The notes under the pieces: generated by a model
Databases searched by the model: none
Told to the model about the DNA's origin: nothing
The model's input: the letters and a program-made list of their open reading frames with translations, nothing else
Shown: positions 1-41,477 of the stretch, in pieces
Numbering within the stretch: the first letter of the stretch is position 1
Layout: each line of letters opens with the position of its first letter
Assembly: GCF_028292365.1 (NCBI RefSeq)
Contig: NZ_JAQGMM010000433.1
Coordinates: 1 to 41,477, forward strand
Reading direction: 5' to 3'
Source: Caballeronia sp.
GTDB taxonomy: Bacteria; Pseudomonadota; Gammaproteobacteria; Burkholderiales; Burkholderiaceae
DNA length: 41,477 nt
Made by a program: the position numbers and the translations under genes

Positions 1-1169
1 GCCGCCCGCTTCACTTCATCAAGTGACGGAAAGGTCGGTGCAACGCGCAGATGCCGGTCCCGTGGATCGAGACCATGAGGGAACGCAGCGCCTGCCGGCG
101 TCATCGCAATACCGGCGTCGGCGGCCAGCGCGACCGTGCGTTTAGCGAGACCATCGGGGCTGTAGAGGCTGATGAAATAGCCCCCTTGCGGCTCGGTCCA
201 GGACACGCCCGGAAGATCCGCAAGGATCTCGGCGAAGGTCGTCGTCATGGCGTCAAACTTGGGTCGCAACAGCGCGCGATGCCGCTCCATCAATCCCTCC
301 AATGCCTGCCGGTCCCGCAAAAACCGTACGTGCCGAAGTTGATTGAGTTTGTCCGGCCCAATGGTCCTGATACCCGAACAACGCTGCCACCAGTCGATGT
401 TACGGCGCGACGATGCAACGAACGCCAGCGCAGCGCCCGCAATCGTAATCTTGGACAGCGACGCGAACACCAGCGCCCGATCCGGATGCCCTGCCGCCGC
501 GCAAGCGTCGATCATGTTCAACGTGGTGTGCTTCTGCTCAGTCAGGTGATGGAACCGGTACGCGTCGTCCCAGAACAAGCGAAAGTCGGGGGCGGCTGTT
601 GGCATCGAGGCGAGACGGTGAATCGTATCGGCGGAGTAGATTTCGCCGGTTGGGTTGCTATAGAGCGGCACGCACCAGATGCCCTTGATGGCCGGATCGC
701 CGGCGACCTGTGCTTCGACAAAATCCATATCAGGGCCATTGCCGGTTAGCGGCACCGGGATCATGCGCACGCCAAGCGCCGCGCAGATCGAGAAATGGCG
801 GTCATATCCCGGCACGGGGCAAAGGAACGCGACGTCGCCCTCATTGCGCCACGGCTTGCCGTCAGCCATGCCATGCAGGATGGCAAACGCCATGGCGTCA
901 TGCATCAACTCAAGACTGGAATTCCCCGCCGCCACCACCTGCTCGACAGCAGTCCCAAGCAGATCGGCGCCGAGTTCACGTGCTTCGGGCAGACCCAGGG
1001 CATGACCATAATTACGGCAATCGATACCATCGCGCGACATGAATTCGCCCGCTTTCAGCGCGTTGGCCAGTGCATCCGAGGAGAGATCAAGTTGTTCCGA
1101 CGACGGCTTTCCGCGCGTCATATCGATTTTTATCCCGAGCTTCCTGAAATCATCGTAGGTCATCGACAT
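1..1169 (-). CDS. Type Ic aspartate aminotransferase-like PLP enzyme (partial, 3' end outside window)
   Basis: The minus strand reads open from an ATG at 1169 to the window edge, giving 389 residues; the C-terminal few tens of residues are missing. The protein begins MSMTYDDFRKLGIKIDMTRG and continues with a GKPSSEQLDLS segment. I recognise this N-terminus from the Asp_aminotransf family (PF12897), the type Ic aspartate aminotransferases of the Corynebacterium AspT kind. The likely PLP-binding lysine is in FASLSKIT, and SNPTGEIYS and the WDDAYRFHH segment match fold-type I cofactor contacts. The expected reaction is transamination between aspartate (or a similar amino acid) and 2-oxoglutarate in the cytoplasm. 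A GGAAAAG stretch about 6 bases before the start is a plausible ribosome site; a second in-frame ATG lies two codons in. It is divergent from a LysR gene 127 bp away, which may regulate it. Family is fairly sure, substrate is not. Confidence 0.85.
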   Translation of the reverse strand, partial: MSMTYDDFRKLGIKIDMTRGKPSSEQLDLSSDALANALKAGEFMSRDGIDCRNYGHALGLPEARELGADLLGTAVEQVVAAGNSSLELMHDAMAFAILHGMADGKPWRNEGDVAFLCPVPGYDRHFSICAALGVRMIPVPLTGNGPDMDFVEAQVAGDPAIKGIWCVPLYSNPTGEIYSADTIHRLASMPTAAPDFRLFWDDAYRFHHLTEQKHTTLNMIDACAAAGHPDRALVFASLSKITIAGAALAFVASSRRNIDWWQRCSGIRTIGPDKLNQLRHVRFLRDRQALEGLMERHRALLRPKFDAMTTTFAEILADLPGVSWTEPQGGYFISLYSPDGLAKRTVALAADAGIAMTPAGAAFPHGLDPRDRHLRVAPTFPSLDEVKRA

Positions 1170-1296
1170 CGTTTCTTTTCCGTCGTTTTCGCGTTGAGGG
1201 ACGCCCAGTATGCAAGGCCCACCGGATTCAGGAAAGCGAGTTATATTGAAGACTTCGTTCAGTTTTTCTGATGCCTTCGACACCCCTCCGACACCC

Positions 1297-2148
1297 ATGA
1301 AAACCTTCGACCTCGATGCGCTCTCCATGTTCGTTGCCGTTGCCGATACAGGCAGCTTCCTGCGCGGCGCAGCACTCGTGCATCGTTCCCAATCCGCCGT
1401 CAGTATGCAGATCAAGTCGCTGGAGGCGTCGCTGGGGAAGTCCTTGTTCTTACGCAAACCGCGCAATCTCACGCTGACGCAGGACGGCCATGTACTGCTC
1501 GCCTATGCGCGCCGGTTGCTTGCCTTGCGCGACGAAGCCTGGGCATCCATTGTTCGCCCGGACGTCAGGGGGCGGGTGGCAATTGGAGTACCGGACGACT
1601 ACGCATCGTCTCTCCTGCCCTCCGTGTTGAGAAAATTTTCTGCGACTTACCCCAAGGTCGAGATCCAGGTGATCGGCATGCCGAGCAATGCGCTGGCGCC
1701 GCTCATCAAGGAAGGCAAGATCGATCTCGCGTGCATGACACGGATGAAGGGCTTGAGTGGTGACTTCATCCGGCTCGAACCGATGGTCTGGGCCGGTTGC
1801 GCGGTCGGCAACGAAGTATGGAAGGAACGGCCGTTGCCCATTGCCGTCTTCGCACCGGGCAGCGTTGCGCGGTCCAAGGCGATCCACGCGCTGGAACGGG
1901 CGAAGATCAGCTATCGCACGTCGTACGAAAGCCCGAGCCTGCTGGGCCTTTTCAGCATGGTCGAAGCGGGGCTTGCGATTGCCCCCCTGTCCCGATGCAG
2001 CATTCCTGAACGGTTTGTCCAACTCGGCAGCGCGGACGGCCTGCCTGCCCTGCCGGACCTGGAAATCGTGCTCGCGCGCAGCGCGGGATCGAACCGGCCG
2101 CCCTGTGATTTTTTAGCGGAACAGATCCTGACTGACTTGCGAATCTAA
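1297..2148 (+). CDS. LysR-family transcriptional regulator
   Basis: A 283-residue protein beginning MKTFDLDALSMFVAVADTGS. The N-terminal winged helix-turn-helix (about residues 1-60: SFLRGAALVHRSQSAVSMQI, then LEASLGKSLFLRKPRNLTLT) is typical of LysR regulators, and the remainder is a periplasmic-binding-like effector domain. The open frame extends 29 codons upstream to 1210, but that part (rich in S, F and P) does not look like LysR sequence, and the ATG at 1297 starts exactly where the family does. It is transcribed away from the aminotransferase at 1-1169, the usual arrangement for a LysR regulator and its target. Effector unknown. It is slightly short for the family (usually 290-310) but looks complete. 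Confidence 0.9.
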   Translation: MKTFDLDALSMFVAVADTGSFLRGAALVHRSQSAVSMQIKSLEASLGKSLFLRKPRNLTLTQDGHVLLAYARRLLALRDEAWASIVRPDVRGRVAIGVPDDYASSLLPSVLRKFSATYPKVEIQVIGMPSNALAPLIKEGKIDLACMTRMKGLSGDFIRLEPMVWAGCAVGNEVWKERPLPIAVFAPGSVARSKAIHALERAKISYRTSYESPSLLGLFSMVEAGLAIAPLSRCSIPERFVQLGSADGLPALPDLEIVLARSAGSNRPPCDFLAEQILTDLRI

Positions 2149-2193
2149 GCTGCTGCGAAACAATGCGGTCAGCTAACCGAACTATTCGAACTG

Positions 2194-5100
2194 TTATGCG
2201 CGGACCGCCTTCGGCTTCGTCCACCCCCTGCACGCAAACTCTTCAAATCCTTCAACGGGCAAAGGCCGGCAAAAATAGAAACCTTGATAAGCATGACAGC
2301 CGGCGCCGGCCAGGAAGTCGCGTTGCTCTTCGGTCTCCACGCCCTCGGCGATCACCCCCAAGCCCAGGCTTTGCGCCAGCGCGACAATCGTCCGGGCAAT
2401 CGCCGCATCGTTCGGATCGATGAGCACGTCGCGCACGAATGACTGATCGATTTTCAATTGATCCAGAGGCAAGCGCTTCAAATACGAAAGCGACGAATAG
2501 CCAATACCGAAATCGTCGAGTGAAAAAACCACGCCCCGGGCCTTGAGTGCATGCATCTTTTCAATGATGTCCTGCACGTTGTCCACCAGCACGCTCTCGG
2601 TCAGTTCCAGCTTCAGCCGGTCAGGGTTGGCGCCCGTTCGACGGATGACGTTCAACACCTTGGCCACGAAGTCAGGCTCGCGGAACTGCTGCGCGCTGAC
2701 ATTGACTGCGATCGTCAGGTGGGACATGTCGGGCCGCATGGCCCACAACGCCAGTTGAGTACATGCGGTTTCGAGCACCCAGTTGCCCAACGCCAGGATC
2801 ATCCCGGTCTCTTCAGCGAGGTGAATGAAATCGGCTGGCGGCACCAGACCGCGCTGGGGATGCTGCCAACGCACGAGTGCTTCGGCTCCAACGACTTTGT
2901 CCCCGTCGAGCACCTGCGCCTGGTAATGCAGCACGAACTGATTGCCCTCTATGGCCTTCCGCAAACCCGCCTCGAGCGCCGCCCGTTCCACTACCACGGT
3001 CTGCATGGCCGGGTCGAAGAAACACAGTGCGTTGCGCCCCAGTTCCTTCGACTTGTACATGGCGAGGTCCGCCTGTTTCAGGAGTTCGTCGATGGACGTC
3101 TGGTAGCCCCGGAACACGGTTGCGCCAATGCTGGCCGTACTGCGGTAATCGATGTCATCAAGCTGGTACGACTTGCCGAGAACATCGAGGATGATTTCGC
3201 CCACGCCTTCTGTCTGGCTGGCCGCTTCCTGCCACGTTTCATGCAGGCTGCCGAGCACCACCACGAACTCGTCGCCTCCAACCCGCGCCACGGTATCGCC
3301 CTCACGTACGCTGGCAGCCAGCCGCTGCGCCACTTGTTGAAGCAGCAGGTCTCCTTTGTCGTGGCCCAGGGTGTCGTTGAGCGTCTTGAAGTGATCCAGG
3401 TCGATGAACAGCAACGCCCCGCACGCACCACTTCGTGCGCTGAGCGTAATGGCCTGCGTCAGGCGATCCAGCAGCAACGTGCGGTTGGGCAAACGCGTGA
3501 GGGCATCGAAGAAAGCCAGCTCCTTGATGCGCTCTTCCGCGATCTTGCGTTCGGTAATGTCGTGATGCGTGCCCACATAGTGACTGACGACTCCGCCTTC
3601 GCCCGTCACCGCCGAGATCGTCAGCCATTTCGGATAGACCTCACCATTCTTGCGACGCCCCCAGATCTCACCTTGCCAGCCACCCATGCGGTGAATCGTC
3701 TCCCACATCTCGCCGAAAAATCCTTCGTCGTGATGATGCGAGCGGAGCAGTCGAGGTGTCTGGCCCACCGCCTCTTCAGCCGTGTAACCGGTGCACTCGG
3801 TGAACGCTGAATTGACCCGCAGGATGGTGTTGGTGGCATCGGTGACCATCATGGCTTCGAGCGAGTCGAAGGCGACCGCCGCAATCCGCAATTCGGCCTC
3901 GACCTGCTTGCGGTCGGTGATGTCGCGTCCGCTGGTCCGGAACCCCGTCAATACGCCTTTGGCGTCGGTGATCGGAACCCAGGAAACGGACAGCCAGACC
4001 AGCGTCCCGTCCTTGCGAACGCAGCGGAATTCGAGGTCGTCGCCGCGAGAGCCCTGGAGTCCCCTCAGGAACTCGGGAGCGACGCGGGCCATATCGTCGG
4101 GATGAATCAGCGTGCCGGCGAGATCGGGCATGGCCATGCATTCGTCGACGGTATAGCCGGTGTATTCCTTAACCGATGGATTGATCCAGCGCGGCTTGCC
4201 ATCCGTTCCCCACCAGACTTCCCAGTTGACCGTGCAGTCCGCGATGGCCCGGAATTTCTCTTCACTCTCGCGCAACTCGCGGGTCATCTTGGAGGCCAGC
4301 CGCATCGCGCGACCGCGGCCGGTGACCATCAGCCACGCGAGGAGCGCCAGCAGCAGGCTCAGACCCGTGCCGGTGACCGCGATCAGTACTTCGGCGTTAC
4401 GGCCGAAACGGCCCTTGAAGTCGTCGAGGGTCCTCATCGAGAGCGTCCAGTCATGCCCTCCAACCACCAGGTATTCACTGGCTGAAATGAGCGGCGGCCG
4501 ATGCTGCTCTTCAGCGGCACGGGAACGATACAGCAAGGCCGCGGTGGACGGCTCGACGCCGTCGTAGATCGCTAACGCGAGGCCGGGCAGCGTATCGCCA
4601 TAAAGACTGGCGATGACATCGTGCATGCGAAACGACGCGTACACCCAGCCGGCAAGATGCGCGCGACGCTCGGCGACGCCGTCGTGCGACTGGCCCCGGG
4701 TATAGATAGGCAAGTACATGATGAAGGCGGGTTTTGCATCCGGCCCGACGTCCACGCCGAGGCGGACTTTTCCAGAAACCGCCACCATGCCGGAATCGCG
4801 TGCCTTCTCCATGGCCTGCCGCCGCACAGGATCGGCCCAGGGATCTACTCCGAGCGGGGCGCGGTTGCTGAGCGCGGACGGTTCGCGCTGGATGATCGGC
4901 GCGTAGTTCTCCCGCAGGCCCTGCGGCTGGATGGTATAGCCGGTAAAACCCAACTGACGCATCGCGGCAATATGAGCGTTTCTTCGCGCCGCCGGCACCC
5001 AGTCGATAACCCCAATGGTCTGGATGCCGGAAAAATTGGCGTCGAGATTGAGCGCGCTGACGTAGTCGCGGAAGTTGTCGCGGTCCATCTGGTCGGTGGC

Positions 5101-5310
5101 CGCGAACAGGCCCTGCACACCGCGCAGCATCTGTTCATAAGTCGACATGCGCTGTTCGACGCGGCTGACCACGTCGCCCAGTGAAAAATTGAACTGGGAG
5201 AGTAACTCGTTGTGGGAAGCTTGCCGCTCGTGATCCCAGACGATCCACGTGACGCCGAGTGCGGCGGACAAGATCAGCAGGGGCAGCAATACCAGGCGAG
5301 CCCAGGTCAC
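2194..5310 (-). CDS. CHASE-PAS-PAS-GGDEF-EAL membrane c-di-GMP signalling protein
   Basis: A 1038-residue sensor enzyme. Transmembrane helix 1 is about residues 6-25, a CHASE-type periplasmic sensor about 60-260 (PAFIMYLPIYTRG is characteristic), helix 2 about 307-330, PAS domains about 345-465 and 470-590, then GGDEF and EAL domains. The GGDEF motif is intact (residues 678-682) with an RxxD inhibitory site five residues before it (REGD, 669-672), so diguanylate cyclase activity with product inhibition is expected. The EAL motif (810-812, EALVRW) and the DDFGIGYSSL loop are present, so phosphodiesterase activity is also plausible; the net direction cannot be told. The start is a GTG overlapping the TGA of the upstream solute-binding gene (GTGA) and has no good ribosome site of its own, so translational coupling is likely. 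Confidence 0.95.
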   Translation of the reverse strand: MTWARLVLLPLLILSAALGVTWIVWDHERQASHNELLSQFNFSLGDVVSRVEQRMSTYEQMLRGVQGLFAATDQMDRDNFRDYVSALNLDANFSGIQTIGVIDWVPAARRNAHIAAMRQLGFTGYTIQPQGLRENYAPIIQREPSALSNRAPLGVDPWADPVRRQAMEKARDSGMVAVSGKVRLGVDVGPDAKPAFIMYLPIYTRGQSHDGVAERRAHLAGWVYASFRMHDVIASLYGDTLPGLALAIYDGVEPSTAALLYRSRAAEEQHRPPLISASEYLVVGGHDWTLSMRTLDDFKGRFGRNAEVLIAVTGTGLSLLLALLAWLMVTGRGRAMRLASKMTRELRESEEKFRAIADCTVNWEVWWGTDGKPRWINPSVKEYTGYTVDECMAMPDLAGTLIHPDDMARVAPEFLRGLQGSRGDDLEFRCVRKDGTLVWLSVSWVPITDAKGVLTGFRTSGRDITDRKQVEAELRIAAVAFDSLEAMMVTDATNTILRVNSAFTECTGYTAEEAVGQTPRLLRSHHHDEGFFGEMWETIHRMGGWQGEIWGRRKNGEVYPKWLTISAVTGEGGVVSHYVGTHHDITERKIAEERIKELAFFDALTRLPNRTLLLDRLTQAITLSARSGACGALLFIDLDHFKTLNDTLGHDKGDLLLQQVAQRLAASVREGDTVARVGGDEFVVVLGSLHETWQEAASQTEGVGEIILDVLGKSYQLDDIDYRSTASIGATVFRGYQTSIDELLKQADLAMYKSKELGRNALCFFDPAMQTVVVERAALEAGLRKAIEGNQFVLHYQAQVLDGDKVVGAEALVRWQHPQRGLVPPADFIHLAEETGMILALGNWVLETACTQLALWAMRPDMSHLTIAVNVSAQQFREPDFVAKVLNVIRRTGANPDRLKLELTESVLVDNVQDIIEKMHALKARGVVFSLDDFGIGYSSLSYLKRLPLDQLKIDQSFVRDVLIDPNDAAIARTIVALAQSLGLGVIAEGVETEEQRDFLAGAGCHAYQGFYFCRPLPVEGFEEFACRGWTKPKAVRA

Positions 5311-6101
5311 GGAGGTGCCTGGAAATCGACCATGGATTTAGCCAGATCGGGTTTGAAATACTTCTCGAAAATACGCAGCACGGTTCCGTCCGCGCGCATC
5401 TCGTTCACCAGCGCGCGCCACTTGTCCTGCTCGGCGGGTGACAGCGCCTTCTTTGACATGATCAGGCCATGCGGTATGGCGGGATCGTTGAACTCAATGA
5501 TGGCGGTGACATCGCGGATCTTCTTTTCGTCGAGCGCGGGGTAATCGAAGGGCTCCATGATCATGCCCTGGATACGCTGGTGGATCAGCGCCTCGTAGAG
5601 CGGCGCCAGGCCGCCGGCCTGGCTGACGCGGTTCTCCGCCGCGAGCGTGTCGACCAGCTTGTTGGCGGAGTCGCTGTAGCGGAAGCTGCGGATCACGCCC
5701 AGTTGAAACTGGTCGCTGCGCTCGAAATCGGCAAGCTGATGCATGCCCGCGTCCTTGCGCACCAGCAAATAGTATTTGTTGCTGAAGTACCAGGCGAACG
5801 AAGCGAAGCGGTTGCGCTCGGCGTTGGCAATGCCGGACAAACTGAAATCGAGTGCGCCGGATTCGATCAATTGCCAGATGCGCGCCCGCGACATCAGGCT
5901 GACGGTAATCTGGCAGCCGCTGCGGCGGATCAGTTCGTCGGCGAAATCTTTATCGATACCCGTGTCGGTATCGGCGGAATAAAGCAGGCCGTGGTCGTGC
6001 AGCGCAAGCGTGAAGGGACGTGTGCAATCGGGACCTGCCGCGACCGCACGGCCGAGGCATAACATCACCAGTAGCAAGCCGCCCAGAGTGTGTCGGATCA
6101 C
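5307..6101 (-). CDS. Periplasmic solute-binding protein, family 3 type
   Basis: About 264 residues from a GTG at 6101. The chosen start gives VIRHTLGGLLLVMLCLGRAV followed by AAG, a normal Sec signal peptide; the frame stays open to another GTG at 6155, which would add 18 unlikely His-rich residues. The mature part matches SBP_bac_3 amino-acid-binding proteins: LALHDHGLLYSADTDTGIDK, DKDFADELIRRSG, GALDFSLSGIANAERN, and a C-terminal segment about the least basal activity of such folds (EMRADGTVLRIFEKY). No ABC permease or ATPase is nearby. Its stop codon overlaps the GTG start of the CHASE-GGDEF-EAL gene, so its likely role is sensory: presenting a ligand to the periplasmic CHASE domain, or being a coexpressed sensor. 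That role is inference. Confidence 0.85.
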   Translation of the reverse strand: MIRHTLGGLLLVMLCLGRAVAAGPDCTRPFTLALHDHGLLYSADTDTGIDKDFADELIRRSGCQITVSLMSRARIWQLIESGALDFSLSGIANAERNRFASFAWYFSNKYYLLVRKDAGMHQLADFERSDQFQLGVIRSFRYSDSANKLVDTLAAENRVSQAGGLAPLYEALIHQRIQGMIMEPFDYPALDEKKIRDVTAIIEFNDPAIPHGLIMSKKALSPAEQDKWRALVNEMRADGTVLRIFEKYFKPDLAKSMVDFQAPP

Positions 6102-6811
6102 AGCGTCGCCATGGTGGTGGAAGTGACTAAGATACAGCCCTCTTTTTATTAACACCGGTCGCGACGGCCTGTTTAGTGATTTTGGCCCTTCAACAACGGG
6201 TTATGCAGGGAGACTTTTTGCACGGCGCCTTTGGCATGCCCTATCTGTCACTTAAAAGACAGAAAATTGCTTATCCAGGCAGTCCCGGCAGGTAACCAGT
6301 TTAGTAAAAAATTGATACTACCCGCGAATTAATGTTACCGGACGCTTATTAAAACTGCAACAGAAGGGAATCGTTTGCGGACCGTGTTGTACCCATTGAT
6401 TTGTACCAGCCCGACTATCCTGGCATTGGATTCCGGCTTGGTGGCGTAGGCTCCGACCTCTGGCCGTTGCTGCACTGAGCCTGCATTAAGCGCCCCAGCG
6501 CCTATCTTACGTGGTGCAAGTGACAGGTTCGTGTGCCCTGCTTTCCGATAATTTTACTTCGCACCCGTCAATCCTCTGACTGAAAATCGGGCTGTCTCGA
6601 CAGTAAACGTATACGGCGCGTATAGGGCGTAAGCGCAGGGAGGGTTTTCCCATTGGAGTCGGATTAAGCACTCGCTACATCCATCAACCTATTTGATGGC
6701 ACTACGCTGACGTTACACAGCTGTGCTATTGCGAAAAGCAAAAATTATCGCAATAGCACAGGACGCGCGATTCGCCTGATTGCGTTGAAGCGAATGCGCG
6801 TTGTACAGGCT
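6102..6811. other. Long intergenic region without a recognisable gene
   Basis: About 710 bases between the start of the solute-binding gene and the stop of the FKBP gene. I see no credible coding frame on either strand. The base composition is visibly more AT-rich than the neighbouring genes. It holds a 7-bp hairpin (CCATCAA at 6681-6687 with TTGATGG at 6693-6699) and the larger 14-bp inverted repeat at 6721-6761. The promoter of the solute-binding/c-di-GMP operon must lie in the low-coordinate part (just above 6101), and the 3' untranslated part of the FKBP transcript in the high-coordinate part. Confidence 0.6.
6721..6761. repeat. Perfect 14-bp inverted repeat, 13-nt loop
   Basis: CTGTGCTATTGCGA at 6721-6734 is the exact reverse complement of TCGCAATAGCACAG at 6748-6761. 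The loop is A-rich (AAAGCAAAAATTA). It lies about 50 bases downstream of the minus-strand FKBP stop codon. Neither side is followed by a run of T, so it is not a standard intrinsic terminator, though it could protect or end that transcript. The left arm also forms CACAGCTGTG with the bases just before it. Confidence 0.7.
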
Positions 6812-7216
6812 CTAGTTGCCGATTTTCAGCAACTCGACTTCAAACGTCAGCGTGCTGTTCGGCGGAATCGGGCCTACGCCGCGTTCGCCGTATGCAGTTG
6901 CCGGCGGACACACGAGTTTGGCCTTGCCGCCAACCTTCATCTTCTGAAGGCCTTGCGTCCAGCACGGGACGACCTGACCGAGCGGGAACGATGCCGGCTG
7001 CCCACGCTTGTACGAGGAGTCGAATTCGGTGCCGTTCGCGAGCGTACCGCGATAGTTGACGGTCACGGTGTCAGCGGCGGTAGGCTGCGCGCCAGTGCCT
7101 TCCTTGATCTGCGTCACGGTGACGCCGGAGGGAAGCGTTTCAGTCGCGCCTGTGGCGGCATAAGCCGATGACGAAGCGATAAAAGCAAGAGTAAGCAGCA
7201 GCGATACTTTTTTCAT
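6812..7216 (-). CDS. FKBP-type peptidyl-prolyl cis-trans isomerase, exported
   Basis: A 134-residue protein with a clear Sec signal peptide (MKKVSLLLTLAFIASSSAYA, cleavage likely after AYA) followed by one FKBP domain: VTVNYRGTLANGTEFDSSYK, FPLGQVVPCWTQGLQKMKVG, KLVCPPATAYGERGVG and the final strand LTFEVELLKIGN. This is the canonical FKBP order, including the VPxWTxGL and AYGxxG segments that line the active pocket. It should catalyse proline isomerisation in the periplasm as a folding helper. Two cysteines (in VVPCW and LVCPP) are near each other in the sequence and could pair. It is monocistronic as far as can be seen, since 350 bases separate it from metE. Confidence 0.93.
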   Translation of the reverse strand: MKKVSLLLTLAFIASSSAYAATGATETLPSGVTVTQIKEGTGAQPTAADTVTVNYRGTLANGTEFDSSYKRGQPASFPLGQVVPCWTQGLQKMKVGGKAKLVCPPATAYGERGVGPIPPNSTLTFEVELLKIGN

Positions 7217-7570
7217 AAGCGTCCAGAGCGTCCCGAAAGGGCGTGGTGAGTAAAGTACAAAGTCAACGAAGCCAAGCCAAATACATTAGCACGGACGGGC
7301 CACGGCATGGCAGAACCGCGCTTCTACGCGGTTCTTTACGGGTAAGCTCGGGTGGACTTCGGTGTGCCGCCGGGGTGCCCCAAGCGGGTCTTCTGCCCGT
7401 TTCGCCGCGCAAGGTCAGATGTGGGATGGCGTCATGGTGATGAGCGTCGCGGAGGGACCGCGGTGCCCACTGAACACTGTCCAGCAGCCGAGGCAAGCTG
7501 GTTAGAAGTCCCAAGCCGCAAGGGTGTGGCCAAGGCCGCCGGTGAAGGTACTAGTGGTGCTGACGGGCGC
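7217..7570. other. GC-rich intergenic region with several stem-loops, no convincing gene
   Basis: This 354-base gap between the stop of the first metE and the start of the FKBP gene (both minus) shows short overlapping frames on both strands but none resembling a protein I know. It contains a 9-bp perfect hairpin at 7312-7335 (AGAACCGCG, loop CTTCTA, CGCGGTTCT), followed by TTTA on the plus strand, and a second hairpin at 7382-7402 (AAGCGGG / CCCGTTT, one G-T pair) with a similar CTTCT loop. Further GC-rich pairable segments follow to about 7560. The metE terminator and FKBP promoter must be here. A structured RNA or the relic of a mobile element are alternatives I cannot decide. Confidence 0.5.
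7312..7335. terminator. Hairpin, possible terminator
   Basis: A 9-bp perfect stem with a 6-nt loop, AGAACCGCG-CTTCTA-CGCGGTTCT, followed on the plus strand only by TTTA. Both neighbouring genes run on the minus strand, where the base run after the stem is TGCC, so it is a weak intrinsic terminator at best. It may instead be one stem of a larger structured RNA. Confidence 0.3.
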
Positions 7571-9865
7571 TCAGACTTCTGCTATTTCCTTACTTTTCGC
7601 AATCAACGCCTCTCGCACGGCGCGGGCCGCCAGAATCATGTTTGTCAATGCCGCCTCCGTCTCCGGCCACGCGCGCGTTTTCAAACCGCAGTCAGGGTTG
7701 ACCCATAGATGCTCCGCAGGAATGACCTCGCATGCACGCTCAAGCAGGCGCTGCATCGTCGCAACGCTCGGCACCCGCGCCGCATGTGAGTCATAGACGC
7801 CAGGCCCGATTCCATTCGGGTAGACGAACGCACCGAAGCCGTCCAGCAGTTCCATTGAAGAGCGCGACGTCTCGATCGTGATCACGTCCGCATCCAGCGC
7901 TGCGATGGAGGGGAGAATGTCGTTGAACTCCGAATAACACATGTGGGTGTGAATCTGCGTTGCATCGGAGACGCCACTAGCGGCGATCTTGAAAGCCCGG
8001 GTTGCCCAGTCAAGGTAAGCGGGCCACTCGGCCTGACGCAATGGCAAGCCTTCGCGGAACGCCGGTTCATCGATCTGAATGATGCGGATGCCGGCCTTTT
8101 CAAGGTCCATTACCTCGTCGCGAATGGCCAGCGCAAGCTGCAGCGCCGTCGTTTCGCGGGGTTGATCGTCACGGACAAAAGACCACTGGAGCATGGTCAC
8201 CGGTCCCGTAAGAATGCCTTTCATCACGCGGTCGGTCAGCGATTGCGCATGGCACATGTTGTCCACCGTCATGGGCTCCGGACGATAGATGTCGCCGTAA
8301 ATGATGGGCGGCTTGACGCATCGCGAGCCGTAGTTCTGAACCCAGCCGTTCTCCGTCAGCGCAAATCCCCAAAGCTTCTCCGCGAAAAACTCGACCATGT
8401 CGTTACGTTCCGCTTCGCCATGCACGAGTACGTCGAGCCCGAGCTCCTCCTGCTTGCGCACTGCGGCCGTTATCTCCGCGCGCATGCGTTCCAGGTAATC
8501 GAGTGCGCCCAGTTCCCCGCGCCGGTACGCCGCGCGAGCTTGACGGATCGTTGTTGTCTGGGGGAACGAACCTATGGTCGTGGTGGGCAGGAGCGGAAGC
8601 CTGAGCGTATGTCGCTGCACCCGCTTGCGGATGACATAAGGACTTTTACGACTTGCCATCGCCTGGGTGATGGAAGCGGTCCTTCGCCGCACGAGGGTGT
8701 TGACGATCGAGTCCGAGTTGCGTCGCGTATCGAGCGCCGCGTTTGACGCGGCGAGCGCAGATCCGGCTTCTGCCGAATCACTTAACGCGAGCGCAATAGC
8801 AGCGACCTCATCAAGCTTCTCAGTCGCGAATGCAAGCCATGACGTCAAACGGCTATCGAGCCTTTTCTCGGAGGCAAGCGTGACCGGCACATGCAGCAAC
8901 GAACAGGACGGCGCAATCCATAAGTTATCCGACCGTTCTTCACTCAGGCTCCGAAGCGAATCGACGATTTTACCGAGGTCTGCCCGCCAGATATTCCGAC
9001 CATCGATCACACCTACCGACAGCACTTTGCCCGCTGGCAGCGCCGCGCGCCACGCGTCCAGTTGTTCGGGCGCCCTGATCAGGTCGATATGAACACCCTG
9101 CACAGGAAGTTCCGCGACGAGCGGTGCGTGGCGAGCGGTTGTGTCGAAATACGTGCCCAGCATGACCTTGCTGCCTGACGCGCCAAGCACATCGTAGGCG
9201 GCATGAAACGCCTCGATCCATTCGTCATCCAGGTCCAGGCACAGCGCCGGTTCGTCCAGTTGGAACCATTCAATCCCGCGTTGCTTCAACTGGTCGAGAA
9301 TGCGCATATAGCGAATCACGAGCTTTGGCAGAAGTGAAAGCCGGTCAAAGCCGGGAACGGGGCTCTTGGATAGCCATAGGTACGTAATCGGGCCGATGAG
9401 AACCGGCTTGATGGAATGATCCAGTGTCAGCGCTTCATCGATTTCATCGAAGAACCAATCGACCCCGCCATTGAATGTGGTGCTCGGACCCAGCTCCGGC
9501 ACAAGGTAGTGGTAGTTGGTGTCGAACCACTTGGTCATCTCCATGGCGGGCTGCGCCTGGTTGCCTCGCGCCAGCTCATAATATTGCGTGAGCGAGAGCG
9601 CCGACGGGTCAAATTCGAACCGCTCCGGCAACGCACCTAATAGCGCAGTCAGGTTCAGCATCTGGTCGTAGTAGGCGAAATCGCCGACCGCTATAAAATC
9701 CAGCTTCGCCGAGCGCTGCAACGACCAATGGCGCGCACGCAACGCCGCCGCGACGTTACGTACATGAGCTTCGTTGCACTCCCCGCGCCAGAAAGCCTCT
9801 TGCGCGAACTTGAGTTCGCGTTGCGCGCCGATGCGCGGAAAACCGTGTAGATGAGTGCGAGCCAT
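7571..9865 (-). CDS. metE: Cobalamin-independent methionine synthase MetE (first copy)
   Basis: A full-length 764-residue MetE: N-terminal domain beginning MARTHLHGFPRIGAQRELKF, the linker [17 protein letters not shown] that starts the catalytic barrel, and zinc ligands in [10 protein letters not shown] (His and Cys), VITIETSRS (Glu) and NPDCGLKTR (Cys). It transfers the methyl group of 5-methyltetrahydropteroyl-triglutamate to homocysteine to make methionine, in the cytoplasm. The ATG at 9865 follows an AAGGA ribosome site by 8 bases. A second metE lies at 19876-22155; the two proteins differ at many positions throughout (for example KSPVPGFDRLSLLPKL against [16 protein letters not shown]), so this is not a recent duplication. 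A motif shared with the second metE sits upstream at 9929-9956. The nickel/cobalt permease gene lies further upstream on the same strand. Confidence 0.97.
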   Translation of the reverse strand: MARTHLHGFPRIGAQRELKFAQEAFWRGECNEAHVRNVAAALRARHWSLQRSAKLDFIAVGDFAYYDQMLNLTALLGALPERFEFDPSALSLTQYYELARGNQAQPAMEMTKWFDTNYHYLVPELGPSTTFNGGVDWFFDEIDEALTLDHSIKPVLIGPITYLWLSKSPVPGFDRLSLLPKLVIRYMRILDQLKQRGIEWFQLDEPALCLDLDDEWIEAFHAAYDVLGASGSKVMLGTYFDTTARHAPLVAELPVQGVHIDLIRAPEQLDAWRAALPAGKVLSVGVIDGRNIWRADLGKIVDSLRSLSEERSDNLWIAPSCSLLHVPVTLASEKRLDSRLTSWLAFATEKLDEVAAIALALSDSAEAGSALAASNAALDTRRNSDSIVNTLVRRRTASITQAMASRKSPYVIRKRVQRHTLRLPLLPTTTIGSFPQTTTIRQARAAYRRGELGALDYLERMRAEITAAVRKQEELGLDVLVHGEAERNDMVEFFAEKLWGFALTENGWVQNYGSRCVKPPIIYGDIYRPEPMTVDNMCHAQSLTDRVMKGILTGPVTMLQWSFVRDDQPRETTALQLALAIRDEVMDLEKAGIRIIQIDEPAFREGLPLRQAEWPAYLDWATRAFKIAASGVSDATQIHTHMCYSEFNDILPSIAALDADVITIETSRSSMELLDGFGAFVYPNGIGPGVYDSHAARVPSVATMQRLLERACEVIPAEHLWVNPDCGLKTRAWPETEAALTNMILAARAVREALIAKSKEIAEV

Positions 9866-9928
9866 GATGCGTCCTTAACCGAGTGGCCCACAGTCTGAAT
9901 GCCGACGTGTTATTCAACAAGGGACATG

Positions 9929-9956
9929 TTTTCATCTTCCTATTAGTTTCGTTCAT
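9929..9956 (-). promoter_or_regulatory. Candidate MetR-type operator of the first metE
   Basis: Read on the minus strand, this 28-base segment begins ATGAACGAAACTAATAG and ends ATGAAAA. The segment upstream of the second metE (22223-22250) matches it at 20 of 28 positions, with the pattern ATGAANGNAACTAATNG followed by ATGA after four variable bases. There are 63 bases between its near edge and the metE start codon, against 67 at the second metE. Because the other copy lies in the metE-metR divergent region, it is a reasonable candidate for a MetR (LysR-type) binding site. I cannot confirm this without footprint data or a genome-wide motif search. Confidence 0.5.
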
Positions 9957-10146
9957 GTGGGGACAACTTGCGCAACCTTGCGACATCGTCAAAAATCGGA
10001 CAGCGCGGCGGGAAGCGCGTGTGCTCGCCGATGTTTATGGGCAGATGATTTTTCCCCGAGCCGATGCAATCGACGCGGCCTCGCTTAACAGCGAGCAAAT
10101 TCAGGCGCTGACGAGCGCCCTGGATCAACGCGGTGTGTCGCGTTAG
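9955..10146 (+). CDS. Possible small protein, 63 residues
   Basis: An open frame beginning MWGQLAQPCDIVKNRTARRE and ending QALTSALDQRGVSR. The frame stays open to an earlier ATG at 9883, but that part overlaps the candidate metE regulatory site and reads as a hydrophobic stretch (HVFIFLLVSFMW). The C-terminal half (helix-like, with LNSEQIQALTSAL) looks protein-like and has GC-rich third positions like real genes here. I do not recognise a family. No good ribosome site is visible before 9955. It sits alone between metE and the permease, on the opposite strand to both. Confidence 0.28.
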   Translation: MWGQLAQPCDIVKNRTARREARVLADVYGQMIFPRADAIDAASLNSEQIQALTSALDQRGVSR

Positions 10147-10169
10147 CGGGTATGGAGAGTAAGGAGCGA

Positions 10170-10192
10170 AGCCGCCCGAATCCTGGGCGGCT
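10170..10192 (-). terminator. Probable terminator hairpin after the nickel/cobalt permease gene
   Basis: GCCGCCC at 10171-10177 pairs with GGGCGGC at 10185-10191, extended by one A-T pair on the outside, with a 7-nt loop. It lies about 50 bases past the permease stop on the minus strand. The sequence after the stem on that strand is TCGCTCC, so the T run is poor. Confidence 0.4.
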
Positions 10193-10218
10193 GGCTTATG
10201 CGTCCAGCGGCTGCTCCC

Positions 10219-10260
10219 GCGGCTAACTTCTAGCGGCTAACTTCTAGCGGCTAACTTCCA
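10219..10260. repeat. Three tandem copies of a 14-bp unit across the permease stop codon
   Basis: The unit GCGGCTAACTTCTA occurs at 10219-10232 and 10233-10246, and as GCGGCTAACTTCCA at 10247-10260. The minus-strand permease gene ends inside this array: its last codons (GAA GTT AGC CGC) and its stop TAG come from the repeat. As 14 is not a multiple of three, gain or loss of a unit on the coding side would change the protein's C-terminus. Confidence 0.9.
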
Positions 10261-11350
10261 GCTCGTCGAAACGCTTGGCGCGATAGATCAGGACCGACAC
10301 GATCCAGCTAAAGGCAAAAATCCCGATGATGACAAAGCCCAGCGTGCCGAAATTATCGTTCAGGGTCCCTATGGCATCCCACACCGGACCTTGCAGCTTC
10401 AATTGATCTGCGAGCAGCCCAAGCGCTTCTATCCCGCCAATCACAATAGCCACGATCACGGACACCAGCGTGATGGTCATGTTGTAGTAGATTTTCCGGA
10501 TCGGCTTAAGGTAGGCCCATCCGTAGGCGCCAAGCATCAGGTGACCGTCCAGCGTGTCTATCAGCGACATGCCGGCGCTGAACAGTACCGGGAACACCAT
10601 GATCGCCCAGGGCGAGAGCCCTTGCGACGTCTGGGTTGCCGCTATGCCGAGCAAGCCAATTTCCGTCGCTGTATCGAATCCGAGACCGAACAGGAAACCT
10701 AGCGGGTACATTTGCCAGCTTCGCGTGATCATGCGAAATAGCGGGCGAAAGAGGCGAGCCAGAAATCCACGATCGGCCAAAAGCAGATCGAAATCGTCGT
10801 CAACGTACGCGCCGCCACTCCTGATGTTGCGCCACGCTTTATAGATCGACCTAAGGATAATCAGGTTCATCAGGGCAATCGCGAACAGGAATAACGCCGA
10901 CACCAGCGTGCCGACCACGCCTCCGATTTCCTTGTAGTGGTCGAACCGCCCTTGCATGGCCGACGTTGCAACAGCCACCCCGACAGACGCGAGCACGACC
11001 ACGGTCGAGTGCCCAAGGGAAAAGAAGAAGCCGACGGCAACGGGGCGTTTTTTCTCCTGCATAAGCTTGCGGGTGACATTGTCAATAGCTGCTATATGGT
11101 CGGCATCCACCGCATGACGCAGGCCGAATCCGTAGGCCAGCAAGGCGGTTCCCAGAAGTACCGGATGATGGCGGAACGCCACGAGTGCCCAAACCCAGGC
11201 GAGGACATTGATCGCAATCAGTAAGCCGTAAATGCCGAAAAGCTTGCTCCGTACCTTGGCGCCCGAGTCGTTAAAGATCTGTACCAGTCGAGTAATCAAT
11301 GGAAACCCTTTGGGAATGCGCGTCCCGCTTGAAGTAATTTTTAACTTCAT
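10244..11350 (-). CDS. NiCoT-family nickel/cobalt permease (HoxN/NixA type)
   Basis: About 368 residues, several membrane helices. The family signatures are present: GLRHAVDADHIAAIDNVTRK (the H-x4-D-H metal motif in helix II), FGLGFDTATEIGLL and GMSLIDTLDGHLMLGAYGW. The family (TC 2.A.52) takes up Ni2+ and/or Co2+ across the inner membrane with high affinity. The ATG at 11350 is used here; the frame stays open to a TTG at 11374 that has an AAGG about 6 bases upstream, so the longer form is possible. Metal preference cannot be read from the sequence. It neighbours the cobalamin-independent metE but is separated from it by about 380 bases and probably a terminator. No urease, hydrogenase or cobalamin genes are in the window. 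Confidence 0.93.
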   Translation of the reverse strand: MKLKITSSGTRIPKGFPLITRLVQIFNDSGAKVRSKLFGIYGLLIAINVLAWVWALVAFRHHPVLLGTALLAYGFGLRHAVDADHIAAIDNVTRKLMQEKKRPVAVGFFFSLGHSTVVVLASVGVAVATSAMQGRFDHYKEIGGVVGTLVSALFLFAIALMNLIILRSIYKAWRNIRSGGAYVDDDFDLLLADRGFLARLFRPLFRMITRSWQMYPLGFLFGLGFDTATEIGLLGIAATQTSQGLSPWAIMVFPVLFSAGMSLIDTLDGHLMLGAYGWAYLKPIRKIYYNMTITLVSVIVAIVIGGIEALGLLADQLKLQGPVWDAIGTLNDNFGTLGFVIIGIFAFSWIVSVLIYRAKRFDELEVSR

Positions 11351-11692
11351 ACACAAGAGTTGTGCCAATGGCAAGGATGCCTTGGTCGAAGGGGTTACGA
11401 AAGGTCTTTAGCAACAATTGGCAGGGTGAGCAGCGGCGCGGGAACGCCCTAAAGTGGCGCTGAACGAGCGGAGATTGGGCGCGCTCGCACCAGTAGCAAG
11501 CCCAGCCATCCGCCGGGTAGCGCGGGTTGCCTCAGCCATCTCGCGGGGTTGCGACCACCCTCGCCCACAAGGCACCGAGTATTACCCCAGCCGATCAACA
11601 CCATAACCAATACCGATTGTTGTTGATCTGCAATTTTCTCGTTCCTAAGATGAATCAGCCGAAAAAAAAGCGATAACACGGAGACACTGATT
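11351..11692. other. Divergent promoter region between permease and the glutamylation operon
   Basis: These 342 bases separate the minus-strand permease from the plus-strand ligase operon and must hold both promoters. I looked on the minus strand for a cobalamin riboswitch ahead of the permease and saw no B12 box. A clear dyad (11593-11628) lies near the operon side. Several GC-rich short stems lie between 11450 and 11580. The ligase start at 11693 has a CGGAGA ribosome site about 10 bases upstream. Confidence 0.5.
11593..11628. promoter_or_regulatory. Dyad GATCAACA / TGTTGATC, candidate operator of the ligase operon
   Basis: GATCAACA at 11593-11600 is the exact reverse complement of TGTTGATC at 11621-11628, with 20 bases between the arms. 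A second small palindrome (CAAT-ACCG-ATTG) lies inside. The right arm is 64 bases before the ligase start codon, a normal place for a regulator site. The likely regulator is the LysR protein encoded at 17252-18223, but this is inference. Confidence 0.45.
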
Positions 11693-13090
11693 ATGGATGC
11701 GCAAGCGAAGCCCGAACGGGCAATCAAGACAGTGGAAGATGCGATTCGTCTGGTGGAGGCGAGCAGGCTGACGCATATCAAAGTGGGCCTGTCCGATATC
11801 GACGGTATCTTGCGCGGGAAATATCTGCGCAAGGATAAATTCCTCGGAGCACTGCGTTCGGGATTCGCCTTCTGCAATGTCGTATTGGGCTGGGACGCCG
11901 ACGACCAGATGTACGACAACACGAAATACACCGGCTGGCACACGGCCTATCCGGACGCCATGGTGCGCATCGTACCGGAGAGCTGCCGGCGTTTGCCGCT
12001 GGAACAGGGCGACGGCGAAGACATGCTGTTCTTCCTTGCCGAATTTGTTGGGGATGCCGAAGCAATTTGCCCACGGGGCTTGTTGCAACGGGTATTGAAG
12101 CGCGCAAGCGACATGGGATTCGAGGCTTCTGCCGCGCTTGAATATGAATTCTTCATGTTTGAGGAAACGCCCCATTCGGTGCGCGAAAAAAACTACCGCG
12201 ACCTGAAGAACTGGACGCCGGGCAATTTCGGCTACTCGGTACTGCGCAGTACGGTCGAAGGCGATTTTTATCGGCAATTGCTCGATATGTGCGAGCAGAT
12301 GGACATGCCGATCGAGGGCCTGCATACCGAAACCGGTCCCGGCGTGCTGGAGGCTGCGCTTGCGGTCGACGGCGCGTCCGAGATGGCGGACAAGGCCATA
12401 TTGTTCAAGACATTTACCAAGGCGCTGGCTCAGAAAAATAATCTGATGGCGACCTTCATGGCGAAATGGTCGCATGACCACCCAGGACAGAGCGGTCATA
12501 TCCATTTGTCCTTGCGTGAGGCGAGCACGGGCAAGTCGGCGTTTTACGACGAAAGCCGTCCTTACAATATGAGCGTCAAGCAGGCCAGTTTCATGGCGGG
12601 GGTGCAACGCTACCTGCCCGAATTCATGTCGATGTTCGCGCAGACCGTCAATAGCTATTCACGGCTGGTGCCGGGCTATTGGGCGCCGCTGGATGCAACA
12701 TGGGGCGTTGAGAATCGAACGACAGCCTTGCGGCTGATCCCGGGTTCGGAAAAATCTCAGCGCGTTGAAGTCCGCATTGGTTCGGCCGACGCGAATCCCT
12801 ACATTGCATTGGCAGCCGCTTTGGGCGCCGGCTTGCATGGCATCGAACAGGGTCTGGATCCAGGGCAGATCGTCGAGGGCAACGCCTATACGCAGGAATT
12901 CCCCGCCCATCTGAAATTGCCTTGCACGTTGTGGGAGGCCGCACAGCGACTGCGCCATTCGGAAGCCGCGAAGACTTTGTTTGGCGAAGCATTCGTCGAG
13001 CATTTTGTCGCGACCCGCGAATGGGAAGAGCGACAGTTCCGACGGCATGTCACCGATTGGGAACTAGCCCGCTATTTCGAGATTATCTGA
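11693..13090 (+). CDS. Glutamine-synthetase-like gamma-glutamyl-amine ligase
   Basis: A 465-residue member of the glutamine synthetase fold. The N-terminal beta-grasp contains HIKVGLSDIDGILRGKYL; the catalytic barrel shows metal-binding ALEYEFFMFEE, LHTETGPGVLEAAL and GQSGHIHLSL, and substrate-binding NSYSRLVPGYWAP and ALRLIPGS. True glutamine synthetase has PGYEAP at that loop; the Glu there helps bind and deprotonate ammonium. Here it is Trp, so ammonia is an unlikely substrate and a bulkier amine is expected, as in PuuA, IpuC and the GlnA3/GlnA4 proteins. No adenylylation-type Tyr loop (NLYDLPPEE) was seen. It is the first gene of an operon with an aldehyde dehydrogenase 20 bases downstream, an iron alcohol dehydrogenase and an M81 metallopeptidase. 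Likely reaction: ATP + glutamate + amine to gamma-glutamyl amide. The amine is not known; an amino alcohol fits the neighbours best. Confidence 0.88.
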   Translation: MDAQAKPERAIKTVEDAIRLVEASRLTHIKVGLSDIDGILRGKYLRKDKFLGALRSGFAFCNVVLGWDADDQMYDNTKYTGWHTAYPDAMVRIVPESCRRLPLEQGDGEDMLFFLAEFVGDAEAICPRGLLQRVLKRASDMGFEASAALEYEFFMFEETPHSVREKNYRDLKNWTPGNFGYSVLRSTVEGDFYRQLLDMCEQMDMPIEGLHTETGPGVLEAALAVDGASEMADKAILFKTFTKALAQKNNLMATFMAKWSHDHPGQSGHIHLSLREASTGKSAFYDESRPYNMSVKQASFMAGVQRYLPEFMSMFAQTVNSYSRLVPGYWAPLDATWGVENRTTALRLIPGSEKSQRVEVRIGSADANPYIALAAALGAGLHGIEQGLDPGQIVEGNAYTQEFPAHLKLPCTLWEAAQRLRHSEAAKTLFGEAFVEHFVATREWEERQFRRHVTDWELARYFEII

Positions 13091-13110
13091 GTCCAAACAT
13101 CCAAGCCAAT

Positions 13111-14505
13111 ATGATGAAAGAAGAACTGATTACCATTAGCCCGATTGACGGCAGCGAATTCGTGCGCCGGCCTTATGCGAGCGAATCGCAGATTCAGCAG
13201 ACGCTACAGCGCGCGAAAACTGCCCAGAAGGCGTGGGCTGCACGACCGCTCTCGGAGCGGCTGGCGCTGGTTGGTCAGGCCGTAGAACACTTCGTCCAAA
13301 ACAAGGCAGCCATCGCCGAGGCGATTACGCGTCAGATGGGACGCCCGTTGCGCTACACCGCCGGCGAAGTGGACGGCTTTGCCTCGCGGGCGCGCCACAT
13401 GATGGCGATTGCCGAAGATGCATTGAAGCTCGTGCAAGTGGTCCCGCAGGAAGGCTTTACCCGTTTTATATCGCGTGAGCCGGTTGGTGTTGTGCTCACC
13501 ATCGCGCCGTGGAATTACCCCTTGCTGACGGCAGTCAATAGTATTGTCCCGGCATTGCTCGCGGGCAACGCCGTGATTCTCAAGCACTCCGACCAAACAC
13601 CATTGTGCGCCGAGCTCATTCACCAGGCCTTTGTCCAGGCTGAATTGCCCGAGGGTGTGTTTCAGTATCTGCATGTGGATCATGAACGTGTGCGTCGATT
13701 GATACACGCGAACGAGATCGGCTTTGTCTGTTTCACCGGTTCGGTGGGCGGGGGACGCATTGTCGAGGAAGCGGCGGCCGGGCGGTTTATTGGGGTTGGG
13801 CTGGAACTGGGCGGTAATGATCCGGCCTACGTGCGAAGCGATGCCAATCTCGACTACGCAGTAGAGACGCTGGTCGACGGCGCCTTCTTCAATTCGGGCC
13901 AGTCATGCTGCGGTATCCAAAGAATTTATGTGGCTCAGCCTCTGTACAAGGATTTTATCGAGCGCGCGGTGGCGCTCACGAATCAATATGTGCTGGGCAA
14001 TCCGCTTGATGCGCAAACTACGCTTGGACCGGTAGTCCGTACCGCAGCAGCCGACGGGGTGCGGACCGTAATCGCCGAGGCACTCGCCAAAGGCGCTAAA
14101 AATCTGATCGACGAAACTCGGTTCGGCATGTCGCACGCCGGCACACCCTATGTGGCGCCGGGCGTGTTTGTGGATGTCGATCACGGCATGACGCTGATGA
14201 ACGATGAGTGTTTCGGCCCGGTGGTTGGCATCATGCCGGTGTCCGGAGATGAACAAGCCATCGAACTGATGAACGACAGCCCCTACGGTTTGACGGCCAG
14301 TGTGTTCACGAGCGACGAAGAAGCCGCGCTATCGATCGGCCGCCGTGTAGAAACCGGCACCTTCTTCATGAACCGCTGCGACTATCTCGACCCTGCACTG
14401 GCCTGGACCGGAGTGAAGAATACCGGCCGAGGTGTGACCTTGTCGGCAATCGGATACGAGCACCTGACACGAGCCAAATCTTTTCATCTGAAAACCCGTC
14501 TCTGA
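13111..14505 (+). CDS. Aldehyde dehydrogenase of the glutamylation operon
   Basis: A 464-residue NAD(P)-dependent aldehyde dehydrogenase from the ATG at 13111 (a second ATG is the next codon). The frame is open back to 12922 inside the ligase gene, but that part has no family similarity. Catalytic features are complete: IAPWNYP (Asn135), GVGLELGGNDP (Glu232) and NSGQSCCGIQ (nucleophile Cys266, with a second Cys beside it). The cofactor fold FTGSVGGGRIV is present. It starts 20 bases after the ligase stop and ends 23 bases before the alcohol dehydrogenase, so it is cotranscribed. Expected role: oxidation of the aldehyde made by the next gene's enzyme to a carboxylate, probably while still gamma-glutamylated. 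I saw no strong ribosome site, so coupling to ligase translation is possible. Confidence 0.93.
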   Translation: MMKEELITISPIDGSEFVRRPYASESQIQQTLQRAKTAQKAWAARPLSERLALVGQAVEHFVQNKAAIAEAITRQMGRPLRYTAGEVDGFASRARHMMAIAEDALKLVQVVPQEGFTRFISREPVGVVLTIAPWNYPLLTAVNSIVPALLAGNAVILKHSDQTPLCAELIHQAFVQAELPEGVFQYLHVDHERVRRLIHANEIGFVCFTGSVGGGRIVEEAAAGRFIGVGLELGGNDPAYVRSDANLDYAVETLVDGAFFNSGQSCCGIQRIYVAQPLYKDFIERAVALTNQYVLGNPLDAQTTLGPVVRTAAADGVRTVIAEALAKGAKNLIDETRFGMSHAGTPYVAPGVFVDVDHGMTLMNDECFGPVVGIMPVSGDEQAIELMNDSPYGLTASVFTSDEEAALSIGRRVETGTFFMNRCDYLDPALAWTGVKNTGRGVTLSAIGYEHLTRAKSFHLKTRL

Positions 14506-14528
14506 ACGGATCATCGAAGGAATTTCGT

Positions 14529-15701
14529 ATGTCACATCCGTCACTTCCCTCCGCAAACTGGAATTACCCGACCGCAGTCAAGGTCGGCGCAGGCCGGATC
14601 CGCGAATTGCCGCAATGGTGTCAAAGCCTGGGCATGCGCCGGCCGTTGTTGATTACCGACCCGGGTCTGGCCGCATTGCCGCTGATCGGCAGCGTCCTGG
14701 ATCACTGCCGGTCCGCCGGTCTGGAGTGCGGACTGTTTCACGAGATCAAGGGCAATCCGACCGGCAAGAATGTCGACGATGGCGTGGCCATATTCAAGGC
14801 CGGCGGCCATGACGGTGTGATCGCCTTCGGCGGCGGCTCGGCTCTTGATGCAGCCAAGGCCGTGGCGCTAATGGTTGGGCAGGATCGTCCATTGTGGGAT
14901 TTCGAAGACATCGGCGACAACTATCTACGCGTCTATGTGGCCGGCATGGCGCCCGTTGTTGCCGTACCCACCACGGCCGGGACCGGCTCGGAAGTCGGGC
15001 GAGCATCGGTGATCACCGACGACCACGCTCATGTAAAACGCATCATATTCCACGCAAACATGCTGCCCTCGGTCGTCATTCTCGACCCCGAGTTGACGGT
15101 CGGCTTGCCGGCCAAGCTGACAGCGGCGACCGGCATGGATGCGCTCTCGCATAACCTCGAAGCCTATTGTTCACCGTTTTATCATCCGATGGCGACTGGC
15201 ATCGCGGTCGAAGGCATTCGCCTGATCAAGCAGTATCTGCCGCGTGCCGTCAAGGACGGCCAGGACCTCGATGCACGCCTGCAAATGCTGGTGGCGTCGA
15301 GTATGGGCGCCACCGCATTTCAGCGTGGCCTGGGCGCGATGCATGCGCTGGCGCATCCTCTGGGCGCGCTGTATGACGCCCACCACGGCATGCTCAACGC
15401 CATCCTGATGCCGTATGTGCTCAAGGCCAACGAATCGGCGATCTCGGACCGGATCGAACTGTTGGCGCGCTATCTTGAACTGGCGCAGCCGTCGTTCACC
15501 TCCTTCCTCGACTGGGTCCTGATGATGCGCGACACATTGGGCATTCCCCATACGCTGAGCGAGATCGGCATTGATGGCAGCAATGCGGCAAAGGTCGGCG
15601 AAATGGCCGTGGCTGATGGGTCAGCCGGGACCAACCCGATCCCGTTCAGCGACGCCGAGTACAGCCGCATTTTCGTGACGGCGGTAGAGGGCTTGCTGTA
15701 A
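14529..15701 (+). CDS. Iron-containing alcohol dehydrogenase (group III)
   Basis: A 390-residue Fe-ADH. The NAD-binding motif is GVIAFGGGSALDAAKAVAL, followed by VPTTAGTGSEVGRASVITD. The four metal ligands are visible at the family spacing: Asp204 and His208 in GMDALSHNLEAY, His272 in GAMHALAHPLGA and His286 in DAHHGMLN. This is the same spacing as in FucO-type enzymes. A GAAGGAA ribosome site precedes the ATG. It should interconvert an alcohol and an aldehyde with NAD(H). Placed between an aldehyde dehydrogenase and an M81 gene, it probably oxidises the hydroxyl end of the glutamylated amino alcohol. It lacks any N-terminal aldehyde dehydrogenase fusion of the AdhE type. Confidence 0.93.
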   Translation: MSHPSLPSANWNYPTAVKVGAGRIRELPQWCQSLGMRRPLLITDPGLAALPLIGSVLDHCRSAGLECGLFHEIKGNPTGKNVDDGVAIFKAGGHDGVIAFGGGSALDAAKAVALMVGQDRPLWDFEDIGDNYLRVYVAGMAPVVAVPTTAGTGSEVGRASVITDDHAHVKRIIFHANMLPSVVILDPELTVGLPAKLTAATGMDALSHNLEAYCSPFYHPMATGIAVEGIRLIKQYLPRAVKDGQDLDARLQMLVASSMGATAFQRGLGAMHALAHPLGALYDAHHGMLNAILMPYVLKANESAISDRIELLARYLELAQPSFTSFLDWVLMMRDTLGIPHTLSEIGIDGSNAAKVGEMAVADGSAGTNPIPFSDAEYSRIFVTAVEGLL

Positions 15702-15738
15702 AGCCAGTTGATTTGATCAGTGTTATCGAGGGGATGGT

Positions 15739-17217
15739 GTGGCAAGAATCGGGATCGCTGGCTTTCTACATGAGACGAATACCTTTGCCGCCAGCCGGGC
15801 GAGTTTTGCTACTTTCGTCGAGGCAGACGCGTGGCCCGGCTTGCTCGTTGGCGAGGAGATGTTCAGTGCGGTCTCGGGCGTCAATCTGGCAATAGACGGT
15901 TTCATACAAGCTGCGCGCACATCGCACGAACTCGTCCCGCTATTGTGGGCCTCGGCCAACCCCAGCGGTCCCGTGACGCAGGATGCATTCGAAGCGATTG
16001 CCTTCATGCTCGACCGGATGATCCGCGATGCAGGCCGGTTGGACGCGCTGTTTCTCGATCTGCATGGCGCGATGGTCAGCGAGCATCTGGAGGACGGTGA
16101 GGGGGAGTTGCTGCGACGCCTTCGGCGACGAGTCGGCTGCACGATGCCGATAGTCGCGGCGCTCGATTTTCACGCCAATATCACGCCGGCCATGATCGAA
16201 CATGCCAGCGGCCTGCTGCCGTACCGCAGCTATCCGCATGTCGACATGGCGCAGACAGGGCAGCGTGCACACGTGCTGCTCGACCGGTTGCTCGCCGGCG
16301 AAGTGTTGCACAAGGGCTATCGCCAGGTACCTTTTCTGATTCCCATGCCTTGGCAAAGCACCTTGAGCGAACCGATGCGTGGTTTGGTGGCGCTTGGTGA
16401 ATCGCTCGCGTCGGAACAGGTTTTTGCGGCCGACTTTGTGCCGGGTTTTCCGCTCGCCGATATCCAACAAAGTGGGCCTAGCGTGATTGCCTATGGCGCC
16501 AATCAGAGGGCGGTCGAGTCAGCGGTTGAATCTTTAACACAGGCTGTTCTGACTAGACGGGCGGACTTCGGCGGGCGTCTCTATCTGCCGGCCGAGGCGG
16601 TCGCGCACGCGCTTGAGCAGGGCCTGCGACCGGGGGGCGGTACGGTCATCCTCGCCGATACCCAGGATAATCCGGGCGGCGGCGGTGGCGGCGATACCAC
16701 CGATATCCTGCACGAACTGTTGCGGCAAAAAGCGCAGCGGGTTTGCGCCGGGGTCGTGTGCGATGCCGGATTTGTCGAAGCAGCAACGCACGCGGGAATC
16801 AGCGCCGTTATCTATGTCCCGCTGGGCGGGGTCGGAGGTTTGGGCGCAGGGCCGGTGCAAGCGCCATTCGAGGTGCTTGCACTGGGAAGCGGCCGTTTCA
16901 CCGGCACAGGGCCCTTCTACCATGGCTGCCACATGGATCTGGGGGCGATGGCCCGGGTGCGCTGCGGCGGCCCGCATGGGATTGAAATCGTGGTGTCGAG
17001 CCGCAAACAGCAGGCTGCCGATCAGGCCATGTTCCGTCATGTCGGCGCCGATCCAGCCGATTACCGCATTCTGGTTCTAAAGAGCTCAGTACATTTTCGA
17101 GCCGACTTTGCCGCGTTGGCAGACGAGATTCTGGTGGTCGCCGCGCCCGGTATCAATGTCGCGGATTTGCGCCAACTGCGTTATGAAAAATTGAGGCCGG
17201 GCGTCACGCTGCTTTGA
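15739..17217 (+). CDS. M81-family (MlrC-type) metallopeptidase, possible gamma-glutamyl hydrolase
   Basis: A 492-residue protein starting with GTG at 15739, preceded by GAGGGG at a good distance. N-terminal DUF1485 features: IGIAGFLHETNTFA, LFLDLHGAMVSEH, and the metal site ALDFHANITP (Asp143, His145) with His167 in YPHVDM; the D-x-H then H 22 residues later is the M81 spacing known from microcystinase MlrC. A Gly-rich DNPGGGGGGDTT segment follows, then the C-terminal MlrC domain. Known members cleave a linear microcystin peptide, but the family is much wider than that. Here it ends an operon that starts with a gamma-glutamyl ligase, so a plausible role is amide hydrolysis that returns glutamate, the step done by PuuD in putrescine breakdown. 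That assignment is inference. No signal peptide is visible, so it acts in the cytoplasm. Confidence 0.9.
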   Translation: MARIGIAGFLHETNTFAASRASFATFVEADAWPGLLVGEEMFSAVSGVNLAIDGFIQAARTSHELVPLLWASANPSGPVTQDAFEAIAFMLDRMIRDAGRLDALFLDLHGAMVSEHLEDGEGELLRRLRRRVGCTMPIVAALDFHANITPAMIEHASGLLPYRSYPHVDMAQTGQRAHVLLDRLLAGEVLHKGYRQVPFLIPMPWQSTLSEPMRGLVALGESLASEQVFAADFVPGFPLADIQQSGPSVIAYGANQRAVESAVESLTQAVLTRRADFGGRLYLPAEAVAHALEQGLRPGGGTVILADTQDNPGGGGGGDTTDILHELLRQKAQRVCAGVVCDAGFVEAATHAGISAVIYVPLGGVGGLGAGPVQAPFEVLALGSGRFTGTGPFYHGCHMDLGAMARVRCGGPHGIEIVVSSRKQQAADQAMFRHVGADPADYRILVLKSSVHFRADFAALADEILVVAAPGINVADLRQLRYEKLRPGVTLL

Positions 17218-17251
17218 AGTAAGCGCGGCACGTCAGCTTCATCAGCTTGTT

Positions 17252-18223
17252 TCAGCCCAACACAATAGACGGCAGCACCCACGGCGCATTCGCCTCGATG
17301 ACTGGCAGGAAGCGCTTTTTCAGCAATTCCACGCTGTCCTGCGCGAGTTGCTGCGGCAGCAAGCCGAGATCGTCCTGGCGGGCGACCATGGTCAGTTCGC
17401 GGAAGAACTCTTCGCCGGGAATCGGGGACAAGCGAAACGCCGGGGAAAACTTATTGTCCAGCGTCAGCCCCGACTGCAACAAGCATAGCGGCGTGGTGAT
17501 GGTCCAGCCGGCATTGGCCATCACCAGGGACATGATGGCGAACGTATTGTCGAGTTGCAGTCGCAGCGGTGGTTGAATCCCCCATTTCTCCAACTGGGTT
17601 TCAATGCTGCGGCCAATGACGGTCGTATTGCTATAGCGAATGAAGTCGCCTCTGACCAGGAGATTGCGCAAAGAGGGAACAGGTCCTTTGAAGTCACCGG
17701 GCAAAACCAGCACAAAAGGTTCGCGCAAGATACGCTGCCGGTATAGCAAAGGGTTCTTTGACACAACGTCATCGGAAATGATGATGTCCACCCGCCTGGA
17801 CAACAACGCTTCGGCATGTTGATGCGATTGACCCGTCACCATCGACCAGTTGGCGGTGCGCTGCCGTATCGCGACCAGCAGATCGGCGCCAATGCTGGTC
17901 GCCATGGAATCGACCAGTGCAATCCGAATATGCTTGAGCGGTTCACCGAGGGGTTTGCGGAACTCCTGACTCAAATGCCTGGCGTCATCCAGCAGCGTAC
18001 AGGCCCGGTTGTAAAACTGGCGCCCTATGGGTGTCAGCATTGGCGGCCGCTGCGAGCGATCCAGTAATTGCAGATTGAGTGTTTGTTCCAGATTCGACAG
18101 CGTTTGAGAGACTGACGATTGCGTGATGCTCAGCCGTTGACCGGCCGCCGTCATGCCGCCGGATTCGACGACAAGCACGAAGACCTCAAGCGCCTTCAGA
18201 TCGAAAGAAATGCCATTTTGCAT
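17252..18223 (-). CDS. LysR-family regulator, probable regulator of the ligase-M81 operon
   Basis: A 323-residue LysR protein: winged helix in residues 8-65 (LEVFVLVVESGGMTAAGQRL, then TQSSVSQTLSNLEQTL), then an effector domain. It is convergent with the ligase-M81 operon, its stop only 34 bases from the M81 stop. On its other side, a cystathionine gamma-synthase-family gene runs in the same direction and ends 148 bases upstream of it, so a readthrough link with that gene is also possible. It has no divergent partner, which is unusual for LysR; the operon on its 3' side is the best guess for a target, with the dyad at 11593-11628 as the best candidate site. Confidence 0.88.
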   Translation of the reverse strand: MQNGISFDLKALEVFVLVVESGGMTAAGQRLSITQSSVSQTLSNLEQTLNLQLLDRSQRPPMLTPIGRQFYNRACTLLDDARHLSQEFRKPLGEPLKHIRIALVDSMATSIGADLLVAIRQRTANWSMVTGQSHQHAEALLSRRVDIIISDDVVSKNPLLYRQRILREPFVLVLPGDFKGPVPSLRNLLVRGDFIRYSNTTVIGRSIETQLEKWGIQPPLRLQLDNTFAIMSLVMANAGWTITTPLCLLQSGLTLDNKFSPAFRLSPIPGEEFFRELTMVARQDDLGLLPQQLAQDSVELLKKRFLPVIEANAPWVLPSIVLG

Positions 18224-18371
18224 AAGACCGGCTGATGAGCCGCAGCAGGAAGTGGCCGGGAACGGACGGGTTGTATCACACCTCGGCCTAGTTTAACCGC
18301 AGTGAGCAGCGGCGCAAAAGGTGATCTGAAAACGCGCCGCAGCTCGGGGCTGCCAAGGTCTTGCAATGCAG

Positions 18372-19655
18372 TCAACAATGCTCCAGCGCGTTCGACAAAT
18401 CAGCGATAAGGTCATCCGGATGTTCGAGCCCGACCGAGACACGAATCAATCCTTCCGACACGCCCGCTGCAGCGCGAGCCTCAATGGGTACGCCGGAATG
18501 CGTTGTCGACGCCGGATGACAGATCAATGATTCCGTGCCACCCAGGCTAACGGCCGACTTGAACAGCTCCAGACTATTGATCAACCTGAAAGCCTGTTCG
18601 CGGCCCCCATCGAGTACAAACGCGAACGTCGATCCCGGGCCGGTGCATTGACTTCGATACACGGCCTGGTATGCAGGGTCGTCGTTTAGTTCAGGATGCA
18701 GGACCTTGACCGGTCGATGAGGATTGCTCGCCAGCCATTGCGCGACGGCGGTGCCGCTTCGGGCAGCCTGCTCCATGCGCAGGACCAGTGTTTCCATTGA
18801 GCGCGTGATCATCCACGATGAGTGCGGGTCAAGTTGCGAGCCAAGTGCACTCCGGATCGAACGCACCTTGGTGACAAGGCTGCGGCTGCCTGTCACGCCG
18901 CCCGCAACCAGATCGCTATGCCCGCCAACGTACTTCGTCAGGGAATACACGCAGAGGTCGATGCCTTGCTTGACCGGCTTCTGATACAACGGCCCGAGCA
19001 GCGTGTTGTCGCACACCGATAGCGGACGATAGCCGTGGCGCGTCTCGAAGGCATCGATCTCTTGACGCAGCCCCTCAAGATCGAACAACGCATTCGTTGG
19101 ATTAGCCGGCGTCTCGATGTAGCACATCCGCACCTTGCCTTTTTGCGCGGCGGCTTCGAGCGCATGGCGAATGGCTTCCGGTGAAAGACCATCGTCGATC
19201 ACTTGCGACGTGATGCCCCACTCCGGCAGAAACTTTGCGATCAGTGTTTCCGTCCCGCCGTATAGCGGCGCGGACTGCACGACGCAGTCTCCTGGCCGCA
19301 AGAACGCCAGCAAGACCGCTGCGATGGCGGACATGCCGCTCGACGTCACGACAGCCGATTCGGAGTCGTCCAGAAGCGCAAGCCGATCCTCCACGATCTC
19401 CAGGTTCGGATGGTTGAAACGGCTATAGACCAGTCCCGCGCTTTCACCTTCCGGTGAAGGCTTGCGGCCTGAAACCATATCGAAGAAATCGGCGCCATCT
19501 TCTGCTGTTCGAAAGGCAAACGTCGACGTCAGGAACACGGGTGGCTTGACCGATCCTTCAGAGAGGAAAGGATCGTAGCCGTAGGACATCATCTGTGTCT
19601 GGGGATGCAGTTCGCGGTCGCCAATCTTGCGCTTATGGTAGTTGCGATAGGCCAT
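18372..19655 (-). CDS. Cystathionine gamma-synthase family PLP enzyme
   Basis: A 427-residue Cys/Met-metabolism PLP enzyme (PF01053). The ATG at 19655 follows GGAG by 6 bases (TTGGAGCAACATG); the frame is open to 19736 but the extra residues do not match the family. Conserved features: GLVYSRFNHPNLEI (phosphate-binding Tyr and Arg), SSGMSAIAAVLLAF, SAPLYGGTETL (ring-stacking Tyr), SVCDNTLLGPL, and the PLP lysine in CVYSLTKYVGGHSD. The residue after LYG is Gly rather than the Cys typical of methionine gamma-lyase, which points to gamma-synthase or gamma-lyase chemistry on homoserine esters or cystathionine. Its neighbour metE makes methionine from homocysteine, so a role in homocysteine supply fits. 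The exact substrate cannot be read. Confidence 0.9.
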   Translation of the reverse strand: MAYRNYHKRKIGDRELHPQTQMMSYGYDPFLSEGSVKPPVFLTSTFAFRTAEDGADFFDMVSGRKPSPEGESAGLVYSRFNHPNLEIVEDRLALLDDSESAVVTSSGMSAIAAVLLAFLRPGDCVVQSAPLYGGTETLIAKFLPEWGITSQVIDDGLSPEAIRHALEAAAQKGKVRMCYIETPANPTNALFDLEGLRQEIDAFETRHGYRPLSVCDNTLLGPLYQKPVKQGIDLCVYSLTKYVGGHSDLVAGGVTGSRSLVTKVRSIRSALGSQLDPHSSWMITRSMETLVLRMEQAARSGTAVAQWLASNPHRPVKVLHPELNDDPAYQAVYRSQCTGPGSTFAFVLDGGREQAFRLINSLELFKSAVSLGGTESLICHPASTTHSGVPIEARAAAGVSEGLIRVSVGLEHPDDLIADLSNALEHC

Positions 19656-19786
19656 GGTTGCTCCAAACGAGGTTTTACCGACGGTCGAACGTTGCACGCA
19701 GCCTTGGCGTGTTAGCCCGCGGCAATGCGAGATCATGCTACTCCATGGTAGTCATTAGCCCATACAAGCAAAGCGTGCGCCGCCTG

Positions 19787-19813
19787 AAAAAACGGCCGCC
19801 CGAAGGCGGCCGT
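19787..19813 (-). terminator. Strong intrinsic terminator of the second metE
   Basis: On the minus strand: ACGGCCGCC, tetraloop TTCG, GGCGGCCGT, then six T. The 9-bp GC-rich stem, the very stable UUCG loop and the T run make this a textbook terminator, 62 bases past the metE stop. It separates metE from the cystathionine gamma-synthase-family gene further on. Confidence 0.95.
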
Positions 19814-19875
19814 CTGTTCATGCACATGCTTCTACGTGGTGCTATCACTTGGGCACGGTTGAAGCCTGCTATGAA

Positions 19876-22155
19876 TCACACGCCCGCGCGCAACGTCTTC
19901 GCGGCGGCGACCATGTTCTTGAGCGCGGGGATCACTTCATCCCACTGACGCGTCTTCAACCCGCAATCCGGATTAACCCACAACCGCTCCGCCGGAATAC
20001 GCTCAGCCGCTTTGCGCATCAATTGAACAATGTGCTCCTGGCTCGGAATATTCGGCGAGTGGATGTCGTACACGCCCGGTCCAATCTCGTTCGGGTAGTT
20101 GAAGTTATCGAAGGCATCCAGCAACTCCATGTCCGAACGCGATGTCTCGATCGTGATCACGTCGGCGTCCATGTCGGCAATCGACTCAATGATGTCGTTG
20201 AATTCCGAATAGCACATATGCGTGTGGATCTGCGTTTCGTCCTGCACGCCGTTCGCCGTGATACGGAACGACTCAACAGCCCACTGCAGGTATTCGTTCC
20301 ACTGCGACTTTCGCAACGGCAAGCCTTCACGCAGCGCTGCCTCGTCGATCTGGATCACACGCACACCGGCTTTTTCCAGATCCAGCACTTCTTCGCGGAT
20401 AGCCAGCGCCAACTGATGGCACGACACCGAACGCGGCTGGTCGTCGCGCACGAAGGACCAGTTCAGGATAGTGACCGGACCCGTCAGCATGCCCTTCATC
20501 GGCTTGGCCGTTTGCGATTGGGCGTACTTGATCCACTCCACGGTCATCGCCTTCGGACGGCTGATGTCGCCGAACAAAATGGGCGGCTTCACGCAGCGCG
20601 AACCGTAGGACTGCACCCAGCCAAACTGACTGAATGCGTAGCCGTCGAGCTGCTCGCCGAAGTACTCGACCATGTCGTTGCGCTCGGCTTCGCCGTGCAC
20701 GAGCACATCCAGTCCCAGCGCTTCCTGTTCGCGCACGCTGCGCGTGATCTCGCTTTGCATGACGGCCTTGTAGCCGGCGTCGTCCAGTTCGCCGCTCTTG
20801 AACTGGCTGCGAGCCTGGCGAATCCCGGCGGTCTGCGGGAACGAGCCAATCGTCGTTGTCGGGTACGCCGGCAGCTTCAACAACGCCGACTGCTTCGTGG
20901 CACGTTGCGGGTAAGCGCTTGAACGGCGGCCCAGCGCTGCATCGATTTTCGCAACCGCTGCCTTGACCGCTGGATTGTGCACGCGCGGCGACGAACGGCG
21001 GTTCTGGATGGCAACCCCGTTCTCAGCAAGCGCCGCTTGCACCGACTGGCGTCCGCCGTTTAGCGCGTGGGCCAGCACCTTCAGTTCGTCGAGCTTCTGC
21101 AAGGCGAATGCGAGCCAGGACCGGATTTTCTTATCGAGCTTTTGCTCGCTGACGAGATCGACCGGCACGTGCAACAGCGAGCACGACGGCGCGATCCACA
21201 AGCGGTCCTGCAATGTCTTATGGATGGGTTCCACCCAGTCCAGCACCGCGCTCAGGTCGCTCTTCCAGATGTTCCGGCCATTGATGACACCCAGCGACAG
21301 CACCTTGTCCGAAGGCAACTGCGCGAGCACCTTCTCAACTTCAGCACGCGCGTTGATTGCATCGATATGCAGACCTTGAACCGGAAGATTGCACGCGATT
21401 TCCAGGTTGTTCTGTAGCTGTCCAAAGTAGGTCGTCAGAAGCAGCTTGGCCTTCGAACCCTTCAATGCGTCGTAGGCCGTGACGAAAGCTTGCTGCCATG
21501 TTGCGTCGAGTTCCGTGACCAGGGCAGGCTCGTCGATCTGCACCCACTCCACACCTTGCGCCGCGAGTTGTTCGAGCAACGCTGCATAGACCGGCAAGAG
21601 GCGCGGCAACAATGCAAGCTTGTCCGAATCATCCTTTGCCTTGCCTAGCCACAAATACGTCACCGGCCCAATGATGACCGGCTTGGCCTTCACACCGAGC
21701 TTGCGAGCCTGCGCCAACTGATCGAGCAGGCGCGATGCATCGAGTGCAAACTCAGTCGAAGCGCTGAATTCCGGCACGATGTAGTGATAGTTCGTATCGA
21801 ACCACTTGGTCATCTCGCCAGCTTGCACGCCGCAACTGCAAGCCGAATCTTGCGCGGAGCGGCCACGCGCGACGCGGAAGTAATTGTCCAGTGAACTGCC
21901 GTCAAAACCGCGTACGCGTTCCGGGACGTTGCCAAGCGTGAAGCTCGTATCGAGCACCTGGTCGTAGAACGAAAAATCGCCGACAGGCACATGGTCCAAA
22001 CCGGCCTGGTCTTCCCAATGCCGCTCGCGCAGTTGTGCGCCCAAGCTGGTCAGTTCGTCGCGTGACGACTGGCCTTTCCAATAACTTTCCTGCGCGAATT
22101 TCAGTTCGCGTTTTGCGCCGATGCGGGGGAAACCCAAATTGTGCGTCGTGACCAT
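19876..22155 (-). CDS. metE: Cobalamin-independent methionine synthase MetE (second copy)
   Basis: A complete 759-residue MetE starting [20 protein letters not shown]. The catalytic half begins at [20 protein letters not shown]; zinc ligands are in [20 protein letters not shown] and NPDCGLKTR. It carries a small cysteine-containing segment ([16 protein letters not shown]) before the conserved [12 protein letters not shown], a place where the first copy (7571-9865) is shorter. The reaction is methyl transfer from methyltetrahydrofolate polyglutamate to homocysteine. An AGGAG lies 10 bases before the ATG. It is divergent from metR, the classical arrangement in proteobacteria, and shares an upstream motif with the first metE. 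This copy is probably the ancestral MetR-controlled one. Confidence 0.97.
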
Positions 22156-22222
22156 TGATGTGCCGCTCCTGAAATGAACGGCTCGATCATAGGTCGCGTG
22201 GCCTATGAAATATAATGGTCTT

Positions 22223-22250
22223 TTCTCATTGATCGATTAGTTCCTTTCAT
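22223..22250 (-). promoter_or_regulatory. Candidate MetR operator in the metE-metR divergent region
   Basis: Minus strand: ATGAAAGGAACTAATCG at the start, then ATCA and ATGAGAA. It matches the segment before the first metE at 20 of 28 positions and lies 67 bases from the metE start and 9 bases before the metR start. That position suits both activation of metE and autorepression of metR, as known for LysR regulators. A perfect TATAAT lies next to it on the plus strand (22211-22216), a possible metR -10 box without a clear -35. Confidence 0.55.
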
Positions 22251-22259
22251 GGACGCCAC

Positions 22260-23174
22260 ATGCTCGAACGAACTCATCTGGCTATTATTCGGGAAGTCGA
22301 CCGTCACGGCTCGCTGACTGCCGCCGCGAACGTGCTGTGCCTGACGCAGTCCGCGCTTAGCCATACCGTCAAGAAGATGGAGCAGCAGCTCGGGACCGCC
22401 GTGTGGAGCCGCGACGGGCGCAACTTGCGGCTGACCCAGGCGGGGCAATACTTGCTGGCGCTTGCGAACCGCGTGCTGCCGCAGATGGAACATGCGGAAG
22501 AGCGCATGAGGCAATTCGCGCTGGGACAGCGTGGGACGCTGCGTATTGGCATGGAATGCCATCCTTGCTATCAGTGGCTGCTCAAGGTGGTGTCGCCCTA
22601 CCTCGCGCGCTGGCCTGACGTGGATGTCGACGTCAAACAGAAATTCCAGTTTGGCGGGATTGGTGCGTTGTTCGGCTATGACATCGACATATTGGTCACG
22701 CCGGACCCGTTGAGAAAGCCAGGCTTGCGCTTCGAACCGGTGTTTGATTATGAGCAGGTGCTGGTGGTGGGCCGGCAGCATCGGCTGGCGCACAAGCCCT
22801 TTATCCTGCCCGATGAACTCGCCGACGAAGTCCTGATTACGTATCCGGTCGAGATTGACCGGCTGGATATCTACAACCAGTTCCTCATGCCGGCGAACGT
22901 CATGCCGAAGCGGCACAAAGTCATAGAAACCACCGACATCATGTTGCAGATGGTCGCGAGCGGTCGAGGTGTTGCCGCATTACCTCGCTGGCTCGTTGAG
23001 GAGTATTCGGACAAGGTCGCGGTGAGTGCGGTCCGGCTGGGCAAGCAAGGCATTGCCAAGCAGATCTTTCTTGGCGTGCGTGAAACGGACACGACCATCG
23101 ACTATCTGAGCGCCTTTGTTGAGCTTGCGCGTGGCTCCGACTGGAACGCGGCGGTTGAAACAGAGCAGGCGTAG
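22260..23174 (+). CDS. metR: MetR, LysR-type regulator of methionine synthesis
   Basis: A 304-residue LysR protein whose sequence matches MetR rather than a generic member: MLERTHLAIIREVDRHGSLT at the N-terminus, the recognition helix TQSALSHTVKKMEQQLG, and effector-domain segments LRIGMECHPCYQWLLKVV and DILVTPDPL. In enterobacteria MetR activates metE and metH with homocysteine as coactivator and represses itself. It is divergent from metE with 104 bases between the start codons, and the candidate operator is in that gap. It probably also controls the first metE through the same motif. Confidence 0.93.
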   Translation: MLERTHLAIIREVDRHGSLTAAANVLCLTQSALSHTVKKMEQQLGTAVWSRDGRNLRLTQAGQYLLALANRVLPQMEHAEERMRQFALGQRGTLRIGMECHPCYQWLLKVVSPYLARWPDVDVDVKQKFQFGGIGALFGYDIDILVTPDPLRKPGLRFEPVFDYEQVLVVGRQHRLAHKPFILPDELADEVLITYPVEIDRLDIYNQFLMPANVMPKRHKVIETTDIMLQMVASGRGVAALPRWLVEEYSDKVAVSAVRLGKQGIAKQIFLGVRETDTTIDYLSAFVELARGSDWNAAVETEQA

Positions 23175-23196
23175 GCATACGAAACGCAGTAGCGCC

Positions 23197-24123
23197 TCAT
23201 CGATTCAATCGATCCTGCATGAAATCCACGAACGCACGCAGCTTGCGGGGCACGTGAACACGGCTGGGGTAATAGAGGTAAAACCCGGGGAAAGTGGGCC
23301 ACCACGGCTTCAGCAGCGGCGTCAGGCGCCCGGTCTGGATATCGTCCTGCACCTGGACCTCGAACGCACACCCAATGCCGCCACCGGCCCGGATAGCCGC
23401 GAGAATGATATCGCCGTCGTTAGTCACCAGCGGACCCGGCACCTCGATGTCGAAGTCACGTCCCTTATGCGTATATTCCCAGCGATAAATACTGCCCGCG
23501 AGACGAACATTGATACACCTGTGCTCGCGCAAATCCTCAGGCTTGCGCGGTAGCGGGCGTCCGGCCAGATAGCGCGGCGCCGCCAGGGTCGCAATGCGAT
23601 GCTGGCCGCCGAAAGGCACCGCCACCACGTCCTGCGCCAGGTTCTCGCCCAAGCGGATCCCCGCGTCAAAGCCCCCGCCGACGAGATCGACGAACGCGTT
23701 GTCGCAATGCATTTCCACCGTGATGTCGGGATAGGCCTCGAGGAAGTCGACCAGATGAGGCATCACCAGGATGTCGGCCGCCGTGCGCGAGAGGTTGAGG
23801 CGCAGCAGGCCGGCAGGCTTGTCACGCGATTCGTTGACTGCGTCGACGGCGGTCGCGAGCGCGGCTAGCGCCGGTTGCGCGTCCTGCAAGAAACGCTGTC
23901 CCATTTCAGTCAGTCCGACCCGGCGCGTCGAACGATCGAGCAAGCGCACGCCAAGGCGCCCTTCCAGCGTGCGCATGGTTTGCGACAACGCAGACGGCGA
24001 CACGCCCAACTCGGCCGCGGCGCGTGTAAAGCTGGCGTGATGCGCCACGCGCGCAAAGGCGGCAATGCCTGGCAGCAGGTCGGGCAGCATCGCCATATTA
24101 TGAAGCAGCGCTTCATGCTGCAT
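23197..24123 (-). CDS. LysR-family regulator (divergent from SDR)
   Basis: A 308-residue LysR regulator; winged helix at about residues 15-72 (FARVAHHASFTRAAAELGVS, then PSALSQTMRTLEGRLG). The effector domain contains GFDAGIRLGENLAQDVVAVP and CINVRLAGSIYRWEYTHKGR, typical of the subgroup that neighbours oxidoreductases (DmlR/YafC-like). The ATG at 24123 is preceded by a GGGGG stretch about 7 bases away; an alternative ATG lies at residue 10. It is divergent from the short-chain dehydrogenase at 24197, its probable target, with 73 bases between starts. Confidence 0.9.
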   Translation of the reverse strand: MQHEALLHNMAMLPDLLPGIAAFARVAHHASFTRAAAELGVSPSALSQTMRTLEGRLGVRLLDRSTRRVGLTEMGQRFLQDAQPALAALATAVDAVNESRDKPAGLLRLNLSRTAADILVMPHLVDFLEAYPDITVEMHCDNAFVDLVGGGFDAGIRLGENLAQDVVAVPFGGQHRIATLAAPRYLAGRPLPRKPEDLREHRCINVRLAGSIYRWEYTHKGRDFDIEVPGPLVTNDGDIILAAIRAGGGIGCAFEVQVQDDIQTGRLTPLLKPWWPTFPGFYLYYPSRVHVPRKLRAFVDFMQDRLNR

Positions 24124-24196
24124 ATTGATTACCCCCCTTAATCCATACCAATGCGCAGCCTATCATGGGTGCTTCACCCCACAGGAGCATCCCTTC

Positions 24197-24937
24197 ATGA
24201 GCAAGCTTTCCGGCAAAGTCGCCATCGTCACCGGTTCGTCCAAAGGTATTGGAGCGGGCATCGCCAAGCGCCTCGCCGCCGACGACGCTCACGTGGTCGT
24301 GAATTATTCGCGCAGTGCGGAACATGCGGACGCCGTCGTCAAAGGAATCATTGCGGCGGGCGGCAAGGCCATCGCGGTCAAAGCCGATATCTCCAGGCCC
24401 GCTGAGATCCAGCCGCTGATAGATGCTGCCCTCGATGCGTTCGGCAAACTCGATATCCTGGTCAACAACGCAGGGGTCTACAAAGTGGACTCGCTGGAAA
24501 CACTCTCCGTGGAGAGTTTCGATGAGCACTTCCACCTCAATGTACGTGGCTTGCTTCTTACTACGCAGGCTGCTTCGCGCGTGTTGCCGGCGGGCGGCGT
24601 GATCGTCAACATTAGTTCGGGTCTCGCACACAGCCCATACCCCATGGTGCACGTCTACTGCGCCACCAAGGGCGCGGTGGACACCCTGACGCGCACGCTG
24701 GGGATGGAGCTTGGCCCTCGCAAGATTCGCGTGGTCGGCATCGCGCCGGGGTTCGTCACCACCGAAGGGAATGCGGAGTCAGCGCAAGGGATGGCCGATT
24801 TCCTTGTCGCCAAGACGCCGCTGGGGCGCGTCGGGCAGCCCCAGGATATTGCCGCGGCCGTCGCCTTCGCCGTTTCGGACGACGCCGACTGGATCACCGG
24901 CTGCACTATCGACGTCGCGGGCGGGATGGTGTTTTGA
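24197..24937 (+). CDS. Short-chain dehydrogenase/reductase (FabG-like)
   Basis: A 246-residue classical SDR. NAD(P) motif TGSSKGIGAGIAKRLA, NNAG in ILVNNAGVYKVD, catalytic Ser in IVNISSGLAH and the Tyr-x3-Lys pair in VYCATKGAVD. The ATG at 24197 has AGGAG about 9 bases upstream; the frame opens earlier but without family similarity. Substrate unknown; it is annotated in this group as 3-oxoacyl-ACP-reductase-like or as an aldehyde/ketone reductase. Controlled most likely by the divergent LysR protein. Confidence 0.92.
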   Translation: MSKLSGKVAIVTGSSKGIGAGIAKRLAADDAHVVVNYSRSAEHADAVVKGIIAAGGKAIAVKADISRPAEIQPLIDAALDAFGKLDILVNNAGVYKVDSLETLSVESFDEHFHLNVRGLLLTTQAASRVLPAGGVIVNISSGLAHSPYPMVHVYCATKGAVDTLTRTLGMELGPRKIRVVGIAPGFVTTEGNAESAQGMADFLVAKTPLGRVGQPQDIAAAVAFAVSDDADWITGCTIDVAGGMVF

Positions 24938-25004
24938 CGCCTTCGCTTAGCATGGCGAACGACTTGTGCACACGGGTTACGGAGTGCTGCGCAAGTCAAA
25001 AAAC

Positions 25005-26414
25005 TCATTTGACCAGCGGGAAAGTCAGGACGAATCGTGTTCCCTGCGGCTCGCTTTCCGCATGCACCTTGCCGCCGTGCAGTTCCATGATCGTCCGCAC
25101 TATCGCCAGTCCCAGCCCGGTCGATCCGCTCGCCGACGCACCGTTCGTCCTCGACGGATCCGCGCGATAAAACCGGTCGAAGACACGCTCAAGCAGGCTC
25201 GCGTCCAGTGGAACGCCTTCGTTCATCACTTCAACGCGCACCGCACCGTCGCGTTCGGCAACAGACAACATGATCTCGGCGCCAAGCGGTGTAAAGCGCA
25301 CCGCATTCGCAAGCAGGTTGCTAACGGCGCGCCGGAAAAGTTCGAGATCTGCCTTCAATCGCGCATGCCCCGTCACGCGAATTCGAACACCGGCGTCTTC
25401 TGCAATTCCTTCGAAATAGTCGGCTATCTTGAGAAGCTCTTCGTCGACATCAAATTCAAGCAAGTGCCGTGAAAAATGAGGATGCTCGGCGCGGGCCAGA
25501 AAAAGGACATTTTCGATCATCCTTGAAAGGCGGTCGCACTCTTCAAGATTCGATGCCAACAGCGTCTGATATTCCTCGCTGGAGCGCGGCCGGGCAAGCG
25601 CGACCTCGGTCGAACCGCGCAAGTTGGCCAAGGGCGTGCGCATGTCATGGGCCAGGTCTGCCGTAAATCGGGAGAGCCGGTTGAACCCATGTTCGAAACC
25701 GGAAAACATGCCATTGAGCGAGGCAACCAGCGTCTCCAGTTCTCGCGGCACTTTGCGCACCGCGATGCGCGCACTGAGATTGTCAGTCGTAAAGCCTGCC
25801 GCGCTACGCGCGATGTCACGCAAGGGCTTGAGTGACTGGCGAACAAGCAAGAAGCTCATCAAAAATGCGAGCAATGCGCCCATGCCGCTTGCCAGGAAAA
25901 GTCGATCGCGATACTTCTTTAGCAACAGCCATCTGTCGGCCACATTGCGCATCACGACTATCTTCACGGTCGAACCATCGGCTAGTTTCGCCTCGGTGGC
26001 AATTCGACGGAACGGCGTGCCGTCGCTAGCGGTCAAGGCCGTGATTGATTCTGCCGTTATTCTCGCGGAGGCATCCAGCTCGGCCACGGGCCAGACAATG
26101 CTGAGCGCAGCATTGGACAAGTTATGTTCCAGGAGAACCTGACCGGACGAATCGGTCACTTCCACCGACAACGCTTCGTTGCCTAACACCTGACTTTCCA
26201 GCCGTTCCTGATGCAGCGTCAGGTCGCGCGCATTAGCCAACTCCAGCGTCAGGCGACGCATATGCCGCGCCGCCAGCACGATGTCCTGATCGTCCTGCGT
26301 ACTGACCTCGTGCGCCAGCGCCACATACACGTAGCTTCCAACCAGGGCGAACACCGCCAGCGTGGTTCCTGCAAAGGCCAGTGCCAGTGTCGCCGTCAGC
26401 GACCGGGAGCGCAT
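25005..26414 (-). CDS. CusS/IrlS-type sensor histidine kinase
   Basis: A 469-residue membrane kinase: helix 1 at about 9-33, a periplasmic loop to about 170, helix 2 at about 172-191, HAMP about 190-243, the phospho-acceptor His256 in FTADLAHDMRTPLANL, the N box LLANAVRFTP, and the ATP lid VFDRFYRADPS with GSTGLGLAIVRTIMELHGG. The overall layout matches heavy-metal sensor kinases (CusS, CopS, IrlS). Its ATG overlaps the stop of the response regulator gene (TGATG), so the two are translated together. No metal efflux genes are next to it, so the stimulus is open. Confidence 0.93.
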   Translation of the reverse strand: MRSRSLTATLALAFAGTTLAVFALVGSYVYVALAHEVSTQDDQDIVLAARHMRRLTLELANARDLTLHQERLESQVLGNEALSVEVTDSSGQVLLEHNLSNAALSIVWPVAELDASARITAESITALTASDGTPFRRIATEAKLADGSTVKIVVMRNVADRWLLLKKYRDRLFLASGMGALLAFLMSFLLVRQSLKPLRDIARSAAGFTTDNLSARIAVRKVPRELETLVASLNGMFSGFEHGFNRLSRFTADLAHDMRTPLANLRGSTEVALARPRSSEEYQTLLASNLEECDRLSRMIENVLFLARAEHPHFSRHLLEFDVDEELLKIADYFEGIAEDAGVRIRVTGHARLKADLELFRRAVSNLLANAVRFTPLGAEIMLSVAERDGAVRVEVMNEGVPLDASLLERVFDRFYRADPSRTNGASASGSTGLGLAIVRTIMELHGGKVHAESEPQGTRFVLTFPLVK

Positions 26415-27091
26415 CAGTCGTCCTCTTTGGTGTCTATGACGTAGCCCACGCCACGTACTGTCTTGATGAGTTTGACGTCGAAGTCATCGTCGATTTTTGC
26501 CCGCAGTCGGCGAATCGCGACCTCGACTACATTGGTATCGCTGTCGAAATTCATGTCCCAGACATACGATGCAATCTGGGTTCGGCTCATCACCTCGCCC
26601 TGCTTGCGCGCAAGCAATTGCAGCAACGCGAACTCGCGAGGCGTTAACTCTATCCGCTTGCCTGCACGGCGGACCTTGCGGCGCGTCACATCGATTTCCA
26701 GATCCGCGAGCGTCAGCAAATCGTGCTCCCGAGGCGGTCCTCTGCGTGCCAATGTACGGACCCGCGCGAGCAACTCGACAAATGCAAACGGCTTGACCAG
26801 ATAATCATCGGCGCCTAGTTCAAGCCCGTGCACGCGATCGATTACCTCGTCACGGGCGGTGAGAAACAGGACAGGCGTCGCTTTCAAGGTTCGAAGATTC
26901 TTCAGGACACTCCAGCCGTCCATGGTCGGCAACATCACATCCAGCACGATGACGTCATACGTATCCTCTCGTGCCAGGATCAGGCCTTCCGCACCGTCAG
27001 CCGCCACATCGACAAGAAAACCGGCCTCTTCCAGACCTTTCTTGATGTAGGCGAGCGCTTTTTGCTCATCCTCAATGACCAGAACCCTCAT
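26414..27091 (-). CDS. OmpR/CusR-type response regulator
   Basis: A 225-residue two-domain regulator. Receiver: acidic pocket IEDE, phospho-acceptor Asp51 in VIVLDVMLP, Lys101 in [13 protein letters not shown]-binding winged helix: [20 protein letters not shown], and [20 protein letters not shown]. The start [19 protein letters not shown] at 27091 has GAGG about 8 bases upstream; the frame is open to 27166 but only gives non-homologous residues. Together with the overlapping kinase gene it forms one operon. Nearest relatives in my memory are CusR, CopR and IrlR, which control metal resistance. Confidence 0.94.
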
Positions 27092-27357
27092 GTCGACGCC
27101 TCGCTGCAACATTTTATTTAACTGAAAGAATAGTACGCCACCCCGTTTGATCCGATCCAGGGACAAAAACCCGCGATGTTTCGCTCAACGCTCTCGAGCG
27201 GGTGGTTCGTGGGTCCCGGCAAATAATGGCGCAGACGGTGGACCCGAACCGCGTTAAGCCAAGCTCCATGTTGCAACAGCCAACATGACGAGGCCCCCAT
27301 TATTTGATTACAAAATTGAGAGGAAACCTTGTTCTCATTGATCCGCTCATCGGCACA

Positions 27358-28152
27358 TTACTGCTGGGCGTGCGTGGCGGCATCTTCGATCACGGCAGCC
27401 ACTTCCTTCGGACGCGATTCATAAACGGAGTGGCTCGCACCGGGAATCACGGTCGTGTGGCTATGCGCACGAGCGTAGTACCAGCGCTCGAGATCCGGGT
27501 TGATGATCTTGTCGGCTCCAGCGACGATGCCCCAGCTAGGCTTGGTGGTCCAAGCGGCAACGGTCATGGGCGCCGAGAAGACCTTGGCGGCCGTCAGGAT
27601 CTGCGATTGCGCTTCGAATTGAGCTTGCTTGAGCGGTAAATCAGCAGCGAAGTCTTTCGGGAAATCCGCCGGATTCAAATACGTATAGCCATCGGCGGTC
27701 TTCTTGATTGCGCCCGCTTGCTTCGACGTATAGCTGGGCATGCCCTTGCCAAGGTCGCTTTCATCCTCGCCGACAGCCGGAGCGTGCGCGGCCACATACA
27801 CCAGACCGACAACGTTCGGATGCACACCCGCTTCAGTGATGATGGAACCGCCGTAGCTGTGGGCTACAAGAATCGTAGGACCGTTCTGCAGATCGAGAAC
27901 GCGCTTGGTTGCGGCTACGTCGTCGTCAAGCGAGCTCAACGGTTCCTGCACCATGGTGACGTGATAACCGTCCTTGGTCAGGATGTTGTAGACGGGTTTC
28001 CAGCCTGAGCCGTCCACCCACGCGCCATGGACCAGGACAATGTTCTTCACCGGGGCATTCTTGGGCTGGGCATCCTGCGCCATTGCGCCGGTCGATGCAA
28101 AGAGGCATGCAGACAACGACAAGGCTGAGGCGACCAAAGGCAAAAGTTTCAC
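27358..28152 (-). CDS. Exported alpha/beta hydrolase
   Basis: A 264-residue alpha/beta-hydrolase with a Sec signal peptide (MKLLPLVASALSLSACLFAS...AMAQ). The start is GTG with GGAG 7 bases before it. After the signal come NIVLVHGAWVDGSGWKPVYN (oxyanion HGAW), the nucleophile elbow ILVAHSYGGSII (Ser) and a C-terminal His in PGASHSVYESRP; an Asp in AGADKIINPD completes the triad. Related proteins are annotated as esterases or as EstC-like hydrolases. It is expected in the periplasm. A Cys near the end of the signal (LSAC) could suggest a lipobox but the context is poor. Substrate unknown. Confidence 0.88.
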   Translation of the reverse strand: MKLLPLVASALSLSACLFASTGAMAQDAQPKNAPVKNIVLVHGAWVDGSGWKPVYNILTKDGYHVTMVQEPLSSLDDDVAATKRVLDLQNGPTILVAHSYGGSIITEAGVHPNVVGLVYVAAHAPAVGEDESDLGKGMPSYTSKQAGAIKKTADGYTYLNPADFPKDFAADLPLKQAQFEAQSQILTAAKVFSAPMTVAAWTTKPSWGIVAGADKIINPDLERWYYARAHSHTTVIPGASHSVYESRPKEVAAVIEDAATHAQQ

Positions 28153-28233
28153 GAGAGACTCCGCTAAAAGTTAGATAGAGAAAAAGGGGTTTGCGATATC
28201 GAGTTGCGCGACAAGGCGCGGGCGAAATCAGGT

Positions 28234-28277
28234 CCTGTGCAAGTCCGTGTCATTCACAATGACAACAACAGCACAGG
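28234..28277. repeat. Nested stem-loops between DUF4148 gene and hydrolase gene
   Basis: An outer 7-bp stem (CCTGTGC 28234-28240 with GCACAGG 28271-28277) encloses an inner 7-bp perfect hairpin (TGTCATT 28248-28254, loop CAC, AATGACA 28258-28264). It begins 16 bases after the DUF4148 stop codon on the minus strand. There is no clear T run after it, so it may end or protect that transcript rather than act as a classical terminator. Confidence 0.5.
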
Positions 28278-28293
28278 CCCTGAACCGCTCCAC

Positions 28294-28644
28294 TTAGCTG
28301 CCCGCGTAGATGTTGCAGAAGCTGACCGGACCAACGCAGGTCGAGTGCGTGGCCGTGTGCATTGGGGCGCCTGACGACGAAGTGCCGTTCTCGGCTACGC
28401 CGCCGTAGGCTTGCGTCGCCTGTTGCTGGTCGGTTTGAGCCGCGACCTTCGCTTCAGCAGCCTGGATATCGGCCGGGTAATCCACGTCGCCACCGCGCGC
28501 CGGGTTGTAGCCCGCCTGTTCAACTCGCACCAGGTCGGCACGAACTTCAGCGCGCGTCACAGGAGCATTCGATTGTGCGAAGCTGAGAACCGGAGCGGAC
28601 AAGGCGCCAGCGGCGAGAGCGAGGCAAACGAGAGCTTTTTTCAT
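28294..28644 (-). CDS. DUF4148 exported protein
   Basis: A 116-residue protein with a signal peptide (MKKALVCLALAAGALSAPVL...FAQ) followed by the DUF4148 core: VTRAEVRADLVRVEQAGYNP and VDYPADIQAAEAKVAAQ. This small periplasmic family is very common and multicopy in Burkholderia and relatives; its function is not known. The C-terminal part (PMHTATHSTCVGPVSFCNIY) carries two Cys and a His pair beyond the core. AAGGAA lies before the ATG. It stands as its own transcription unit. Confidence 0.92.
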   Translation of the reverse strand: MKKALVCLALAAGALSAPVLSFAQSNAPVTRAEVRADLVRVEQAGYNPARGGDVDYPADIQAAEAKVAAQTDQQQATQAYGGVAENGTSSSGAPMHTATHSTCVGPVSFCNIYAGS

Positions 28645-28726
28645 GATGACTATTCCTTCAATGAGTGTGATTGATTAGCGGGCAAACCTGCCCAGAAACG
28701 GATGACGCTGTAGCTGCCGGAGTGCG

Positions 28727-29080
28727 ATGACAAGCCTTAAATTTCGATCAAGTGGCTCATCCTCGTTTCGGTATCCTTATTTACTTGAATCTAATCTGCC
28801 GTGTTCATGTAGTGGCAAACACGACGGTATTGCTGTTATTCCACGATCAGCCAAAAAAATTTGCGGCTTGCTGCTGACAGACCTTCGTAAGCCACCGCTG
28901 CACGCTTTGGATCTTGCTTACATAGACGTAAGCTTGGCCATCAACTTCTGTCCGGCCGTACTTGTATTCCCGGTGACTTGCAAACAGTATGGGCTTTCAA
29001 GCTTTGCGTATTACCGACGTCAGCATTACCAAATTGTTATCTTTGGACAGGAGGGTGGCGGATTGGGACCCGTAGCTTGA
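28727..29080 (+). CDS. Possible orphan protein, 117 residues
   Basis: An open frame of 117 residues, not overlapping any other gene, with GGAG 4 bases before its ATG. It reads MTSLKFRSSGSSSFRYPYLL at the start and has a hydrophobic central stretch (LAINFCPAVLVFPVTC). Third codon positions are only moderately GC-rich, unlike the neighbours, so it is either recently acquired or not a gene. I recognise no family. Confidence 0.28.
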   Translation: MTSLKFRSSGSSSFRYPYLLESNLPCSCSGKHDGIAVIPRSAKKICGLLLTDLRKPPLHALDLAYIDVSLAINFCPAVLVFPVTCKQYGLSSFAYYRRQHYQIVIFGQEGGGLGPVA

Positions 29081-29179
29081 GGGCTCCCGCCCGGTGCGTG
29101 CATGGGCTTCCAGTCAGTGGCGTGCAGCGGATGATTGAACCCTGCCGTAAGCGTTTTTTCTCGCGTGAGCCCAAAACCA

Positions 29180-29209
29180 AAAAGCGCGCTGTGACCACAG
29201 CGCGCTTTT
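29180..29209. terminator. Bidirectional intrinsic terminator
   Basis: AAAAGCGCGCTGT at 29180-29192 pairs with ACAGCGCGCTTTT at 29197-29209, loop GACC. T-rich stretches follow on both strands (TTTTGTTTTC on plus, TTTTTGGTTTTGG on minus). It lies 26 bases past the minus-strand SDR stop and most likely ends that transcript. Confidence 0.9.
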
Positions 29210-29234
29210 GTTTTCTTCAGCAACTTGAACTCGC

Positions 29235-30008
29235 TTAAAGCGTCGCCGTCACGCCGCCATCGACATAAAGAATGTGTCCATTGACGAAGTTCGAGGCCGA
29301 GCTCGTGAGGAATATTGCCGCGCCCACGAGATCTTCGACATCGCCCCACCGCCGCGACGGCGTGCGCCCGATGAGCCATGCGCTAAAGGTTTCGTTGTTC
29401 ACGAGCGCTTCAGTCAATTCGGTCTTGAAGTAGCCTGGGCCGAGCCCATTCACCTGGATGCCGTGCTTGCCCCAATCGATCGCCATGCCCTTGGTCAACA
29501 TTTTCACGGCGCCCTTGGTCGCCGTATAGGCAGCAATGTCAGGCCGTCCGAGTTCGCTTTGAACCGAGCAAATATTGACGATTTTGCCGGCGCCACGCGT
29601 GATCATGAAGCGCGCGACCGCCTGCCCGACCAGGAACACACTGTCCACGTTCGTCCTCATCAACTCTTGCCACTGCTCGTGGGAAAACTGATCGAGAGGT
29701 GCGCGACGCTGCATCCCGGCGTTATTAACGAGAATGTCGATAGGGCCGTCTTCACGTTCGATTTTTTCGATCGCCGCTGATACGGCTGATGGGGACGTCA
29801 CGTCGAAACTCAGTGCATCAACAGTCATTCCTTCATCACGCAGACGTGCCACCGCTTCCGCGAGTCGCGCCTCATTTCGGCCGTTCAGAATAACCTTCGC
29901 GCCGGCGCCCGCGAGTCCACGCGCGAGCGCAAAGCCAATCCCGCTGCTCGACCCTGTGACGAGCGCGCGCTTACCTGACAGATCAAACATCTTGAGCATC
30001 TGATTCAA
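29235..30008 (-). CDS. SDR oxidoreductase, gluconate 5-dehydrogenase-like
   Basis: A 257-residue SDR. MFDLSGKRALVTGSSSGIGF at the N-terminus, then ALARGLAGAGAKVILNGRNE, NNAGMQRRAPLDQF, and the catalytic Ser (NICSVQSEL) and Tyr-x3-Lys (AAYTATKGAVKML). The LNGRNEARL and NNAGMQRRAPL segments resemble gluconate 5-dehydrogenase (IdnO/Gno type), which interconverts gluconate and 5-ketogluconate. The TTG at 30008 has AGGAG at the right distance (6 bases), while the ATGs at residues 4 and 7 are too far from it, so I keep TTG. No sugar kinase or transporter is adjacent, so the substrate is only a suggestion. Confidence 0.88.
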   Translation of the reverse strand: MNQMLKMFDLSGKRALVTGSSSGIGFALARGLAGAGAKVILNGRNEARLAEAVARLRDEGMTVDALSFDVTSPSAVSAAIEKIEREDGPIDILVNNAGMQRRAPLDQFSHEQWQELMRTNVDSVFLVGQAVARFMITRGAGKIVNICSVQSELGRPDIAAYTATKGAVKMLTKGMAIDWGKHGIQVNGLGPGYFKTELTEALVNNETFSAWLIGRTPSRRWGDVEDLVGAAIFLTSSASNFVNGHILYVDGGVTATL

Positions 30009-30093
30009 AATATCTCCTGGGTATCTATGTGTCCATTAGCGCGAACCGCGACGTTTGCGCCGTGGCCGAGAGCGTCAAGCCATGCCGAAATTG

Positions 30094-30303
30094 TCAGCGG
30101 ACTTTTTTCAGCGCACGGGCTTTGTGAATAGCCGCTTTACCGCTCTTTGAGCTTTTGACTTCGTATTGGGGATCACGAGGAGACGCCTTCGCAACGTGGC
30201 CGCCCGCCTTTGCTTGACCGGTCACCTTACGCGTGACTGTACCTTCTGTGGGGCCTTGCGATGTTTGCCACTGCACTTTGTCGCCTTTGGATACCGTAGG
30301 CAT
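30094..30303 (-). CDS. DUF2945 (Hva1/Tudor-like) small protein
   Basis: A 69-residue basic protein: MPTVSKGDKVQWQTSQGPTE at the start, then GTVTRKVTG, DPQYEVKSSKSGKAAIHKA and ALKKVR. This is the complete DUF2945 domain, a small Tudor-like fold also called hypervirulence-associated; its function in bacteria is unknown. It is 85 bases upstream of the SDR gene on the same strand; linkage is possible but not shown. Confidence 0.88.
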   Translation of the reverse strand: MPTVSKGDKVQWQTSQGPTEGTVTRKVTGQAKAGGHVAKASPRDPQYEVKSSKSGKAAIHKARALKKVR

Positions 30304-30765
30304 ATCGAACTCCTGAAAAATGCGGCGGCTGATTGGTTTCGTCGCCGATTACAAACCTTCCTCTGCTTTTGCCATGCAACAACCAGTGACAGCATCCGCC
30401 CTCTTCGTGGGTCGTCGGGAACCGAGGCGCCATCACACTGCAGTCTAAAGGCATCGTGCCGAATGCCTGGCGCGCAGCACAATTGACAACGAAGGCCTGC
30501 GCCGCCACCGCCAGACCACGTCAGTCAACGGTAACGTCAGCGTGCTGCAATTTCGGTTCCCGCTTTTCAACCAGCCACGAAACATCTCCAAAAAGATTCG
30601 GGTTGGGGTCGAAGGCGTCCAGCAGATCCAGAACGAAGGAAACGACAAGTGACGTCGCGGCTTCCGCCTTTCGCTTGATCGTCAAACGCCCGCGCGGAGT
30701 CGCTTGTTAAAGCCTATCAATTGAGGCAACTCAATTCGACGAGGGAAACACGGGCCGACCGCCCT
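30304..30765. other. 462-base intergenic region
   Basis: Between the DUF2945 start and the stop of the first epoxide-hydrolase-like gene. It must contain the DUF2945 promoter (probably 30304-30400). A 54-codon open frame on the minus strand at 30521-30685 is listed separately; otherwise I see nothing definite. Confidence 0.5.
30521..30685 (-). CDS. Possible small protein, 54 residues
   Basis: From a TTG at 30685 the minus strand reads (M)TIKRKAEAATSLVVSFVLDL, then LDAFDPNPNLFGDVSWLVEK and ends KLQHADVTVD. The composition is protein-like, with an amphipathic or membrane-like helix followed by an acidic tail. There is no upstream ATG and no good ribosome site, so it may be a remnant of a longer gene. 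I know no family for it. Confidence 0.22.
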   Translation of the reverse strand: MTIKRKAEAATSLVVSFVLDLLDAFDPNPNLFGDVSWLVEKREPKLQHADVTVD

Positions 30766-31776
30766 CTACAGTCCTTTTGCCTCAAGCCACGACCTGATCG
30801 CTTGAACAAGTTCGCTCTTGCGCTCGAGTGGAAGCCAATGGCCCGCGGGCAGGTTCGCTACGGAGAGGTCCTGGCAGGCGCCGTGCATGGGTTCTCCGAG
30901 GCGGCTGCGGTTGATATCGCAGATAGCGTCCCAATCACCGTTCACGAAAAGCACAGGCTGGTGCAGGCGGCCGCCATCCGGTGCAACTTGAGCGTAGGCA
31001 ATGTTGGCGGAATCGTTCAGGTACCAGGAATTGGCCGGGCGGAAACCACTGGCTCGGAATGCCTTGGCCAAGGCCTCGAAGTCAGCGGGCAGCCATAGCG
31101 CCGGGTTAGGCTGCGTCGTCGGGGCGCGATGAGCCGCCCCATAGCGGCCGCCGTTTTTTGTGATCAAGGCGGACGGGGAAACCAGGCCGCCCGACGCAGG
31201 GTTTCCCGGGCCGTAGAGTGATGCGAGCGCTGCCGGGATATCTGCCTCGAAGTCGCTAACCGTCTGTTCAAAGTGCGTTAGGTAAAAGCGGTAGTAGTCC
31301 CACTGCCCGACCGGATATTGATCGGCTGGATACAACTGACGGTCGATCAAGGGCACGAGATTTGGCAGCGCGAAGCCTTCGGGGAAGTAAGGCACCGAGA
31401 CCAAGACCACTCCGCGACTGCGGTGCCCGTGGTGCGCGGCCAGTGTCCCAATCACCGGGCTTCCCCAGTCGTGGCCCACCCAGATTGCAGGGCGCGCTCC
31501 CAGATGATCGTGAAGCTCCACCATATCGTGAACGATCTCGCTCAAGGTGAAGGCCCCGGACGAAGTCGGCACCGATGAGCCACCGTAGCCGCGCATGTCT
31601 GGCGCAATGCAACGCCAGCCTTCGGCAGCGAAGGCGTCGAGCTGCGCGCGCCACATAAGGCCAATCTCCGGCCAACCATGGACGAAGATCATCAGCGGGC
31701 CGTTGTCCGGCCCGCACTCCCAGTAACGTGTCGTGTGACGGGGTGAGCTAAAGATACGCGAGGTCAGCTTGGTCAT
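30766..31776 (-). CDS. Alpha/beta hydrolase, epoxide-hydrolase type (cytoplasmic)
   Basis: A 336-residue alpha/beta hydrolase with the epoxide hydrolase pattern: oxyanion motif FVHGWPEIGLMWRAQLD, PDMRGYGGSSVP, nucleophile Asp in WVGHDWGSPVIG, acid Asp in VNGDWDAICD and base His in PAGHWLPLERKSEL. Epoxide hydrolases use Asp in the G-x-D-x-G elbow, as here, while esterases use Ser; haloalkane dehalogenases share the Asp but usually have a Trp halide pair not seen here. It has no signal peptide. The next hydrolase gene (31785-32879) is 8 bases upstream on the same strand, so both are in one operon. Natural substrate unknown. Confidence 0.88.
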   Translation of the reverse strand: MTKLTSRIFSSPRHTTRYWECGPDNGPLMIFVHGWPEIGLMWRAQLDAFAAEGWRCIAPDMRGYGGSSVPTSSGAFTLSEIVHDMVELHDHLGARPAIWVGHDWGSPVIGTLAAHHGHRSRGVVLVSVPYFPEGFALPNLVPLIDRQLYPADQYPVGQWDYYRFYLTHFEQTVSDFEADIPAALASLYGPGNPASGGLVSPSALITKNGGRYGAAHRAPTTQPNPALWLPADFEALAKAFRASGFRPANSWYLNDSANIAYAQVAPDGGRLHQPVLFVNGDWDAICDINRSRLGEPMHGACQDLSVANLPAGHWLPLERKSELVQAIRSWLEAKGL

Positions 31777-31784
31777 GATGCGAA

Positions 31785-32879
31785 TCAGGCCGTGGTTACA
31801 GTGCGTAAGAACTGCACGAGTTGGTCATTGACCGCGTCAGGGGCTTCGTGTTGTACCCAGTGGCCCACATTGTCGAGTTCCAGACCTCCAGTGAGACCCG
31901 GAAGACCCGCGCGCATTTGGTCCATCGTAAGTGGATAAAGCTCTTTCAATCCGTCCGCTTTCCCCCAAATGAAAAAAGAGGGTTGGTTGATCTTCGCGCC
32001 TTTCCACGGGGCAGACAAATAGAAATACGGTTCGGCGGCACGGTAGTAGTTTAGGGCGCCGTGAAAGCCGGTGCGCTGGAATTCCGCGATGTTATGAGCG
32101 ACGTAATCGGGTTCCACCCACGAGGGCAAGGGTCCAGGGGCCGCGCGATGAAGGCTTCGTGCAGGATCCAAGGGACTCCACCGCGTGTCTGCCGGAGCAG
32201 AACCTGATGCCCAATAAAGAATCCCTGGAATGGTCACTGATGCGTCAGCCCAAATTTGATCGGCGTCCGGCCGGATCTGTTCGAACATATAGAAGTCGTT
32301 TTGATGGCCGGACTTCCGCATGCGCTCAAAGACACTCACATCCCCGCGTGGAACGTAAGGTACGCTCAGGCAAAACACCGCTTTGAATCGATCAGGACGC
32401 ATCAGCGCGGCATTCCATGCGTGGGTCGCGCCCCAGTCATGTCCCACTAAAATAGCGTTGGAGATCTTCAACGTATCGAGCAGTCCAACCAGGTCGCCCG
32501 CTGTGTGCAGCGGCGTGTATAAGGCGGCCTCTGCTGGAGCCGAGCTGCGGCCGTAGCCGCGCATGTCCGGAGCAATGGCGCGGTATCCGGCTGCCGATAC
32601 GGCTTCCATTTGTCGGCGCCACGTATATGAAGTATCCGGAAAGCCATGGCAGAAAAGGACGGCGGGCCCATCTCCTTGCTCAGTGACGTGCAAGGAGATG
32701 CCATTGGTATCGATGTCGTATTCCTTGAGAGCAGAGCCCCCACCGCTTCCAGGAATCTGCGCCTGCGCCTTCTGATTCAATAGCAGGCTTGCGCCAATGG
32801 CAGTCCCACTCGCAAGGAAGGCGCGTCGAGAAAAAGGGGGCACAGGCACCAAAACAGGCGTGGTGAGATTGCTATCCAT
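31785..32879 (-). CDS. Tat-exported epoxide-hydrolase-type alpha/beta hydrolase
   Basis: A 364-residue hydrolase. Residues 1-45 form a twin-arginine signal: FSRRAFLASGTAIGASLLLN, then a hydrophobic core and AQAQ cleavage site. The mature enzyme has VLFCHGFPDTSYTWRRQM, PDMRGYGRSSAP, nucleophile Asp in LVGHDWGATHAW, SVPYVPRG, acid Asp in WGKADGLKELYP and base His in NVGHWVQHEAPD. These are the epoxide hydrolase catalytic features. The Tat signal means the folded enzyme works in the periplasm or outside, unlike the cytoplasmic partner encoded 8 bases downstream. It is divergent from a GlxA-type AraC regulator, the probable regulator of the pair. Confidence 0.9.
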   Translation of the reverse strand: MDSNLTTPVLVPVPPFSRRAFLASGTAIGASLLLNQKAQAQIPGSGGGSALKEYDIDTNGISLHVTEQGDGPAVLFCHGFPDTSYTWRRQMEAVSAAGYRAIAPDMRGYGRSSAPAEAALYTPLHTAGDLVGLLDTLKISNAILVGHDWGATHAWNAALMRPDRFKAVFCLSVPYVPRGDVSVFERMRKSGHQNDFYMFEQIRPDADQIWADASVTIPGILYWASGSAPADTRWSPLDPARSLHRAAPGPLPSWVEPDYVAHNIAEFQRTGFHGALNYYRAAEPYFYLSAPWKGAKINQPSFFIWGKADGLKELYPLTMDQMRAGLPGLTGGLELDNVGHWVQHEAPDAVNDQLVQFLRTVTTA

Positions 32880-33094
32880 AGGATTGCCTCCAAATGGCAG
32901 GGGGGTTCGTTAGATTGGGAATCCGCTAATGTTAGAACCTTGAAAGATCGCTGGAAGGCCATATATCCGTCGATTCTGGCCATACTTGCGCAGCCATGCG
33001 AATTGCGTTTGTATCGACGGTTAGAATCGCCGCGCGGCAGGCGTGATCGCGAACGCCATGCGTAAAGTTCGTTTACACCCCTCCAGGATTGCTC

Positions 33095-34042
33095 ATGTTA
33101 CGCATCGGCTATATCGTCGTTCCAAACTTTCAGGTCATGATCTTCGGCGGCCTTACGGTGTTTGAAATGGCGAACCGGATGACCAAGGAACCACACTACG
33201 ATATACGTCTGATATCTGAAGGCGGTGGGCCGGTTAAAAGCTCTCTTGGATATTCTGTCATGACCGACAGTTTCGACGATGGTGGTTTCGACACGGTGAT
33301 CATCGGCGGCGTTATTGATGCTGTTTACACGGCGAGTCCAGCACTGATCAATTATCTAAGAAGCGCGGTCAAGAACACTCGCCGCGTTGCCTCCATGTGC
33401 ACGGGCGCTTTCTTTTTGGCTCAGGCCGGCGTTCTTGATGATCGGCGCGCCACGACGCACTGGGCGCATGCACGCGAATTACAAACCACGTATCCGCGAA
33501 TCAACGTCGAGGAAGATCGTATATTTATCGTAGATGGTCCGGTATGGACATCTGCGGGCATGACGGCGGGAACTGATCTCGCGATTTCGATGGTAGAACG
33601 CGATCTGGGTGCAAAGATAGCGCGAACTATCGCCAAGCGAATGGTCATGTTTCATCGACGTGCCGGCGGACAATTACAGCACTCGACGCTGCTGGATCTC
33701 GATGCCAAAACTGATCGAATCCAGACCGCCTTGGTCTATGCGAAAAGCAATCTGCACATCCCGCTAACGGTGGACAGACTCGCTGAAGCTGCAAATTTGA
33801 GCGTGCGGCAATTCACTCGCGCATTCCGTGAAGAGACGGGGCAGACACCCGCGAAGGCTGTCGAGAATTTGCGGCTGGAAGCGGCGCGTCTCATGGTTGA
33901 GCAGGGAAGGTTGCCAATTGACGTCGTTGCACGAGAAACCGGTTTTGCCGATCCTGACAGAATGCGCCGAGCGTTTTTGCGAGCCTTCGGTCAACCGCCC
34001 CAAGCTATTCGTCGCAACGCACGTGACCATGCGAACGGTTGA
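33095..34042 (+). CDS. GlxA-type AraC-family regulator
   Basis: A 315-residue regulator with an N-terminal DJ-1/PfpI-like domain (IGYIVVPNFQVMIFGGLTVF, ASMCTGAFFLAQAGVLDDR, ATTHWAHARELQTTYP) and a C-terminal AraC double helix-turn-helix (LTVDRLAEAANLSVRQFTRA, VARETGFADPDRMRRAFLRA, FGQPPQAIRR). The start MLRIGYIVV at 33095 has AGGA 7 bases upstream; an in-frame TTG two codons earlier is less likely. The DJ-1 domain keeps the Cys-Thr-Gly at its elbow but is a sensor, not a peptidase, in this family. Divergent from the epoxide-hydrolase pair with about 215 bases between starts. Confidence 0.92.
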   Translation: MLRIGYIVVPNFQVMIFGGLTVFEMANRMTKEPHYDIRLISEGGGPVKSSLGYSVMTDSFDDGGFDTVIIGGVIDAVYTASPALINYLRSAVKNTRRVASMCTGAFFLAQAGVLDDRRATTHWAHARELQTTYPRINVEEDRIFIVDGPVWTSAGMTAGTDLAISMVERDLGAKIARTIAKRMVMFHRRAGGQLQHSTLLDLDAKTDRIQTALVYAKSNLHIPLTVDRLAEAANLSVRQFTRAFREETGQTPAKAVENLRLEAARLMVEQGRLPIDVVARETGFADPDRMRRAFLRAFGQPPQAIRRNARDHANG

Positions 34043-34075
34043 TGTACCAGCGCACGCAGTCGTTGATTGAAGCGA

Positions 34076-34450
34076 TTACCCCCCGGCTCGCTTCGCGTTG
34101 TGGCCATCCTTCTTGAGCGCTTCGATTACCCGCTCGCAATGGTCCCCCTGCACTTCAATCACGCCGTCCTTCACCGTTCCACCAGAACCGCAGGCCGTGC
34201 GCAACTGTTTGCCTAGCAAGGCCAACGCGAGAGGATCGAGCGTCAGCCCTTTAACGATCGTCACGCTTTTGCCGCCCCGGCCTTTGGTCTCGCGAGAGAC
34301 TCGCACCACGCCATCACCTGCCGGTAGTGTCTTGGCCTTCTTGCAGACACATTCCGCGAGCGGCTGCCTGCATTCAGGGCACATCCGTCCGCCATCGGTG
34401 GAATAGACAAGACCACCCCTTGCTCTACCTTTTTCACTACTCTTCATCAT
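34076..34450 (-). CDS. yciH: YciH/SUI1-type translation initiation factor-like protein
   Basis: A 124-residue protein with a C-terminal SUI1 domain (GRGGKSVTIVKGLTLDPLAL, LGKQLRTACGSGGTVKDGVI, EVQGDHCERVIEALKKDGHN) and an N-terminal CPECRQPLAECVC cluster that may bind zinc. This is the bacterial YciH architecture. YciH has been linked to start-site fidelity and stress translation in E. coli; the role is not essential. Two ATG codons are adjacent at the start and no strong ribosome site is visible. Confidence 0.9.
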   Translation of the reverse strand: MMKSSEKGRARGGLVYSTDGGRMCPECRQPLAECVCKKAKTLPAGDGVVRVSRETKGRGGKSVTIVKGLTLDPLALALLGKQLRTACGSGGTVKDGVIEVQGDHCERVIEALKKDGHNAKRAGG

Positions 34451-34567
34451 TGGCTTAGTTAGTGGATTAGTCAGTGGTTTATACCGTCAATGACTGCCAT
34501 CTGCTCGCCTCTCCTATGCGCTTCTATTGCACAGCGGGTGACTTTACCAGCAGCCCATCGAAACGAA

Positions 34568-35485
34568 TCATGACGACGTCGCGTTCGTCCCCAAAATGCC
34601 CATCAGCTTCAGCGCATTCTTCTGCCCCTGGTCCTCGTAGTTGGTATTAAAAACCACATGCGTCAAATCGATCGCCTTCGAAATTTCGATAATCTGACTG
34701 GCTAGCGAATCGAGTTCATCGTCGTTGTACTCGTAGTTGAATCTTGACGACGATGCAACCGCGCCCTTGATATTCCACGTGTCCTGATTGCGACCATGCA
34801 TGCGAATCAACGCGAGCCGCGGATGCGTTGTTTCCCAAATGGCGGGGATGCTGTTACTCGACCCTTGCGGTTCATCCACCACCACATTCACCAGCCCGCG
34901 CTCACGTTCCATGGCCAATGTGGAATCGCGGCGTTTTTCGTCGAACCAGGTCTGGTTGCGAAACTCGACCGCCATGGTGTAGCCGTCCATTGCGCTCATG
35001 ACGTCCGCGCAGTGCTCGACATGCCGGATGCCGTGGGGATTGCAGATCACCCACGGCGCGAACTGGAAATGGACGGCGCCGAGCTTGCCGGCGGCACGAA
35101 GCGGCTCAACGGCTTCGAAGTACCGGCACCATAATTCCTGCTGCAACTCGCCCGGCAAATCCTTGTAATAGAGGCTCGTCTTGCCGTTCTGCGGCAGGTG
35201 CGGCTGCATGTCCGGCGGAAACATGTCGCGTGCGGTCTGATGTCCCGTGAACAAACGGAACGCCTTGATGTTGAACACAAACTCCGGCGGTGTCCGCTCC
35301 GCCCATAACACCGAATTCGCGGCGTTAGGCATGGCGTAATAGCTGGAATCGACCTCGACCAAAGGGAACACGGACGCGTAATAACGCAAGCGCGCCTCCG
35401 CGCTCGAACAACCGGGCGGATAAAAACGCTTGCACTTGATCAGCGTGGGGTCCGTCCACGAAGCTGTGCCAACCATGATGGTCAC
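34568..35485 (-). CDS. DUF72 (YecE-like) protein
   Basis: A 305-residue TIM-barrel protein of the DUF72 family: IMVGTASWTDPTLIKCKRFY, FPLVEVDSSYYAMPNAANSV, FVFNIKAFRLFTGHQTARD, AVEFRNQTWFDEKR, VVVDEPQGSSNSIPAIWETT and ALIRMHGRNQDTWNI. The start is GTG at 35485 with GGGAG 8 bases upstream; the next ATG (residue 4) is too far from that site. The function of the family is unknown. It is divergent from the imu cassette with the LexA box between them. Confidence 0.9.
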   Translation of the reverse strand: MTIMVGTASWTDPTLIKCKRFYPPGCSSAEARLRYYASVFPLVEVDSSYYAMPNAANSVLWAERTPPEFVFNIKAFRLFTGHQTARDMFPPDMQPHLPQNGKTSLYYKDLPGELQQELWCRYFEAVEPLRAAGKLGAVHFQFAPWVICNPHGIRHVEHCADVMSAMDGYTMAVEFRNQTWFDEKRRDSTLAMERERGLVNVVVDEPQGSSNSIPAIWETTHPRLALIRMHGRNQDTWNIKGAVASSSRFNYEYNDDELDSLASQIIEISKAIDLTHVVFNTNYEDQGQKNALKLMGILGTNATSS

Positions 35486-35596
35486 CGCGCATTCTCCCTA
35501 CCATTTTTGCCGCATTCACAGGTCATGATTTTCTCCCCGTTTTTCTCTCTGCCTTTTAAAAGGGGCAGTTCAGGCTCGATCAAATTCAAGGTAAAG

Positions 35597-35616
35597 TACT
35601 GTACATCCATACAGGT
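35597..35616 (+). promoter_or_regulatory. LexA (SOS) box of the imu cassette
   Basis: TACTGTACATCCATACAGGT contains CTGT-N8-ACAG exactly (35599-35614), the proteobacterial LexA consensus. It ends about 10 bases before the imuA start codon, so LexA binding would block transcription and the cassette should be induced by DNA damage. The DUF72 gene is more than 110 bases away on the other side and probably not controlled by it. Confidence 0.93.
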
Positions 35617-35625
35617 TAATTTGCC

Positions 35626-36333
35626 ATGTCAGCCTTGCTCAAGAACGTCGAAGACATCCACCCCGCCTTATGGCGAGGGTCGCAGCTCGCGCGCTCGCAT
35701 GGGCAAACGGTCGACACGGGTTACGCCGTGCTGTCGGCCGAACTGCCGGGCGGCGGCTGGCCGCTGGGCACGCTGATCGAGTTGCTGGTGCAGCAGCCGG
35801 GCGTGGGCGAAGTCAGGCTGTTACGCCCGGCGCTCGCCGCAGTGAGCCGCCGCCCTATCGCCTTTGTGCAACCGCCTCATAGTCCAAATTCTCTCGCTTT
35901 TGCGTATCTGGGTGTGCCGCTCGAGAAGCTGCTCCAGGTGCGTGCATCGAAACTGGCTGACGCATTGTGGTCAGCCGAGCAAATTCTCAAGACCGGCAGT
36001 TGCGGCGCGCTGGTCTTCTGGCAGCAGTACGCGCGCACGGAGTCGCTGCGGCGCCTCCACATGGCCGCGCAATCCTCTGAAACGCTGTTCCTGATGGTGC
36101 GGCCGCTCGCGAGCGCGGCGGATTCGTCACCGGCCACGTTGAGGCTGTGCGTGCGGCCGGCCGGCGACGGTATTGCTGTCGACATCATCAAGCGCAAAGG
36201 CCCGATCCGTGCTGAAAGACTGTCCGTCACCCTGCAACCCTCTCCCGTTCTAATGAGTCCCCATGCCCGTGTACGTCGGCATACATCTACCCCGGTTGTC
36301 GCTGGAAGTGTTCCGTCCACGCTGGTCGCGTAG
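35626..36333 (+). CDS. imuA: ImuA, accessory protein of error-prone repair
   Basis: A 235-residue ImuA: MSALLKNVEDIHPALWRGSQ, then LPGGGWPLGTLIELLVQQPG, LRPALAAVSRRPIAFVQPPH, LGVPLEKLLQVRASKLADAL and WSAEQILKTGSCGALVFWQ. The family is a degenerate RecA/SulA-like protein that works with ImuB and DnaE2 in damage-induced mutagenesis. It starts 10 bases after the LexA box. Its last 71 bases overlap imuB in another frame, which ties expression of the two. Confidence 0.93.
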   Translation: MSALLKNVEDIHPALWRGSQLARSHGQTVDTGYAVLSAELPGGGWPLGTLIELLVQQPGVGEVRLLRPALAAVSRRPIAFVQPPHSPNSLAFAYLGVPLEKLLQVRASKLADALWSAEQILKTGSCGALVFWQQYARTESLRRLHMAAQSSETLFLMVRPLASAADSSPATLRLCVRPAGDGIAVDIIKRKGPIRAERLSVTLQPSPVLMSPHARVRRHTSTPVVAGSVPSTLVA

Positions 36334-37756
36334 GCCTGAACATGGCTGCGTCGTCCTCGACCGCGACACGGTCTTCATAGGAGACAAGGGCGCTCGCGAG
36401 GCCGGCGTATGCGTGGGCATGAAACGCGGCGGCGTCCTCACGCTCTCGCCCGACACCCTCATGTTCGAGCGTGAGCTGAGCCGGGAAAACGACTTGATGC
36501 GCGAGGTAGCTTTTTCGTTGATGAAATTTTCACCCATGGTCGCGCTCTGCGATGAGGAAACCATTGTTATCGACGTCACGGCGAGCTTGCGGCTCTTCGG
36601 CGGCATCGTGCCGCTGTGTCATCAGATGCAGGAGATTGTGAATGCCATCGGCGTGACGGCACGCCTTAGCACGGCGCCGACCGGCCAGGGCGCGTGGCTG
36701 CTGGCCAAAAGCACCCGGAACGCTCACCTCGGCAAGCGGCGCGTGCTGAAAATGGCATCGCTTGAACGCAAGCTTGGAACGCTGCCGTTCCAGGCCGCGC
36801 CGGAAGTGCGCGCGTTCACGGACTGGTTCAACGGGCTGGGTTGCAAGACGCTGAACGACATTCGCCGCCTGCCGCGTGCAGGGCTTAAAAAGCGTTGCGG
36901 CGTCGCGCTGCTGGATTCGCTCGATCGCGCTTATGGACTCGCGCCCGAGCTATACGAATGGCTGGCTGTGCCGCCTGCTTTCAGCGCGCGCATCGAGTTG
37001 CCCGATCGTATCGAGCACGCGGAAGCCATGTTGTTTTCCGCGCGCCGGTTGATCGTGCAATTGTGCGGCTGGCTGAGCGCGCAGCAACTGGCGCTCACGC
37101 ACGCCACGCTCACGCTGGAGCACGAGCGCGGCCGCGATGCCATCGACCCCACCGTTATCCAGATCGCGCTCGCTGAACCCACCTGGCACGAAGAACATCT
37201 GCTGCGCTTGTTCAAGGAGCGGCTTGGCCGCACGGAACTCGTGGCTCCGGTGATTGCGATGCGTCTGAGCGCCGCAAAAATACAGCCCGCCGAGCCGCCT
37301 ACCGAGACGCTTTTCCCTGAACCCGGCGGCTCGCCAGAAGACCACAATCGTTTGCTGGAATTGCTGGTTGCGCGACTGGGCGCCGAGAACGTGCTGCGAG
37401 CGGCGCCTTCATCGGATTACCGGCCTGAACAGGCGAACCGATGGATCTCCGTCACCGACACCACCCATCCTCAAAAGCTGGAAGCCGTGCCGTCGGATCT
37501 GCCGCGTCCGGCGTGGCTGCTTGAAAAGCCGCTGCAATTGATGATGAAAAACCATCGGCCGTTTTATGGGTCGTCGCTAAAACTGGTGTCGCCGGCTGAA
37601 CGCATCGAGGCGGGATGGTTCGATAGTAATTTGATGAGCCGCGATTATTTCGTCGCGCAAGCCAGCGATCAAAGTTGCTACTGGATTTATCGCGAGCGGC
37701 CCGGTAGTGCTGACGCCGAAGATCCGCGCTGGTTTCTCCACGGTCTGTTTGGATGA
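36263..37756 (+). CDS. imuB: ImuB, catalytically degenerate Y-family polymerase homologue
   Basis: A 497-residue ImuB starting MPVYVGIHLPRLSLEVFRPR. It has the Y-family order (palm with GCVVLDRDTVFIGDKGAREA, DETIVIDVTASLRLFGG, HhH region CKTLNDIRRLPRAGLKKRCG, little finger around 290-400). In active Y-family enzymes the first motif is D-x-D followed by F/Y; here it is GIHLPRL, so the catalytic acid is missing, as known for ImuB. It acts as the hub linking the beta clamp with DnaE2 and ImuA. It overlaps imuA by 71 bases and ends 6 bases before dnaE2. Confidence 0.94.
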   Translation: MPVYVGIHLPRLSLEVFRPRWSRRPEHGCVVLDRDTVFIGDKGAREAGVCVGMKRGGVLTLSPDTLMFERELSRENDLMREVAFSLMKFSPMVALCDEETIVIDVTASLRLFGGIVPLCHQMQEIVNAIGVTARLSTAPTGQGAWLLAKSTRNAHLGKRRVLKMASLERKLGTLPFQAAPEVRAFTDWFNGLGCKTLNDIRRLPRAGLKKRCGVALLDSLDRAYGLAPELYEWLAVPPAFSARIELPDRIEHAEAMLFSARRLIVQLCGWLSAQQLALTHATLTLEHERGRDAIDPTVIQIALAEPTWHEEHLLRLFKERLGRTELVAPVIAMRLSAAKIQPAEPPTETLFPEPGGSPEDHNRLLELLVARLGAENVLRAAPSSDYRPEQANRWISVTDTTHPQKLEAVPSDLPRPAWLLEKPLQLMMKNHRPFYGSSLKLVSPAERIEAGWFDSNLMSRDYFVAQASDQSCYWIYRERPGSADAEDPRWFLHGLFG

Positions 37757-37762
37757 TGCGCC

Positions 37763-40700
37763 GTGGATACCACCTTCTCCATGCTGCCCGCGTATGCGGA
37801 GCTTTTCGCGTTTTCCAACTTCACGTTCCTGCACGGAGCATCGCGTGGAGAGGAATTGGTCGCGCGCGCGGCGCAACTCGGTTATGCCGGTCTGGCGATC
37901 ACCGATGAATGCTCGCTCGCGGGTGTCGTACGCGCGCATGTGGAGGCGAAGAACCTGAATTTTCCGCTGGTGATTGGCTCGTATTTCAAGCTCGTCAATG
38001 CGGATCTTTCGCCGGCCTTCGGACTCATTTTGCTGGCCACGAACCGCAATGGTTACGGCAATTTGTCCGAGCTCATCACCATTGCCCGCATGCGGTCGAA
38101 AAAAGGCGCGTACCTGCTCACGCCTAACGATCTGGCACGGCCCGATAAAGAGTTCGCGCATCTGCGCGGTATGCCGGATTGCCTCGCGATCCTGGTGCCC
38201 GATTTCCCCGCGAAGCAGACTGCGCTCGATGCCCAGATCGAATGGCTCGACACCACGTTTCCTCAACGGGCGTGGGTTGGATTGACGCTGCACCAGCGCG
38301 CGCTCGATGACATCCACCGGGGGATCGTCGAGCACGTGGCTGCGTTTCATAAGGTGCCTGTGGTGGCGACCGGCAACGTGGTGATGCACGTGCGCTCGCG
38401 CAAGCCGCTGCAGGACACCATGACGGCAATTCGTATTGGCAAGCCCGTGTCGGAATGTGGTTACGATCTCGCGCCGAACGCCGAACAACATCTGCGTTCC
38501 AGGTTGCGGCTCGCGAATCTCTATCCGGAATACACGCTTGGCGAAACGCTCAACGTGCTCAAGCACTGCACCTTTTCACTCGATGATTTGCGTTACGACT
38601 ATCCCGACGAGATTGTGCCGGCCGGTTATACCCACGCCGCGTATTTGCGGCAGGAAACCTATATTGGCGCGCATCGGCGTTTTCCGCTCGGCGTTCCGCA
38701 CAAGGTGCAGGCGCAGATAGAACATGAACTCGAGTTGATCGAGCATATGAAATACGAGGCGTATTTTCTCACCGTCTACGACCTCGTCCGCTTTGCGCGC
38801 GGTGAAAATATCCTTTGTCAAGGGCGTGGTTCCGCGGCGAACTCCGCTGTGTGCTATTGCCTCGGTGTTACTGAAGTGGACCCGGCGCGCAGCAACATGC
38901 TGTTCGAGCGATTTATCAGTAAAGAGCGCGGTGAACCGCCGGATATTGATGTCGACTTCGAGCATCAGCGGCGCGAGGAAGTCATCCAGTACATCTATCG
39001 AAAATATGGGCGTGATCGCACGGCGATTGCGGCGGCGGTGTCGACATATCGGCCACGCGGCGCATTGCGTGAAACGGGCAAGGCGCTGGGCGTCGATCCG
39101 CAGATTGTGGATCGCGTCGCGAAGTCGCATCAGTGGTTCGATACCAGTCATGACCTGCTGCAGCGCTTCACTGAATCCGGGCTTGATCCGGAGAATACGT
39201 TGATTCAATCGTGGGCTTCGCTGGCCGCGCAGTTACTGAATTTTCCGCGGCATTTATCGCAGCATTCCGGGGGATTTGTGATCAGCCGGGAGAAACTGAC
39301 GCGGCTGGTTCCTATCGAAAATGCGGCTATGGTGGATCGCAGCGTGATCCAGTGGGACAAGGACGATCTGGAAGCGCTGGGGCTTTTAAAAGTTGATGTG
39401 CTCGCGCTCGGCATGCTCTCGGCCATTCGACGCACGCTCGATATTGTCTCGGAGAAACGCGGCGAGCGTCTTGAGATGCAGGACATTCCACCCGACGATA
39501 AACCGACCTACGACATGATCTCGCAGGCGGACACTATCGGCGTGTTTCAGATTGAGTCGCGTGCGCAAATGTCGATGTTGCCGCGACTGCGGCCGAAGGA
39601 GTTTTACGATCTGGTGATCGAGGTGGCGATCGTACGGCCCGGTCCGATTCAGGGTGGCGCAGTGCATCCGTATTTGCGGCGGCGTCAGGGGTTGGAGGAA
39701 GTGAACTACCCTAGCGAGGGGTTGAAGATCGCACTCGAAAGAACCTTGGGCGTGCCGATATTTCAGGAACAGGTCATGCAGATCGCGATGATCGCAGCGG
39801 GGTTTACAGCCGGTGAAGCCGATGCATTGCGACGGGCAATGGCAGCATGGAAACGCAAAGGCGGTCTGGGAAAATATTATGACCGGATTGTGAACGGCAT
39901 GGTCGAGCGCGGTTATAAAAAGGCCTTTGCAGAAGCAATTTTTGAGCAGATCAAGGGCTTCGGTGAATATGGTTTTCCGGAAAGCCATGCGGCGAGTTTT
40001 GCGTTGCTTGTGTATGTCAGCAGTTGGTTGAAGCGACATGAACCAGCGGCGTTTCTTGCGGCCATGCTCAACTCGCAACCGATGGGTTTCTACTCCCCTT
40101 CGCAACTCGTGCAGGACGCCAAGCGTCATGGTGTAGTCGTGTTTCCCGCTGACGTGACGGTGAGCGGTTGGGATTCGGTGCTTGAGTATCCGGATGAATG
40201 CCGCGGCGATGACAGCAGGCCTGCTGTGCGACTGGGGTTATCGCTGCTTCGCGGGATGCGGGATGGTGCGGCTGAGCGTATTGAAACTGCCCGTAGCGTG
40301 CGTCAGTTCGAAAACGTGGGGGACCTCGCACAACGGGCGCAACTTGATCGGCATGACTTGCAGGCGCTGGCTGCTGCCAACGCGTTGACTTCGCTCGCCG
40401 GGAATCGGAGGGAAGCGTTATGGCAGTCCGTGGCTGCAGTGCCCGACAAGGATCTGCTCAACGATGCCCGCGTAGAAGATGTCACGCCGCTGCTTGGCGC
40501 GCCTTCGGAAGCTGACGATATTGTCAGCGACTACAAGGCTACGGGTCTGTCTCTCGGACGTCATCCGCTTGAACTGTTGCGTCCGGCGTTGCTTGAGCAT
40601 CGGTTGATGTCGGCCGCTACGTTGCGTGATTACAGGAATGGACGATTAGCGCGTGGGTGCGGACTCGTGACGGTGCGTCAACGGCCTGGAACCGCGAAGG

Positions 40701-40924
40701 GCGTGATGTTCGTTACGATTGAAGATGAGACCGGTAATGTGAACGTCATCGTGTGGCCTGGTCTGCTCGAGAAGCAGCGCCGCGAGGCGCTCGGTTCGAC
40801 GTTGCTGGCCGTGTACGGTACATGGCAATGTGAGGGCGAGGTTCGACATCTCGTTGCGCAAAGGTTGGTGGATATGTCGTATCTGCTGGGTGGGTTGACG
40901 AGCGTTAGCCGGGACTTTCATTGA
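37763..40924 (+). CDS. dnaE2: DnaE2 (ImuC), error-prone DNA polymerase III alpha subunit
   Basis: A 1053-residue C-family polymerase. PHP domain at the N-terminus (YAELFAFSNFTFLHGASRGE, ITDECSLAGVVRAHVEAKNL), polymerase palm with GRGSAANSAVCYCLGVTEVD and the catalytic acids in PPDIDVDFEHQRREE, fingers with GFGEYGFPESHAASFALLVY and a C-terminal OB fold (GLVTVRQRPGTAKGVMFVTI). The start is GTG at 37763; the next Met (residue 7) is also possible. The length and lack of a tau-binding tail fit DnaE2 rather than replicative DnaE. It is the synthesising enzyme of the SOS mutasome and completes the imuA-imuB-dnaE2 operon. Confidence 0.95.
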   Translation: MDTTFSMLPAYAELFAFSNFTFLHGASRGEELVARAAQLGYAGLAITDECSLAGVVRAHVEAKNLNFPLVIGSYFKLVNADLSPAFGLILLATNRNGYGNLSELITIARMRSKKGAYLLTPNDLARPDKEFAHLRGMPDCLAILVPDFPAKQTALDAQIEWLDTTFPQRAWVGLTLHQRALDDIHRGIVEHVAAFHKVPVVATGNVVMHVRSRKPLQDTMTAIRIGKPVSECGYDLAPNAEQHLRSRLRLANLYPEYTLGETLNVLKHCTFSLDDLRYDYPDEIVPAGYTHAAYLRQETYIGAHRRFPLGVPHKVQAQIEHELELIEHMKYEAYFLTVYDLVRFARGENILCQGRGSAANSAVCYCLGVTEVDPARSNMLFERFISKERGEPPDIDVDFEHQRREEVIQYIYRKYGRDRTAIAAAVSTYRPRGALRETGKALGVDPQIVDRVAKSHQWFDTSHDLLQRFTESGLDPENTLIQSWASLAAQLLNFPRHLSQHSGGFVISREKLTRLVPIENAAMVDRSVIQWDKDDLEALGLLKVDVLALGMLSAIRRTLDIVSEKRGERLEMQDIPPDDKPTYDMISQADTIGVFQIESRAQMSMLPRLRPKEFYDLVIEVAIVRPGPIQGGAVHPYLRRRQGLEEVNYPSEGLKIALERTLGVPIFQEQVMQIAMIAAGFTAGEADALRRAMAAWKRKGGLGKYYDRIVNGMVERGYKKAFAEAIFEQIKGFGEYGFPESHAASFALLVYVSSWLKRHEPAAFLAAMLNSQPMGFYSPSQLVQDAKRHGVVVFPADVTVSGWDSVLEYPDECRGDDSRPAVRLGLSLLRGMRDGAAERIETARSVRQFENVGDLAQRAQLDRHDLQALAAANALTSLAGNRREALWQSVAAVPDKDLLNDARVEDVTPLLGAPSEADDIVSDYKATGLSLGRHPLELLRPALLEHRLMSAATLRDYRNGRLARGCGLVTVRQRPGTAKGVMFVTIEDETGNVNVIVWPGLLEKQRREALGSTLLAVYGTWQCEGEVRHLVAQRLVDMSYLLGGLTSVSRDFH

Positions 40925-41057
40925 TATTTTTTGTCATTTTTTATTATCAGCACTCCATTTAAATTGGTTTATCGCAAGTCGGGGATGTTCTTGTTCAATG
41001 TCTTGCGTGAAACGCACTATATTAGAGGCTGGTATTGGTCACTGAAGGAGTCCGAGT

Positions 41058-41477
41058 ATGAAAGTCCGTATGTATCGCCGCACTGTTGCAGGCATCGCAA
41101 TTGCAATGTTGTTACCCTTTTCAGCCGCTCACGCGCAGCTTGGCAATTTGCTGAAGGGAGGCGGCAGCTCCGATGGATCGTCGTCCAGCGGGCTCAGCAG
41201 CCTGGGGAACATGAGCGGTATGACCAGTGGGTTGACCGGGTCATCGCTGACATCGGGTAGTACGAGTAATGTCGCGGGTGTGCTGCAGTTCTGTATCAAG
41301 AACAATTATCTCAGTGGGAATGGAGCGTCGTCCGTTAAGGATTCGCTGATGAGCAAGCTGGGTGGGACGTCGGCTGCGTCGTCGGATAGTGGGTATACCG
41401 CCGGGGCTGCGGGGCTTTTGAAAAGCGGCGATGGGAAGTCGGTGGATCTGAGTGGCGGTGGGTTGAAGCAGCAAGTT
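41058..41477 (+). CDS. DUF2501 exported protein (partial, 3' end outside window)
   Basis: The last 140 codons of the window read MKVRMYRRTVAGIAIAMLLP, a signal peptide ending AHAQ, then a Ser/Gly-rich stretch (GGGSSDGSSSSGLSSLGNMS) and the DUF2501 core (GVLQFCIKNNYLSGNGASSV, KDSLMSKLGG). This is the YjjA-like family of unknown function, exported. GAAGGAG 7 bases before the ATG is an excellent ribosome site. The gene runs off the window end. Confidence 0.9.
   Translation, partial: MKVRMYRRTVAGIAIAMLLPFSAAHAQLGNLLKGGGSSDGSSSSGLSSLGNMSGMTSGLTGSSLTSGSTSNVAGVLQFCIKNNYLSGNGASSVKDSLMSKLGGTSAASSDSGYTAGAAGLLKSGDGKSVDLSGGGLKQQV

Follow-up and report, generated by a model that had tools for sequence, protein, structure and literature searches.

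The window, that is the whole stretch of 41,477 nucleotides from Caballeronia sp. analysed here, carries four plus-strand genes in close succession. The first (11693-13090) encodes a glutamine synthetase (GS)-like ligase (PF00120, 326.5 bits), a proposed gamma-glutamylethanolamide synthetase. It is followed by genes for an aldehyde dehydrogenase (ALDH; 13111-14505; PF00171, 408.4 bits), proposed to act on gamma-glutamyl-aminoacetaldehyde, an iron-containing alcohol dehydrogenase (Fe-ADH; 14529-15701; PF00465, 170.2 bits), the proposed gamma-glutamylethanolamide dehydrogenase, and an M81/MlrC-family zinc peptidase (15739-17217; PF07364, 295 bits; PF07171, 169.9 bits), the proposed gamma-glutamylglycine hydrolase. 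All Pfam matches of the four proteins (Gln-synt_C, Aldedh, Fe-ADH, and DUF1485 with MlrC_C for M81) were far above their cut-offs. Coordinates, domains and gene content agree with a preliminary description of this DNA, which had reported four genes in tight order, with gaps of 20, 23 and 37 bases, and an operon holding neither a transporter nor an aminotransferase gene. The ALDH start at 13111 is an internal ATG of a longer, mechanically called ORF, and the M81 gene starts with GTG. A LysR-family regulator gene (17252-18223, minus strand; PF00126/PF03466), which was not listed in the preliminary description, lies convergent with the operon, and an imperfect inverted repeat, GATCAACACCATAA...TTGTTGTTGATC, at 11593-11628 (65-100 bases before the ligase start) is a candidate operator. 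Two other ideas about the region were discarded: a plasmid origin (11375-18300 had no near match in the plasmid collection) and a cobalamin-riboswitch island around two metE genes (no Rfam family reached its gathering threshold in the window).

The ligase scored 214.7 against the NCBIfam model for the ammonia GS, GlnA (cut-off 429.15), 196.1 against that for type III GS (cut-off 469.6), and 180.4 against that for gamma-glutamylputrescine synthetase of the PuuA type (NF045547; cut-off 650). Its W330 (codon 12680-12682) aligns with the glutamate of PGYEAP in an ammonia GS, and tryptophan occupies this site in 87 of 87 related ligases. Going solely by family scores and residue W330, the ligase is GS-like and distinct from ammonia GS; with a score below the model cut-off and the PGYEAP glutamate replaced, it falls outside GlnA. 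It belongs to PF00120, as would be expected if it were an ordinary or polyamine-type glutamine synthetase with its neighbours in chance company, yet this is highly improbable given scores far below all three cut-offs, the invariant tryptophan, and a gene order that is kept across families.

The Fe-ADH and ALDH genes adjoin that of the ligase, as is characteristic of a gamma-glutamylethanolamide operon, and their putative active-site residues are intact. Residues C266, C267 and E232 of the ALDH were present in all 76 related proteins, and we take one of the two cysteines together with E232 to be catalytic. Likewise, D204, H208, H272 and H286 of the Fe-ADH, presumably metal ligands based on knowledge of the family, were found in 77 of 77 relatives. 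The score of the Fe-ADH (356.6 of 500) had suggested a 4-hydroxybutyrate route, an idea that was rejected because such a route does not account for the ligase and M81.

The four genes occur in identical order and strand in four genomes of the same genus and in two others (G103 and G121), and the four-gene order with M81 was also found in G351, G167 and G309. The unit extends over several families of the order Burkholderiales and a few more distant genomes; in other Burkholderiales families the gene order is kept at identities of 51-79%. The Fe-ADH stop and the M81 start overlap (TAATG) in loci L066 and L068. Among 80 titled loci retrieved by the ligase alone (80 of at least 533 confirmed ligase relatives), six had the four-gene order with M81. 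This recurrence is more than chance; the neighbourhood check proposed in the preliminary description, co-conservation of the four genes, was run and its reading survives.

Within the same 80 loci, a class I amidotransferase-like (GATase-type) gene was present in the cluster in 38, directly behind Fe-ADH in 35 of them. M81 was present in six, the two types together in none, and neither hydrolase type in the fetched stretch of the remaining 36. In 13 of these the contig stops no more than 1 kb past the last cassette gene, and in 23 it does not; loci of this kind count against the proposed reading. The probability of finding no overlap between M81 and GATase-type genes was 0.017 for these 80 related rows and 0.00026 for 87 loci, likewise related, of which seven were picked via M81 or kinship. 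Because all rows are related, exclusivity by counting alone is weak, and the case rests on the slot and on the ligase tree, in which one branch (100/98) parts 13 M81-type operons from the GATase-type ones. The window cluster lacks a terminal hydrolase of the PF05013 or class I GATase type, its slot being held by M81, and the GATase-type terminal protein had no match in the window genome (G000) at an E of 1e-15. From these comparisons we infer that M81 may be a non-orthologous replacement of an amidotransferase-like or formylglutamate-amidohydrolase-like enzyme; both its role and the direction of the swap are deduced.

In the M81 protein, both Pfam domains of the M81/MlrC metallopeptidases are present, and so are residues corresponding to their zinc ligands (E, D, H, H). 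Its solved homologues are 3iuu and 7ylq, and it matches MlrC (PDB 7YLQ) with 138.2 bits. Positions E12, D143, H145 and H167, present in 13 of 13 operon M81 proteins, were matched to E39, D167, H169 and H191 of MlrC, E12 by motif as the N-terminus falls outside the aligned stretch. A microcystinase identity was not supported by the NCBIfam microcystinase MlrC model (139.5 bits, cut-off 999). M81 genes are numerous, with four in the window genome and four to 11 in each of six Achromobacter genomes searched; to our knowledge, most have no assigned reaction.

In the M81 tree, the operon proteins are set apart by a branch with support of 87/81 when distant outgroups are included, and of 100/99 with six rows dropped and six added; the GS and M81 trees disagree in part. 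Across 399 Burkholderiales genomes, in a count that took in loci L012 and L013, M81 genes at 52% identity or above adjoined Fe-ADH in six of six cases, and those at 47-49% identity had Fe-ADH within 1.5 kb in none of 18. A relocated operon-type M81 in Achromobacter was considered and rejected, as the best M81 genes of six genomes reached 48-49% and the four placed in the tree join the non-operon branch.

The separate operon branch, which travels with the operon and occupies the slot behind Fe-ADH, argues against a function of this M81 in peptide scavenging, as do the overlapping Fe-ADH and M81 genes of L066 and L068. Under such an explanation the last step would fall to an enzyme encoded elsewhere, such as a PF05013 protein or a gamma-glutamyltransferase. 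The one non-operon M81 gene inspected with its annotation, in L196, does have ABC transporter, M20 and amidase genes as neighbours, and the window genome has two PF05013 genes, both on contigs other than the operon's. In addition, 23 of the 80 ligase loci show neither hydrolase type although their sequence runs on for over 1 kb past the cassette, which makes a hydrolase encoded elsewhere possible in general. However, none of 30 fetched PF05013 loci (30 of 45 places found) had any of the ligase, ALDH, Fe-ADH and M81 genes within 1.5 kb, and we consider scavenging to be quite unlikely. It is reasonably probable that this distinct M81/MlrC branch acts as a gamma-glutamyl-amino-acid hydrolase that replaced the usual hydrolase of the ethanolamine pathway, probably once, in the operon's lineage, which has its centre in Burkholderiales, and that it has been passed on together with the operon ever since.

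Ethanolamine transporters are encoded in the clusters of three M81-type relatives. A TIGR00908 ethanolamine permease gene lies upstream of the ligase in L036 (635.6 bits) and L067 (647.8 bits; cut-off 381.75), and the TRAP binding protein of L068 matches 4uab with an E of 3.3e-143. The latter entry is Csal_0678, reported as solved with ethanolamine (PMC12410723). In the same genus (G002, locus L046), a permease remnant of 42 residues, sharing 88% identity with the ethanolamine permease of P. fungorum, lies about 175 bases before the ligase. Based on these transporters and this remnant, ethanolamine (to glycine) is the best-supported of the three substrates offered in the preliminary description, and would probably be the substrate in the window host.

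No TIGR00908 permease scored above the cut-off in the window genome (G000), nor in G002, G020, G025 or G028. The window genome and 52 of 58 genomes of the genus have a match to the cobalamin-dependent EutB (some matches being fragments or containing stops), including all five same-genus genomes with the operon; six of the 12 M81-type genomes tested have none. With EutB and no TIGR00908 permease, the window genome need not depend on the operon for ethanolamine. The prevalence of EutB, the absent or sub-threshold permease in five genomes and the reduction of that in G002 to a remnant would all suit a genus that keeps EutBC for ethanolamine and, once the permease was lost, retuned the operon to another amino alcohol (alaninol, 3-aminopropanol, serinol or similar), with the same chemistry yielding alanine, beta-alanine or another amino acid. 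We regard this as unlikely, since the ligase, ALDH and Fe-ADH share 64-74% identity and the invariant residues with their counterparts in the transporter-bearing clusters L036, L067 and L068. In addition, the P. fungorum genome (G166) combines the operon with a TIGR00908 permease and gave no EutB match, and a genome can keep a second route for the same compound, as EutBC requires cobalamin. An ipu-type route, which serves isopropylamine and alaninol, was set aside as the literature listing gave no link to M81.

The LysR gene probably controls the operon, as suggested by relatives (57-62%) whose genes neighbour either the operon or the permease that belongs to it, in L067, L105, L163 and L164. 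The upstream region has diverged among six aligned genomes except for a single block of strong conservation (from 11581), and the inverted repeat falls within it; of 87 upstream regions searched, the repeat pattern, being built from these six genomes, was found in those six but in none of the remaining 81.

We consider it likely that the operon encodes the gamma-glutamyl-ethanolamide pathway with M81 as its last enzyme. The ligase would use ATP to join ethanolamine to the gamma-carboxyl of glutamate, Fe-ADH and ALDH would oxidise the bound ethanolamine to gamma-glutamylglycine, and the M81 zinc peptidase would cut the gamma-glutamyl amide to release glutamate and glycine, probably under control of the LysR regulator. 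The scheme put forward earlier, of gamma-glutamylation, two oxidations and hydrolysis, finds good support in gene content and conservation, but its core pathway had already been described. If true, the M81/MlrC family, best known for a member that degrades a toxin, would gain a function in primary metabolism, and one M81 branch would be tied to one pathway reaction, a directly testable function. It would also suggest how bacteria with an M81-type cluster complete the pathway without the usual amidohydrolase. For annotation, an M81 protein about 50% or more identical to that of the window and encoded next to Fe-ADH would be a likely pathway enzyme, and others would not.

Like the Puu putrescine pathway (PuuA/B/C/D), in which PuuD is class I GATase-like, the operon follows the logic of protecting a substrate with a gamma-glutamyl group, oxidising it and then releasing the product. 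Unlike in Puu, an Fe-ADH stands in for the PuuB oxidase and M81 for PuuD, and the ligase scores below the gamma-glutamylputrescine synthetase cut-off. A GS-like enzyme for gamma-glutamylethanolamide, predicted from sequence in the window, is also known in Streptomyces coelicolor, where synthesis by GlnA4 was demonstrated by assay and deletion, and two oxidations and a hydrolysis were proposed (PMC6529630). S. coelicolor employs a short-chain dehydrogenase, SCO1615 and the regulator EpuRI, whereas the window has an iron dehydrogenase, M81 and LysR. The M81 protein resembles MlrC (PDB 7YLQ) in family, zinc-ligand residues and HETN motif, and differs from it in gene setting, expected substrate and its low score on the microcystinase model; MlrC, an M81 enzyme with described chemistry, cuts linearised microcystin rather than a gamma-glutamyl dipeptide (PMC9982164), which counts against the proposed reaction.

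A route that degrades ethanolamine through gamma-glutamylation has been reported in Chromohalobacter salexigens and in Phaeobacter sp. MED193 (PMC9397018, PMC10132767), with an ethanolamine transporter in the cluster, a feature shared by the M81-type relatives L036, L067 and L068. According to Table 2 of PMC9397018, the C. salexigens set comprises a PF00120 ligase, a PF00465 iron dehydrogenase, a PF00171 ALDH and a PF05013 amidohydrolase. The preliminary description had known of no pathway with the exact gene set of the window operon, but one comes close: the core of ligase, Fe-ADH and ALDH is common to the window operon and C. salexigens. Unlike the set in that table, the window operon has M81 rather than PF05013 as its last gene and no transporter, and unlike the 38 of 80 ligase loci with a GATase-type last gene it ends with M81. 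As far as the searches of open-licence literature show, what is new is confined to M81 as the final gene.

The four operon genes lie on the forward strand at window positions 11693–17217, as the preliminary description had placed them, and the gaps of 20, 23 and 37 bases between them were confirmed. Their products fall, in order, into the Pfam families of glutamine synthetase catalytic proteins, aldehyde dehydrogenases (ALDH), iron alcohol dehydrogenases (Fe-ADH) and M81/MlrC peptidases. The window is one contig of an 8.08 Mb genome in 681 contigs. The ligase is 92% identical to that of Paraburkholderia fungorum, one of the relatives that place the genome in Burkholderiaceae, perhaps in a genus such as Caballeronia. 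Judged by its sequence, the ligase is not an ordinary glutamine synthetase, because its scores amount to at most about half the curated cut-offs of the GlnA (214.7 vs. 429.15), type III (196.1 vs. 469.6) and gamma-glutamylputrescine synthetase (180.4 vs. 650) models, and because it carries PGYWAP where the aligned glutamine synthetase 4s0r has PGYEAP. The tryptophan was kept in all 87 related ligases (87/87); the glutamate at this site in glutamine synthetase is presumably a residue of the ammonium pocket. Related proteins also conserve the putative iron ligands of the Fe-ADH (77/77) and the presumed catalytic Cys and Glu of the ALDH (76/76).

The gene-order check proposed in the preliminary description showed that the four-gene order recurs in genomes of the same genus, in other families and in scan loci. 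Identical order was found in four same-genus genomes (G020, G028, G025 and G002), in two from other families of the order Burkholderiales (G103 and G121), and also in G351, G167 and G309. Identities to the window in G103 and G121 were 77 and 74% for the ligase, 68 and 72% for ALDH, 79 and 73% for Fe-ADH, and 57 and 51% for M81, respectively. A close M81 (89–91%) was held by 4 of 57 other same-genus genomes, the four named here; the operon is an accessory trait within the genus. A ligase-alignment scan of titled genome contigs yielded 80 loci, the best 80 of at least 533 confirmed relatives; in the fetched stretches of these best 80, ALDH was present in 69, Fe-ADH in 70 and both in 65, and M81 lay behind Fe-ADH in six (P. 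fungorum, a Gallionella, Allopusillimonas, an Alcaligenaceae isolate, Iodobacter and a groundwater gammaproteobacterium). In two more Gallionella genomes, the ligase is on one contig, and Fe-ADH plus M81 are at the end of another.

The gene directly after Fe-ADH fell into one protein cluster in 35 of these best 80 of at least 533 relatives, and the member tested (locus L071) was class I amidotransferase-like (PF00117; GATase type). A profile search added three GATase-type loci, one of which (L119) was tested and matched PF00117. Across 87 loci (the window, six relatives and the 80 scan loci, i.e. the best 80 of at least 533), 13 had only M81, 38 only the GATase type, 36 neither and none both; for those best 80 only, the counts were 6, 38, 36 and 0. 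Among the 36 loci with neither hydrolase, the sequence stops ≤1 kb past the final cassette gene in 13 and continues further in 23. Eleven of the 36 are Achromobacter loci (L050–L060) with ligase, ALDH and Fe-ADH in the fetched stretch; six of these contigs end 0.6–0.9 kb after Fe-ADH and five have 7 kb remaining; in L051, one of these five, tRNA and 5S rRNA genes come after Fe-ADH. On the ligase tree, a branch (100/98) separates the 13 M81-type operons plus 15 neither-type loci from 59 rows including every GATase-type row; we can only infer the direction of the hydrolase swap, because the tree was rooted at its midpoint. The M81 label requires 4 changes on this tree, since neither-type loci sit among the M81 loci, vs. 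12.3 in shuffles.

A branch sets the operon M81 proteins apart from 30 others (87/81; present in 88% of bootstrap trees), and with six rows dropped and six added, the 13 operon proteins and two Gallionella proteins share a branch with 100/99. M81 matches at E 1e-128 or better occurred in 24 of 399 genomes of the order; within flanks of ∼1.5 kb, all six at ≥52% identity adjoin Fe-ADH, vs. none of the 18 at 47–49%. On an Agrobacterium plasmid, an M81 gene that is not part of such an operon neighbours ABC transporter, M20 and amidase genes. Ligase and M81 distances correlate across the 13 operons (r 0.79), which common ancestry by itself would produce as well. Both trees recover the groups L066-L068-L165 and window-L046-L049 and join the two; they disagree on the order within the latter and on the placement of L035, L036, L067, L163, L164, L063 and L105, and the basal branches of the ligase tree are weakly supported. 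Residues E12, D143, H145 and H167 of the window M81 correspond to the MlrC zinc ligands E39, D167, H169 and H191, for the last of which one passage of the source gives H196 (PMC9982164).

With respect to substrate, L036 and L067 encode permeases 5' of the ligase that score 635.6 and 647.8 against the ethanolamine permease model TIGR00908 (cut-off 381.75), and the L105 stretch tested scores 361.9, slightly below the cut-off. In L068, the binding protein of a TRAP system matches PDB 4uab (E 3.3e-143), described as Csal_0678 with ethanolamine bound (PMC12410723), and is 70–75% identical to counterparts in eight other scan loci (among the best 80 of at least 533 relatives). A 42-codon ethanolamine permease remnant lies ∼175 bases 5' of the ligase in the same-genus genome G002 (L046:4804–4929) and is 88% identical to the TIGR00908 permease of P. 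fungorum (E 4e-18); against reversed sequences, searched up to E 1, one match appeared (E 0.53), and the remaining forward matches (L044, L045, L049) reached E 0.25 at best. Given this remnant, the operon of the genus probably once carried an ethanolamine permease. An APC-type permease, TIGR00907-like but under the cut-off, adjoins the ligase in place of the ethanolamine permease in G103 (L035:16422–18230) and G351 (L163:12843–14354), and the queries used recognised no permease in the M81-type clusters of L063 and L165. Two results count against ethanolamine in the host: no permease above the TIGR00908 cut-off was found in the window genome, and EutB, of the cobalamin-dependent route, was found there and in 52 of 58 genus genomes, some as fragments. 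Among the 12 M81-type genomes checked for EutB, six had no match.

An imperfect inverted repeat at 11593–11628, inside the only block 5' of the ligase that is strongly conserved across six aligned genomes, and a LysR gene on the reverse strand (17252–18223), whose end lies 34 bases past the M81 gene, are candidate regulatory elements; in L067, L105, L163 and L164, a relative of the LysR gene (57–62%) adjoins either the operon or its permease. Divergent from the operon is a NicT/NixA-type nickel/cobalt transporter gene (10244–11374), a 92% relative of which adjoins the operon in G025 (L045) too. One metE-like gene flanks the operon on each side: the first (7571–9865) scores as cobalamin-independent methionine synthase, and the second (19876–22155) resembles it by sequence and adjoins a MetR-like regulator. 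No Rfam family reached the gathering threshold within the window. Further along, a DNA polymerase III alpha-like gene with PHP, NTPase and finger domains and a preceding 497-residue ORF, which has no Pfam match at E 1e-8, span 36263–40921, a region that we take to resemble a dnaE2 mutagenesis cassette. In one Achromobacter locus (L050:4355–9925), an inositol-monophosphatase-family gene and an SBP_bac_6-type binding-protein gene adjoin the ligase cluster, with a DeoR regulator close by, and each of the two genes has a relative following M81 in L066:15402–20912 and L068:15402–17325; our guess is that they may supply ethanolamine from a phosphorylated precursor.

The combination of ligase, iron dehydrogenase and ALDH has already been described as a gamma-glutamylation route that acts on ethanolamine; for C. 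salexigens, the original publication, cited by PMC10132767, is reportedly that of Vetting and colleagues. The preliminary description, which knew of no described pathway with this exact gene set, reported a real finding with chemistry right in outline; the novelty of the pathway did not hold up, since the operon encodes a version of one already known. The variant part is M81 as a putative gamma-glutamylglycine hydrolase, a role for which no earlier report was found in the open-licence papers searched. For comparison, the C. salexigens set in Table 2 of PMC9397018 comprises PF00120, PF00465, PF00171 and PF05013, a related Phaeobacter cluster is described with an ethanolamine TRAP transporter (PMC10132767), and GlnA4 of S. 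coelicolor forms gamma-glutamylethanolamide, as reported from assay and deletion (PMC6529630).
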